Under the pieces are notes generated by a model. The model was not told the DNA's origin. It saw only the letters and a list, made by a program, of their open reading frames with translations, and searched no databases. A program made the position numbers and the translations under genes. From a virus, in the IMG/VR virus record IMGVR_UViG_3300013119_000772, positions 1 through 51,507 of that record: 51,507 nucleotides of DNA. One strand, given 5' to 3'. Within the stretch, counting starts at the first letter, position 1; every line of letters starts with the position of its first letter. Shown here one piece after another: positions 1 to 51,507 of this stretch.

Positions 1-1
1 C

Positions 2-211
2 CGCATTAAGAAAGTTTTTAAAGCATTTTATAATATTAGAGATTTCAACTCTGAAGGAGATGGCGAGGGTCTTGATTTTACTAGAGTTTGGATCAATAAT
101 CTCAAAACCGCTATGTTACCGCCCGCCGGCATGAACCTTTTCAGTGGATGGGCTAAATGGCGCCGCCGGACTAATCCTTTCAATGCCGACGGTAAATTAT
201 GCAAAAAGTGA
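2..211 (+). CDS. Unknown protein, C-terminal fragment (5' end outside window)
   Basis: An open frame enters from the left edge and stops with TGA just before the gp25-like gene, giving the last 69 residues. The fragment is basic and aromatic (FKAFYNIRDF, then WAKWRRRTNPF) and ends CKK. I do not recognise the family. Because the next genes are baseplate wedge components, this is probably the end of another baseplate or hub protein, which is inference from position only. A gap of 26 bases separates it from the next start. Confidence 0.6.
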   Translation, partial: RIKKVFKAFYNIRDFNSEGDGEGLDFTRVWINNLKTAMLPPAGMNLFSGWAKWRRRTNPFNADGKLCKK

Positions 212-237
212 GTATTTATGATAAGAGGGACTAAAAC

Positions 238-603
238 ATGGCTTCAATAGGAGTTAGCCTGCCGCTGACAAAAGACTCAGCCGACGGGTTTACTATGCTT
301 AAAACTCTGGCAACAACAATTAAGCAAAATTTTAAGATGTTGATACTCACAGATCCTGGAGAGCGCGTGATGACTCCAAATTACGGAGTAGGACTTAGAA
401 CGTATTTGTTTTTAAACTATAGCGAGGATGCGCATGAAAAAATTAGGAGCAAGATCTTACAACAAACCTCTCTCTATATGCCGTCTGTTTCTATTCAGGC
501 AATTGATTTTGGTATGGAGCCAGACTTAAATAAGCTGTCTGTTCATATTCGATATGCAATACCCAATATAGGAATAGAGGATTTATTAGAGTTTACTATT
601 TAA
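238..603 (+). CDS. 25: Baseplate wedge protein, gp25-like (lysozyme-like GPW_gp25 family)
   Basis: This 121-residue protein matches the size and character of T4 gp25/phage P2 gpW-type baseplate wedge proteins. Residues about 20-115 form the family core, including the conserved segment LILTDPGERVMTPNYGVGL (roughly residues 35-53), whose G-E-R and P-x-x-G-V-G pattern is the hallmark of the family. In T4, gp25 joins gp6 at the inner wedge and helps trigger sheath polymerisation and contraction, and the next gene here is gp6-like, as expected. The ATG is preceded by a purine-rich AAGAGGGA stretch acting as ribosome binding site. Family assignment is firm; detailed role is by homology. Confidence 0.9.
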   Translation: MASIGVSLPLTKDSADGFTMLKTLATTIKQNFKMLILTDPGERVMTPNYGVGLRTYLFLNYSEDAHEKIRSKILQQTSLYMPSVSIQAIDFGMEPDLNKLSVHIRYAIPNIGIEDLLEFTI

Positions 604-619
604 TAGTGAGGTTTTTTTG

Positions 620-2416
620 ATGGCTGACGAACAGAAGAAAATTTTACCGATTAACTATACTCACAGAGAGTATCAGGGCATCCGGCAAGACCTGCTGCAA
701 CTGGCAGAAAGATACTACCCAGAAAATTTTCAAGATTTTAGCGAAGCTTCATTTGGAGCCCTGATGCTTGATGCGGTTGCGTATGTCGGTGATCAACTAT
801 CATTATATCTAGATTACAACGTAAACGAGTCGTTTCTAGACACAGCATACCAGCTTAATAATGTTGTGCGCCATGGTCGCGTTCTCGGATATAAAAATCC
901 CGGTCGACCCTCGACCCATGGCACAGCAGCTGTATACATTCAGGTACCGGCTACCACAACTGGAATGGGACCCGACACTCGCTATATTCCCACCATGCTG
1001 CGCGGGAGTTCGTTTACGTCTGATAACGGGCTGTCCTTTGTTTTAACAGAGAATATATCGTTTTCCGAACCAGTTAACCAAGTGGTTGTATCGCAGGTGG
1101 ATAGCATCTCCGGCGCCCCCACTTACTATGCCATCAAAGCTTACGGAAACGTAGTCTCCGGTCGATTCTCACAGGAACAAGTTGTGGTGGGAGCTTTTGA
1201 GAGGTTTAAGCGTATCCGAGTGGCATCCCCAGATATTTCAGAGATCATCTCAGTGTTCGATTCCGAAGGAAATCAATATTTTGAAGTAGAGTATCTTGCT
1301 CAAGATATGGTATTCAAAGAGCTTGCTAACCAGAACTACAAGAGCGACAACGTCCCATCCATTTTAAAGCCAATGCTGGTATCTAGAAAATTCACCGTAG
1401 AACGGGACATAGCAGACACATACCTGCAGTTTGGGAGCGGCAATGAGGCAGAATCGAATGTCGTCGCCAACCCACAACAAGTGGCAATTGACGTATTTGG
1501 AAAAAGCTATGTTACGGATACCACATTCGATCCAACGAGATTGTCTAAAAACAAGAATTATGGAATTTGCCCAGCAAACACAACTTTAACCATTACCTAT
1601 CGCACTACAAATCCGACCAACTCAAATGTTGCAGTGGGGTCACTAAATAGCGTAAGCACCGTGTTATTTGACTTTGAAGATCGGAGCAGCTTAAGCGGGC
1701 TCAATGTTCAAGCGGTCATCGACTCCGCGGAAGTCTCTAACGAGACGCCCATAGTCGGCAGCGTCGCCGAACCGTCAACATCGGAAATCAAGCGAAGAAT
1801 CTTTGATACGTTTCCGACTCAAAATCGAGCAGTCACTCAAAGCGATTATGAAAATTTAGCCTACCGCATGCCGGGGAAGTACGGTTCTCTCAAGAGAGTT
1901 TGCATTCAGAAAGACCAAGATTCCCTTAAAAGAAATTTAAATATGTATGTTATTTCGGAGGATAGCTTTGGAATGCTTACAAAAACTAACGCAACCATAA
2001 AAAATAATTTAAAAACTTGGCTTGAACAGTATAGAATGATTAATGACACTGTGGACATTCTCGATCCACATATTATCGATATAGGAATTGATTTCGTTAT
2101 CAAAACTGCACCCGGCGCAAACCGCACCGATACGTTAAACGCCGGTATCTTAGCCTTGACAGCAAAATACGAAGAGTCGTTCTTCATTGCCGAGTCTATG
2201 TCAATTAGCAGTATTTATAGCACACTCAGCCAAGTTGAGGGTGTCTTAGACGTTGTTACGGTAAAACTACACAATAAACTCGGAGGAAGTTATTCTTCAG
2301 TTGCATTTAATGTTCAAAAGAACCTATCGCCAGATGGTTCATCGCTAGTTGCACCGGCAAACGCCATATTTCAGATTAAGTACCCTTCTGTAGATATCAG
2401 AGGAAAGGTCAGGTAG
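620..2416 (+). CDS. 6: Baseplate wedge subunit, gp6-like (baseplate J family)
   Basis: This protein of about 598 residues is close in size to T4 gp6 (about 660). The N-terminal part carries SEASFGALMLDAVAYVGDQ followed by an aromatic YLDYNVNES stretch, typical of gp6/baseplate-J proteins. The C-terminal third has RAVTQSDYENLAYRMPGK, the classic wedge signature. Family members form the dimeric backbone linking the six wedges of the contractile-tail baseplate. I chose ATG at 620, which has GTGAGG 8 bases upstream, over the in-frame TTG at 617. It follows gp25 by 16 bases and precedes the DNRLRE-like gene by 7, so the three are probably co-transcribed late genes. Confidence 0.9.
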   Translation: MADEQKKILPINYTHREYQGIRQDLLQLAERYYPENFQDFSEASFGALMLDAVAYVGDQLSLYLDYNVNESFLDTAYQLNNVVRHGRVLGYKNPGRPSTHGTAAVYIQVPATTTGMGPDTRYIPTMLRGSSFTSDNGLSFVLTENISFSEPVNQVVVSQVDSISGAPTYYAIKAYGNVVSGRFSQEQVVVGAFERFKRIRVASPDISEIISVFDSEGNQYFEVEYLAQDMVFKELANQNYKSDNVPSILKPMLVSRKFTVERDIADTYLQFGSGNEAESNVVANPQQVAIDVFGKSYVTDTTFDPTRLSKNKNYGICPANTTLTITYRTTNPTNSNVAVGSLNSVSTVLFDFEDRSSLSGLNVQAVIDSAEVSNETPIVGSVAEPSTSEIKRRIFDTFPTQNRAVTQSDYENLAYRMPGKYGSLKRVCIQKDQDSLKRNLNMYVISEDSFGMLTKTNATIKNNLKTWLEQYRMINDTVDILDPHIIDIGIDFVIKTAPGANRTDTLNAGILALTAKYEESFFIAESMSISSIYSTLSQVEGVLDVVTVKLHNKLGGSYSSVAFNVQKNLSPDGSSLVAPANAIFQIKYPSVDIRGKVR

Positions 2417-2423
2417 AAAACAC

Positions 2424-4352
2424 ATGATTAGAAAATATACAGCATCTGCTGATACCACCATTGTTAACGCCTATCAGCCCAATTTATCGACTCGTGGAAC
2501 TGGTTCCAATATGGGGATGGCAGATGTTATGGAGGTTTTCTCCGTTTACGGAAGGCAGACACCCAGTAGCTCTGCCGCACAAGGATCTCAAGAATTATCG
2601 CGATTGCTAATCAAATTTCCTACTGCAGGAATTTCAGCCGACAGAACAAGTGGATTGGTGCCTGCCAGTGGCAGTGTAAGGTTCTATCTTAGTTTATATA
2701 ATGCTCAGATTTCCAAGACAACACCGCGCGATTATAAGCTTGTAGTTCATGCTGTTTCACAGTCATGGGAAGAGGGCGTCGGATTAGATTTAGAAGGCTA
2801 CAAAGATTACACGAAGGGCAACACCGGCGCCAACTGGATTGACAGAATTAGTAAGGACGTCCCCGAGATCACCAAGTTTGTGTTTGGCTCTGGTGATCCG
2901 ACAAAATACGCCGCCGGCGCCGGCGCAAACTATGTAAAGCTTTATAACACGTCTACTCGGTACAATTTTTGGTTTAAAAATACCGGCGCCGACTCACTCC
3001 CAGACGCAGACGGAACGGAGATCCGAGTCGACATCAACGGCTTAGGATCAGCAGCCGCCATCGCCGGCGCATTTCAAACCACAGCTTCTGCTCAGAGTGG
3101 CTTCTCAGCTAATATCGATGGCGCCACAGTCTATGTTACAGCTAGCAATTCTGGCTCCTCAACGGATACTAGTGTTTACGGGACTTTGAGTTATTTGACC
3201 GTCTCTGTTCCTCAAGCCGGCGGCAATGCTTCTCGCTGGCAAAGTGTTGGTGGAAGCTATTTGACAGGCGGCTCTTATCCGTTCTTTGAGCAGTCGTTTG
3301 AAACCGGATTAGAAGATCTAGAAGTAGATATTACCGGCTTGGTCGAAAGTTGGATTGCCGGCACCTATGAAAACTACGGAGTGGGCGTACACCTATCCCG
3401 CTCATATGAAGCGTATTTCTCGGGTTCCGATGGTGAGAACAGCGGCAGCGTCCTTAACAATACCGATGGCGCCACCAAATCTTATTATACAAAGCGCTTC
3501 TTTGCGCGAGGATCACAGTATTGGTTTAAGCGCCCACGCATTGAAGCGAGATGGGACGACACCAAGCAGGACCAACGCGGAGACTTTCATTATAGTTCAT
3601 CGTTAGCGCCTGCCGCCGACAACTTAAACACCATTTTTCTTTACAATTACGTCCGCGGTCGCTTGGTAAACATTCCGAACATCGGAACTGGCAATCCTTA
3701 TGTGAGCCTTTACTCAGGCTCCTCAGACAATTCTGCCCCAACCGGCTCCAAGTTGTCGTCCATTGCCGCCAGCACTCCTATCGGCGCCGGCGTCAAGAAC
3801 ATAACCGGCGCATATGTCTCGACCGGCATCTACTCCTGCGACATAGGGATCGCCTCTTCATCAATCACACACTTGTTCGATGTTTGGCACGACGGCACCA
3901 CCGAATACTTTACCGGTTCAATCCAGCCGATACTTCAAGATGGCGAAATGACGCGTCGAACACCGATTCACTACCTCAACATCACCAATCTTCAGAACGA
4001 ATATAGGGCTGATGAGACCGCACGCATGTACCTTTATGTAAGAGATAAGAACTGGAGCCCAACAGTTTACACACAAGCCAATACTAACGTGGCAACGACT
4101 GCTATTCAAAGCGCATCTTATCGGGTATATCGAGTGCTGGACGGATACCCAGCGATCAGACACAACACTGGATCAAATTATGCAACTGGGCTATCCTACG
4201 ATGTGTCTGGAAATTACTTTGACTTGAACATGAAACTACTGGAACCCGGATATGAATACGCGGTCAAGTTTGCGTTCTATAACAGCGAACTCAGCACGTG
4301 GAATGAACAAGACGACACATTTAAGTTCCGAGTAGAAGACTATGAGTATTAA
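2424..4352 (+). CDS. Baseplate/tail structural protein with split DNRLRE-like fold
   Basis: The protein has 642 residues. The N-terminus (SADTTIVNAYQP, then an LLIKFP strand) and the later LEVDITGLVESWIAGTYENYG (about residues 290-310) look like the two ends of a DNRLRE-type beta domain, a fold common in surface and tail proteins. Between them, about residues 160-265, lies a beta-rich insertion (FWFKNTGADSLPD, then VDINGLGSAAAIAGAFQ) resembling a module in the protein at 15546. The remainder is Ser/Thr/Gly/Tyr-rich virion-type sequence. In T4, gp7 and gp8 follow gp6, so this may take part of that place, but I see no clear gp7 or gp8 similarity. It overlaps the giant gene by 11 bases. DNRLRE is my motif reading, not a search result. 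Confidence 0.65.
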   Translation: MIRKYTASADTTIVNAYQPNLSTRGTGSNMGMADVMEVFSVYGRQTPSSSAAQGSQELSRLLIKFPTAGISADRTSGLVPASGSVRFYLSLYNAQISKTTPRDYKLVVHAVSQSWEEGVGLDLEGYKDYTKGNTGANWIDRISKDVPEITKFVFGSGDPTKYAAGAGANYVKLYNTSTRYNFWFKNTGADSLPDADGTEIRVDINGLGSAAAIAGAFQTTASAQSGFSANIDGATVYVTASNSGSSTDTSVYGTLSYLTVSVPQAGGNASRWQSVGGSYLTGGSYPFFEQSFETGLEDLEVDITGLVESWIAGTYENYGVGVHLSRSYEAYFSGSDGENSGSVLNNTDGATKSYYTKRFFARGSQYWFKRPRIEARWDDTKQDQRGDFHYSSSLAPAADNLNTIFLYNYVRGRLVNIPNIGTGNPYVSLYSGSSDNSAPTGSKLSSIAASTPIGAGVKNITGAYVSTGIYSCDIGIASSSITHLFDVWHDGTTEYFTGSIQPILQDGEMTRRTPIHYLNITNLQNEYRADETARMYLYVRDKNWSPTVYTQANTNVATTAIQSASYRVYRVLDGYPAIRHNTGSNYATGLSYDVSGNYFDLNMKLLEPGYEYAVKFAFYNSELSTWNEQDDTFKFRVEDYEY

Positions 4353-7300
4353 GAAACTCTTTGGCGAGACCGTAGGAGACCTACAGTCAGCCGATTATAA
4401 AAACCAGAAAGAAACTTTCGAACCAATAGAGTCAGCGCGAAATGCGGAAGCTATTGAATTGAAACAAAATACGTTTGTACCGCAAGTGGACTTTGCGGAA
4501 CCAGAAAACTTCGCTAAGTATGGCTCGGCTTATCTTTATTATAGCGGCGCGATGAACAGGATCTTGGATTTCTATCCTTACGATGGCTCAAAAGCTGAAA
4601 AGAACGAGTTTTACAATGGATTGATGGGGGTCGAGAAATATGTTTTCGACAATCTTTATCCGAAGTCTACTGGTTATGCGGTTTTAAGTCCCGCCGGCTA
4701 TACCCGTGTTGGCGACATGACTTCGGATGGCTACGGTACTCCAAGCTCATACGAATACATCACGTTCAAGGGTGGACCCGGAACAGGCTCTGCCGGCAGC
4801 ACATTGGTGTCGAAATCGCCAAACGCTTACTCGAACAAGTTTAACTACAGTAACATATATGACACGGACATTTATACTACGGAGAACCTGCCAACTGATT
4901 ATGGTAAAGGCACTCGACAATCGAACTTAAAGGCTAATTTTGATACCGGCGTAACCGTTGAATTTTGGCTGAAGAAAGAGGCTTTCGATGTTACTGCAAC
5001 CCAGCAAGAAGTTGTTTTCGATCTTTGGAACAGCGCAAGCGTTGGAAACACAGACTACGGGCGATTGACGATTACGATTCAAGGTTCTTCGGGCTCGGCA
5101 ACGCCATTCCTATTAACAGCGCAATCCGGCACTGTATCAGCTTCCTTTGTTACTCAGTCGATAGGAAGCGGTCTTACGCCTAGTTCTCTAACGTCTTGGG
5201 GACACTATGCTTTCGTCTTCCAAAATTCTGGCTCGATGCTCAAGACCCAACTGTATGTTAATGGCTATATTAACGACGTCACATCTTCCTTCTCAACTCC
5301 CGGTACAACAAACGGAAGCTTGGGAGAGATCACCGGAAGTATGATCGGTCGCATCGGCGCACTTATAACTAATCCGATGACCAACCGAGTCTCTGCAAGC
5401 TCTGCGCGCAATGGCGATGGCAGGCTATCAGCGTCTCTTGACGAATTCCGTTATTGGAAAGTTGCACGAAATGCGCAGCAAATTGGAGAGAGCTTCTTCG
5501 TGCCCGTAGGCGGCGGCGTAAACACAGATATTTCTAACACGACCTTGGGTGTCTATTATAAATTTAACGAGGGCATAACCACTGTAGCCGCCACGGATAG
5601 CATTGTTTTGGACTATGCTGGGCGCGTAACTAACGGCGCTTGGACTGGATACACAAGTACCTCTCGAAACACCGGTTCTGCGATTGTATCTGCGTCAGCC
5701 GCTTCTCGGGAAGATCCAGATCCGATTATGCGCTCGCAGCATACAGATGTATCAACATTACAAACTAATTTGTTGGAATCGGGTTCGTTCTATGATTCAA
5801 ATAACAATTCTTCGTTTATTAATTATGCGCCGGCGTGGGTTATTGAAGAGCACGAAAATGAAGGCAATGATAACTTAAAGATTATTTCGCACATCATGGG
5901 TGCTTACTTCGACAAAATGTATTTGCTGACCAGTCAGATGCCAGCGCTGCGTCAGACAACTTATACAACAGCGTCTCATCGACCCTACCCCTTTGCGCAC
6001 CATTTGCCACAGTCGCTTGGCTTATATTCGCCAGAAATATTTGTGGATTCTACGATTTTAGAGAAATTTGAGAGTCGAACAGAGAAAGAACTTTTTGAAA
6101 GCAAGCTGGTCGACGCCAAGAATCTCATTTACCTCAATCTTTATAATAACTTAACAAACATATACAAATCTAAGGGCACCGAAAAATCAATTCGAAATGT
6201 CATGAGATGTTTCAACCTCGATGACTCGCTCCTTAAACTAAAAGTTTATAATCGGGACAACACATATCAACTAAAGAACAATCTGCAACAATCAATGTTG
6301 GATCGTTCATCGCTAGACTTTAACCAGTCGGGCAATATTCATGCGGTTGTTTATCAGGCGCTAACAGGAACAGCCACGCCGGTTTCTAGAGGCGGTCAGG
6401 CTCTTGGATATATAAGTGCATCACGCGGCACCGCCGGCGCCTATAACGCAGAAGCACGCTACGGCGCCACTATCGAGGCATCGCTGACGCTGCCAAAATT
6501 CTTTTCCACTAACGACAAGTTTAATAGAACGTGGATCTCCTCATCGCTGTTTGGATTATACCAAGTTACAACGGGTAGTATCACAAACGAGAGTGGTTCA
6601 GCAACCACACTGAGAGCCTCCGACGAGACAAACTTCCAAATCTTTGCAGTCCGCGACGCAGAATATTCTAAGAATGTAAGATTCTTATTAACTTCTTCAA
6701 TCTCCCCTCATCCGATACCAACGTTGAGCAGTTCGACTTTCCCCGGCGCCTATGATGATTCGCAATGGAACTTATCCGTAAGAATTAAGCCGAGAGGCTA
6801 TCCGCTCGATGGAATGGTGACTGGATCAACTACAAACTATCCATATGATGTTATATTCCGAGGCGTCAACACTATCCTTGGCACAGTTCGAAATTCATTC
6901 GAAGTTACCGGTGTGATGGGCGCCCCAACTCATTACCCAGCCGGCTATAGCGCAGCTAACTCATACTTAAGCGGCACAAATTTCCTGCATAGCGCGAAGA
7001 GAGTTTATGCCGGCGCACGCAGAACAAACCTTACGGGAACAGTTTTAAACCCGTCTGACGTGAGATTCAGCAGCATAAAGTACTGGACTAAAGTATTAGA
7101 CAACCTTTCCCTAGATCAGCATGTTTACGACTTAGAAAACGCAGGAATTTCCGGATCTTATCGGGAGATCGCGCCACGAGATACAAACAATGCCGGCTTA
7201 GACTTAACAAACGCCAACACTATCGCATTAAATTGGAGATTTGACAACTTAACTAGCTCCAACGCCGGCGGATACTTTAATGTGACAGACTATAGCTCTG

Positions 7301-10300
7301 GCTCTGCGCTATTGAGAGACAACTACGGCTGGCTCGGAGAGGTGGTGGGCTATCAACACGGTGGTTATGGCTGGGGATTCCCGCCTTTAGAGAAAGCAGT
7401 TGTCCAAAAGCAACTTACAAACGTGTTCAAGTTCATTGATCCGGAGCAAGCTGTTTCGTCTGACATGATCCAAATTTTAGACAAGGATGACGAGGTGTTC
7501 GGCGTGGTTGAAACAGTACCCGACTTCATCTATACTTTGGAGAAGAGCCAACAGCAAGCAGTTTCTGACGAGATGCTTGACTTTTTTGCCGGCGTAATCG
7601 ACTTTAATAACTTAATCGGCGCTCCCATCAATCGATATCGAGATCGATACAAAAATCTGGAGAAATTAAGAGAGGCATTTTATAGAAGAGTAACAGCCGT
7701 CACCGATGTTGAGAAATTTGTAGGCTACTATAAGTGGTTTGATGATGCCATCACAGAGATTGTATCTCAGCTTGTTCCAGCATCTTCCAACTTAGTAGAA
7801 GGAGTGCTAAACACAATCGAACCAACCGTGCTAGATCGCTCGAAATACGAAACCAAATATCCCACTCTCGATGCTCAAGTGCCCGATCTTGTGGGAGTTG
7901 TGGGGGGCGAAGCGGAATCCGCGTGGGACGCAAAATTAGAGCGCACGACTGTTCCTCGATCACCTCGCGACACAACTCGCCACGTTCCTTTCTGGAAGAC
8001 TCGCGCAATTCGCTCCGCCGATGAGATCTCTGCCGCACGCTTTGTAGGCGCCGCAGCGGCAGCAATCATTGATGCCCAACGCGAAACGTTTAGAAAAGTT
8101 ATTGTCTCTGCACCTCACATGAGTCGATCTGCACCGACTTTCTACGACCACAAAACGAACAACACATACACCGGCAACGCGTTTAAGATCAACACCCTTT
8201 CGAAGTTATTCAAAGTCACAGCAGACAAAAAATACGACACCCGCGGAAGTATCAAGGGAGGAGTAAATTTTGATGCTAACAAAAATATACACTTTACATA
8301 CGCTGCCCTACATCCAGCGGGTCCAGTAGACCAGTCCGGCGGGCGATTTGTCCCTCAAAATGTTTTAATAGCCTTTATGAAGGATTTGGTTGCGCTCCCA
8401 TACGATAACGATCCAAAACTGCCGATAGAAAAGATAAAGAGGTACATTACTGTAAATCATGGTCGCGCCAAAGTCGGAGAAAGCGATGAACATCTCAAAT
8501 CATCATTGGTGTTCCCCTTCAATCTCATCAGTTCGTCGGTCAAGACCGGATACCAGAAAGAAGTTTATGACAGATTAACAGCAAGCTTTGAAATAACTAA
8601 CCTCCATAACGACGTTTATGGACCAGATATGGAAAAGCCGTTGCAGGGACCATTTACTGAGCATGTGGTTGGCGGACACCAGTCGAGACACGTTCGTGTA
8701 AACTATAGTAGTTCTACGCACCCATTAGATACATGGAGAACGCGCCCCGAAGCATGGAAGATCTTGCTCGGAACTTGCGATGCCACATTCACAGGCGCCA
8801 TCGGAATGGTCGGCGCCGATTACCCATGGCCAGAGTGGAACGGATATCCCGACGTTCCCGGGAATTACCCAGCGTATCCGATGACTGCAGCTTTGAAGGC
8901 GGTTTATTATCGTGATGTTGTGGCAAAGCGCCCGGTCAACATCAAGAATATCAAACTCACGACCGGCTCAACCATCCTAGGAAATTACAGACACACATAT
9001 GATTTTGTGAACACCGTCGGGACCTTTAACAACCCCCGCGGCTTCATAGAGAACCAGCCGACATTTCCCGCAAACGTGTTCCAAACACATACAACAGGCG
9101 CCACATCAACCAATACCATCTTGGACATGCCGCGACTCTTACGCCCGGGAACCGTCCCTGCCGCAATTCAAGACAGTCACTTTACCTTTGTTGGCGATTA
9201 CTCTACATCTTATTTGACAAGCGCGATTAACAAGTCAGTTATTGTGGGGAGATTCTCAAACCACGGCGGACCAGAAGTACAGTCGAGAGGACATCAAGAT
9301 TTCAGATCCTCCGAGTATTCAGTCTACAATGCTCTTAACTTTAAGAATTTAACGGTTATCAAGCCCTCACAAGGACCCAGCGGCACAATTTCGGAAACTG
9401 AGGGCATCCGCGTATCGGATATTCACGGATTCGACTATGGATTGCGCTCACAGCTTTCGCGACACACGGCGCGATTTGGTCGCGACTCATTGTTTGTGAC
9501 AAGTACAGCTGTTCCTTATGGTAATGCCGCACCCGGAGGTACCTACAATCAATTGCCCGGCTTCCACAAAGTCCACCGTAATAATGTGGGGCGCCCTAAG
9601 TGTCTTGATACAATTACTTATGGATACAATAAAGCGCTTACAAACAGTTCCGGTTATGATTTCGGCGCTGCCAATTATTTATCGACGCTCATTTTGACTG
9701 GCGCAGACAACAACGATGCGACCAATACCATCATGCCTTTAATCGGCGCTGTTACATCAAGCGGTCTCTCATGGACCGGCTGGATCAACTTTGGAGATCA
9801 GGGATCCGCCGTGACCCAGAGCGTCACAGCTCTTGGTTTACGCCATACTGACAAAACCTTTTTCGAAATTCAGAAAACACACGGTTCAGGCGAGTACAAA
9901 TTTCAAGTATACTTACGTCTTCAAAATACCGCCGGCGGATGGAGAACCGGCGGCGGAGCGGGCGACTATAATTTATGGGAGTTCACTTCCACTGATAATT
10001 GGTCTTCGGGATGGAACCACTTTTCGGTTGTGTGGGATGCCAGCGCCGTCTCCAATGGCTCTCTGGCTTCAGTTGCTGACAAATACATGAAGATTTACTA
10101 TAATGGAGTCGATACAGAAGCCTCGCGGGTAGATAGCAACACAACTAAAAACTATTATAGCACATGGGATGCAACCAAATCTGGAGCATTTGGGTTTTCT
10201 ACTCCTCCCAACAACATTGTCGTAACCTATAACGGCGCATTTTCGATTGGCGGAGACTTCACCGGTCTTCGCCCCATGTCAGGCGCCATTGACGAATATA

Positions 10301-13300
10301 CTTATTGGACTCGCCCGCTCACCCCGCTTGAAGTCCGCAGCATATATAATAGTGGAACACCCTGTGATATTACCCAATCAACTGCATATACTTCAGATGT
10401 TTCGAAGCTGTGGGATTGGATCAGATTCGGTACCGGCAGCACCAACGAGAAGACCGACATCCGAACAGCTAATGCCGGTACATATGGTATAGGCAACCGC
10501 GTCGTCGGTTTCACGGGTACCAAAACATATTTGCCGTTGGCAGTTAACGGTGGCACTAACCCCGCATTTGAATTAACAGGCGGCGCTGGTCATGCGTCAG
10601 TATTGGCAGGCTGCGCCTCGGTGATAACCGGAGCCACCACAACCACCACCTGCACCGACAGGACCATCTATGACAATTTCTACGTTAAGCATCCGATCCC
10701 CCGGTCATCGAAACAGTACACATGGGTAACCCGTTCATTAGCCAGCACTAACGGTGTGTTTGGATACGCACCAGCAACATTCAGGATATCCTCCAGCACC
10801 GGCGGCACAAAGAACGCATATAATTTTGTGAGTCAAAGTGACTTCGGTAGATACTATCAAACCTCCGCCGGCTCAAACCGAAGCCGATTTGGTTGGACGT
10901 CGGCTAGCGTCGCTGCGGGAATAGATGTCAATAAGTTTATTCCAGTCGACTTTGTGGGAATGAATACGATCATCGTAGATCAACTGAATACATCGATCAA
11001 CACTATGGGACGAACAGGCTCAAACCCGCGGATTGGACTGCCGGCAGAAGACTATATCAATTATGATATAATTAACCAAGTACAAAACGCAGAATCATCT
11101 GCCAGCATTCTAAACGCCCTCACACTAAACCGACAGGGCATTTATGGATATCCCATATGGCGACAAGTTAGAACTGGAGACAACCCCATCACGCGCTGGG
11201 AACGAAAGAATAACGTTGTTTCTATGATGAGTCTCACTGGCGCCCGCGGTGACATCGCACGTTATAACGTTCCGCCGGTATCGATGGAAGGTCGCCCGGT
11301 GACAGTAAACTTAACAGCGAACGGTATGAGCTTCGGCTTGGACGTCACTCACAACAATGAATCGGTTTATTACCCTTCAGTAGCTATGGAAAATCAATTA
11401 GATATCCAATATGATTTATACGATACCCCGTTTGAACAGCTTATCAAATCAGTGAAGCAGCCGGCATCCCCCACACAGTTGAACTGGGTCCTCTACACTC
11501 AAAAGCTTTTCCCATCATCACGAAACGAATTTACATCTGGATCAAACGAGCGAATAAAATACGACAACAGGTTCTGGACAAGCAACCGCGAAGCTAGAAA
11601 TTCGAAGGGAGCATACACATACCAGACCACGTCGCCTGCCGCCGTTGAATTTGGAAACAACGATATTTCGTACAATAGTCTGGGAATTATCGTAAAACAA
11701 AGCTCTTGGCCATTAGACGCCCCCGACGACTTTATGACAAGAACACGCCCGATGTTTTGGAAGTACTCATCGGTCACGCTGCCCTATTTGTATCGGGGAG
11801 GCACTGGATCTGCCGGCGAGCTACAAAATGCATACACTAATTACTTTACAGCCTCTTTCAAGACCTTCTATCCATGGTCCGGACAAAATCCATGGACAAG
11901 GTCATCGCGTCCGAGATCATATGACCATTGGATGCTCGCAGTTGTAGGTTGCGGAGCTTTGTATTCGCGAAAGCACCTCTTGTCGATTTCGGCGTCGGTG
12001 GTGGGACCAAGCGGAATGAAGATCCCGGAAACAAGCTCACGCGCCGGTCATGCATGGTCAAACGCTGCACAAATCTGGCCAATCGGCGGCGGAGAAGCCT
12101 TATGGGAGGCAGGCACCCAAGCTGGCGTTGTGACTGCTGACTACGGTGGTTCCGCAGAGAACGCTAAACTGGGTATCAAAGGTTCTGACACTTCGTGGGG
12201 ATTTAATCTATCTCAATCCGCGCCATGGAAATTTGATACTTACGAAGATTATCGTTACGAGCTTAAATTATTGGCGAAAGATTATGGGATTGTACCTGAA
12301 TACAGAATTAGCGAGCATGTGAATGAATACCTGCAAAAAGATCCGCTCGAAACACGTCAGACAACGGTTGATACATCTCCAGACGGCGATTTACCGTACA
12401 AGGGAACATATGAGATCGTGGGCACCAACAAGGTTCCCGATGACGGGTTCGCGACCTTCAACGTCGATGTAGATGTTTCAGCTTCGTATAATAGCTTGAA
12501 CACTCAGAATTTCTTCATAGACTACTCAAATACAGAATTTTTACAAGACTTCTTAAAAATTAAGCGCGAAACATTGCTCGGCGCAACACAGATTAAAATG
12601 GTTTGTTCTGCCGCCTTAAGATTTAACCCGTATAAGGGATTTTATCCAGCAGAACGGACGATTGACTTGGTATCTCAGTTTAGAAAGTCTTATCAAAAGT
12701 CGCTATTTTCCATCACCGGTCGGGAACCCGATTCTGATGATATCTTCCCGGGCGGAGGCAACCGCGACGAGATATTTTACAGAAAAGCCGGCAGCCATAC
12801 TCGCCCAGTCTCGGCGCGCCCACTTTTGAGCGCGATCTGTTCTCCCGGCATATTGTATAATTCTATAAAATCCGGCTTAGCGGTGGATTATCCACTCGTA
12901 CTGAATGGCAACAGAATGATGCGCCAATATTATGGTGCACTTGGATCAGGGTCGATTAGCAGCACCACATTTAATGCTCTGGACCTACACCAGTATGGTG
13001 CTCAAGATAACTATGCTTTGACATTTAATCCGAACCAATACACAAATAGTGATATATCAGCTGCCGACAGTTCCCACAGCAAAAAAGTTTTTTGGGATAA
13101 GCGCCTGCCATTCGAGACCATGTTAACGCCAGCTAAGTATCTTAACGGATTATCAGTACCAGATCAAGAAGCACACCCATCAGCATCTCTATGGAATGTT
13201 ACCTGCTCTTTTGCTGGAGACGAGGAAGATGACGCATATACTTTAATGGCTAGCAACTTCTTTGGGGAAACAGCAGCGTTCTTCTTGCAAGATGCCGATT

Positions 13301-15546
13301 ATACTTCATTGAAGTCCGGCGTTTTGCGCGAAAACTTGCGGTTTGTTTCCGGCTCCACATACATGGCACGTGTTAAAATTAATCGCTCAATGACAGGATC
13401 TAGATCCTATCTAAATGAAAAGGGAGGCATTCATGTCACTAATTCCGCCGGCGCATCAAGTACTTACGCCTACGGATATGGGGTCCTAGGAGCGAGAGCG
13501 TTCAACCACCTACAAGGAGTTCGCTCATTCATAACAGGCGGCAGCGTTGCCGGCGCATCAGCAGAATACCCTCTGCCACAAGATCCATATCATATGCCCG
13601 GATATCGCGAATCGTTCACGATGTACAGCCGACCGACTGCCTTTGGACCGGAATTATCCGGACGAATGCCGTGGTCTCAAGCGAGTGGGTCCGACACTGT
13701 GTATAATAAAAATACATATCATTATCCGCTTGATTCATTTAATGGATTTAACTGGTCGTTTACTCCACCTTATTACCACGGCGAAGCTTGGGCAGATTTG
13801 ATCTTCCGACCAAATCACACCAAGTCTTACGATATTCAACAAATAATGGCAGAAACAATTACTCAATACTGGCGTTGTGACGCCGGACCCGCAGAGTTTT
13901 TGAACCAAACTAGCAAAACGCAAACACTACTTATTAGCAGTTCGTTTAGAAGTCCAAGTGTTTCGGGTAACTTGGCTGTAGAAGCCGGCTCTAAGTACCC
14001 CTCTGCTGGTATCGCGATTAATCAAAACGCAATGCAGTTAAGCGCTAGCTTCAATCTGTTTGGAATTGAAGAAGTACCGTTCCAAGAAACTGACGCTTTC
14101 GGAAACCTGACCACCACGCGAAATGATTCCGTTGGGCAGCGCTGGGTCATCAAGCCCAAATACGAAACTCCGATGTTAAATTTCACCGATACGGGACCAC
14201 ACCCGATCAAATCTGGTTCCTTAAGGGACGACGACGGTATCAAGCGGTGGGAAGACGGCGCAGGAGAACCCGGGTACTTAAGTTCACCCCCCAACCTATC
14301 AGCCTCAGTTCCCCGCGGAATGTGGCATCAGTTTGGTATAATCGAGCCGGATCCCGATAAAGGCATTTTCATGCAAATCGGAGATATCCCAGAAGCTTGG
14401 CTCAAATACCATTGGACAATGCTTAATACGGGGAGCGTTTATAACAAGTACACCCCTCAACTGACATCGATCGGTCACGGCATCCCCGGCGAAGCCGGCA
14501 TGATGAATGATTACACAAAGATCAAATCATTGACAAGTCTTGTCGGATTTGACAAAGGTAAGCCTCGCAAGAGATTAGGGCAGCTAGCAAAAAGCAGAAC
14601 GATAAGAGAAGCTATTGTGGCGGTGCCTTATATCACAGAGACGGTAGACGCGCAAGATATCGGCGCCACAACCGCAGCAACAGCAAATCGTAAAAAATTC
14701 ATTGAGATAAGTCCCGAGAGACTGAGGGCAGCGAAAGACGATAGGATCGGATCTGCCGAGGGAGATTCCTTGATAACTGCTGGAGAATCGATTAGGAAGC
14801 AATTGCAAAAGATGAAGCGCTATGTACTGCCGCCTGAGATGGACTTTCTGAACAACGAATCACTACCAGCGATTGCCATGTATATCTTCGAATTTGAATA
14901 CACTTTTGACAAAGACGATCTCAACTATATGTGGCAGAACCTAGCGCCGCGAGATTCCCAAAAGATCTCCTTTCAATCGCAGTCTGTAGCTCACGAACTC
15001 ATCAACACAGAACTCTTAAGCGAAACAGAGTTGGCAGAAAACCAGAACCTTCGTTGGATGGTGTTTAAGGTCAAACAAAAGGCTCAAGCAGATTACTATG
15101 ACTTGACTTTGCCGCAAGTTGGTGAAGCTCAAATATTAGGAGTCGGCGGAACAACGGTCCCAACAGGAAACAAAGGACAGATTAAAACTAAGAGCGGAAG
15201 CGTCGTTAAATATAACTGGCCATATGATTATGTCTCACTTATCGAATTAATTAAGATTGATGCGCAGATCCTTTATTCTGAACCACGCACGATCTCACGT
15301 GATACCATCGGCACCTCGGGAGTACTTGCCTCTACTGCTCCCCAAGATTTTGGGAGCATGGTCAATGATCTCGTCACTGCACCCGGCTATCGAGGATCCA
15401 CTAGCACTCCATCGCCTGTCTTGAGAGGGGTGCTGGGGGCAGCTTCTCCGCAAATTACGTCAGTGTCTAGAGCGACTTCAATTCAACCTATTGCTCCGAC
15501 ACGTGTCGCCAGCCGGCGCTCAATGAAGTTTAAAGGAGGTTACTAA
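4342..15546 (+). CDS. Giant LamG-domain virion protein (3734 residues)
   Basis: One uninterrupted frame covers about a fifth of the window. At least two regions look like LamG/concanavalin-fold domains. The first spans about residues 200-370 (VTVEFWLKKEAF to LDEFRYWKVARNAQQI). The second spans about 1805-2000 (LSWTGWINFGDQG to GAIDEYTYWTRPLTPLEV). A third, weaker one lies near 800-930 (SVRIKPRGYPLDG to IKYWTKVLDNLSLDQH). Such domains usually bind carbohydrate or mediate adhesion. The rest is Gly/Ser/Thr/Tyr/Asn-rich without coiled coils, which argues against a tape measure. Near residue 3500 lies a more globular segment (LPPEMDFLNNESLPAIAMY). Placed directly after gp25, gp6 and the DNRLRE protein, it is most likely a baseplate or peripheral fibre component; T4 has nothing of this size there. 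It joins the next gene by TAATG. Function is inferred. Confidence 0.75.
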   Translation: MSIKKLFGETVGDLQSADYKNQKETFEPIESARNAEAIELKQNTFVPQVDFAEPENFAKYGSAYLYYSGAMNRILDFYPYDGSKAEKNEFYNGLMGVEKYVFDNLYPKSTGYAVLSPAGYTRVGDMTSDGYGTPSSYEYITFKGGPGTGSAGSTLVSKSPNAYSNKFNYSNIYDTDIYTTENLPTDYGKGTRQSNLKANFDTGVTVEFWLKKEAFDVTATQQEVVFDLWNSASVGNTDYGRLTITIQGSSGSATPFLLTAQSGTVSASFVTQSIGSGLTPSSLTSWGHYAFVFQNSGSMLKTQLYVNGYINDVTSSFSTPGTTNGSLGEITGSMIGRIGALITNPMTNRVSASSARNGDGRLSASLDEFRYWKVARNAQQIGESFFVPVGGGVNTDISNTTLGVYYKFNEGITTVAATDSIVLDYAGRVTNGAWTGYTSTSRNTGSAIVSASAASREDPDPIMRSQHTDVSTLQTNLLESGSFYDSNNNSSFINYAPAWVIEEHENEGNDNLKIISHIMGAYFDKMYLLTSQMPALRQTTYTTASHRPYPFAHHLPQSLGLYSPEIFVDSTILEKFESRTEKELFESKLVDAKNLIYLNLYNNLTNIYKSKGTEKSIRNVMRCFNLDDSLLKLKVYNRDNTYQLKNNLQQSMLDRSSLDFNQSGNIHAVVYQALTGTATPVSRGGQALGYISASRGTAGAYNAEARYGATIEASLTLPKFFSTNDKFNRTWISSSLFGLYQVTTGSITNESGSATTLRASDETNFQIFAVRDAEYSKNVRFLLTSSISPHPIPTLSSSTFPGAYDDSQWNLSVRIKPRGYPLDGMVTGSTTNYPYDVIFRGVNTILGTVRNSFEVTGVMGAPTHYPAGYSAANSYLSGTNFLHSAKRVYAGARRTNLTGTVLNPSDVRFSSIKYWTKVLDNLSLDQHVYDLENAGISGSYREIAPRDTNNAGLDLTNANTIALNWRFDNLTSSNAGGYFNVTDYSSGSALLRDNYGWLGEVVGYQHGGYGWGFPPLEKAVVQKQLTNVFKFIDPEQAVSSDMIQILDKDDEVFGVVETVPDFIYTLEKSQQQAVSDEMLDFFAGVIDFNNLIGAPINRYRDRYKNLEKLREAFYRRVTAVTDVEKFVGYYKWFDDAITEIVSQLVPASSNLVEGVLNTIEPTVLDRSKYETKYPTLDAQVPDLVGVVGGEAESAWDAKLERTTVPRSPRDTTRHVPFWKTRAIRSADEISAARFVGAAAAAIIDAQRETFRKVIVSAPHMSRSAPTFYDHKTNNTYTGNAFKINTLSKLFKVTADKKYDTRGSIKGGVNFDANKNIHFTYAALHPAGPVDQSGGRFVPQNVLIAFMKDLVALPYDNDPKLPIEKIKRYITVNHGRAKVGESDEHLKSSLVFPFNLISSSVKTGYQKEVYDRLTASFEITNLHNDVYGPDMEKPLQGPFTEHVVGGHQSRHVRVNYSSSTHPLDTWRTRPEAWKILLGTCDATFTGAIGMVGADYPWPEWNGYPDVPGNYPAYPMTAALKAVYYRDVVAKRPVNIKNIKLTTGSTILGNYRHTYDFVNTVGTFNNPRGFIENQPTFPANVFQTHTTGATSTNTILDMPRLLRPGTVPAAIQDSHFTFVGDYSTSYLTSAINKSVIVGRFSNHGGPEVQSRGHQDFRSSEYSVYNALNFKNLTVIKPSQGPSGTISETEGIRVSDIHGFDYGLRSQLSRHTARFGRDSLFVTSTAVPYGNAAPGGTYNQLPGFHKVHRNNVGRPKCLDTITYGYNKALTNSSGYDFGAANYLSTLILTGADNNDATNTIMPLIGAVTSSGLSWTGWINFGDQGSAVTQSVTALGLRHTDKTFFEIQKTHGSGEYKFQVYLRLQNTAGGWRTGGGAGDYNLWEFTSTDNWSSGWNHFSVVWDASAVSNGSLASVADKYMKIYYNGVDTEASRVDSNTTKNYYSTWDATKSGAFGFSTPPNNIVVTYNGAFSIGGDFTGLRPMSGAIDEYTYWTRPLTPLEVRSIYNSGTPCDITQSTAYTSDVSKLWDWIRFGTGSTNEKTDIRTANAGTYGIGNRVVGFTGTKTYLPLAVNGGTNPAFELTGGAGHASVLAGCASVITGATTTTTCTDRTIYDNFYVKHPIPRSSKQYTWVTRSLASTNGVFGYAPATFRISSSTGGTKNAYNFVSQSDFGRYYQTSAGSNRSRFGWTSASVAAGIDVNKFIPVDFVGMNTIIVDQLNTSINTMGRTGSNPRIGLPAEDYINYDIINQVQNAESSASILNALTLNRQGIYGYPIWRQVRTGDNPITRWERKNNVVSMMSLTGARGDIARYNVPPVSMEGRPVTVNLTANGMSFGLDVTHNNESVYYPSVAMENQLDIQYDLYDTPFEQLIKSVKQPASPTQLNWVLYTQKLFPSSRNEFTSGSNERIKYDNRFWTSNREARNSKGAYTYQTTSPAAVEFGNNDISYNSLGIIVKQSSWPLDAPDDFMTRTRPMFWKYSSVTLPYLYRGGTGSAGELQNAYTNYFTASFKTFYPWSGQNPWTRSSRPRSYDHWMLAVVGCGALYSRKHLLSISASVVGPSGMKIPETSSRAGHAWSNAAQIWPIGGGEALWEAGTQAGVVTADYGGSAENAKLGIKGSDTSWGFNLSQSAPWKFDTYEDYRYELKLLAKDYGIVPEYRISEHVNEYLQKDPLETRQTTVDTSPDGDLPYKGTYEIVGTNKVPDDGFATFNVDVDVSASYNSLNTQNFFIDYSNTEFLQDFLKIKRETLLGATQIKMVCSAALRFNPYKGFYPAERTIDLVSQFRKSYQKSLFSITGREPDSDDIFPGGGNRDEIFYRKAGSHTRPVSARPLLSAICSPGILYNSIKSGLAVDYPLVLNGNRMMRQYYGALGSGSISSTTFNALDLHQYGAQDNYALTFNPNQYTNSDISAADSSHSKKVFWDKRLPFETMLTPAKYLNGLSVPDQEAHPSASLWNVTCSFAGDEEDDAYTLMASNFFGETAAFFLQDADYTSLKSGVLRENLRFVSGSTYMARVKINRSMTGSRSYLNEKGGIHVTNSAGASSTYAYGYGVLGARAFNHLQGVRSFITGGSVAGASAEYPLPQDPYHMPGYRESFTMYSRPTAFGPELSGRMPWSQASGSDTVYNKNTYHYPLDSFNGFNWSFTPPYYHGEAWADLIFRPNHTKSYDIQQIMAETITQYWRCDAGPAEFLNQTSKTQTLLISSSFRSPSVSGNLAVEAGSKYPSAGIAINQNAMQLSASFNLFGIEEVPFQETDAFGNLTTTRNDSVGQRWVIKPKYETPMLNFTDTGPHPIKSGSLRDDDGIKRWEDGAGEPGYLSSPPNLSASVPRGMWHQFGIIEPDPDKGIFMQIGDIPEAWLKYHWTMLNTGSVYNKYTPQLTSIGHGIPGEAGMMNDYTKIKSLTSLVGFDKGKPRKRLGQLAKSRTIREAIVAVPYITETVDAQDIGATTAATANRKKFIEISPERLRAAKDDRIGSAEGDSLITAGESIRKQLQKMKRYVLPPEMDFLNNESLPAIAMYIFEFEYTFDKDDLNYMWQNLAPRDSQKISFQSQSVAHELINTELLSETELAENQNLRWMVFKVKQKAQADYYDLTLPQVGEAQILGVGGTTVPTGNKGQIKTKSGSVVKYNWPYDYVSLIELIKIDAQILYSEPRTISRDTIGTSGVLASTAPQDFGSMVNDLVTAPGYRGSTSTPSPVLRGVLGAASPQITSVSRATSIQPIAPTRVASRRSMKFKGGY

Positions 15547-17003
15547 TGGCTAAATTTATCAACAAGAAAGAGAGAACATATGATTTCAGGCTTACTCCGT
15601 ACGGACACTACCTGTTCTCGGTGGGCTCGTTTAAACCGGAGTATTATGGGTTTTATGACGATAACGTGATTTACGACAGTGTTTACGCGACGAGTGGACA
15701 ACCAACAGCCGTCTATACACATGTTGAAACGACACCGGCGGACGTTACCCACGAAACTTTAATTCTAGAGGATGCGACCGGGAGAACGCATACGATGACA
15801 TTCAACGATGGTCTCTCTCCGCCGACTGTGGATGCATCTATCATACGAATCAATGGTCTCTCAAACGCCACACAATATGCTGCACAAGTAGCAATTGCGA
15901 CCAATTTTGCATATGCAGGCGGCTACATCTCAATCACAGCAGAGCAAGACGAACAACACGTTATTTTGACAATGACCGCGACCGGCTCTGCTGGCGTTGG
16001 AAAAACTGTCACAGGTACGGCATTCTCTGACGGTTCGGCAACTGTAACCGCTTTTAAGTTTAACACAGAACCTCAAAACAAAATTCATTCGAGAATTAAA
16101 AATGATACGCAGTACTTGGGAACGCAAGTAGTTTTTGAAGACATCGATAAAGGGGGCAACACCTTCACCATGGACGGAACATGGGCTGAACTCCAAGCCG
16201 ATGGCTCGGATTCGCGTTCCTACTTTGAAATTGATATCACCCCAACAATGCAAATTCCGAGAATGGATTCTTATCGGTTCGAGGGCATGTTGGGGGACGC
16301 CAGATTAGAGGGCAACACTCAAAAAGCCCCGGCATGGAAGATAGTGACTTTAGACGGAACGATAAAGTCTTCCTCCCAAACAGACACTTTAAATAACATT
16401 AACATTCCTCAAATAAACATTGAGTTAAACTACTTTAAAAAAGTTGAACCATATGATATGATCGGCAGCATAGAAGAAGAAGACTATAGAAATACCTTGG
16501 CTTCTACTTATGAATTCTCTGATGGGAATGTAATTAAATTAGTTAGCGAAGATCTCATGTTATATGCCGAAGAACTAAACACTGTACTGCTCACAGAAAA
16601 TTTTGATATCGAGGTATTTAAAATTTTGGAAGGCGAGATCCCAGCAACCAATATCACCGAAGCTGATCCCCCTAACCCAGCCAACAGCGAAGTGCCCACC
16701 GACGCGTTCCGACGCAAATATTTTGAGAAGGACACCGAAAGAATTGCCGGCGGTCTCTTGGGAGGCGAATCATATATGGGATCAGCAGTTGTGGATATGA
16801 GCGAACTAACAAGCAGTGTCGCTTACTACTTTGATATCTATAAAGATTATGAGATCAACGAAGAGGTTGCATGCAAAGGCGCCGAGATATACAACAAGGA
16901 CTCTTATTATATCGATCTTGACTTTGAGTGCACGCCTGAAGCCGATGACCCGGTCTTTAACGATATCTATGGACCAGTGACGGAGCCCGAAATATGTCTG
17001 TAA
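15546..17003 (+). CDS. Virion structural protein with LTxxG...FKxxxY..DD N-terminal motif
   Basis: This is a 485-residue protein with a near-perfect AAAGGAGGT ribosome site and a TAATG junction to the giant gene. Residues about 12-40 contain RLTPYGHYLFSVGSFKPEYY followed by GFYDDNVIY. This aligns without gaps to the N-termini of the proteins at 24768 and 25868. Residues about 65-175 form a beta module (LILEDATGRTHTMTFNDG, then INGLSNATQYAAQVAIAT and TGSAGVGKTVTG) like the one inserted in the 2424 protein. The C-terminal half is acidic (pI clearly low by eye) and includes HSRIKNDTQYLGTQVVFED. I do not know its exact role; a baseplate or tail attachment part is the best guess from neighbours. 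It overlaps the next gene by 10 bases. Confidence 0.7.
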   Translation: MAKFINKKERTYDFRLTPYGHYLFSVGSFKPEYYGFYDDNVIYDSVYATSGQPTAVYTHVETTPADVTHETLILEDATGRTHTMTFNDGLSPPTVDASIIRINGLSNATQYAAQVAIATNFAYAGGYISITAEQDEQHVILTMTATGSAGVGKTVTGTAFSDGSATVTAFKFNTEPQNKIHSRIKNDTQYLGTQVVFEDIDKGGNTFTMDGTWAELQADGSDSRSYFEIDITPTMQIPRMDSYRFEGMLGDARLEGNTQKAPAWKIVTLDGTIKSSSQTDTLNNINIPQINIELNYFKKVEPYDMIGSIEEEDYRNTLASTYEFSDGNVIKLVSEDLMLYAEELNTVLLTENFDIEVFKILEGEIPATNITEADPPNPANSEVPTDAFRRKYFEKDTERIAGGLLGGESYMGSAVVDMSELTSSVAYYFDIYKDYEINEEVACKGAEIYNKDSYYIDLDFECTPEADDPVFNDIYGPVTEPEICL

Positions 17004-20000
17004 AATTCTCTGGAAACACAATTAACAAGTTTGGCAAGATGTTGCCAACCCTGTATTTTGAGAAGATCTACCTTTACGATACTCACATCAGGGTTAAGCT
17101 AGCCATGTATGTTGATGCTGTTGAAGATCAAGAAGACGCATTCGCAGCGTACGCCACTGACTATCTTAATGACTTAAACTATTACGTGATGTTTGTGCTT
17201 GACGGTGAAACCTCGCCATATTGGGCATCTTCGACAAACCCGGCAATAGCTGAATACTATCCGATTGATGAAATAGGAGTAGAAGGCACCCGCCGTCTTG
17301 AGAAATTGTTAAGCGGCGAAAAAACGATTTTAGACCTCGTGAGATACGCCGGCGAGCCATCCATGTGTGCTTTGGCTGCAGCCAAGGAAGAATTCGACCG
17401 TGATTCTCCGTACAACGCCGCTGATGTTTTTACCATCGACGGAATCGACAAAATTGATGGCGAATGGGATGGAGAGCCCATCTACTCGGGCGGCGATTCG
17501 TCAGATCCCGACGAATGTTGCGCTCTTGATGGTGGTCTTGATATTCCCACTGAGGTGACGTCGACCACTACTCTGATGGGGACGCCCCTACTGTACCCCT
17601 CGTTTGGAACATACAGGCAGAATTTTTACAGATTTGCGTTTGACAGCTTTACTTCTATTCCGGAAACCATATACAACGCCAATGGTAATCCCATTTATAA
17701 ATACGTGGTCGGTCTAGATCTTGCCACTGACGACGCCTCGATGCATCAGTTTATCCTACAGTTCCACCGAATACCCAAGCTTAGTATGGTGGCGTTTACT
17801 GCTCATCACGATCTGGACATTACCTCCACCAATTATGACTTCTTGGCTGCTGCTCGCTCCAACAAAGGCATAGGCAAGCTATATGATGCTAAAGTGTCCG
17901 ACGCAACGTACGAGAAAGTAACAAATTTTGGTGTCGTGGACTCGGACCCTATATCAATTTATGTGTTGCCGAACCAGTCAGAATATGATGAAACACCAAT
18001 TCAGGCGATTGACAGCGTTTATTACGCCCCAGTTGATGTGACGCTGGAAGAAATTAGGAGCAAGTTTAAGGCGTTTGTGGGGACAGGGCTATCGTCAGAT
18101 AGTCAAATACAAGACATATATGATAGCCTAAACTATATTTTGGAAAAATATGGAGATAGTCCCGAGCTTTTGCCTCGACTGGATGTCTTCCGAAAAACGT
18201 TTCCGGACACGAGTACAGCTACCGCCCCCGGCAAGATATATCAAAGTTTCAAAGTGATGCTTTATAACGCAGACAACGCAGTTAAAAGAGGCACCGTGCT
18301 GATGAAAAAGCTGATTAAAAGTGCGGTAGTAATGGACTATCGCTCAACTGAGCCGCTCACGTGGCAACCACCGGCAGACGAGGACATAGAGATCGGCGCG
18401 CCAGAATTAGAGCACAACTTTATTAATACGGATCTTATGCAAATTAACAAATACGGACTGCACATAGGTCGATATGCCCATGCCACCGGCGAGAACAAGC
18501 AGAATATTTACATAAACGGATACTGGTTTTTTGATTATGAAAGAGCGCTCAGGAAAACATCAAACATCGCCCGCATTTTTCACAATGGGGTTAAAAAGAT
18601 AGATGCCTATTTCGGACGAGGGGTGCTAAATTCTTGTTTCAATTTGATGCACACATTACATGCGCGCAAGCGTATTTTAGATAATATAAATACATACTTC
18701 CTCGGCTGGGGCGGTAAACTTACGCGACATGAGTCGGACTGCCCCTCCCCGGATGCGGGCACCCCCTCGGTGGGTCCCGACCCATCCAACCCATGGGGCA
18801 ACAACACAAACTTTTCGGAAGTCACCGAGATCCCCCCCACGGTAGCAGTTAACCAGTGTTTAACAATATATGACACTGACGCGTTTGACTTTAGCGCCGA
18901 AGCATTTTCCGGCGAGACCGACGCCGATGTCAACCTGTACCCCACCGTGAAATATTATAGAAATTATACAAACTCAGAGTACAAAAACGAGTATGGAGGG
19001 GGCACTTGGGGGTCAATACAATATACGGAAGACCGCAACATCAGCGCGCTGCCTCATTTCTTACGGGAAAATATCGACGGCGTAGAAGATGATGTCGAGA
19101 TATTTGGGGTAACCGCCGGCACCACACACACGACTCACGATTTCATAAGGAATTTTGATTTTTTCGATAAGCTAACAATCGACGGAGAGCCGTACCGCCT
19201 CATGGCATTTGAGTTCCAAGAGTTATCAAAAAACCAGCGCACTGATTACGACTATGAACCAACCTTCAACGATTATTTGATGTTCTCGGTTGTCGTGGAA
19301 GATAAAACGAAAGACGTCTATGACTTGCTTATTTCTCAATATATGTCAATGAGAGACACGTTCATTGAGTATTATGATGCTGCATATGAATTTTGCAGCT
19401 ACAACAACGTTGATGGCAACTTCAACACATTTTTTCAGACAGCCATGGAACAACAAAACTCAGAGGAACCTGAACAAGCCCCATGGATTATGGCGCCAGT
19501 TATATATTATTTTCATGTTGATCTACTAACGGATGCATTTGGCGGAAGCTTCGATAAGATAATCGATGCTGCTATTCGCGAAAGTGAAGGCATAAATCCA
19601 ACTACAGGAAGATTGGAGGACGTAAAAACGTTTAGAGAGAAGATAGAAGAGCTATACAACATAAACTATGAACCCTCCAATCCAGAGGGACTACCAGCAC
19701 ATGCTGAGGGGTTGCGCAACTCGCGCACAATCTTCGGCGGCGCCGGAAAAACATATTTTCCGCTCCCGGAATTGAAGACCGACATGCCGGTTGGTGCCCA
19801 AATTAGCACCATGCCTACCGAGCTGGTCGTGGGCGACGTCGACCCTGACGATATCTTCGGAGAAGATGACCAAGGCGGCGCCGTGACGCCGTTCACCCGC
19901 GGCGGTCTAAAGATGGTCAAGATGGCATTTGGATTTAAACAGATCCCCAAGCACAGCACCGATCACGATTCTGATGGATACATTAGGATTACGCCTGTTG

Positions 20001-20590
20001 GCGGACTTCAAGAGCTTCCCAATGGCGAAAACGCCACCGCCTCAACCGCTGCCACGCTGGAGCAAATATGCTCCCCTTACGGTCGCGACAAAGCCGACGC
20101 AACCGGGATTTACCTGTATAATAGTAATTGGGATTACGATGGTAACAAATGTAGACCAAGCACAGAAAAATACCGCACAGTGTGGCTTTATCCCGGCATT
20201 ACATATACCATTATGTGGTATGCGCGCGCGACTGAAGGCGGAACCGCATACGGCGGCGATCTCGCGCCACTGATCTACACGACTGCCACAATCACTGTGC
20301 CTACGGGAGAGCCCGGCACCGGTGGAGCCGACATAGAGGGTTCTGAAGAAAATAGTGGTCAGAAGATCGACGATCAAGCACAACTAACGGACAGTCGTTA
20401 TAATTACTATGTCTTACGCGCCGGCTGTAAGCGAACCAATGCCTTCGAGGGTGCGTCACGCCGCGGACTTTTTGGCAAGACCAAATCCTCATTCTATGAT
20501 GCGGACCAGAGCTTGTGGGAAAATATCGAGGCGGAACCAGATTGGCGGACCTTCGCCGGTTATAAATTTACTGCACCATATGGCACCTAA
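16994..20590 (+). CDS. Large virion structural protein, unknown
   Basis: The protein has 1198 residues, is acidic and Asp/Tyr-rich, and I recognise no domain. Visible features are a Cys pair in DPDECCALDGG near residue 175, a Pro/Gly/Asp-rich linker around 585-610 (SDCPSPDAGTPS), and a C-terminal region with MVKMAFGFKQIPKHSTDHD that looks like the start of another beta domain. The end includes NYYVLRAGCKRTNAFEG. Its length is similar to T4 gp7 (about 1032), and it sits in the baseplate/fibre block, so a wedge-periphery protein is possible but unproven. It starts inside the previous gene, implying translational coupling. A 57-base gap with a possible late promoter follows. Confidence 0.6.
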   Translation: MSVKFSGNTINKFGKMLPTLYFEKIYLYDTHIRVKLAMYVDAVEDQEDAFAAYATDYLNDLNYYVMFVLDGETSPYWASSTNPAIAEYYPIDEIGVEGTRRLEKLLSGEKTILDLVRYAGEPSMCALAAAKEEFDRDSPYNAADVFTIDGIDKIDGEWDGEPIYSGGDSSDPDECCALDGGLDIPTEVTSTTTLMGTPLLYPSFGTYRQNFYRFAFDSFTSIPETIYNANGNPIYKYVVGLDLATDDASMHQFILQFHRIPKLSMVAFTAHHDLDITSTNYDFLAAARSNKGIGKLYDAKVSDATYEKVTNFGVVDSDPISIYVLPNQSEYDETPIQAIDSVYYAPVDVTLEEIRSKFKAFVGTGLSSDSQIQDIYDSLNYILEKYGDSPELLPRLDVFRKTFPDTSTATAPGKIYQSFKVMLYNADNAVKRGTVLMKKLIKSAVVMDYRSTEPLTWQPPADEDIEIGAPELEHNFINTDLMQINKYGLHIGRYAHATGENKQNIYINGYWFFDYERALRKTSNIARIFHNGVKKIDAYFGRGVLNSCFNLMHTLHARKRILDNINTYFLGWGGKLTRHESDCPSPDAGTPSVGPDPSNPWGNNTNFSEVTEIPPTVAVNQCLTIYDTDAFDFSAEAFSGETDADVNLYPTVKYYRNYTNSEYKNEYGGGTWGSIQYTEDRNISALPHFLRENIDGVEDDVEIFGVTAGTTHTTHDFIRNFDFFDKLTIDGEPYRLMAFEFQELSKNQRTDYDYEPTFNDYLMFSVVVEDKTKDVYDLLISQYMSMRDTFIEYYDAAYEFCSYNNVDGNFNTFFQTAMEQQNSEEPEQAPWIMAPVIYYFHVDLLTDAFGGSFDKIIDAAIRESEGINPTTGRLEDVKTFREKIEELYNINYEPSNPEGLPAHAEGLRNSRTIFGGAGKTYFPLPELKTDMPVGAQISTMPTELVVGDVDPDDIFGEDDQGGAVTPFTRGGLKMVKMAFGFKQIPKHSTDHDSDGYIRITPVGGLQELPNGENATASTAATLEQICSPYGRDKADATGIYLYNSNWDYDGNKCRPSTEKYRTVWLYPGITYTIMWYARATEGGTAYGGDLAPLIYTTATITVPTGEPGTGGADIEGSEENSGQKIDDQAQLTDSRYNYYVLRAGCKRTNAFEGASRRGLFGKTKSSFYDADQSLWENIEAEPDWRTFAGYKFTAPYGT

Positions 20591-20600
20591 TAATAAGTTT

Positions 20601-20608
20601 TATAAATT
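20601..20608 (+). promoter_or_regulatory. Possible T4-type late promoter (-10 only)
   Basis: TATAAATT matches 7 of 8 bases of the T4 late promoter TATAAATA and lies in one of the few intergenic gaps, 40 bases before the gene at 20648. Leaders here are AT-rich, so chance is a real alternative. Confidence 0.3.
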
Positions 20609-20647
20609 GTACAGCTTTCTATTTATTGTTGAAAAGGAATTTTTTAA

Positions 20648-21229
20648 ATGGGACTCTCCACAACTTTAAGCTCCGGACTCCTACAAAGCAAAAGCAGTCG
20701 TCGGCGCATAAAGAACGCTAACAATCTTCAGGTGATCGACGGTCAAGTCTATTCGCCAGCCCACGACTTTGACCAATTGACGATTAGAAAAATTAACAAA
20801 CGAATGCAACGGGCGGGACTAAAAAACAACAGCAATCCGAACGTCAGCGTTCAAAATTTAGCATCCGGAGTTCTACAGATAGCCGGCATTTCACTCACAA
20901 CTCACACAAATCGAAACAAAATAGATTTCTCGCTGATCGCATCTCAACTGGACACGGAAACGTTAGACAATCCAAATATTTTGAATCCGTCACAATATAC
21001 AAATATTCAAAAAAGAAAAATAACATTAGGACCGATGTTTCCCAATTTAAACGATCCTATATATGTGCTCGATGACGCGCCCCCCATAAGAAAACAAACT
21101 CAAATGGAAGCAATCGCGTCAGCCGAAACTGTGCCGAATTTAATATCTATAGCTTATGACATGAATAAGATAACCGAAGATCCACGTCAGCCCACATTGA
21201 GAAACTTTACAAGATACGGAGGGGCATAA
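20648..21229 (+). CDS. Conserved-type virion/neck-region protein, unknown
   Basis: The 193-residue basic protein begins MGLSTTLSSGLLQSKSSRRR, with an Arg/Lys-rich N-terminus. Polar Asn/Gln-rich stretches follow (NRNKIDFSLIASQLDTETLD) and a closing NFTRYGG. There is no transmembrane segment and no recognisable family motif. Its AAGGA site lies about 10 bases upstream of ATG. It is followed after 3 bases by a GTG-started gene, so it heads a tightly packed set (20648-25796) of structural-type proteins. The small size and basic N-terminus would fit a connector or adaptor protein, but this is only a guess. Confidence 0.6.
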   Translation: MGLSTTLSSGLLQSKSSRRRIKNANNLQVIDGQVYSPAHDFDQLTIRKINKRMQRAGLKNNSNPNVSVQNLASGVLQIAGISLTTHTNRNKIDFSLIASQLDTETLDNPNILNPSQYTNIQKRKITLGPMFPNLNDPIYVLDDAPPIRKQTQMEAIASAETVPNLISIAYDMNKITEDPRQPTLRNFTRYGGA

Positions 21230-21232
21230 GAA

Positions 21233-21994
21233 GTGACTAGTGAATACGAAGCTGAAGTCGGTGGTGGCGACGGCTACACCCCAAGGAGTTCGGAGGGCAT
21301 TCTCCGCGACGTCGCTGTCGACCCCAGCACTGAACTGAGATACCAATCCCGCAAGACCGTAGTGCCAGAGAGCGAATTTTGCCTTTTATTTACAGTTACT
21401 GCGAATAGTCTCGATAGTGATGGGCTTATTAAGCCGAATTCTGTAGAGCCTGTTTGGTATAATCAGGACGCAACCGATGATCTATTTACTGAAGCTCTGA
21501 CTGGTGAAAATCAATTTGATACAATCCTGCAGGGTTTGGGCAACGAAGCTATTGGGATTTGCAATTATGAGATAATGGGCGCCCAAACGTTTACCGAAGC
21601 GTACCAATACGAAATGTTTAGGAATGTCGCCGCAGTTCAAAACTTTGCTGCCGAAGATTCATCCGGCGGGGCAACTTTTCTAACGCCGACACCTTCTTAT
21701 TATGAGGCTGCTGATGAGTGGAGGGTGGAGTATACTCCCGAAGAAGTGCAAGGTTTGATAGACAGATTTGGTGGCGTCCCGGGCTCCACCTTTGAAGAAG
21801 TAATATCCGAGAAAATGCGCTCTTTAGCGATAGAAGTTCTCCAAACTTTCCCCAGTCGAGATCTCCACTTTTCTAAAGCGAAATCTTTAATGTTAAGAAC
21901 GTCAAATTTGGCTGCTTTCGCAGTTTCTGAAGGAGATCAGAATGTAACTCTGTCACTTGAAAGAATGGGCGCCGATTATGGGAGTTCTGCGTGA
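21233..21994 (+). CDS. Unknown structural-region protein
   Basis: The 253-residue acidic protein starts at GTG with GGAGGGG about 8 bases upstream. It contains a hydrophobic beta-like stretch ESEFCLLFTVTANSLDSDGL near residues 47-66, a GNEAIGICNYEIMGAQTF segment, and a more helical C-terminal half (EEVISEKMRSLAIEVLQTF). No family is recognised. Its stop overlaps the GTG start of the next gene by 4 bases (GTGA), indicating translational coupling. Position suggests a tail or baseplate accessory protein. Confidence 0.6.
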   Translation: MTSEYEAEVGGGDGYTPRSSEGILRDVAVDPSTELRYQSRKTVVPESEFCLLFTVTANSLDSDGLIKPNSVEPVWYNQDATDDLFTEALTGENQFDTILQGLGNEAIGICNYEIMGAQTFTEAYQYEMFRNVAAVQNFAAEDSSGGATFLTPTPSYYEAADEWRVEYTPEEVQGLIDRFGGVPGSTFEEVISEKMRSLAIEVLQTFPSRDLHFSKAKSLMLRTSNLAAFAVSEGDQNVTLSLERMGADYGSSA

Positions 21995-24768
21995 GTGAAT
22001 ACATTAAAATAACGACCATTGACACCAATCTTGTCTCTGGCTCGCAAGATAAGACTAGGAATATGATCGGTGGTTATTGGCACGTAATGTCTTCAGAAGA
22101 CGAAGCCGACTATGGATCGTCGTTGATATACAGCGAAACACCTTCCACAGACACAGGTACGACAGTCACGCCGGCACACTCAAGTGAGTTTGATATGCAT
22201 CCCGAGGCGCCGTGGACCACGGCTTCTGCTGATTCTATTGCGCCGAACTACAGGATTCCAGTCCGCGTAATTGGCAACCCTGATATAGTTAAGGATGACG
22301 TACACTGGGCTGCAATTTTGGCAGGAGGCACTTATGGCACATCTTCATATGATGGAATCTTATCCAACGGCACCTTCGACGCGCACAATTTTACGATGGA
22401 AGTGCCATATTCGAAGCTCGACGCAAAAAACATAACGCCGGAAAACTATGCAGACTATGATTATTACGACATAAAATGTAACTATCAAGACTACTATCCA
22501 CAATATGAAACTTATGTACAAGGTTTAGACAGTGATTTACTGATCCCCAATTTCTATATTTTAGAAATGTATAGGCAAAAATATGAAACTGATAACTTTG
22601 ACGAAGAACTTACAGATTTTGTCACCGCCGGCAACAGCCTCTCTGTTGATCCACATGATATACTTGAGGATTACTTCGGGACTTACCCACCACCTTATGT
22701 GATGAGCGCAAGGTCAATAGCGGGGGTTGATCTCCCCAGGGGCACCTTCCTTTATCGTGACGCCACTAGAAATGCGCGAGATTATTTGACAGGCACTCTC
22801 CCGAACAGCGAGCTATCAGGCGCCACTTTCGATTATATCACCGGTCGATTCTCGAACTTTTTATTTAATGAGGAAGCACAAGGACAGTATAACCAGACAG
22901 TCATGGAGGATAACGCAGTGAACAGGGCACCCTTCTATGTTTCGATGGATATTCCTGCTATCGGGGATAATACCATGCGAAGCACCTTTGCAGGTTTAGG
23001 ATTTGAGGATATGTTTTTGTCGAATCTCCGTGCGCACTTTGAATCGACCGCTATCCAATCCACCTCGGTCGAAGACTACCCAACCACAGCACTTATCGAG
23101 AACGATGCGCTGGTAGACGGATCCATCATTCCCTTTGGGCAGACACGAAATGTATCATATCGTAGTGTTGATTACTTAGAATTCCTGCTTAATTGCGCCA
23201 ATATGGCATCTTTTAGCGCTTTGAGCGATCAATATTTGTTTGAGCCTTTGACACCAGAGACTTTAATGCTAAGAAATTTTAACGGCGCCTACCGCTTCGC
23301 CAAAAGCACAACAGCGTTTGCTGTGTTAAGCGCAGCAGTCGCTGAAATGAACTCGGAACCATTAGCGTGTGTCGGCGGATCCACGATAAATTATGTCGAC
23401 TTTTTAGCCATGGCAGAAGCCTCCGTGTCCGCGGACACTCTCGCATATAGAATAGCGAAAACTAACGCCACTAGGGGAGCCTTCGTTCAAAATGTTTTTC
23501 TGTCTAACCCCCACCCCAACAGGGTATCGTACTATGACACACAAGTTCGTTACGGCGAGACGTATACATATACCACATATGCTTATGTGCTTGTGAAGGG
23601 CTATAACTATCGATATACTAATCTATTGGGGACTCGTTTGATAGGCGACGCAGATCACACATTATCAAAAGTGGCGTCAGCCCTTGGGTTAGAGTTGGAA
23701 GCCCTCGGCGAGAATGATGCGACGCGTGATGCTGTTTCTCATGCACATGGCGAAGACTATTTCAACAGCTTCGTGCAAGTTGCAACAGGAGCCGACCATT
23801 GTCTAGAGTTTTTTAACTTGTCAAATGGTGCTGCATCCCCGCAACTGTATGTGGCGGCTGATGAGAACCCGCTTATTGTCGCAAATGCATTTAGTACCAA
23901 TGCACAAGTGCTAAGCGAAAACAGGTATATGGCAGATTTCTATCTAAGTCTTGAGCCTTCGTGGAAAATAATGGAAGTGGAAGTGGCGAGCAAGACAATT
24001 ACAATTTTGGATCACATGCCATCCGCGCCGGATATTACACCCTACCAAAGGATGGACGATTCTCAAATAATAGGATTTTATGCTAACCTTGAGTCGTTCA
24101 CGCCATCTCTTTTTCCGACGTCCATAGATCCAACACAAGAGGAGCAATATAAGCAAGATTATCTACGTTCGTATAACCTGCTGGATTCCGAAAATGCTCA
24201 ATTCCGCTCAGTTTCAAGAGCGTCGTCTTTAGAGGTTTATAGGATCGACAAGAAGCCCGCATCTATTTCGGACTTTGCTGGAAAACTCGTTGCAACCAAA
24301 GATCTATCGGTAACAATGTACGGAAGCACAAAAACCAATTGCTTCTACGAAGAAAAAATACGAGCCAACAAGAAATACTATTATTTATTTAGGTTTCTAA
24401 ACGAACACGGAATCAGCGGTCTTATATCGCCGATACATGTAGCAGAATTAGTTAATGATGGGGGCTACAAATATTCCAAATTTAATGTATTATATGAGAC
24501 AGAACTCACTCAGTCTGATGACGCGGTAGTTTCCGAACCATTTAAAAAATTAATGAGAATTATTCCGAACGCCCGACACATATTTATGGACGATTCCGAA
24601 GTTGACTATGAGCAAGAAGCATCAACTCAATTGGAGAACGTAAAGATTGGAACAGGTGTTGATGATACGATCTGGGACACACCCTTCAAAGTGCGCCTAA
24701 CCTCTAAAAAAACTGGCAAGAAAATAGATCTTAATATTACATATAGAATAAGAGAGAGCAGCTACTAA
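21991..24768 (+). CDS. Virion structural protein with fibronectin-III-like segments
   Basis: The 925-residue protein starts at GTG overlapping the previous stop. Two segments look like fibronectin-type beta domains. One, near residue 515, is DTQVRYGETYTYTTYAYVLV. The other, near residue 790, is KIRANKKYYYLFRFLNEHG followed by ISGLISPIHVAELV. The YxYxxRxxxxHGxxS pattern is familiar in large structural proteins of T4-like marine phages, though I cannot name the protein. The region around residues 300-440 is globular and Phe/Asn-rich. It ends with a TAATG junction to the next gene. Likely role: tail-tip or baseplate-associated protein; the precise place is unknown. Confidence 0.6.
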   Translation: MSEYIKITTIDTNLVSGSQDKTRNMIGGYWHVMSSEDEADYGSSLIYSETPSTDTGTTVTPAHSSEFDMHPEAPWTTASADSIAPNYRIPVRVIGNPDIVKDDVHWAAILAGGTYGTSSYDGILSNGTFDAHNFTMEVPYSKLDAKNITPENYADYDYYDIKCNYQDYYPQYETYVQGLDSDLLIPNFYILEMYRQKYETDNFDEELTDFVTAGNSLSVDPHDILEDYFGTYPPPYVMSARSIAGVDLPRGTFLYRDATRNARDYLTGTLPNSELSGATFDYITGRFSNFLFNEEAQGQYNQTVMEDNAVNRAPFYVSMDIPAIGDNTMRSTFAGLGFEDMFLSNLRAHFESTAIQSTSVEDYPTTALIENDALVDGSIIPFGQTRNVSYRSVDYLEFLLNCANMASFSALSDQYLFEPLTPETLMLRNFNGAYRFAKSTTAFAVLSAAVAEMNSEPLACVGGSTINYVDFLAMAEASVSADTLAYRIAKTNATRGAFVQNVFLSNPHPNRVSYYDTQVRYGETYTYTTYAYVLVKGYNYRYTNLLGTRLIGDADHTLSKVASALGLELEALGENDATRDAVSHAHGEDYFNSFVQVATGADHCLEFFNLSNGAASPQLYVAADENPLIVANAFSTNAQVLSENRYMADFYLSLEPSWKIMEVEVASKTITILDHMPSAPDITPYQRMDDSQIIGFYANLESFTPSLFPTSIDPTQEEQYKQDYLRSYNLLDSENAQFRSVSRASSLEVYRIDKKPASISDFAGKLVATKDLSVTMYGSTKTNCFYEEKIRANKKYYYLFRFLNEHGISGLISPIHVAELVNDGGYKYSKFNVLYETELTQSDDAVVSEPFKKLMRIIPNARHIFMDDSEVDYEQEASTQLENVKIGTGVDDTIWDTPFKVRLTSKKTGKKIDLNITYRIRESSY

Positions 24769-25796
24769 TGGCTTTTCAGGACACATCATACACCATCATA
24801 TTGGACGCAGTGTTGACCGACATCGGCAGAAAAAGAATGGTCCAAGGGGACTTTAAAGTTGCTAAATTCGCCATGGGAGACGACGAAATTGATTATGGCT
24901 TGTGGGCGCCCGGAGACAGCTTTAGCGCTCAGACGAACATCGAAAATACTCCAGTTTTGGAAGCGTTTGCAGGACAAAACGCGGCAATTTTGCACGGACT
25001 TATAGATTACGGACGTTTGGATATTTATTTCGTGCCCGAGGTTGTTGTAAATCATGACAGAGTAGCAGAATCAGCAACCCCCTACCCGGATCACAAAGTG
25101 GGGAGATACTATCTGTCAGTGAATGATGAAACCACAGAAAAACTCAAGTTGAGTACAGCGCTGGCTTCGGATAAATATATTTTAGAAAGCAATTCTGAGT
25201 TGAAAACCAAGCTTTTAATTGAGTCAGGAATAAACATTTTGGGGACAACATCGATCCCAGACGACAAATTGGCAAAAGAAAGATATGTGACGCAGATGAA
25301 CCTATATGATTCATACTTCATTATTTCTGTCGATTCAAGATTTGTTGAGAACGTCCTAAGTCAACCCCAAGGTTCATATTTTAAGACCGACGCTTCCAAT
25401 AATCTATACATGAACTTCGAACCCCTACAAAGGAACATCAAAGTATCATTAGCACCAGTCGTAGATTACTATGAGAGTTACAGGATTCCTGCAGTAGACA
25501 CTGAAATATTTGGCGGCAATAGCGGTACCGGCACAAGTGTGAGGAATGCCAATTCAGCCCTCATAGGTCCCCGCGGCACAGTAATAGCACTTAATTTTAA
25601 CATTTTCAATGAACTATGTGGAGACTCGACAACAACCGCTGACGACTCCTATTATATTTTTGGTACAAGAAGCTCCGATCTTTTTAGCGACGGCAATTTG
25701 TACGATTATATTGATACTACTATATACATTGAAGGGCTGTCGAGTAACGCCCGGCTTCAAATACCGATAAGGATCACTAGATATGCCGGTACGTAG
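24768..25796 (+). CDS. Virion structural protein, paralogue A of the GDDEIDY family
   Basis: The 342-residue protein begins MAFQDTSYTIILDAVLTDIG, then GRKRMVQGDFKVAKFAMGDD and EIDYGLW. The same pattern opens the next gene, and the proteins share order and motifs along their length: LLYMP/IYFVP, YYVATNQATANKL/YYLSVNDETTEKL, FESGIN/IESGIN, GPRGT/GPKGT and a YDYIDT-xx-YI/V ending with IRITR/ARIIRN. They are therefore full-length tandem paralogues. Proteins with this N-terminus are familiar from T4-like environmental phages as structural proteins, but no function is known to me. The start is fixed by the TAATG overlap with the upstream stop. Confidence 0.7.
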   Translation: MAFQDTSYTIILDAVLTDIGRKRMVQGDFKVAKFAMGDDEIDYGLWAPGDSFSAQTNIENTPVLEAFAGQNAAILHGLIDYGRLDIYFVPEVVVNHDRVAESATPYPDHKVGRYYLSVNDETTEKLKLSTALASDKYILESNSELKTKLLIESGINILGTTSIPDDKLAKERYVTQMNLYDSYFIISVDSRFVENVLSQPQGSYFKTDASNNLYMNFEPLQRNIKVSLAPVVDYYESYRIPAVDTEIFGGNSGTGTSVRNANSALIGPRGTVIALNFNIFNELCGDSTTTADDSYYIFGTRSSDLFSDGNLYDYIDTTIYIEGLSSNARLQIPIRITRYAGT

Positions 25797-25814
25797 AGCA
25801 AAGAAATGTACTTA

Positions 25815-25822
25815 TATAAGTA
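25815..25822 (+). promoter_or_regulatory. Possible late promoter inside a 14-bp palindrome
   Basis: TATAAGTA is 7/8 to the T4 late promoter consensus and forms part of a perfect 14-base palindrome TACTTATATAAGTA (25809-25822) in the 71-base gap before the paralogue B gene. Either a weak promoter or a protein site; chance is possible in an AT-rich gap. Confidence 0.3.
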
Positions 25823-25867
25823 GAACAAACAAAATACCAACTATTTATGAAAGAGAGGAAATAATAA

Positions 25868-26869
25868 ATGGCTTTTTTGGATAACTCCGGCGACATCATA
25901 CTTGATGCAGTATTAACTGAGACCGGTCGCAAACGAATGGCAAACGGCAACTTTGGCATTTCGAAATTTGCCCTAGGCGATGATGAAATCAACTATACAA
26001 CCTATAACAAGAATCACCCATCAGGCTCGGCATACTATGACTTAGAGATACTTCAGACGCCCGTATTAGAGGCGACTACCCAGATGAACTCTAACATCAA
26101 CTATGGTCTACTGTCTATCACAAATACCCAGCTACTTTATATGCCAGCAATTGACATGAATGAACTGCTTCCAGATCTGGCAGTATTCAAGACCGGAAGT
26201 GTTTATTATGTTGCCACCAACCAAGCAACAGCAAACAAGCTAGCTCTCGCCACCAGCATTGGCAATACTAAGTATATTTCAAAAGCCACCGGTACGCCGC
26301 AGAGAGACGGTAGAATTATTTTGTTCGAATCTGGTATCAATAACTCGAAGCTGGCATCTACTGCGGCAAATCGCAGCAAGTTTTTGGTGTCAACCGACAT
26401 GGTAGATAGCAGTTTTACGGTTCAAGTAGACGGTCGCTTTATCGCGTCAGTCGCCGGACTCGCCGCCAATAGCACTTTTACAAACGATTTTGAGGATAAT
26501 CTCGTGGCAAACCTATCCGTAGGCGCTGGCAGCATCAGCGGTGTCGCCGCGACGGGTCTAGCCAATTACAACAACTTTACTGTCCCCGGCATAACCGACG
26601 CGATAACAGACACATCATCAGGGGCTTCTCAGTGGAGTGCCCTCAACGGACCCAAAGGGACCATCGGTGGCGTGGTCTTCAACACCGTGAGCGAATTGGG
26701 ATCCACGGACACGAGATCCTCTCTTTATAATGATTATGGAGTAATCAGTGCCACGCCATTCGGAGGCTCCGACACCTACGATTATATAGATACGGTTGTT
26801 TACGTTGTCGGCAACAACACATCTGCCGTGATCCAATTGCCGGCTAGAATTATCAGGAACGTTAGTTAA
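25868..26869 (+). CDS. Virion structural protein, paralogue B of the GDDEIDY family
   Basis: The 333-residue protein opens MAFLDNSGDIILDAVLTETG and continues RKRMANGNFGISKFALGDD, EINY. It is a diverged tandem duplicate of the preceding gene, with co-linear motifs (YYVATNQATANKLAL, FESGINNSKL, a DSSFTVQVDGRFIASV strand, GPKGTIGGVVFN, YDYIDTVVYV). The N-terminal motif also aligns to the 15546 protein. A strong GAGAGGAAA site precedes ATG. Unlike most neighbours it has a 71-base upstream gap with a palindrome and a possible late promoter. Probably an oligomeric tail or baseplate decoration protein; function is not established. Confidence 0.7.
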   Translation: MAFLDNSGDIILDAVLTETGRKRMANGNFGISKFALGDDEINYTTYNKNHPSGSAYYDLEILQTPVLEATTQMNSNINYGLLSITNTQLLYMPAIDMNELLPDLAVFKTGSVYYVATNQATANKLALATSIGNTKYISKATGTPQRDGRIILFESGINNSKLASTAANRSKFLVSTDMVDSSFTVQVDGRFIASVAGLAANSTFTNDFEDNLVANLSVGAGSISGVAATGLANYNNFTVPGITDAITDTSSGASQWSALNGPKGTIGGVVFNTVSELGSTDTRSSLYNDYGVISATPFGGSDTYDYIDTVVYVVGNNTSAVIQLPARIIRNVS

Positions 26870-26885
26870 AATTAGGAGTTTATAA

Positions 26886-28034
26886 ATGCCTGTACAGAAT
26901 TATGAAAATATCGACACAAACACAGATGTCACGACAACCCGGACGCTATTACACGAAGTAATACCGCTGACGGGCACAATTGTTTCGGGCACCTACAGTG
27001 ATCTTAACATCAAAAACTATTCTCACGGGATGTTCCAGTCGACTTACGACTATCCTTATCTAAGCTCCTCGGCTAACCATCTCTTTGATGTTACTTGCGG
27101 CTTTGATGAGGGAGCCGCTGTGACAGGCTCAGCGCAAACTCTCTCTGCGTCAGCGCGCTATAGTGGCGTACAGGTCGCCAAAAAGATCAACATGTATAAC
27201 CAATTCTCTCAAGTACTTTTGGGATATACGGGCAGCAACAACACTGTTGAGATTTTTGAGAGCGACTTGAATATCAGCGACAATTCTGCGCAGATGACAT
27301 CGTGCTATTTCGTTACGCTATCGCGCCTTCTTATGAAAGAGCAAATTAAGAAAGGCACCTTCAGCATGACGCTCGGCACAGGATCTCACAGGAATGCTGG
27401 CTCGAATTATCCCACCGCATCTGCATATTCTATCACGCTTATCGATGCTTCCGCCTCGTCCGGCGATAGCGGAGGCTACAAGTCCGGACTCCCCGGCGGT
27501 GACTACGGCGTCCTATATGTGTCTGGTTCTCAATACAGTACAACAGGAATAGCGGTAGGCAACATATGGTATCAGGCAGGAGTTATTGTATTAACTAGCT
27601 CGGTATTTGGAACAGGATCCACCGGCGCCCCCCGGCAACCGAATCAAATTCCGACAGCCATAGTCTCTGAATCGATGGGCGGCGCCACCTACACAGCCAT
27701 TCAAACAATGGTTACGGGAACCATTACAGGTTCGTGCGACATTGTGCGTGAGAGAATCCAAAACATCTCGTTTAACAATACAACCGAGATCAACTCTAAG
27801 ATTTACTTCTGCCGCGTTCCGCACAACAAGTATAACTATAGCTCGAACCCCACATATACTAGCGCAAGTAAAATCAGAGTGAAAGAAAAGGCGTCAGATC
27901 CACCAATTAGCTACATTACAACCGTGGGTCTGTATAATGCTAGCAACGAACTCTTGGCGGTCGCTAAGCTTTCAGAGCCGCTTCGAAAAGATCCTACGAA
28001 CGAGATCACGCTAAGAGTTAGATTGGATTACTAA
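26886..28034 (+). CDS. Virion structural protein, tandem paralogue 1
   Basis: This is a 382-residue Ser/Thr/Tyr-rich beta protein. It shares a co-linear set of motifs with the next gene: IKKGTFSMTLGTG versus IEPGTVSLKFYWTG, AGVIVLTSSVF versus EGIVILTGSWD, NKYNYSSNPTYT versus GEANYSNNPTFL, and the C-terminal VGLYNASNELLAVAKLSEPL versus IGVYDKSKNLIGLATLSNPI. The two are therefore diverged tandem duplicates. The C-terminal segment resembles the ending of structural proteins seen in T4-like environmental phages. A TTAGGAGTTT site lies before ATG. Likely a fibre or baseplate part; no function is known to me. Confidence 0.65.
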   Translation: MPVQNYENIDTNTDVTTTRTLLHEVIPLTGTIVSGTYSDLNIKNYSHGMFQSTYDYPYLSSSANHLFDVTCGFDEGAAVTGSAQTLSASARYSGVQVAKKINMYNQFSQVLLGYTGSNNTVEIFESDLNISDNSAQMTSCYFVTLSRLLMKEQIKKGTFSMTLGTGSHRNAGSNYPTASAYSITLIDASASSGDSGGYKSGLPGGDYGVLYVSGSQYSTTGIAVGNIWYQAGVIVLTSSVFGTGSTGAPRQPNQIPTAIVSESMGGATYTAIQTMVTGTITGSCDIVRERIQNISFNNTTEINSKIYFCRVPHNKYNYSSNPTYTSASKIRVKEKASDPPISYITTVGLYNASNELLAVAKLSEPLRKDPTNEITLRVRLDY

Positions 28035-28036
28035 AA

Positions 28037-29470
28037 ATGGCGTTCCGCAAGATAGGAGAAAACGACTTCTTTCTTAACACGATGAAGGCGCAGCCGCATA
28101 ATAAGTTTTTCATTTTCGACACTTACGTATACTATAATAACGAGTCGTTAGTGACGGGATCCTCCGGCAACCGGAACACGGGCTCGCAAGCACGCACAGT
28201 AAAGAATGTCCCTCGCGGCTTCGTTAGTCTATATGAATACAACATAGATCGCCCCCATTCAGGTAACGTGGGAAGATCGAACTGGGCGAACCGAAACATC
28301 GCCGGCGGCGGAAAGACCGCTGCAGTGATCGAGGGTCCGGTAGCGTTCGGCTACCCCGGCGGCGTTATGGGGCTTCATTCATCCGCAAGCTATAATGCAT
28401 TGAAGCAAGCCTATGACGACACCACCGAGCCCGTCACATTCTTGCCAAACAACGGCACGATATACGCATATATTTCAAAAGACAGCGCCCGCTCGTCCTT
28501 CAAAACAGTAGCGCCAGTTTCATATAATACTGAATATTCCTACGGCGCAGTCCAATCGTTCCAATATCCTCTGTCCTCGTCCATTACACGCGAGTATATC
28601 GAAACCCCCTCCTCTTCAGCAGGGGTCTACAATAAGCACTACGTCGCGTTACGGAATCGCTTAAACTTTTACGGCGCCAGAAGCCAGCAATATATTGTGA
28701 AGGGACCCACTTGGGACAAAGACACTCAAACCCTTAATATGATTCACATTCCATCTATTTTCTATGGAACGAAAATTGAACCCGGCACCGTCTCCTTGAA
28801 ATTCTACTGGACAGGCTCGTTAGTTGCCGAGTTAAGAGATGATCGTCGCAACGGAGAGCTTATTCAACAATCAGATACTGACGATGGAACGGGCGTACTC
28901 GGATACAGTGGAAGTTGTGCTGGGGTTGTTATGTATGACGAAGGAATCGTTATTTTAACTGGCTCGTGGGATATGAGCGATCAAACTGCAAGGCTAATTG
29001 ATGCCTCCGCGGTCAAACCCAAATGGATCTATTGGGGCGTTGGAGCAAATGACGGGACCGTGAAAGGTTCTGGTGGCATAGACTCAACATTTGCCAATGT
29101 CTCCTTCGACATGTCCTTTAAGGGCAATACCGAAACTCAGGTGATGACACTTTTTGCGCATGCGCGCCGCGGCGAGGCAAACTATTCCAATAATCCAACT
29201 TTTCTAAAATTTGGACAAGAGAAAGTTAACTACACGTCATCTCATGTATATCAAGAAAATCCAAATCTGCTGATGAAGAACACCGTTAGCTCAAGCTTCG
29301 GCACGACCAATAATTTTGATTATACGTCTTCGTTCGAAAGGCAGGTATACATTTCGCGCATCGGAGTATATGACAAAAGCAAGAATTTAATTGGATTGGC
29401 AACACTTTCAAATCCAATTTTAAAAAAAGAAGATCAAAGCTATACATTCAAATTGAAGATGGATGTATAA
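28037..29470 (+). CDS. Virion structural protein, tandem paralogue 2
   Basis: The 477-residue protein starts 2 bases after the previous stop. Its C-terminal 250 residues match the preceding protein in order and motif. The N-terminal 200 residues are longer and carry their own conserved-looking stretch (NDFFLNTMKAQPHNKFFIFD and a Gly-rich RNIAGGGKTAAVIEGP). The ending VYISRIGVYDKSKNLIGLAT is the most conserved shared part. The ribosome site is weak, so translation is probably coupled to the upstream gene. It closes the long structural block; the next gene starts on the following base. Confidence 0.65.
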   Translation: MAFRKIGENDFFLNTMKAQPHNKFFIFDTYVYYNNESLVTGSSGNRNTGSQARTVKNVPRGFVSLYEYNIDRPHSGNVGRSNWANRNIAGGGKTAAVIEGPVAFGYPGGVMGLHSSASYNALKQAYDDTTEPVTFLPNNGTIYAYISKDSARSSFKTVAPVSYNTEYSYGAVQSFQYPLSSSITREYIETPSSSAGVYNKHYVALRNRLNFYGARSQQYIVKGPTWDKDTQTLNMIHIPSIFYGTKIEPGTVSLKFYWTGSLVAELRDDRRNGELIQQSDTDDGTGVLGYSGSCAGVVMYDEGIVILTGSWDMSDQTARLIDASAVKPKWIYWGVGANDGTVKGSGGIDSTFANVSFDMSFKGNTETQVMTLFAHARRGEANYSNNPTFLKFGQEKVNYTSSHVYQENPNLLMKNTVSSSFGTTNNFDYTSSFERQVYISRIGVYDKSKNLIGLATLSNPILKKEDQSYTFKLKMDV

Positions 29471-29812
29471 ATGAAGCCCATTGTAATTTTAGCACCAAGG
29501 TTTCTCAAAGCGATATCGTGGGTAATCGATATCTGCGCCATTACCCTATATCCCTTTATAATTGCGCGAGAAGAAATGTCCGAAGACGTTTTAAATCACG
29601 AAAGTATACATATCGCTCAACAAAAAGAATTACTTGTGGTATTCTTTTATATATTGTATGGCTGGGACCACCTAAGAGGCTTTGTGAAATACAGAGACAA
29701 AAACAAAGCATATTTTCAGATTAGATTTGAACAAGAAGCTTACGAACACATGTATACGCAAACTTATTTAGACACTCGACAGTCATATAGCTGGAAAAAC
29801 TACAAGGTATAA
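29471..29812 (+). CDS. Small HEXXH zinc-metallopeptidase-like protein
   Basis: The 113-residue protein has a hydrophobic N-terminal stretch (FLKAISWVIDICAITLYPFI, about residues 11-30) and then HESIH at about 42-46, a match to the HEXXH zinc-protease motif. A second hydrophobic stretch (LLVVFFYILYGW) follows. Near residue 85 is FEQEAYEH, whose Glu could be the third zinc ligand in gluzincin fashion. The metal site reads as intact, but the protein is very short for a free-standing protease. It may be membrane-associated. It lies between the structural genes and the RuvC-like gene with 0-1 base spacing. Enzyme activity is inferred from the motif alone. Confidence 0.55.
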   Translation: MKPIVILAPRFLKAISWVIDICAITLYPFIIAREEMSEDVLNHESIHIAQQKELLVVFFYILYGWDHLRGFVKYRDKNKAYFQIRFEQEAYEHMYTQTYLDTRQSYSWKNYKV

Positions 29813-29813
29813 A

Positions 29814-30380
29814 ATGATTTTAGGGGTTGACATTTCAACCAGCATCACTGGCTTTGCTATTGTTGCTGACGACCAGATTCTTTATTATGATTCAGTTGAT
29901 TTGAGGAAGTATAAGGATATATTTGAAAAGACTATTGTGTTGAAAGAAAAGCTTTTAGACTTGTTCGAGATGTACCAGTGCGATAATGAAGCCTTTGTGG
30001 GATCCTCAGAATATCCCATTGAACACATTTATATTGAGCAGTCTCTTCATATGTTCATGGGCGGAAAATCGTCCGCCAAAACCCTATCAACTCTCACTCG
30101 CTTTAATGGAATCGTATCGTGGTTAATTTATGAATTGTTTGAGATCAAACCAAAGTTCATTGGCGCCTCATCCGCACGCAAGCAAGCTGGCATTAAAGTC
30201 CCGAGAGGACAAAAGGCAAAACAAGTTGTGCTGCAGCACTTATTGGAGAATGAGCCAGCATTTAGTATTGAGTATACCAAGCACGGAAACCCGAAGCCAG
30301 AGTCCTATGATAGGGCTGATGCTATCATAGTTGCCAAAGCTGGCTATAGGGTAGAACAAAATAATCAAGAAAAAGCTTGA
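29814..30380 (+). CDS. RuvC-like Holliday junction resolvase
   Basis: The 188-residue protein has the RNase H-fold resolvase layout. The first strand is ILGVDISTSITGFAIV with catalytic Asp6. The second acidic site is in HIYIEQSLHMF (Glu75). The closing acidic motif is YDRADAIIVA near residue 167. RuvC-family enzymes cut four-way junctions, and phages use them to debranch replicating DNA before packaging. T4 uses the unrelated gp49 (endonuclease VII), so this would be a non-homologous replacement if no gp49 exists elsewhere. The gene follows the HEXXH gene by 1 base. Its stop lies inside the -35 box of the next promoter. Confidence 0.8.
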   Translation: MILGVDISTSITGFAIVADDQILYYDSVDLRKYKDIFEKTIVLKEKLLDLFEMYQCDNEAFVGSSEYPIEHIYIEQSLHMFMGGKSSAKTLSTLTRFNGIVSWLIYELFEIKPKFIGASSARKQAGIKVPRGQKAKQVVLQHLLENEPAFSIEYTKHGNPKPESYDRADAIIVAKAGYRVEQNNQEKA

Positions 30381-30405
30381 CGAGCTATTTAAACGATGTT
30401 AATAT
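30377..30405 (+). promoter_or_regulatory. Sigma70-type promoter for the FKBP gene
   Basis: TTGACG (30377-30382), a 17-base spacer and TAATAT (30400-30405) form a good host-type promoter. Transcription should start near 30412, about 30 bases before the FKBP start. A weak 5-base-pair hairpin (ATGAT/ATCAT, 30413-30427) would sit at the RNA 5' end, followed by AGGAG at 30432. Confidence 0.65.
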
Positions 30406-30441
30406 ACATAAGATGATCTTTCATCATACCTAGGAGATAAA

Positions 30442-30996
30442 ATGAAAGTAACAAATGGACATAACGTAAAAGTCCACTACAGGGGTACCCTCACTGATGG
30501 TACCGAATTTGATAATTCGCGGGTACGCGGCGAGACACTCGATTTTGAAATCGGTTCTGGTCGCATGATTCTCGGATTTAACAACGCAGTTGTTGGAATG
30601 AGTGTGGGGGAGACAAAGACGTTTACTCTCGCACCGGACGAGGCGTACGGTCTACGTAATCCGAACGCCTTCCAGCCAGTACCGAAGACGGCATTTGGTC
30701 CAGATTTCGAGTTTTTAGTTGGCGAAACTATTCAAGGAAATGGTCCTGCAGGTCCTTTCCTTGCTAAGATTCACGAACTTCAAGAAGACAATGTGATTCT
30801 GGACATGAACCATCCCCTCGCTGGCGAAGAACTCACCTTTGAGATTGAGTTGATGTCTGCCGAGTCCGAGACTACCACCGCTAACTGGTCTGCTTCAATG
30901 AAAAAAGCAGAGCTTCTAGAGGTTGCAAAGTCCCGTGGGTTGCCAGTCAACACCAAGTCCACAAAGGCTCAGATTATCCAAGCACTTGGAGCTTGA
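30442..30996 (+). CDS. SlyD-type FKBP peptidyl-prolyl isomerase with SAP/Rho-N-like tail
   Basis: The protein has 184 residues. Residues 1-70 carry the FKBP core (VKVHYRGTLTDGTEFDNS, then GSGRMILGFNNAVVGMSVGE), and the SlyD-type flap/insert region follows to about 145 (NHPLAGEELTFEIELMS). Such proteins isomerise Xaa-Pro bonds and act as chaperones; host SlyD is known to help some phages. The last 35 residues (MKKAELLEVAKSRGLPVNTK followed by KAQIIQAL) form a small helix-extended-helix of the SAP/Rho-N/HeH kind, which usually binds nucleic acid. This fusion is unusual. It has its own promoter upstream and a strong terminator downstream, so it is a single-gene transcription unit. Confidence 0.85.
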   Translation: MKVTNGHNVKVHYRGTLTDGTEFDNSRVRGETLDFEIGSGRMILGFNNAVVGMSVGETKTFTLAPDEAYGLRNPNAFQPVPKTAFGPDFEFLVGETIQGNGPAGPFLAKIHELQEDNVILDMNHPLAGEELTFEIELMSAESETTTANWSASMKKAELLEVAKSRGLPVNTKSTKAQIIQALGA

Positions 30997-31015
30997 TTAA
31001 TTCTGATCGGCAAAT

Positions 31016-31042
31016 AAAACCTCGCTTCGGCGGGGTTTTTTT
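31016..31042 (+). terminator. Rho-independent terminator
   Basis: The stem CCTCGC/GCGGGG closes a TTCG tetraloop (31020-31035) with A-rich sequence before it and TTTTTTT after it. It lies 20 bases after the FKBP stop and is the clearest terminator in the window. Confidence 0.92.
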
Positions 31043-31044
31043 GC

Positions 31045-31073
31045 TTGACAGCCAAGCCACCATATGTTAGATT
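31045..31073 (+). promoter_or_regulatory. Sigma70-type promoter for the primase gene
   Basis: A perfect TTGACA (31045-31050), a 17-base spacer and TAGATT (31068-31073) begin 3 bases after the terminator. The start site would be near 31080, so the leader is under 10 bases and begins with the GAGGG ribosome site. CATATG palindromes occur at 31061 and 31085, the second including the start codon. Confidence 0.7.
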
Positions 31074-31087
31074 GTATATGAGGGCAT

Positions 31088-32026
31088 ATGAATAAGAAAG
31101 AAGCGAAGAAGATCCTACATGCAGCAATTGGAAACTACGCAGACAAAGGCAGCGAACTACTTTTCGCGTGCCCGGTCTGCAATCACCACAAGCGTAAGTT
31201 CTCTGTTAATCTCGATAAAGGTTTTTATAAGTGCTGGGTTTGTGATTATCGCGGTCGCAATCTTAGGCGTGTTGTTAGGCGTTTTGGTTCGTATACACAA
31301 CTACAGAAATGGGACGAAATTACGAACAGGTCAGATCTTGAGAGATTTGCTGATCTCTTTATGGAACCAGAGCGTCGAGAAGACGCGGAAAAACCGGAAC
31401 TCCCGGAAGAATTCGTAAGCCTCTGTTCGGACAATATCCCCGCCACAGGCATGTATGCGCTTAGATATTTACAAAAGCGCGGACTTACCAAGACGGATAT
31501 TCTTAAATGGAAAATTGGATATTGTTTTAGCGGAGAATATCGTAATAGGATTGTTATTCCTTCTTTTGACAGCGAAGGAGACGTAAGTTACTTTGTTGCG
31601 AGAGCCTATAACGGCGACTCATACAAGTATAAGAACCCGAAGGCTTCAAAGAATATTGTATTTAATGAACTATATATCGATTGGAACAAAGACTTAGTTT
31701 TAGTCGAAGGAATTTTTGATGCTATTATCGCCGGAAACGCTGTACCTATCTTGGGTAGCACGTTACGAACTGGTTCCGAACTGGTCCGAAAAATCGTCAC
31801 AAACGATACCCCAATCTACATCGCCCTCGACCCCGATGCGCGAGACAAAGAAAACAAAATCATCAAAACACTTCTTAAATATGATATCGAAATGTATAAG
31901 ATCGATGTTTCGGACTACGAAGACGTAGGGTCCATGTCGAAAGAAGTTTTCGAAGAAAGAAAAAAGAACGCTGTATTTATAGATAATGACAACTATTTAC
32001 TGTTGAATTTGCTATCAGCACTATAA
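31088..32026 (+). CDS. 61: DNA primase, DnaG/gp61-type (zinc finger plus TOPRIM)
   Basis: This is a 312-residue protein. The zinc-binding domain has CPVC (Cys28, Cys31) and CWVC (Cys49, Cys52), a C-x2-C-x17-C-x2-C ribbon that reads the template. The TOPRIM catalytic core follows: DLVLVEGIFDAIIAGNAVPI with the metal-binding Glu, then YIALDPDARDK with the DxD. Length and layout resemble T4 gp61 (342), which makes RNA primers with the gp41 helicase; no helicase is in the window. It has its own promoter. The frame ends 10 bases before the class C-tagged protein, so that gene may be co-transcribed. Confidence 0.88.
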   Translation: MNKKEAKKILHAAIGNYADKGSELLFACPVCNHHKRKFSVNLDKGFYKCWVCDYRGRNLRRVVRRFGSYTQLQKWDEITNRSDLERFADLFMEPERREDAEKPELPEEFVSLCSDNIPATGMYALRYLQKRGLTKTDILKWKIGYCFSGEYRNRIVIPSFDSEGDVSYFVARAYNGDSYKYKNPKASKNIVFNELYIDWNKDLVLVEGIFDAIIAGNAVPILGSTLRTGSELVRKIVTNDTPIYIALDPDARDKENKIIKTLLKYDIEMYKIDVSDYEDVGSMSKEVFEERKKNAVFIDNDNYLLLNLLSAL

Positions 32027-32036
32027 GGAGAACAGC

Positions 32037-32549
32037 ATGTCCAGATGGGGAAAACCAAGAAAAAACGTCAGGAGAATCGACCCACGATACTTTATGGATG
32101 AGAAGGCAGAAGTAATCAAGGAAGAAAAAGAAGTCACGCGCATGAAGGAGATTGCTGGCGTAGGCGCCGGCGCACCGTCGCCCTCCGCACGTCGAACCCC
32201 ACGATTACAAACTCGCGAACCTGACATGACACAAGCACAAGAGCTTGCTCAAGTCCTCGCCCAAAGTCCGGCAGTCATGGCTGCTGTACAACAGGCAGCG
32301 AAGGATCCCGAAGTCCAAGCCGCTGCGCAGGAAGGTGCAGCGGAGGCAGACGCAATGCAAGAAGGCGACGGGGTGCTTGGGGGTAATCCATTATCGGATG
32401 CAGCCCTAGCTACCGGACTCGGCGCCGGCGGAATCATGATGATCGGCGCTGCAGCAGTCGCCACGCCGGCAGTATTTGCGCTGGGATTAACCGGAGGCGT
32501 GGCGTTAATGGCAATCGGAATATTAGTTAGCCAGATCGTCGAACAGTAG
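32037..32549 (+). CDS. Class C-tagged protein with glycine-rich membrane hairpin
   Basis: The protein has 170 residues. The N-terminal 25 residues (RRIDPRYFMDEKAEVIKEE) nearly repeat those of the 40353 protein, while the bodies differ. Residues about 65-115 are Ala/Gln/Glu-rich helix (AVMAAVQQAAKDPEVQAAA). The last 50 are two hydrophobic Gly/Ala-rich segments (TGLGAGGIMMIGAAAVATPA and FALGLTGGVALMAIGILVSQ) that look like a membrane-inserting hairpin with glycine-zipper spacing. A membrane-active cargo or lysis/entry protein is conceivable, but no family is recognised. An AAGGAGAAC site precedes ATG. It is followed by the short class A gene. Confidence 0.6.
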   Translation: MSRWGKPRKNVRRIDPRYFMDEKAEVIKEEKEVTRMKEIAGVGAGAPSPSARRTPRLQTREPDMTQAQELAQVLAQSPAVMAAVQQAAKDPEVQAAAQEGAAEADAMQEGDGVLGGNPLSDAALATGLGAGGIMMIGAAAVATPAVFALGLTGGVALMAIGILVSQIVEQ

Positions 32550-32564
32550 CTAAGGAATAAACAA

Positions 32565-32705
32565 GTGAAAATCACCAAATCCCGACTTAAAGATATTATC
32601 GAAGAAGAGCTTAGTAATTATTTGTCCAACATATACAAATGGTGCCCCTCGGGAAGCAAATGTTCTCCGGAGAAGAAAAAGACAAAGTGGTGGAAAGGAA
32701 GATGA
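32565..32705 (+). CDS. Short class A-tagged protein (46 residues)
   Basis: The gene uses GTG with AAGGAAT 8 bases upstream. The first 18 residues (VKITKSRLKDIIEEELSN) are a clear class A tag. The remainder is a short basic, Trp-rich tail with two Cys (KWCPSGSKCSPEE, then KWWKGR). The stop overlaps the next ATG (ATGA), and the next protein starts with the same tag, which supports it as a real gene. It is a near-minimal tag plus Cys tail and could be a substrate or plug for whatever reads the tag. Function unknown. Confidence 0.65.
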   Translation: MKITKSRLKDIIEEELSNYLSNIYKWCPSGSKCSPEKKKTKWWKGR

Positions 32706-33616
32706 AGATCACAAAAACGCAGCTTAAACAAATCATCAAAGAAGAGCTAAGTTCGATAGAGGATCTTGAAGCCCGGCTTGCCGGCATGGATGCGCGCAGA
32801 GACGACGACACTCAGAAAGTCAAACACAGAGACGCTAGAGACGAGCTAAATGAAATAGCCCGAACCCTACAACAAATGTTTGAGTTGTCAAACCTTATGG
32901 TGCAGAAGAAGTCAGAACACTTTCAGAACACAACTGTTTATGGGTTACCCATCCGAGAACAAGGTGCCCTTAAGGAGTTGGCTGATATTACTAGAGAATA
33001 CGCCAAGCATGTAAAAGGTGCCGAATCAGAGCCAGTGACTGAAGGTCGAGGATCTGGGCATTCTGAAGTCTTAAGGCATACAAACGATGCAGTCGAGCGT
33101 ATAATTAAGAAGGTTGGCTCACTAGGAGATGAGCTTGTATCCGGCGCCACTCGCGGAGGACCGTACGAGAGGATGCCAGTTGACATGTATATAGATGGCT
33201 TCGACAACTACGACGAACCCCGAAAAGTGCTCAGAGAACAAGCATTAAAATTGCGATTCGCGATTGAATATGGTTTAGATCGCCCGGTACCACCCGGGAT
33301 TAGAGATAGGCTTAAAAAAGAGATCAAATCGGGATTCCTTAGTAATATGCGCGGACTTAAATCAACATATAGAGAACACATGCTGAAGATCGTTAAAGAG
33401 GAAGTCGAAGCCGCACTGGAGGAGAAAAAGATGCAAGAAGCCCCCTCAGAAGAAAAGGATGATTGGATCCAAGATGCAGAAAAAGATATTGAAAAGCGCG
33501 GCACGGAAGGTGTCTGCACCGGCGATAAGTTTGGTGGACCAACGTGCAAGCCGGGAACGAAGAGATATAATCTAGCCAAAACATTCCGCAAGATGGCAAA
33601 GGACAAAAAGAAATGA
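32702..33616 (+). CDS. Class A-tagged protein with C-terminal Cys module
   Basis: The protein has 304 residues. I place the start at ATG 32702 because the tag MKITKTQLKQIIKEELSS begins there. That ATG overlaps the previous stop, and a GGAAAGGAAG site precedes it; an in-frame ATG at 32639 would add 21 unrelated residues. The middle is charged and helical (coiled-coil-like, residues 20-110). A second tag-like helix occurs near residue 235 (LKIVKEEVEAALEE). The C-terminus is a basic module with two Cys (GVCTGDKFGGPTCKPGTKRY, then NLAKTFRKMAKDKK). No enzyme family is recognised. It overlaps the next class A gene by 4 bases. Confidence 0.7.
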   Translation: MKITKTQLKQIIKEELSSIEDLEARLAGMDARRDDDTQKVKHRDARDELNEIARTLQQMFELSNLMVQKKSEHFQNTTVYGLPIREQGALKELADITREYAKHVKGAESEPVTEGRGSGHSEVLRHTNDAVERIIKKVGSLGDELVSGATRGGPYERMPVDMYIDGFDNYDEPRKVLREQALKLRFAIEYGLDRPVPPGIRDRLKKEIKSGFLSNMRGLKSTYREHMLKIVKEEVEAALEEKKMQEAPSEEKDDWIQDAEKDIEKRGTEGVCTGDKFGGPTCKPGTKRYNLAKTFRKMAKDKKK

Positions 33617-33951
33617 AGATTACAAAAGAACAATTGCGTAAGATTATCGCGGAAGAGGTCGCCAATGAAGGCGTCGTGAAAAAGCCTTTCGATGACTCCA
33701 TGATCACTCACGATGATTATGAGCAGTCTGACGAGCCTTCTCGCGACGATACTGGCGAGCCTCCTCTTACACAACGATCACAACGCAAACTTAACCACAA
33801 TCATATGCTGGCGAGAATTAACGACGCAAAGCTTTACCTTCAACAACAAGGCGATCCAGTAGCGTCAGAGCTTTCTCAAGAGTTAGATCAGGTAATATAC
33901 AGCATGGAACTGTTAAGTGATTATTTTATGGGCGATATGCCCTCTGAGTAA
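33613..33951 (+). CDS. Class A-tagged small acidic protein
   Basis: The 112-residue protein starts MKITKEQLRKIIAEEVANEG. The tag is followed by a hydrophilic, Asp/Glu/Ser/Pro-rich linker (residues 25-60) and a helical C-terminal part (HMLARINDAKLYLQQQGDPV, then LDQVIYSMELLSDYF) that looks like a compact two- or three-helix domain. ATG overlaps the previous stop. It ends just before the promoter of the Mre11-Rad50 fusion. Function unknown. Confidence 0.65.
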   Translation: MKITKEQLRKIIAEEVANEGVVKKPFDDSMITHDDYEQSDEPSRDDTGEPPLTQRSQRKLNHNHMLARINDAKLYLQQQGDPVASELSQELDQVIYSMELLSDYFMGDMPSE

Positions 33952-33967
33952 TGGCACAAAAAAATAC

Positions 33968-33996
33968 TTGACAGCCTCTACTGAACAAGATATACT
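33968..33996 (+). promoter_or_regulatory. Sigma70-type promoter for the Mre11-Rad50 fusion
   Basis: A perfect TTGACA (33968-33973), a 17-base spacer and TATACT (33991-33996; 5/6) make this the strongest promoter in the window. The start would be near 34003, about 30 bases before the TTG start codon. The -10 box and start point lie inside a large dyad. Confidence 0.78.
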
Positions 33997-34010
33997 TGTA
34001 TAGTAGAGGC
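33974..34010 (+). promoter_or_regulatory. Dyad-symmetric putative operator overlapping the promoter
   Basis: Outer arms GCCTCTACT (33974-33982) and AGTAGAGGC (34002-34010) are perfect inverted repeats. Inner arms ACAAG (33985-33989) and CTTGT (33995-33999) are also perfect, leaving only GA/AT mismatched and a 5-base ATATA centre. It spans the spacer, -10 box and start point. Transcription would begin within the right arm, so the RNA cannot form the hairpin. A DNA-binding site for a dimeric repressor or activator fits better. Confidence 0.6.
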
Positions 34011-34032
34011 ACATTTGTGCTCGGAGGGAAGT

Positions 34033-37000
34033 TTGAAGTTTGCACACATCAGTGACACTCATATCAAAAATTTGAAGTATCACTACGAATATAGAATTGT
34101 ATTCGAACAATTATACCAGACACTGCGAGAGCAGGAAGTCGATTACATCGTTCATTGCGGAGATATCGCACACACAAAGACACAGATCTCACCAGAGTTT
34201 GTGGAAATGTGTTCTGATTTCTTCCGCAGTTTAGCGGAGATTGCACCCACATATATTATATTGGGCAACCACGATGGCAATCTAAAGAATAGTAGTCGCC
34301 AAGACGCATTGACGCCGATTGTAGATGCGTTAAACTTGCCAGCTCTGCATCTGCTCAAAGAATCTGGCGAAACCCACATAGACGATAAGTTCTGTTTGAA
34401 TGTGCTTTCAGTCTTTGATCGAGATAATTGGACAAAGCCAAGCGATACTGATAAAATCAACATCGCCCTGTATCACGGCTCAATCAGCAACTGTAAGACT
34501 GACATGAACTGGACAATGAGAAATGGCGAAGATACTCTAACTATCTTTGAAGACTTTGATTTCGCCATGCTCGGCGATATTCACCGTCGTCAATATTTAG
34601 ATGAAGTAGGTCGCGTTTGGTATGCCGGCTCAACTGTACAGCAGAATCATGGCGAAACAAATGATAAGGGGATTCTCATCTGGGATATCCAGTCAAAGGA
34701 TGATTGGGAAATCGAGCCCATTGTGCTTAAGAATCCAAAGCCATTCTTTACAATTCCTTTAACGATGAAGGGGCGCATGCCACGCAAGATTGATGTGCCA
34801 ACCGGCGCTCGTCTGCGCTTGGTGAGCAACAACAATCTTCCGCTCAATGTGATGAAGCGCGCAATGGATATCGCCAAACACCGATTCAAACCGGAGAGCA
34901 TCTCGTTTTTGAACAGAGCCACCGGTGAACGCGGAAATGTTGAAGATATTACAGACGGACTCAAGACCGAGAACTTGCGAGATCCAAAGATTCAGGAAGA
35001 ACTTATCGATGAGTACCTTAAGGACTATCAGGTGCCCTCTGAGACGCTCGAAAAAGTTTATGAACTCAATCGGGCTTACAACAAAATTATTGAGGAGACA
35101 GAGGAAGTCTCGCGCAATGTAAACTGGAAACTTAAGACCTTTGAGTTTGACAATCTGTTTAATTATGGAACAGACAATTCAATTAATTTTGAAAATATGG
35201 GTGGTATCATCGGCATCTTTGGAAAGAACTTTTCCGGAAAGAGTTCTGTGATTGATGCTGCATTATATACTTTGTTTAATACGACGTCCAAGAACGAACG
35301 CAAAAACTTAAACGTCATTAATCAGAACAGAGATTCATGCGCAGGCAAGCTCACTATCGAGTCAAACAATAAGGTCTATACGGTTGAAAGGAAATCAGAG
35401 AAGTACGTTAAGAGGCTTAAGGGCGAGGAAACCCTAGAAGCCAAAACCGATTTGAATTTTGAAGTATATGATCGCATCACCGAAGAAACAACATCTCTGA
35501 ACGGAACAACGCGAAATCAGACAGATGCAATTATCAGAAAGCATTTTGGTTCTATCGATGATTTCATGGTATCTTCGCTAGCCTCGCAGCATGGTGCGTT
35601 AGCATTTATTGATGAGGGCTCTACTCGACGTAAAGAGATCATTGCTAAGTTCTTGGACCTGGAGATTTTTGAAAAGAAGTTTAGGATGTCCAAGGAAGAC
35701 TCGGTAGAAGCCAAAGTCTTGATTAAGAAGCACGAAGACCGAGACTATGGGGCAGACATCACCGCCGCCACGAAGGAGTTGAATAAGTATCAGAACAAAT
35801 CAGAGAAGAACAAGAGCCTCTGTGAATCCTTGCGTATTAAGCTTAATACATTGACGGATGTTGTGCGCTTATTGGAAGAACAAATCAAAGCGACTCCCTC
35901 GGAAGTGGTGGACATTACTAACTTGCGCAAAGAGCACAAAAAGAAAGTTAATTCTATTGTTGCTTTGGGCGAAACAATCAAAGAACAATCGCAGTTCATA
36001 TCTCTCAAGAGCGAGGAAATCGCGGCAACCGAGAAGCTACTCGGCGCGATAGATCACCAGAAGAACCTTGAGAATAAGTTGTCGATTGAGAAATTAGATG
36101 AAACGATTGCCTCGTTAAATCAAGAACTAGAGAGTATCGTTAAGAAACAGAAGCTGCTAGAGGGAATCCCGTGCGGTGATTCGTTCCCAACGTGCAAGTT
36201 TATTAGAGATGCACACGTCTCAGTTGCCACAAGGGATATTGCAGCTAACGAGCGCGATAAGTCCATAGAAGCCCGCAGCGCATTAAATCCCGAAGAAATC
36301 GAGTTGGAGATTGAAGAACACAACGCTTTACAAATAAAGTCTTTAAATTTTGAAAAAGAGATTTCTGAGTTGAAGCTTAAGCGAGAGCGCAACAAGGCTA
36401 CAAAATCTAAGATAGAATTATCTTTGAAAGATATTACTAATCAAATTAAGGAATACGAAGAAAATAAAGAAGCAATTGAGAATCTTGAGAAACTTATAAA
36501 GGAAAAAGATAAGCACCAAAAAGACATGAACAGTAAGCAGAATGAGATAACGACTTGCGAACAAGAGACTTTAGATATCGTTAAACTCGTTGGTTCTTGC
36601 GAACAAAAGATTGAAAACTTGCGAGAGCAACAAACTGAATACAAAGAACTACAGAACTCATATGCAGCCTACGATCTGTTTATGCAGTGCATGCACCCAA
36701 ACGGAATTGCATACGATGTGATTAAAAAGAAGATTCCTGTTATCAATCAAGAGATAGCGAAGGTGTTGGCAAATATTGTAGATTTTGAAATTTTCTTTGA
36801 GAGTTCTGGTAATAAGTTTGACATCTTTATCAAGCACCCTCTATACGACGAGCGCCCTATTGAAATGGCGTCTGGCGCAGAGAAAACCATGGCGGCGATG
36901 GCAATTCGTTTGGCTCTTCTGAGTGTCTCTTCACTGCCCAAAAGCGACTTATTCATCCTCGACGAGCCCGGCACAGCATTAGATGAAGAAAATATGGAAG

Positions 37001-37140
37001 GTTTTATTAGGATCTTAGAACTAATTAAAGTGTATTTTAAGAACGTTTTGTTGATCTCGCACCTTGATTCGCTCAAAGACTGTGTTGACATGCAAATTGT
37101 AATTGAAAAGAAAAATGGATATGCAAGAGTAAACCAATAA
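34033..37140 (+). CDS. Fused Mre11-Rad50 (gp47-gp46, SbcD-SbcC) recombination nuclease
   Basis: The 1035-residue single protein starts at TTG 34033 with GGAGGGA upstream and reads MKFAHISDTHIKN. Residues 1-330 are the Mre11/SbcD phosphoesterase: Asp8/His10, HCGD (Asp44), GNHD (78-81), YHGS (His148), GDIH (181-184). Residues about 320-360 look like the Rad50-binding helices. Residues 365-1035 are a Rad50/SbcC ATPase: Walker A GKNFSGKSS (397-405), long coiled coil, a central CGDSFPTC (Cys714, Cys721) in place of the usual CPxC hook, signature SGAEKTMAAMA (about 946), Walker B LFILDEPGTAL (about 975) and H-loop LISHLDS. T4 makes gp47 and gp46 separately for end resection and host DNA degradation. 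All catalytic motifs look intact. Confidence 0.9.
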   Translation: MKFAHISDTHIKNLKYHYEYRIVFEQLYQTLREQEVDYIVHCGDIAHTKTQISPEFVEMCSDFFRSLAEIAPTYIILGNHDGNLKNSSRQDALTPIVDALNLPALHLLKESGETHIDDKFCLNVLSVFDRDNWTKPSDTDKINIALYHGSISNCKTDMNWTMRNGEDTLTIFEDFDFAMLGDIHRRQYLDEVGRVWYAGSTVQQNHGETNDKGILIWDIQSKDDWEIEPIVLKNPKPFFTIPLTMKGRMPRKIDVPTGARLRLVSNNNLPLNVMKRAMDIAKHRFKPESISFLNRATGERGNVEDITDGLKTENLRDPKIQEELIDEYLKDYQVPSETLEKVYELNRAYNKIIEETEEVSRNVNWKLKTFEFDNLFNYGTDNSINFENMGGIIGIFGKNFSGKSSVIDAALYTLFNTTSKNERKNLNVINQNRDSCAGKLTIESNNKVYTVERKSEKYVKRLKGEETLEAKTDLNFEVYDRITEETTSLNGTTRNQTDAIIRKHFGSIDDFMVSSLASQHGALAFIDEGSTRRKEIIAKFLDLEIFEKKFRMSKEDSVEAKVLIKKHEDRDYGADITAATKELNKYQNKSEKNKSLCESLRIKLNTLTDVVRLLEEQIKATPSEVVDITNLRKEHKKKVNSIVALGETIKEQSQFISLKSEEIAATEKLLGAIDHQKNLENKLSIEKLDETIASLNQELESIVKKQKLLEGIPCGDSFPTCKFIRDAHVSVATRDIAANERDKSIEARSALNPEEIELEIEEHNALQIKSLNFEKEISELKLKRERNKATKSKIELSLKDITNQIKEYEENKEAIENLEKLIKEKDKHQKDMNSKQNEITTCEQETLDIVKLVGSCEQKIENLREQQTEYKELQNSYAAYDLFMQCMHPNGIAYDVIKKKIPVINQEIAKVLANIVDFEIFFESSGNKFDIFIKHPLYDERPIEMASGAEKTMAAMAIRLALLSVSSLPKSDLFILDEPGTALDEENMEGFIRILELIKVYFKNVLLISHLDSLKDCVDMQIVIEKKNGYARVNQ

Positions 37141-37152
37141 GGAGTCAACAGC

Positions 37153-37683
37153 ATGAAAATTACCAAATCGCAGCTTCGAAGCGTAATCAGAGAAGAAATA
37201 GAAAACACCGTCGATGAGGGTTTTGTGGACTCTATCAAGGGCGCCCTCGGTCTTGGCGGCAAGAAAGCAGCCCCAGCAGCCGATCCAATGGCAAATGTCC
37301 CAGAAGATGAGCGCGAAGACTATGAAGAATTTCGTAGTGGAGGCGCCGCCGGTCAATTCAAGTGGGAAGATGCCCGAGGACAGAACTTCGACGATACGAG
37401 TTCATATGAGGCTTACCAGGACTTCTTAAAATGGAGAACCAAGCATGTAGCTGACTCCGAACAACATCGACAGGCTCAATGGGATATTGAGCAAGCCAGG
37501 AAGAAGCGCGGCTCTGGAAGATCGTCGTCATCGTCGTCGTCGTATCGACGTGATAAATCCCCTGCCCATCGCGCATCCAGCGCTGTTGGTTCATCTAACC
37601 TTGCTTACGGCGAATCCATAGAGAAGATTAAGGACATTATTAGAGAAGTGCTACAAGAGATTCAAGGAGATAAAAAACAGTGA
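37153..37683 (+). CDS. Class A-tagged protein with Ser-rich linker
   Basis: The 176-residue protein begins MKITKSQLRSVIREEIENTV. The middle (residues about 50-115) is charged and aromatic (DEREDYEEFRSGG, then YEAYQDFLKWRTKH). Residues about 120-145 form a Ser/Arg/Lys linker including seven Ser in a row encoded by a TCG/TCA microsatellite (37521-37541). The final 20 residues (IEKIKDIIREVLQEIQGD) are a second helix resembling the tag, so the protein has tag-like helices at both ends. An AAGGAG site precedes ATG. Its stop overlaps the GTG of the ParB-like gene. Function unknown. Confidence 0.65.
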   Translation: MKITKSQLRSVIREEIENTVDEGFVDSIKGALGLGGKKAAPAADPMANVPEDEREDYEEFRSGGAAGQFKWEDARGQNFDDTSSYEAYQDFLKWRTKHVADSEQHRQAQWDIEQARKKRGSGRSSSSSSSYRRDKSPAHRASSAVGSSNLAYGESIEKIKDIIREVLQEIQGDKKQ

Positions 37684-38705
37684 AACTTTTAATGGAAAAC
37701 TGGCGTAAATTTGTTAATGAACAAGAAGAAGCCGCACAACAAGGATTTGCCCAAATAACTCCCGATACTAATATTGGAGCCGTCAAGGCTGATGAACTCT
37801 GGAGGCAGCTTGTGTCCGGACAGGAGAGTCCGCTCTATAATGCGATGAAAAATGCCACTGGCTGGGCAAGCGGCGTCTTGGGCACCCCAGAACAAGTTAA
37901 ACAAAGGTTTGGGCAGATTGGACAAGAAGCCTTCATAGCGAGAGTTCAACAAGTTCAAAAACTGATCTCTACAGCAAAAACAGCTAAATTTAATATGCCT
38001 GCTCTGGAGGGCGGAGACGCCGATGCAGTAGTAGATGCACTAAGCGATCAAGATGGCGCCTTGGGAGTTGATCTAAGTTCGAAATTTGCGAACCAAATCG
38101 AAAGCTTTAAAGAGTGGTGGGAGGCACTACCCGAGCCGATTAAACAGATGTACGAAGCAGGGAAGATCCCATCTGTAGAACAAGTACAGCAAGCAACCCA
38201 ACAGACCCCCCAACAAAACGTCAGTGAAGACAAGTTTCCACGATTTGGAAAAGGTCCAATGCCCGGCGCCCCCGCTGTTGGAGAAAAAGAACAAATCAAT
38301 CTTAAAAATATTAAGGGCGCCGCATTGGCGTTCTTAACCAAAGGGATGCTCGACGGCGCGCCGGGTGACGCTGTAGCCGTTGAAAAAGACGCCGGCGCCA
38401 CAAACTCAAAAATGATTCCAACGCAAAGTAATATTTTGGCAGCTAAGTCACTATTATTTGCATACAACAATCCAGCAAAACAACTCAAAGATATGGGCGG
38501 AGCCTTTGTCACTAGTGATGGAAAGATTCTCGACGGTCACCATCGTTGGTCAGGCGCCCTTATCGGTACCGGTGGTGCACTTCAGCATACCGGCGTTCAT
38601 ATTGTTAAGGCGCCAGCCGATGCAGTCATCCCTCTTTTGGTTACGGTAGGGAACGCACTTGGTCGCCAGCAAAAGGGTCCCAATCCCGAAGACGAAAACC
38701 AGTAA
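37680..38705 (+). CDS. Class B-tagged ParB/sulfiredoxin-fold protein
   Basis: The protein has 341 residues. GTG 37680 (AGGAG 10 bases upstream, GTGA overlap) gives MKLLMENWRKFVNEQEE, a class B tag. Residues about 20-170 are helical. A Gln-rich linker follows, and residues about 205-330 carry a ParB/Srx-like domain: SNILAAKSLLFAYNN, then DGKILDGHHRWSGALI with the DGHHR motif at about 285-289, where this fold binds nucleotide. Members include ParB CTPases, nucleases and kinases; which activity applies cannot be told. The gene sits directly before the FtsZ-like gene (15-base gap). Tag plus enzyme fold suggests a packaged effector, or a partner of the filament protein. Confidence 0.7.
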   Translation: MKLLMENWRKFVNEQEEAAQQGFAQITPDTNIGAVKADELWRQLVSGQESPLYNAMKNATGWASGVLGTPEQVKQRFGQIGQEAFIARVQQVQKLISTAKTAKFNMPALEGGDADAVVDALSDQDGALGVDLSSKFANQIESFKEWWEALPEPIKQMYEAGKIPSVEQVQQATQQTPQQNVSEDKFPRFGKGPMPGAPAVGEKEQINLKNIKGAALAFLTKGMLDGAPGDAVAVEKDAGATNSKMIPTQSNILAAKSLLFAYNNPAKQLKDMGGAFVTSDGKILDGHHRWSGALIGTGGALQHTGVHIVKAPADAVIPLLVTVGNALGRQQKGPNPEDENQ

Positions 38706-38720
38706 AATAAGGAATAAACA

Positions 38721-39869
38721 ATGTCTGATAACGAAAATAAAGATGACAAAAACGAATTTGATTTTCTGCCTCCCGCAGAGCCACCACCCTCCTTTAATCA
38801 GGAGAAAGACCACTATCACGAAGAAGTCGCAGCAGAGGATTTCGGCATGGTTGAGGACTTCGGTCTCCAGATGGAATATTCTGATGAAGATCTCCTCCCA
38901 GAAAACACTGCCCCTTCTTCGATTAATGTGGGCTTTGTTGGCGTTGGCGGCGGAGGCAACAAAATGGCGAACGCCTTCATTGAACTTGGATTCAACAAAA
39001 CACTGATGGTAAACTCCACAGGGAAAGACATTCCGAAGAACGTCGAAGAAGATCACGTCGTTCTTATCCCCGATAGCGACGGCATCGGAAAGAACGTCGT
39101 TTACGGCAAAGAGATTCTTTCCCAAAATGGCGCCATCGTTGAAGATGCACTTCGTATTAAGCTTGGAAAAGTCGATTGGCTTTTCGTTATGGCTGGTGGA
39201 GGCGGCGGAACCGGCAGTTCGGTAACCGCGCTGCAGCCAGTCTTCGAAAGATATATGCAATCAGTTCAGGCTTCTGGAAAAGTGGTCTATATTGTTTCTT
39301 GGCCAACCGCGCAAGAGGCACTGAACCCGACTATCGCTCGCAACGCGCTTACGCTCGTGAATGACGTTGCCCGCCATCCGCACATCGTTCTCGACAACGA
39401 ACGTGCCACACGATTACTCCGCGGCAGAATCGGCATGCTTGGCATGTATCCTGTCGCTAACACAACATTTGCTAAGTCACTTGCTCAAGTTTTAAAACTC
39501 TCCACCGAGGATTCACCGATCCAATCTTTCGATTCTAAAGATTTGGAAACTTGCTTGAGCAATAATGGCAGAGCCTTTATGGGCTCAACAATGATAAAAG
39601 ATCCAAATACAGCAAAGCTTGGATCGGTGATCCTTCATAACTGTATGAATCGTTCTGCGTGTCCGCCCCCCAAGGGGAAGGCAGGCGCCGGTTCGTTAGT
39701 GTTGGTGGTCTCGGAAGAGATGGTGGCTGACCCAAAGGTCAGTAAAAACATTGAGTCTGCAATCGCTTATGTCGGCGGTCGGTGCGAGACACTTTTCTCT
39801 GGCGTTTACGTGCGCAAGAATGTGCCCGGATTGATTGCGATACTAAGTATGAATGGATTAGCAACATGA
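38721..39869 (+). CDS. FtsZ/tubulin-superfamily GTPase
   Basis: The protein has 382 residues. After a 66-residue acidic, Pro-rich N-terminal extension, residues 68-382 follow the FtsZ order. The nucleotide-binding start is INVGFVGVGGGGNKMANAF (68-86). The tubulin signature is in WLFVMAGGGGGTGSSVT (153-169; FtsZ has GGGTGTG). A VLDNERATRLL segment matches the FtsZ IPNDRLL region. The synergy-loop equivalent is SFDSKDLETCLSNNGRAFMG, with both Asp of the DxxD pair (271, 274) that complete GTP hydrolysis in the next subunit. The C-terminal domain runs from GAGSLVLVVS to VPGLIAILSMNG. FtsZ-like filaments act in division; phage PhuZ positions phage DNA. No FtsZ-type C-terminal peptide is visible. 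An AAGGAAT site precedes ATG. Confidence 0.85.
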   Translation: MSDNENKDDKNEFDFLPPAEPPPSFNQEKDHYHEEVAAEDFGMVEDFGLQMEYSDEDLLPENTAPSSINVGFVGVGGGGNKMANAFIELGFNKTLMVNSTGKDIPKNVEEDHVVLIPDSDGIGKNVVYGKEILSQNGAIVEDALRIKLGKVDWLFVMAGGGGGTGSSVTALQPVFERYMQSVQASGKVVYIVSWPTAQEALNPTIARNALTLVNDVARHPHIVLDNERATRLLRGRIGMLGMYPVANTTFAKSLAQVLKLSTEDSPIQSFDSKDLETCLSNNGRAFMGSTMIKDPNTAKLGSVILHNCMNRSACPPPKGKAGAGSLVLVVSEEMVADPKVSKNIESAIAYVGGRCETLFSGVYVRKNVPGLIAILSMNGLAT

Positions 39870-40330
39870 ACAAACTATTTGAAAATTGGCGAAAGTACAC
39901 AAACGAAGCAGCATACGAACCCGGTCGTGCTGTTGCCGATATTGATACTGGCGAAGATTACATGAGCCCCGAAGAAATTAGGGACGAAGAGGTACAAGAC
40001 TTGGCTGACAAGTTTAATGTCGAAGCCTTCGTTGAGATTGCTAGCGATGGAAAGCCTTCTATTATAGTAAAGCACCAAGACGGCAAATTGTCAATGTATA
40101 ACGACACAGAAGAGATGTACAAAGAGTTAGCAAGCCGACAAGAAATGAATGAAGCAGCTGAACCACATTCAGCCTCTCACGTCGTTAAAAAGATGATGAA
40201 AACAGGACTAAGTGCTAAGGAAGCGCTAAAGAGTTTAACTCATGATCTTTCTGATGAAGAAGCTGAGCGTTGGCTTGAGCGCCACAAGGATGAAATGGAT
40301 AGTGCTGAACAAGATTTAGCAAGCCGATAA
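39866..40330 (+). CDS. Class B-tagged acidic protein
   Basis: The protein has 154 residues. ATG 39866 overlaps the FtsZ-like stop (ATGA) and gives MNKLFENWRKYTNEAAYEPG; an upstream in-frame ATG at 39782 would lie inside the FtsZ-like gene and hide the tag. The tag is followed by an acidic region (DIDTGEDYMSPEEIRDEE), a small alpha/beta stretch (FVEIASDGKPSIIVKHQDGK) and two C-terminal helices (VVKKMMKTGLSAKEALKSL). No known family is recognised. It is translationally coupled to the FtsZ-like gene, so the two may act together. Confidence 0.65.
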   Translation: MNKLFENWRKYTNEAAYEPGRAVADIDTGEDYMSPEEIRDEEVQDLADKFNVEAFVEIASDGKPSIIVKHQDGKLSMYNDTEEMYKELASRQEMNEAAEPHSASHVVKKMMKTGLSAKEALKSLTHDLSDEEAERWLERHKDEMDSAEQDLASR

Positions 40331-40352
40331 TAAATATAAAAGGAATAATATA

Positions 40353-40676
40353 ATGGCATTTAGAAAAAACAAGAAGTTCATTGATCCTCGTTACTTTATG
40401 GACGAGAAGACTGATATTATTAAAGAAGAGATTGAGGAGGCGCGCCTTCCTGCATGGGAACGCCCGGTCCACACACCGCCCGAAGAAGAAAGATTTACTG
40501 GCGGCTCCATTGATATTGAACCACTCTCCGATGAAGAACAAGAAGCTTCTTACGATGCCTATTACGAATTGCATAGTTTCTTGCTGGATTCGGACCTCCC
40601 CGGCAACAAACCATCAGATAAGCTACGTCACGCCCTTCGTTGGATTGCAAAATTTGAAAAGCAAGGTATGGGTTAA
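40353..40676 (+). CDS. Class C-tagged small protein
   Basis: The 107-residue protein begins MAFRKNKKFIDPRYFMDEKT, then DIIKEEIEEARL. IDPRYFMDEK and the following IKEE match the 32037 protein, although the two genes are 8 kb apart. The body is short and acidic (HTPPEEERFTGG), with a C-terminal helical part (YDAYYELHSFLLDSDLPGNK, then LRHALRWIAKFEKQG). An AAAGGAAT site precedes ATG. A class A gene follows after 4 bases. Function unknown. Confidence 0.65.
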   Translation: MAFRKNKKFIDPRYFMDEKTDIIKEEIEEARLPAWERPVHTPPEEERFTGGSIDIEPLSDEEQEASYDAYYELHSFLLDSDLPGNKPSDKLRHALRWIAKFEKQGMG

Positions 40677-40680
40677 CAAC

Positions 40681-41538
40681 ATGAAAATCACAAAATCACA
40701 ACTCAAAGAAATTATACGAGAGAATATCGACTCGCTTCCGATTGAGAATTTAATCGGCGGAATCAGCAGTCTCGTCGACGGCATGGATCCGGAGTTGGTG
40801 GGTGTTGTTTTCACCACTGTCTTCAAGGAGATGGAGGGAGGCAGTCCGCCACCCGAAACAAGTGAAGAGCCGGAAGCGACCCAACAAATTGGCTTTGATA
40901 GGGAACCTGAAGAAGTATCCAATAGAGCACCAGAGCGCATCGGCTTCGAAGAGAGCTTGATAAAAGTAATCAAAGAAGAAATGAGTACCGATTCCGCCCT
41001 TTTAAGCGCGATCAATAAATTAGCAGACAAGATTGATAACTTAGATGTTAGTGTTGATTACTTAGCCGCTTCTGTTACCGGCGAAGATCCTCTCTCTCTT
41101 GGGTATGGACAGGCAGCGTTTGGCAGAGCCGCCCGCAAGAAGAAGATTCAACCGCCGGCGGAATTAGCCGAGATCATCGAACAAGAGATCGCAGAGGCGC
41201 TAGGTACGGGCAGAATGGCTCCAGTAGCTCGCACTCTCTCTCGCGCAGGGATCGCCCAGCGCTCAGAACCAACAAGAACAGAGTTGATGAAATTAATAGC
41301 TGCCTTAGACACCGGAGACCCAGAGGAATTACAACAACTAGCCGATATGGTGGCACAACTCATGGACGCAGCTAGCGAAAATATTGAACAAGATTACGGC
41401 TTAGAAGAGGTGTCTTCCGAGAAGCAACGCCGCTGGGCTTGCGCACAAAAAGACAAGCCCGCCGATGAAAGAGCAGACAGCTTATCCGCAGCAGAGGCAG
41501 AAGAGATGTGTACATCCAAAGTGGAAGAAGACGCATGA
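40681..41538 (+). CDS. Class A-tagged protein with WACAQ/EMC Cys tail
   Basis: The protein has 285 residues. I place the start at ATG 40681 (MKITKSQLKEIIRENIDS); the open frame extends 100 codons upstream but that part overlaps the previous gene. A tag-like helix recurs near residue 88 (ESLIKVIKEEMSTDS). The middle is helical (LLSAINKLADKIDNLDVSVD). The C-terminal 40 residues (SEKQRRWACAQKDKPADERA, ending AEEMCTSKVEEDA) form a compact motif with two Cys that I have seen at the ends of other phage proteins, role unknown to me. A 43-base gap follows before the holin-like gene. Confidence 0.68.
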   Translation: MKITKSQLKEIIRENIDSLPIENLIGGISSLVDGMDPELVGVVFTTVFKEMEGGSPPPETSEEPEATQQIGFDREPEEVSNRAPERIGFEESLIKVIKEEMSTDSALLSAINKLADKIDNLDVSVDYLAASVTGEDPLSLGYGQAAFGRAARKKKIQPPAELAEIIEQEIAEALGTGRMAPVARTLSRAGIAQRSEPTRTELMKLIAALDTGDPEELQQLADMVAQLMDAASENIEQDYGLEEVSSEKQRRWACAQKDKPADERADSLSAAEAEEMCTSKVEEDA

Positions 41539-41581
41539 CCGGAAGAGGAAGGCTTAGTTTAAGCTAATAATTGGAGACAAG

Positions 41582-41779
41582 ATGATGGAATATGTACAAG
41601 GCAAACTAGACAGATTAGTCGAGAAAATGATTTCTCGGAAGTTTCTTGTATGGCTAACCGCAACAGGACTCCTCGCATTTTCAGACTTACAGTCGGGCGA
41701 CTGGGTAATTATTTCAGCAATTTACATTGGGGGTCAAACTGTCATCGATGGTATCGCTAAACTTAAGGGTGTCGCGTGA
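41582..41779 (+). CDS. Holin-like small membrane protein
   Basis: The 65-residue protein has an amphipathic charged start (KLDRLVEKMISRK) followed by two hydrophobic segments (FLVWLTATGLLAFSDL and WVIISAIYIGGQTVIDGIA) separated by SGD. This resembles the short two-span 'ISRKF...YIGxQxxxD' proteins often annotated as holins in T4-like phages. Holins permeabilise the inner membrane to time lysis. The gene is coupled to the Rz-like gene by a 4-base overlap, which supports a lysis role. No endolysin is in the window. Confidence 0.6.
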   Translation: MMEYVQGKLDRLVEKMISRKFLVWLTATGLLAFSDLQSGDWVIISAIYIGGQTVIDGIAKLKGVA

Positions 41780-42162
41780 ATTGGTCGGCAGTAATTAAAT
41801 TTGGTTTAAAGTACTGGCGAGAACTGCTGGTCGTTGGCTCCCTCCTTGCAGTTGTAATTAAGACACAGCTTGATTATCGTGCGCTTAATAAAGCGTATGA
41901 GATTTCGCAACAAAGCCTCCAAGAACAAGTAGAGGGTTTACAAAAGATTCACGAGGAAGAACTTAAGAAGCGAGACGCGGCATTGAGGAGCTACCGTACA
42001 ACTCTTGAAGAAATCGAAAGAGGCTATTTAGAATCTCAAGAAGAAGTCGAAAGATTAAAAAAACAGAAAAGAGATCGTTTAGAGAAAAGCTATTCATCGA
42101 ACCCGGAGGATTTAGCCAATGAGATTGTTAATACTTATGGCTTTGAGCGCACTGCTGAGTAA
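41776..42162 (+). CDS. Rz-like inner-membrane spanin candidate
   Basis: The protein has 128 residues, starting at GTG (GTGA overlap with the holin-like gene). One N-terminal transmembrane segment (WRELLVVGSLLAVVIKTQ, about residues 14-31) is followed by a long charged coiled coil (residues about 35-105: EISQQSLQEQVEGLQKIHEE, then LEEIERGYLESQEEVERLKK). This type II membrane topology and size match i-spanins, which fuse inner and outer membranes after wall degradation. The next gene starts inside it in another frame with a perfect GGAGGA site, like the classic Rz/Rz1 arrangement. The call rests on topology and context, not sequence identity. Confidence 0.55.
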   Translation: MNWSAVIKFGLKYWRELLVVGSLLAVVIKTQLDYRALNKAYEISQQSLQEQVEGLQKIHEEELKKRDAALRSYRTTLEEIERGYLESQEEVERLKKQKRDRLEKSYSSNPEDLANEIVNTYGFERTAE

Positions 42163-42550
42163 TCCGGCACTCGGCGCCGACAACGGAAGGTTTACCTTTT
42201 TGGGGAAAAATCAATGCGCGCCATACGAGGGTGTCCTGTTCGACCCAAAAGCAACCGCTCACATCCTTGCGGATCGGTTTGCCTTAAATAACGATTGCGA
42301 GATAAGGATGAAATATCAACTGGATATACAAGCAGCAGACTATGATCTACAATTACAAAACTTACAGATTCGCCACGAAGCCCTTTTGCAAGAATATGTT
42401 TTACGAATTGATTCGCTAGAACGCGAGAGTGGTGCGCTAGCAAATGCTCTTAAAAAACAAAGTAAAAAAAATCCTGCACTTTGGGTGACAATTGGGGTAG
42501 CATCTGGAATAGCACTAAGCTACGGTGCATATAAGGTGTTTAATGAGTGA
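42119..42550 (+). CDS. Exported protein with C-terminal membrane anchor, spanin partner candidate
   Basis: The protein has 143 residues and overlaps the Rz-like gene by 44 bases in a different frame. A signal peptide with an Ala-x-Ala-type site (MRLLILMALSALLSNPALGA, cleavage after residue 20) is followed by NQCAPYEGVLFDP and a second Cys at NDCEIR, probably a disulfide. A helical stretch (residues 70-115) and a C-terminal hydrophobic segment (ALWVTIGVASGIALSYGAY) follow. It lacks the lipobox Cys of o-spanins, so it is not a canonical Rz1. An APxxGVL motif after a signal peptide is familiar to me from proteins near phage lysis genes. A role in envelope disruption is likely but not shown. Confidence 0.55.
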   Translation: MRLLILMALSALLSNPALGADNGRFTFLGKNQCAPYEGVLFDPKATAHILADRFALNNDCEIRMKYQLDIQAADYDLQLQNLQIRHEALLQEYVLRIDSLERESGALANALKKQSKKNPALWVTIGVASGIALSYGAYKVFNE

Positions 42551-42929
42551 GAAAGATTTAAATGAGGTAGCTGCCATTGAGCGCGCAATCGCTGCGAAAT
42601 ATGGTGAAGAAGCCATTAAAAATCCTCGGTCCGATTGGGACGAGACCAAAGAAAAAGAATATCTTCAGCAAATGAAAGAACTCTATCGCCACGCTTCTAA
42701 GAATAAAGAGTGGGAAGAAAAAGTCGACGTTAATGGGATAAAGGTTACAAAAAAACTACTTAATAGAGAATCTTTAAAAACTTGTCCTGTCTGCGGAAAT
42801 TTTCCAAAGAGTGCAATGGATGATGTCTGTCTTGTAAAATTTGATTGTTGCAATAATTGTTACATTGAATATGTAGAAGATAGAGAAGAAAGATGGAAAA
42901 AAGGCTGGAGACCAAATGAGAATCAATAA
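42543..42929 (+). CDS. Zinc-ribbon-like protein, unknown
   Basis: The 128-residue protein starts at ATG 42543 (MSEKDLNEVAAIE), overlapping the previous stop by 8 bases; an in-frame ATG at 42525 is possible. The N-terminal half is charged helix (AIAAKYGEEAIKNPRSDWDE). Residues about 85-115 have CPVC then CCNNC, four or five Cys spaced like a zinc ribbon. The protein closes with an aromatic basic tail (YVEDREERWKKGWRP). It could bind nucleic acid or be a structural zinc protein. It overlaps the next class A gene by 14 bases. Confidence 0.6.
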   Translation: MSEKDLNEVAAIERAIAAKYGEEAIKNPRSDWDETKEKEYLQQMKELYRHASKNKEWEEKVDVNGIKVTKKLLNRESLKTCPVCGNFPKSAMDDVCLVKFDCCNNCYIEYVEDREERWKKGWRPNENQ

Positions 42930-43221
42930 ATCACAACTTAAACAAATTATTAGAGAAGCAATTGCTGAGTCCGACATCGGAACTGCCGTCTCGGACCTCG
43001 GCGGCTCTGCAAAGACGACCGTCAAGAACCAAGCAGTGCAGAAGTTTATCGAGCAGGTGGGTGTGCGCCTATCGAAGGTTAGCCGCAGCGCCCAAGTAGA
43101 ATTTTTAAAAGGCTTGATGCAGACGCTTGACATCGATCCATCGCTACTAACACAAGTGAAGACCGCTGTTCAGAAAGACCAAAGAGCTGCCGCCGCAGCA
43201 CCACAAGGAGAACCCCAATAA
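42916..43221 (+). CDS. Class A-tagged helical protein
   Basis: The 101-residue protein starts MRINKSQLKQIIREAIAESD. The body is a predicted all-helical region (NQAVQKFIEQVGVRLSKVSR, then VEFLKGLMQTLDIDPSLLTQ) with an Ala/Pro/Gln-rich end. IAES gives an I-A-E|S match to the T4 gp21 cleavage consensus immediately after the tag. It overlaps the preceding gene by 14 bases and joins the next by TAATG. Function unknown. Confidence 0.65.
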   Translation: MRINKSQLKQIIREAIAESDIGTAVSDLGGSAKTTVKNQAVQKFIEQVGVRLSKVSRSAQVEFLKGLMQTLDIDPSLLTQVKTAVQKDQRAAAAAPQGEPQ

Positions 43222-43772
43222 TGGCAACAGTTTACGAAATAGTTCAAGGCTTATCACAAGCCGCAGCAAACGCATATGACGGTGCGCTTGGAGAAGATCA
43301 GTCGCCAGTAACCGTAGGCGCCCTGCGCAGAGAAGAGGGCAACGCCCTTATCGATCAGAGGGTCATGGACGGCTTCAACGTGAAGTTTTACGGAGACATG
43401 ATGTGTCTCACATATCAGTCCGATATTCAACTCAGAGAGGTTTATGCCGGCGGATTTGAAGAAGAGATTGAGCAAAGACTTGTTGATATTTCTGGATGGC
43501 TCAAGAAAGAGTATAAGAGAATCACTGGCGAATCAGTCAAGCTGACCAAAGAGGGCGAAGCTGATGTGCGCGTTGAGAACTCTTCCCGTGTTCGTTCATG
43601 GGTTGTGGCTAAGCTCCACTTTCGCGTTGGTGGTCTATCCGAGCAAATGAACGTCGACAACAGCGGCTCCACCAATCCCGTAGAGGCTAGCTGGAAAAAG
43701 TTTTTGGATCTTGGTGGCTGGAATGGCGAAGGCGGCAAGCGCCCCGACAACGATAAAAGAAAGAAAGAATAG
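43221..43772 (+). CDS. Conserved-type head/packaging-region protein, unknown
   Basis: The 183-residue protein has no tag at its start (MATVYEIVQGLSQAAANAYD). It contains a folded core with beta strands (FNVKFYGDMMCLTYQSDIQL), a helix (EEEIEQRLVDISGWLKKEYK), another beta part (ADVRVENSSRVRSWVVAKLH) and a basic disordered C-terminus (KRPDNDKRKKE). I do not recognise the family. It sits two genes before the terminase, so a packaging or head-completion function is possible. Confidence 0.6.
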   Translation: MATVYEIVQGLSQAAANAYDGALGEDQSPVTVGALRREEGNALIDQRVMDGFNVKFYGDMMCLTYQSDIQLREVYAGGFEEEIEQRLVDISGWLKKEYKRITGESVKLTKEGEADVRVENSSRVRSWVVAKLHFRVGGLSEQMNVDNSGSTNPVEASWKKFLDLGGWNGEGGKRPDNDKRKKE

Positions 43773-43775
43773 ACA

Positions 43776-44033
43776 ATGAAATTCTCCAAATTATACCTTA
43801 AGCAGATCATCAAAGAAGAGATCTCAAGTGTTTTGCGCGAGGGTCATTATCATGATATGGGCGGTGAAGACGAGACATATGATGTCCTCGATCCCCACGG
43901 AATCGAAGATATGTCCGATGCTGAGCTTGTCGACATGATGCATGTAGATGGAATGGAAGAAATGATTGTTCTGGACGGAGAAGGGGATCTTGCAAATCGC
44001 GAAGAAGTTATAGCAGCATTGAAAGATGTATGA
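43776..44033 (+). CDS. Class A-tagged small acidic protein upstream of terminase
   Basis: The 85-residue protein begins MKFSKLYLKQIIKEEISSVL. The rest is strongly acidic and His/Met-rich at the start (REGHYHDMGGEDETYDVLDP), with a helical end (EDMSDAELVDMMHVDGMEEM). Its stop overlaps the terminase ATG by 4 bases. A small-terminase identity is suggested by position only; nothing in the sequence supports it, and the tag suggests a cargo or core protein instead. Confidence 0.6.
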   Translation: MKFSKLYLKQIIKEEISSVLREGHYHDMGGEDETYDVLDPHGIEDMSDAELVDMMHVDGMEEMIVLDGEGDLANREEVIAALKDV

Positions 44034-45613
44034 CGTTCCAATTAGACAAAAAACAACAAGTTAAAGAAATACTTAAATGCGGGAAGGAACCCGCTTATTT
44101 TTTAAAGACTTACGCAAGAATTTCCCATCCCATGTATGGGCTTATTTTATTTGATACTTATGATTTCCAAGACGACCTTCTTAAAGATTTTAATGATTAT
44201 CGCTTTAATGTTATTTTAAAGGCGCGCCAGTTAGGGATTTCAACAATCACTGCTGGCTATATTGTTTGGTTGATGTTGTTTCACCGTGACAAATCAATTC
44301 TTGTTATGGCGACCAAATTTGCAACAGCGGGCAACTTAGTAAAGAAGGTCAAGGGCGTTATGCGCAACTTGCCAGATTGGCTTAAGATCGCCACAATTGA
44401 CGTGGATAACCGGACTTCCTTTGAGCTTTCTAATGGGTCATCTATCAAAGCAGCGTCTACCTCTGGTGATGCCGGTCGTTCTGAGGCACTGTCTTTGCTG
44501 GTTCTTGATGAGGCTGCACACATTGAAGGACTTGAAGAACTGTGGACCGGTCTGTATCCTACACTATCAACTGGTGGGCGATGCATAGCACTTTCAACGC
44601 CCAACGGGGTCGGTAACTGGTTCCATAAAACATGTATGGATGCTGAAGGCGGCAGCAATAACTTTAACCTTACAACACTCCAGTGGGACGTTCACCCCGA
44701 GCGTGATGAAGCTTGGTATAAGAAAGAAACCAAGAACATGTCAAAACGCCAGATTGCACAAGAGCTTGAGTGCAATTTCAATACTTCTGGCGAGACTGTC
44801 ATAGACCCTGACTGTATGAAGTGGCTATTAGAAAATGTTAAAGAGCCAAAGCACAGAACCGGCTTTGATCGCAATTTCTGGATTTGGGAAGAATTCGATC
44901 CCACATGTAACTATCTTGCGGTGGCAGATGTTTCGCGAGGCGATGGCGCTGACTATTCAACATTACACATGATTAAATTAGAGACGCTGGAAATCGTGGG
45001 CGAGTATCAAGGGAAGCCAACGCCCGATATGTATGCAAACTTCTTGAATCAAGTAGGGAGAGAATTTGGAAATGCGATGCTTGTAGTAGAGAACAATAAC
45101 ATCGGTTACACGGTTCTCGATAAACTCGTTGAACACGGTTATCCAAATTTGTACTACTCTATTAAGTCTACACATGAGTATATAGAGCAACATCAAGCAG
45201 AAGTTAGAAACTCTGCCGTTGCCGGGTTCACAACCTCAATGAAGACGCGCCCGCTCATCGTTGCGAAATTAGAGGAGTTTATCAGAAACAAACTAATTAA
45301 GATATATTCATCTCGCACAATTAATGAGATGAAAACTTTTATTTGGAAGAACGGTAAACCACAGGCAATGAAAGGATATCATGATGATCTCATCATGGCG
45401 CTAGCGATTGCTTGCTGGGTGAGGGACACAGCATTGCAATCAAACGCACGAGACCTAAACTATCAAAAAGCTTTTGTGAATGCCATTGTTACTTCGAAGA
45501 CTTCTATGAACACTCAAATTAACGGACAACAAGGCTACAAAAAAGATAATATTTTTGATAAAATGGGTGAAGCAAAAGAATTATACGATCAGTATAAATG
45601 GATTATTAAGTGA
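44030..45613 (+). CDS. 17: Terminase large subunit, gp17-like
   Basis: The 527-residue protein is the DNA-packaging motor, with ATPase and nuclease. The N-terminal ATPase has the shifted Walker A KARQLGIST (64-72). It lacks the usual Lys before Ser/Thr but has the early Lys/Arg found in many terminases. Walker B is LLVLDEAA (156-163). The C-terminal RNase H-like nuclease has VADVSRGDGADYS (about 303-315), LVVENNNIG (about 350) and the closing GYHDDLIMALAIA (about 450). In T4 it docks on the portal encoded here by the next gene. Its start overlaps the upstream tagged gene. No intein, intron or frameshift is visible. Confidence 0.95.
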   Translation: MTFQLDKKQQVKEILKCGKEPAYFLKTYARISHPMYGLILFDTYDFQDDLLKDFNDYRFNVILKARQLGISTITAGYIVWLMLFHRDKSILVMATKFATAGNLVKKVKGVMRNLPDWLKIATIDVDNRTSFELSNGSSIKAASTSGDAGRSEALSLLVLDEAAHIEGLEELWTGLYPTLSTGGRCIALSTPNGVGNWFHKTCMDAEGGSNNFNLTTLQWDVHPERDEAWYKKETKNMSKRQIAQELECNFNTSGETVIDPDCMKWLLENVKEPKHRTGFDRNFWIWEEFDPTCNYLAVADVSRGDGADYSTLHMIKLETLEIVGEYQGKPTPDMYANFLNQVGREFGNAMLVVENNNIGYTVLDKLVEHGYPNLYYSIKSTHEYIEQHQAEVRNSAVAGFTTSMKTRPLIVAKLEEFIRNKLIKIYSSRTINEMKTFIWKNGKPQAMKGYHDDLIMALAIACWVRDTALQSNARDLNYQKAFVNAIVTSKTSMNTQINGQQGYKKDNIFDKMGEAKELYDQYKWIIK

Positions 45614-45621
45614 GGCGATAA

Positions 45622-47649
45622 ATGGCAAACAACAATAGAAATAAATCAAGAGGCAAAAACCCAGCGAACGAAGACTCAAATCTCTTTAAAGCGCTGACGA
45701 GATTGTTCTCGGGACCAATCGTTAATTATCGGTCTCAATCCGGTCGCAAGATCCGGCGGCAGCATATGGACAAATATGCTGCACGGTTCAAGTCTGCATC
45801 CGGTCAACAGTTTAAGAAAGCCTTATACAATCCTCTTGATACAATTGCCACCAATGCAATTGCAAATCAGCGCCGCTCCGAGAGATACATCGATTTTGAT
45901 CAGATGGAGTATATGCCAGAAATCGCGTCCTCCATGGATATCTATGCCGATGAGATGACCACCTACTCAGACTTGCGACCGATGCTTAGTATCAAGTGTC
46001 CGAATGAAGAAATCAAAGCAGTCTTAGCAATTCTTTTTGACAACATTCTTAGCCTTCAATACAATCTTTTTGGCTGGGCACGGACAATGTGTAAGTATGG
46101 AGACTTCTTTCTCTATCTCGACATTGATGAGAAGTACGGCATCAAATCAGTTATTGCACTCCCTTCCCCAGAAATCGAACGCTTGGAAGGAGAAGACTCC
46201 ACGAACCCCAACTATGTGCAATATCAGTGGAACTCTGCCGGAATGACGTTTGAAAATTGGCAGGTTTGCCATTTCCGTATTCTCGGAAACGACAAGTACA
46301 TCCCGTACGGCACCTCTATCCTTGAGCCTGCCCGCCGCATCTGGCGCCAACTGACGCTTATGGAAGATGCGATGATGGCGTATCGTGTTGTTCGGTCTTC
46401 CGAGCGCCGAGTGTTCAAGATCGACGTAGGCTCGATCCCCCCACAAGATGTCGAGCAGTATATGCAAAAGATTGTAACACAACTCAAGCGCCATTCGGTA
46501 GTAGATCCTAGCACAGGTAGAGTGGACCTTCGTTATAATCCGATGAGCATCGAAGAAGATTACTTTATTCCAGTGCGCGCTGGCTCTGTCACTGACATTC
46601 AAAGTTTAGCCGGCGCACAGAATATTACACAGATTGACGATATTAAGTATCTGCGCGATAAACTGTTCTCTGCGTTAAAGATTCCCCAAGCATATCTTGC
46701 CATGGGCGAAGGAGCAGCAGAAGATAAGACCACACTCGCACAGAAAGACATTCGATTTGCACGCACAGTCCAGAGGCTTCAGCGCGTTATTATCGCTGAA
46801 CTAGAAAAGATATCTATTATTCATCTTTATACTTTAGGATTCCGCGGCGACGACCTGTTAAGCTTCAAATTGGCACTCAACAATCCGTCCAAGATTGCAG
46901 AGCTTCAAGAAGTGGAACACTGGAAAGCTAAGTTTGATATTGCCGGCGCAGCCACCGAGGGTTACTTCTCTCGTCGTTGGGTTGCTGATAACATCTTTGG
47001 CTTGTCTCACGAAGAATTCGCGCGAAACCAGAAAGAAATGTATTACGACCGTAAGCACGATGCAGCACTCCAAGCTGTTGCCGAAGGCGGCGAAGCCGCA
47101 GCAGGCGGCGGAGGACTCGGCGGAGGACTCGGCGGAGGACTTGGTGGTGACCTCGGTGGCGGTGACCTCGGGGGAGATGATCTTGGAGGCGGAGACGATC
47201 TGGGCGGTGATCTGGGCGGTCCGGAAGAGATGCCGGCAGGTGATGCTGGTGGAGGCGCCGAGGGCGGAGGAGAAGAGTCTCCACTTCTCGCAGTTCCCCC
47301 GGGATCGCGAAATGAGCCCCGTCTTACTCCGGGCGCAAAGGGGAAAGTATATCACCCCACCACTATCGATCAGCGAAAGGCTGGAGCCCGAAAACGCTCA
47401 AATGCCGCTAAATATTCTAGAGAAAAAGCCAGCGCCACACTGCGAAACGTTTTCCCCGGCGCGGAGATCAACAAGATCCCCAGCGCAGCAGCAGGGATTT
47501 ACGAGCAAGAACAGTCTATTTATAACTTGAGAGAACAAACCGAAGAAGATAAGTTGTTTAACATCAATGATTCTCTTAGGGTATTGATCCAAGATTTAGA
47601 AAATAAAAAATTATTAACGGAGCAGAAGAAAGATGAAGACAAAACATAA
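45622..47649 (+). CDS. 20: Portal protein, gp20-like, with Gly-rich insert
   Basis: This 675-residue protein is the dodecameric portal of the head vertex through which DNA passes and on which the prohead assembles. Family features include DQMEYMPEIASSMDIYADEM (about 92-111), WRQLTLMEDAMMAYRVVRSSERRV (split here around 240-263), a VDLRYNPMSIEEDYFIPVR stretch (about 302-320) and IPQAYLAMGEGAA (about 354-366). After about residue 485 comes a 60-residue low-complexity Gly/Leu/Asp-rich segment encoded by imperfect 12-base repeats (47104-47220), then a basic tail. T4 gp20 (524) is shorter. It overlaps the following gene by 17 bases. Confidence 0.93.
   Translation: MANNNRNKSRGKNPANEDSNLFKALTRLFSGPIVNYRSQSGRKIRRQHMDKYAARFKSASGQQFKKALYNPLDTIATNAIANQRRSERYIDFDQMEYMPEIASSMDIYADEMTTYSDLRPMLSIKCPNEEIKAVLAILFDNILSLQYNLFGWARTMCKYGDFFLYLDIDEKYGIKSVIALPSPEIERLEGEDSTNPNYVQYQWNSAGMTFENWQVCHFRILGNDKYIPYGTSILEPARRIWRQLTLMEDAMMAYRVVRSSERRVFKIDVGSIPPQDVEQYMQKIVTQLKRHSVVDPSTGRVDLRYNPMSIEEDYFIPVRAGSVTDIQSLAGAQNITQIDDIKYLRDKLFSALKIPQAYLAMGEGAAEDKTTLAQKDIRFARTVQRLQRVIIAELEKISIIHLYTLGFRGDDLLSFKLALNNPSKIAELQEVEHWKAKFDIAGAATEGYFSRRWVADNIFGLSHEEFARNQKEMYYDRKHDAALQAVAEGGEAAAGGGGLGGGLGGGLGGDLGGGDLGGDDLGGGDDLGGDLGGPEEMPAGDAGGGAEGGGEESPLLAVPPGSRNEPRLTPGAKGKVYHPTTIDQRKAGARKRSNAAKYSREKASATLRNVFPGAEINKIPSAAAGIYEQEQSIYNLREQTEEDKLFNINDSLRVLIQDLENKKLLTEQKKDEDKT
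47086..47280 (+). repeat. Imperfect tandem repeats encoding Gly-rich portal segment
   Basis: The portal C-terminal coding region contains iterated CTCGGCGGAGGA-like units (first copies at about 47117 and 47129) that decay rightward into GGTGACCTCGG variants. They encode GGGLGG, GGDLGG and GGDDLGG. Such arrays expand or contract by slippage, so length may vary among relatives. Confidence 0.7.
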
Positions 47650-48466
47650 TAAAAAAAGAAACACCGCTTTTGTTTATGAAGCCTTAATCAAAGAAGCTAC
47701 ATTGTCGATAATCAAAGGAGACGCCGAGCGAAAGCAGAGCGTTGTTAATGTGATTAAGAAACATTTTGGAGCCAAGACCATTCTGAGAAAAGATTTAGAG
47801 TGTTACCGCTCATTATATGAGAACCAAAACCTAACCAAAGAAACATCCGAGAAGATCCTGCGCGAAGCCAAAATGCAAAAGATGCTTGTAAACCCTGCAG
47901 GACTCTTCGCTGCTCAGAGTGCAATGATTCATGACGTCAATAAAGAAATTGACACCAAGGTCTTTAACAATTTTGTTCCCAATTACAAAACTTTAGCTAC
48001 CATCGATCAGATTTTTAATATCAAAACTGATCCGAAGAGTGTAATCATGCTCGAAAACGAAATCGTCACCAACATGACACAGGCAGCACCAGACAACACA
48101 GAGCCCGAACCAGTTGATAAATTACTCCTTAATACGTTTGTCACAAAGTTTAATGACAAGTACGGAGAGAGTCTCCGCGAAGAGCAACAGCAGCTTTTAA
48201 GCACCTATATCTCGTCTTTTGTTGATAATTCTCTTGCGCTTAAAATGTATCTTAACGAAGAGATTGCGCGGCTTAAGCAAGAATTAGAGGGCGCCTCCGC
48301 GACCGAGTGCTTTAAAGATGACGAAGTAATGGTACAGAAGGCTAATCAAGTAGTCGAAAAGCTGAACAAGTTTGCGCAAGAGCCTCCCTCTGATGCAGTG
48401 TTGTTCACCGTGCTTAAAGCACAAGAATTAGTAGGGGAGATCTATAACGATGGCGCTGACGATTAA
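47633..48466 (+). CDS. Head-region protein between portal and protease, unknown
   Basis: The 277-residue mostly helical, charged protein begins MKTKHNKKRNTAFVYEALIK. It has a Lys/Glu-rich N-terminal half and a C-terminal helical part (YISSFVDNSLALKMYLNEEI, then QKANQVVEKLNKFAQ). In T4 the core proteins gp67 and gp68 lie between portal gp20 and protease gp21. This protein holds that place and has suitable composition, but I cannot see sequence identity. It starts inside the portal gene (17-base overlap) and overlaps the next gene by 17 bases. Confidence 0.62.
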   Translation: MKTKHNKKRNTAFVYEALIKEATLSIIKGDAERKQSVVNVIKKHFGAKTILRKDLECYRSLYENQNLTKETSEKILREAKMQKMLVNPAGLFAAQSAMIHDVNKEIDTKVFNNFVPNYKTLATIDQIFNIKTDPKSVIMLENEIVTNMTQAAPDNTEPEPVDKLLLNTFVTKFNDKYGESLREEQQQLLSTYISSFVDNSLALKMYLNEEIARLKQELEGASATECFKDDEVMVQKANQVVEKLNKFAQEPPSDAVLFTVLKAQELVGEIYNDGADD

Positions 48467-48989
48467 GATCGGAAGAGGACACCAGTCGGCAGTCGTCCGA
48501 TTGGAAATGGATTTGCGAAAGAGTCTCAACGGAGATCTCATGATTTTTGATCATGGAGATATCGACATTGTGTTGTCTCCCTCTAAAAATAAAATTGTAG
48601 CATTTCCCAAAGAGACGATGAATGATATGGTATATGGTGCACAAAATCGTCTATTTGCCCACTTGCGCAAAAAGGGACTAGTGATCCCAGAGTCAATTCA
48701 AGCCGGAGCCTTTTACGGCTCGTTTGAGGCGACAATGGAAGAGCCGTTTAAAGAGAGCCTGAATGCGGCTAAGTTCACACTTATCAATATCTCGAACTTT
48801 ATTAACGAAGAACGTCCGTACTTTGAAGCCACAGAAGCGATTGTCTCGATGACGGACGACGAACTGACGCACCCAGACAACACAGACTCCACCGAGTTAG
48901 GCGAGGTACCTCAATCAACTGAGAAGGGCTCGATTCGACCCGGCTTTACCCGAGATCCCTATTCCTTAAACTATCTATATACAATCTAG
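48450..48989 (+). CDS. Head-region protein, unknown
   Basis: The 179-residue protein starts MALTIKIGRGHQSAVVRLEM inside the preceding gene. The N-terminal 75 residues look like a beta-rich domain (DLMIFDHGDIDIVLSPSKNK, IVAFPKETMND), followed by helix (YGAQNRLFAHLRKKGLVIPE) and an acidic disordered tail with many Thr/Ser/Asp (DDELTHPDNTDSTELGEVPQ). I recognise no family. It is co-linear with the portal-protease block, so a prohead core or assembly protein is the likely role. Confidence 0.6.
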   Translation: MALTIKIGRGHQSAVVRLEMDLRKSLNGDLMIFDHGDIDIVLSPSKNKIVAFPKETMNDMVYGAQNRLFAHLRKKGLVIPESIQAGAFYGSFEATMEEPFKESLNAAKFTLINISNFINEERPYFEATEAIVSMTDDELTHPDNTDSTELGEVPQSTEKGSIRPGFTRDPYSLNYLYTI

Positions 48990-48998
48990 GAGAGAGCA

Positions 48999-49928
48999 AT
49001 GTCAGAAATGCATTTAATTATGAATGGGTGGCGAGGTTACCTCCTCCAAGAGTATAAGAACCAAACGCTTTTTGAAGACACAGCATATATTGCGGGCGTA
49101 CTTGGGATCGTACTCCCTCTTACTGAGTCGGGCAATATTGCCCCTCTAAGCGAAGAACTTAAAAAACAAATTCTGCATGAGCAAATGTTGTTTGAATCCT
49201 TTTGGGATGACGCGGTCCAAACGGTTAAGGACGCCGCCGGAAAAGTTGCCGGCAAGTTTATCGACGCTGCCGAGGGGATTAAAAAGTTTGGCAAAGAAGG
49301 TTGGGCTATCGTAAAACAACTGTATCGAGTTGCAACAAACCCAGATCTAATTCCCAATTTCACGGGCGCCATATGGAAAGTAAATTTAAGACACAAGTGG
49401 CGCACCGGTCTAAAGCCCATATTGGAAGATTTAATACAAAGATTGCCGACGTGGGATATGCCCAACTTTGCTTCTATCGCACAAAGAGCCTTAGACACTA
49501 TAAATAAAGTAATCGAGTCGGTTAAATCCCTGTCAGGATGGAAGAAGGCAATCGCCACTGCTGGATTATCCATAGGGTTTACGTGGATATGGGAAAAGGT
49601 TAAAGATTTTATAGAAGGCTATAGAACGTGGAGTAAAAAGCTTGAATCGGATGAGAGTGAAGGAATGGCAGAACAGTTTAAGACTTGGCTCAAAGCCGCA
49701 GTCAACAGCACCTTTTTAAATGTTTTAAAGACTCAGTTTGTTGGAATGGTAGAAAAACTCATTTCAGTATCTACGGGCGTCAAGGGATGGTGGGATGCAG
49801 CAGTCTCTGCAGTCGGCGGCGTCCAGTTGGTTATCAAAGCCCTCGGCACTTCTTTATCGAGATTCTCGCGCTACACGGGCGGTGGAAAAAAGATAAACCT
49901 TAGCAAGTACACTGCTGCTACAACTTAA
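48999..49928 (+). CDS. Class B-tagged helical protein in the prohead gene block
   Basis: The 309-residue protein begins MSEMHLIMNGWRGYLLQEYK. NGWRGYLLQE fits the class B pattern and ends at an L-Q-E site. After a helical segment with hydrophobic stretches (AYIAGVLGIVLPLTESGN) come amphipathic helices rich in Trp/Lys/Ala (VQTVKDAAGKVAGKFIDAAE, GWKKAIATAGLSIGFTWIWE, then VKGWWDAAVSAVGGVQLVIK). Such amphipathic/hydrophobic helices could interact with membranes. It is a good candidate internal head protein delivered with the DNA, but no family is recognised. A GGAGAGAGCA site precedes ATG. Confidence 0.62.
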   Translation: MSEMHLIMNGWRGYLLQEYKNQTLFEDTAYIAGVLGIVLPLTESGNIAPLSEELKKQILHEQMLFESFWDDAVQTVKDAAGKVAGKFIDAAEGIKKFGKEGWAIVKQLYRVATNPDLIPNFTGAIWKVNLRHKWRTGLKPILEDLIQRLPTWDMPNFASIAQRALDTINKVIESVKSLSGWKKAIATAGLSIGFTWIWEKVKDFIEGYRTWSKKLESDESEGMAEQFKTWLKAAVNSTFLNVLKTQFVGMVEKLISVSTGVKGWWDAAVSAVGGVQLVIKALGTSLSRFSRYTGGGKKINLSKYTAATT

Positions 49929-49943
49929 ACATTAGGAAACAAA

Positions 49944-50267
49944 ATGGAATTATTGACATTTGTCTTGTGTGCCTACGGGCTCACTCAAATTTTAGTATAT
50001 AGCGATCTACCCGCTTTACAAAAATTACGCCCCCCAAAGGACGCCGCCGGCGGCTATGGCAAGGTATTTCACTGCCCTATGTGCATGGGATTTCACGTCG
50101 GATGGCTTTTGATGCTGCTTTCCCCATACACAGAACTATTTAGTTTTGACGTTTCCGTATTCAATTTCTTCCTTCTTGGATGGTTATCTTCGGGAACATC
50201 CTATATATTAAACATGGTCTTTGGAGACAACGGAGTTAAACATGAACACAAATACTTGGACAAATAA
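49944..50267 (+). CDS. Small DUF1360-like membrane protein
   Basis: The 107-residue protein has an N-terminal hydrophobic stretch (LLTFVLCAYGLTQILVYSDL), then FHCPMCMGFHVGWLLMLLSP with a CPMC pair beside a membrane segment, then a third hydrophobic stretch (FNFFLLGWLSSGTSYILNMV). The CxxCxGF/W arrangement next to a membrane helix resembles the DUF1360 family, whose function is unknown. It sits unexpectedly between a tagged protein and the protease. An ATTAGGAAAC site precedes ATG. Confidence 0.6.
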   Translation: MELLTFVLCAYGLTQILVYSDLPALQKLRPPKDAAGGYGKVFHCPMCMGFHVGWLLMLLSPYTELFSFDVSVFNFFLLGWLSSGTSYILNMVFGDNGVKHEHKYLDK

Positions 50268-50312
50268 ATGGATGCTGCAGCCCGTTAGGCGTTGCTGCAA
50301 AGGATCCTAACT

Positions 50313-50918
50313 GTGGGTCAGAAGTTACTTAGAGAATATTATGAACTCTGCGAAGGCGGCATTTGTCAAGACTTGCTGACTGAAGAAGAGAAGGCATATG
50401 TCGCTGATGGCGGCATGTACCTTACTGGAATTATTCAGAAAGCAGACACAGTTAACGGCAACGGTCGAGTTTATCCTCACAAGGTCCTCATGCGCGAGAT
50501 AAAGAACTATGAAAAATTAGTTAGCGAGCGCCGAGCTTTGGGAGAGTTGGACCACCCTGACGACTCTGTGATCAACCTTAAGAACGCGTCCCACATGATG
50601 ACCAAAGTTTGGTGGGACGGCAAAAATGTGATGGGCAAAGCCAAAGTGCTCGATACTCCGTCCGGTCAGGTCTTAAATTCCCTAGTGAAAGCCGGCGTAA
50701 GCATCGGCATTTCGTCTCGGGGAATGGGTTCTGTATCGGAATCCGCCGGCAACACAGTTGTTGAAGACGATTTCCAGCTTATCTGCTTTGATTTTGTATC
50801 TGAACCTTCCACGCCCGGCGCCTTTATGATGAAAGAAGCTAAAGGATACACCAACAGAGTGTTCACCAAAGCGGACCGCATCAACAGATTATTAAACGAG
50901 GTACTTGAAGATGAGTGA
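50313..50918 (+). CDS. 21: Prohead core protease, gp21-like
   Basis: This protein of about 201 residues begins MGQKLLREYYELCEGGICQD. I choose GTG 50313, with AAAGGA 8 bases upstream; an in-frame TTG at 50292 would add 7 residues with a poorer site. Family signatures are a KADTVNGNGRVYP stretch, the catalytic His in ALGELDHPDDS (about residue 83) and the Ser in VSIGISSRGMGSV (about residue 134), matching the U9/herpes-like serine protease fold of T4 gp21. It degrades the scaffold and trims tagged head proteins after I/L-x-E. This makes it the presumed processor of the tagged proteins in the window. It overlaps the next gene by 8 bases. Confidence 0.92.
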   Translation: MGQKLLREYYELCEGGICQDLLTEEEKAYVADGGMYLTGIIQKADTVNGNGRVYPHKVLMREIKNYEKLVSERRALGELDHPDDSVINLKNASHMMTKVWWDGKNVMGKAKVLDTPSGQVLNSLVKAGVSIGISSRGMGSVSESAGNTVVEDDFQLICFDFVSEPSTPGAFMMKEAKGYTNRVFTKADRINRLLNEVLEDE

Positions 50919-51507
50919 CTGGAGTAGTTTTAAAGACGCTAAAAAGCGCAGCGACGCATGGAAAGGCTTTTTAGCCGAGAGTGTCGAACCTAAGATCAAA
51001 GAAGATGTTCCTCTTGATGAGTTTTTCGGAAAACTTAAGTGGGGAAAGACCGGAGGAAAACACGGACTTAGCTATGACAAGCATCAATATACAGGCGATC
51101 TGGTATGCAAGCCGGGCGACAAATGTGCCGGCGGCGATGGAGAGGAAGAGGGCGCAGGCAACGAGCCTGAAACTTATAACGCCGACGACGTAGCTGCTCT
51201 TTATAAGGCAATTGACGACATCCGTCGAATTTTAAACGTAGAAGTTAAGCGTGATGTATTATATAACGAACTTGAAGATCTTATTACAAATCCTCAAGGA
51301 AATAACTATACAATCGAGGAACAGTCAATTCACAAGGCATCTGTAATTCTTAGCCGGATGCCCAAGCTGGGTCCTAATGGAGATTTGGACGTAAAGAAAT
51401 ACCCAAATCTTGCCAAAGTGTTCAACGCCGCTCTTACCACGCAGAAGACTAAAGACCACCTCTATAAGATTCTTGCACGTGCCGGCTTTTTCGGCAAAGA
51501 AGGAGAC
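50911..51507 (+). CDS. Class B-tagged protein at the scaffold position (3' end outside window)
   Basis: The frame stays open to the right edge, giving 199 residues. It begins MSDWSSFKDAKKRSDAWKGF then LAESVEP; WKGFLAE|S is an excellent T4-type protease site (L-x-E|S). Next are a Gly/Lys segment, a Cys pair (LVCKPGDKCAGGDGEEE), and a helical region (VAALYKAIDDIRRILNVEVK, then VLYNELEDLITNPQGNN). In T4, scaffold gp22 follows gp21, but this sequence is not the simple acidic coiled coil expected of gp22. It may instead be a cargo protein inserted there. ATG lies inside the protease gene. Confidence 0.65.
   Translation, partial: MSDWSSFKDAKKRSDAWKGFLAESVEPKIKEDVPLDEFFGKLKWGKTGGKHGLSYDKHQYTGDLVCKPGDKCAGGDGEEEGAGNEPETYNADDVAALYKAIDDIRRILNVEVKRDVLYNELEDLITNPQGNNYTIEEQSIHKASVILSRMPKLGPNGDLDVKKYPNLAKVFNAALTTQKTKDHLYKILARAGFFGKEGD

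Follow-up and report, generated by a model that had tools for sequence, protein, structure and literature searches.

A shared N-terminal leader with an I/L-x-E end on unrelated proteins of a marine T4-like virus, a candidate capsid-targeting peptide

Leader genes of the window

The window analysed here, the whole stretch of 51,507 nucleotides (positions 1 to 51,507 of IMGVR_UViG_3300013119_000772), comes from a marine T4-like virus. Seven genes on its plus strand, with products of 46-304 residues, begin with a 14-residue leader and have starts resembling MKITKxQLKxIIxEE, referred to here as class A (Table 1). All seven have been confirmed as open frames with the peptide at the N-terminus, and I12-x-E14 is found in 7/7, close to the I/L-x-E rule as originally noted. 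The leaders are identical to MKITKSQLKQIIKEE at 11-14 of 15 positions; the 35 remaining gene starts of the window have at most 3 matches to it and the best internal 15-mer has 6. The initial V of leader 1 is read as M because of the GTG start at 32565, and a homologue of this gene in a relative (L008) has the same leader and 85% identity over 46 residues. Gene 32702 might alternatively be read as a longer ORF that begins at 32639.

Table 1. Leaders and head-module features of the window
Feature	Coordinates	Strand	Details
Class B leader protein	32037..32549	+	DPRYFMDEKAEVIKEE, 170 aa
Class A leader 1	32565..32606	+	GTG start; MKITKSRLKDIIEEEL; gene 32565-32705, 46 aa
Class A leader 2	32702..32743	+	MKITKTQLKQIIKEEL; gene 32702-33616, 304 aa
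Class A leader 3	33613..33654	+	MKITKEQLRKIIAEEV; gene 33613-33951, 112 aa
Class A leader 4	37153..37194	+	MKITKSQLRSVIREEI; gene 37153-37683, 176 aa
Class C leader protein	37680..38705	+	MENWRKFVNE, 341 aa
Class C leader protein	39866..40330	+	MNKLFENWRKYTNEA
Class B leader protein	40353..40676	+	DPRYFMDEKTDIIKEE, 107 aa
Class A leader 5	40681..40722	+	MKITKSQLKEIIRENI; gene 40681-41538, 285 aa, modular
Leader-like LIKVIKE, internal to gene 40681	40957..40977	+	precedes module
Class A leader 6	42916..42957	+	MRINKSQLKQIIREAI; gene 42916-43221, 101 aa
Class A leader 7	43776..43817	+	MKFSKLYLKQIIKEEI; gene 43776-44033, 85 aa; adjoins TerL
Terminase large subunit (TerL)	44030..45613	+	phrog_2 E 7.6e-55
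Portal protein	45622..47649	+	phrog_213 E 9.4e-72; used to find relatives
Head-region protein, class C leader	48999..49928	+	WRGYLLQE; near protease
S77 prohead protease (T4 gp21 family)	50292..50918	+	phrog_207 E 2.8e-57; PF03420 E 6.7e-35
Head-core-like ORF, class C start	50911..51507	+	MSDWSSFKDAKKRSDAWKGFLAES; runs off contig

Beyond residue 16 the seven proteins are unrelated, the best BLASTP pair being no better than E = 0.28, and the original observation of one start on unrelated bodies is borne out. Codons differ in 82/183 same-residue pairs of the seven leaders and the peptide has therefore been preserved as protein, again as noted originally. A recent whole-gene duplication is ruled out by these codon differences along with the unrelated bodies, and an element acting at the DNA or RNA level is disfavoured by the codon variety.

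Independent codon choice would predict about 110 differing pairs, and the lower number observed therefore indicates some remaining shared ancestry or codon bias. This deficit, together with the exchange of leaders between bodies described below, would suit a mobile gene-start cassette, in which recombination spreads a 5' DNA segment and the encoded peptide is functionless. Such a cassette is very improbable, given the many codon pairs that differ, the constancy of residues I12 and L8 despite their variable codons, and the end of conservation at a protease-like site.

Conservation of the leader among relatives

Class A peptides occur widely among marine T4-like phages, with 66 N-terminal copies at 34 loci that comprise the window, relatives chosen by their portal proteins and cultured phages. 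A degenerate class A DNA pattern has matched at least 119 stretches in IMG/VR, as against 0 for one codon-permuted control pattern (a first control pattern, with a single match, was left out). These matches and the comparison of gene starts in the window rule out a chance origin of the tag.

In a set of 57 tags, gathered on the first nine residues only from the window, from loci chosen by portal and from cultured phages, E14 is found in 57/57 and I12 in 56/57, and the information content is 4.3 bits at residue 14, 1.8 at residue 17 and about 1 from residue 18. For the bodies of 11 window proteins, background [IL]xE amounts to about 1% per position. I, V or L occupies residue 12 in 299/299 pooled tags, a pool partly selected for I12. 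In one contig of 306 kb, two dense runs hold 27 tagged genes, whose bodies are of 26 kinds; E14 is present in 27/27 and I12 in 26/27, and seven different amino acids occur at residue 15. Another contig (G025) has K at position 14 in 1/17 starts, which counts against a cleaved leader.

The conservation of E15 in the window's clade (52/57) is not required by cleavage after E14 and also counts against it. Along with the conserved L/I16 of this clade, it is in favour of a docking peptide that stays uncleaved, whose helix would bind one common partner outside the head and in which I-x-E is just a part of the helix face. Candidate partners are a tail or baseplate part, RNA polymerase and the FtsZ/tubulin-like protein encoded at 38721, whose gene lies within the cluster and shows 88-94% identity in the 14 listed of 30 matches in relatives. 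The peptide also resembles an amphipathic basic helix; AlphaFold models the 40681 protein with low confidence (mean pLDDT 62, pTM 0.24) and places a helix at residues 5-17. We nevertheless regard docking as unlikely, as residue 15 varies in two jumbo contigs that keep E14 in 16/17 and 27/27 starts, unrelated leader classes often share the I/L-x-E end, a similar site recurs in capsid proteins and the presence of the tag tracks that of the S77 protease.

Class B and class C leaders

The tagged set of the window is larger than seven, two class B and four class C leaders belonging to it too. Among class B leaders, I/L-x-E occurs at one offset in 13/25 and two residues further in 5 more. Class C leaders have the I/L-x-E end in 15 of 26 hand-picked rows and break the rule in 11. 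In the window, the class C members 37680 and 39866 have V and T at P3 in place of I/L. Both observations count against a cleaved capsid-targeting leader.

The C-terminal domain of the class C protein 39866 shares 80% identity over 60 residues with a class A protein of a relative (L051:3899). Judged from such alignments, one body is found behind different leaders and leaders are swapped between bodies. The module that follows the internal LIKVIKE of gene 40681 lies directly behind the leader in relatives.

Bodies of the tagged proteins

The 278 complete tagged proteins fall into 210 body families, of which 172 are singletons, with a median of 109 residues. BLASTP lines within the pool number 0-15 for tagged bodies and 30-78 for each of six untagged neighbours. 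A Pfam scan of 150 of the 210 family representatives has matched 18 families, with one member each and mostly weakly. Most bodies are acidic, with a median pI of 4.8 and 15% above 8 (n=210); for neighbouring ORFs picked mechanically the median pI is 5.4, with 23% above 8 (n=922).

Prohead protease and the head module

The S77 protease of the window, proposed as the leader-cleaving enzyme, is encoded on the same strand in the adjoining head module, 6.3 kb downstream from the last of the tagged genes. S77 has been detected in 25/34 tagged large contigs (23/32 in one count) vs 4/23 untagged ones (Fisher p 4e-5), and in 11/11 tagged contigs above 150 kb within the count of 32. The predicted linkage of the tag to a gp21-like protease is upheld, and is confounded by common ancestry.

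The four untagged control contigs with S77 count against the proposed cleavage, as do the tagged contigs in which it is undetected. The latter are nine large contigs, 7/9 of which are also without portal and credible TerL; one S77-less contig stops inside the portal gene. G013, a tagged linear contig of 125 kb, has TerL and portal, and no S77 or capsid protein has been detected in it. Tags in genomes that lack a prohead protease had been named as evidence that would speak against capsid loading; the nine contigs include no clean counter-example, G013 being a contig with TerL and portal in which S77 is undetected.

A search with PF07068 in nine contigs was uninformative, with no match anywhere, controls included, and was replaced by a search with the capsid protein of Flavobacterium phage immuto, a cultured phage whose host is Flavobacterium sp. 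LMO8. Nine MCPs of relatives, drawn from seven contigs and two records of cultured phages and counted as eight phages (two of the proteins being paralogues of one), have [LIV][LIV][RKS]E at residues 59-61 in 9/9, in the form of LLRE, VLRE, LLKE, LISE or IVSE. The site aligns with FLTE-65 of T4 gp23; eight of the MCPs have I/L at P3, and that of immuto has V.

Class C leaders also occur on the gene following the protease and on the 48999 protein, and in relatives (L003:15249, L021:15356) the product of a conserved gene close to the protease begins with MNKSDLKKLIKPIVKE or MKKQDLKQLIKPLVKE. Tagged proteins might accordingly be components of the head core or scaffold, assembled into the core by the leader and degraded at maturation with no delivery. 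This is improbable, since core parts are expected to be conserved and the tagged bodies are highly variable, with 2 to 27 tags per large contig read; pentapeptide repeats occur in one tagged protein and a FliG_C-like domain in one.

Proposed role and comparison with known systems

We consider it likely that the leader is a capsid-targeting leader cleaved by the S77 protease of the phage during head maturation. Support for capsid targeting comes from the sharp boundary at I12-x-E14, the frequent I/L-x-E end of unlike leaders, the presence of one body behind different leaders, the similar site in 9/9 MCPs, the S77 gene in the head module with its enrichment in tagged contigs, and the high diversity of the tagged bodies, which is like that of T-even internal proteins. 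The original reading of the peptide as an address for capsid loading is partly supported, at the level of sequence, by S77, the I-x-E end, the stop of conservation there and the freely varying bodies, and stays a probable one.

The leader would form an amphipathic, net-basic N-terminal helix of 14 residues that binds the prohead core and so places the tagged protein inside the prohead. At maturation the S77 protease would cut after E14 in I-I-[KR]-E, the predicted cut site of class A leaders, and free the body, which would remain with the packaged DNA and probably enter the next host cell. Late expression, core binding, cleavage, packaging and injection are steps that we infer, and the cargo may serve in host take-over or counter-defence. 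IPI of T4 acts against a restriction enzyme.

T4 gp21 is known to cleave after L/I-x-E, and in IPIII processing is set by residues 8 and 10 and targeting mainly by residues 4 and 7 (PMC9026906). In T-even phages the internal proteins are described as diverse, the CTS alone being conserved (PMC3012670). The T4 CTS (IPI/IPII/IPIII, Alt) is likewise a short N-terminal peptide with an I/L-x-E end on unrelated, variable small proteins of a phage that encodes a gp21-family protease. It differs from the leader in sequence (MKTYQEFIAE in T4, NC_000866). The aromatics at 4 and 7 of the CTS (IPIII, MKTYQEF) are not matched in the window leaders, where position 4 is T, N or S (7/7) and position 7 is Q or R (6/7), with Y7 in 43776; this scarcity counts against a CTS-like function. 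So does the acidity of the tagged bodies, as T4 internal proteins are small and described as basic and the bodies here are also small but mostly acidic. The phages considered here also have far more genes for predicted cargo (27 in one contig) and several leader classes within one phage. The best reading is that the leader would work like the T4 CTS, with another sequence and for larger sets of mostly acidic cargo.

The propeptides of T4 gp24 and gp23 are similar in their ends, the gp24 start being MAKINELLRE-STTT, where the hyphen marks what we take to be the cut place, and gp23 having FLTE-A at 65. They differ in being borne by shell proteins and not by many unrelated cargo proteins. The gp23 propeptide has 65 residues (PMC5694885, PMC9026906). 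In phiKZ-like giants, gp53 and gp54 of SPN3US have identical first 15 residues on diverged head proteins, and a homologous prohead protease cleaves them after E (PMC5694885). Their motif is unlike, A-x-E in SPN3US or S-x-E in phiKZ, neither being that of the pooled tags, several propeptides exceed 100 residues, and the proteins are paralogues and not unrelated bodies.

It is an evenly balanced proposition that large arsenals of virion-borne effectors with a fast turnover are carried by marine T4-like and jumbo phages and loaded by means of one shared leader, with several interchangeable leader classes and modules shuffled behind internal cut sites. Most genes of uncultured marine phages are without known function, and the leader, if the proposition is true, would be a genome-readable address for packaged, probably injected proteins among these dark genes. 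A head-cargo leader would flag by sequence hundreds of particle-borne proteins, probably active in the first minutes of infection, and provide packaging tags for non-T4 phages; the few internal proteins of T4 would then represent a widespread system on a small scale.

Leaders in cultured phages and the literature

Consensus tblastn with one peptide for each of the classes A, B and C has given no close match in cultured phages; this search recovers an exact 22-mer, and weaker matches may escape it. T4, RM378, Mel-JY01 and immuto contain no match to the strict DNA pattern of class A. In the portions of the literature covered by the search, five tag strings are absent, the leader is named in no title or abstract opening found, and it is not mentioned in the parts covered of PMC4360716 (far-T4 genomes) and PMC7198788. 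Virion proteomics or N-terminus data for tagged proteins were not found in the literature searched, which counts against the capsid-targeting reading, nor was published virion proteomics of immuto found in the portions covered. By eye, related leaders, MKKSQLRxIIKEA and MENFDLKKFLVENKLT, have been identified in immuto.

Leader-bearing genes of the window

Seven genes, all located between 32565 and 44033, begin with the class A leader (the tag, an N-terminal peptide of the form MKITKxQLKxIIxEE), as had been noticed from the sequence. Their tags share 11-14 of 15 residues with MKITKSQLKQIIKEE; the starts of 35 other window genes share no more than 3, and internal 15-mers of these other genes no more than 6. 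The bodies that follow the tag are unrelated, as had also been noticed, the best BLASTP pair among the seven being no better than E = 0.28. The original prediction also held the peptide to be kept as protein rather than recently duplicated. Codons differ in 82 of the 183 same-residue pairs among the seven tags, where independent choice would predict about 110; the peptide is therefore preserved at the protein level, the copies also having some history in common.

The 51,507-bp linear record is probably a fragment of a genome. Its + strand carries a T4-type head module (see the table), and the contig stops short of the capsid gene. Among the portal matches listed, the closest cultured phages are Flavobacterium phage immuto (38%) and Microcystis phage Mel-JY01 (37%), with Rhodothermus phage RM378 (33%) placed below an uncultured record. 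These being the best-listed cultured portals, sequence comparison suggests that the window phage belongs to the far-T4 branch.

Head-module genes and the GTPase gene encoded in the window
Feature	Position	Strand	Basis
TerL	44030	+	phrog_2
Portal	45622	+	phrog_213
Head-module genes between portal and protease	47633, 48450, 48999, 49944	+	
Prohead protease of the S77 family (that of T4 gp21)	50292-50918	+	phrog_207, E 2.8e-57; PF03420, E 6.7e-35
Head-core-like ORF, open at contig end	50911	+	
FtsZ/tubulin-family GTPase, within the cargo cluster	38721-39869		PF00091, E 1.4e-8

The GTPase is 88-94% identical in 14 listed of 30 matches among marine relatives, and tblastn gave no match to it in 50,697 cultured phage records.

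Occurrence of the class A tag

In the best 80 contigs kept from a portal search, the strict form of the tag has 56 copies in 32 loci, every one on the strand of the portal, a count that takes in near-duplicates (L003 and L054, for example) and L002, which is the window phage in a longer contig. The core motif has 66 N-terminal copies in 34 loci of the window, the portal loci and three cultured phages, all on the + strand, and one internal copy, in immuto. Pool-wide, 322 of 324 core matches sit at a start, part of the pool having been chosen for start position.

A degenerate DNA pattern of the tag identified at least 119 IMG/VR stretches, against none for a permuted control pattern in IMG/VR. 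In 84,980 prokaryote genomes the same pattern gave 8 stretches, which lie on 6 contigs from five metagenome bins. Two of the five bins have an S77 gene, in one of them on the very contig that has the tag (G102 C5, 305,838 bp). This contig encodes 27 tagged genes in two runs (20 at 184,260-193,192 and 7 at 211,165-213,575), all on the strand of its protease, and their complete proteins form 26 body families. There are 22 tag starts in the 293-kb contig G025, of which one falls in frame within another tagged ORF; two other contigs read whole (G002, G026) have two each. The G025 ORF L214:10981-11760, with a second full tag in frame at 11473, looks as if two tagged genes were fused or overlapping. 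The phage-like large contigs NHDW01000006.1 (G102 C5) and PBIO01000025.1 have tag arrays and are binned in MAGs titled Methylococcaceae and Halobacteriovorax; mis-binning and host hints are both possible.

Anatomy of the leader and likeness to cleavage sites

Starts were gathered by their first nine residues only, so that the tail is free of selection. Among 57 such tags from the window, portal and cultured loci, E14, after which the cut is predicted, is present in 57 and I12 in 56; the information content falls from 4.3 bits at E14 to 3.7, 2.6, 1.8 and 1.1 at residues 15 to 18. The 306-kb contig G102 C5 has E14 in 27/27 and I12 in 26/27 tags, with E, A, S, T, M, V or N at residue 15, and G025 (17 tags, duplicates removed) has E14 in 16 and at least 8 forms of residue 15. 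The whole pool of 299 tags, which includes pattern-selected ones, shows the same picture, with E14 in 294. The background of [IL]xE is about 1% per position in window protein bodies. In 201 of 210 family representatives the net charge of residues 1-13 lies between +3 and +6.

According to PMC9026906, T4 gp21 cleaves after L/I-x-E, and in the T4 IPIII leader processing is set by residues 8 and 10 and targeting mainly by 4 and 7. Nine capsid proteins from relatives, immuto and Mel-JY01 were compared, two being paralogues of one contig and one cut by a contig piece. All nine have [LIV][LIV][RKS]E and then A, S or T; the site falls at residues 59-61, in alignment with FLTE-65 of T4 gp23, and its P3 residue is I or L in eight proteins, immuto having V. 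The class A leader ends in I-I-[KR]-E, a site of this kind, in line with the closeness to the T4-type rule noted from the sequence. T4 gp24 starts with MAKINELLRE. In G025, two capsid-protein genes lie side by side (176287-180141, L220) and their starts are almost identical.

Class B (DPRYFMDEK) and class C (xNWRKxLxE) leaders share the cluster with class A. Of 25 class B rows, one being a doubtful internal match, 13 have [IL]xE at a common offset and 5 have it two residues later. For class C, 66 candidates and further rows were reduced by hand to 26, membrane proteins and unrelated starts being dropped, and 15 of the 26 have [IL]xE at a fixed place. A class C-like start, e.g. MSDWSSF...WRNYLNES, also opens the gene that follows the protease, both in the window and in several relatives. 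The gene two places after the protease in two relatives (L003:15249, L021:15356) has the class A-like start M[NK]K[SQ]DLK[KQ]LIKP[IL]VKE; it may be a core partner of the class A leader or its ancestor.

One body can stand behind different leaders. The end of 39866 (class C) shares 80% identity over 60 aa with L051:3899 (class A), and the modules of 40681 and 43776 immediately follow the leader in some relatives and lie deeper in longer proteins in others. Immuto has two leader families of its own, MKKSQLRxIIKEA-like and MENFDLKKFLVENKLT-like (L083: 1662, 2248, 12556, 22723; 3174, 16999, 18000; L362:1803). As this Flavobacterium phage is in culture, it makes a good bench system.

Association with the S77 protease

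Large portal-selected contigs all have S77 (8/8), as expected from the portal choice. Of the 34 tagged contigs of 56 kb or more that came from the pattern scan, G004 and G006 are left out here, their S77 being recorded in the portal-selected set; S77 is encoded in 23 of the other 32, including 11/11 above 150 kb. Seven of the nine without S77 also have neither portal nor credible TerL, one of them (G021) having a single weak TerL match with stops. Another, G035, ends inside the portal. G013 has TerL and portal and gave neither an S77 nor a capsid-protein match; the 20 kb around its portal have a different gene order and no protease. As controls, 25 contigs of at least 57 kb were drawn by an exact 17-mer encoding MKITK then E or D, G022 of the tagged set being left out; S77 is found in 6 and the tag in 2, both with S77. 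This gives S77 in 25 of 34 tagged against 4 of 23 untagged contigs (Fisher p 4e-5), a figure that still contains shared ancestry; its direction agrees with linkage of the tag to a gp21-like protease.

Bodies of the putative cargo and comparison with the T4 system

Complete tagged proteins of 60 aa or longer number 278 and fall by single linkage (E 1e-4) into 210 body families, 172 of them singletons; their median length is 109 aa and the maximum 375. Six untagged neighbours have 30-78 BLASTP lines in the pool against 0-15 for tagged window proteins, and a Pfam search of 150 of the 210 representatives was nearly empty. With a median pI of 4.8, where 922 ORFs picked mechanically for comparison have 5.4, the bodies are acidic, which speaks against the T4 model in its simplest form.

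The leader system described here would work like the capsid targeting sequence (CTS) of T4, and its protease is of the same family. However, the leader sequence is not that of T4, one tested T4 determinant is lacking, and the cargo is a larger repertoire and acidic, whereas the T4 internal proteins are basic. On account of these differences the leader system is taken as CTS-like in its working and set apart from the T4 CTS itself. We infer packaging, cleavage and injection of the tagged proteins.

One tagged protein (L099:3606-4229, - strand) has pentapeptide repeats, a fold that occurs in DNA-mimicking gyrase inhibitors, and is a candidate injected gyrase or DNA-binding effector. Another (L098:117-494), from a search of 50 of the 83 listed loci, has a FliG_C-like domain (E 1.8e-10 at G080:213-398) and could touch the host flagellar motor.
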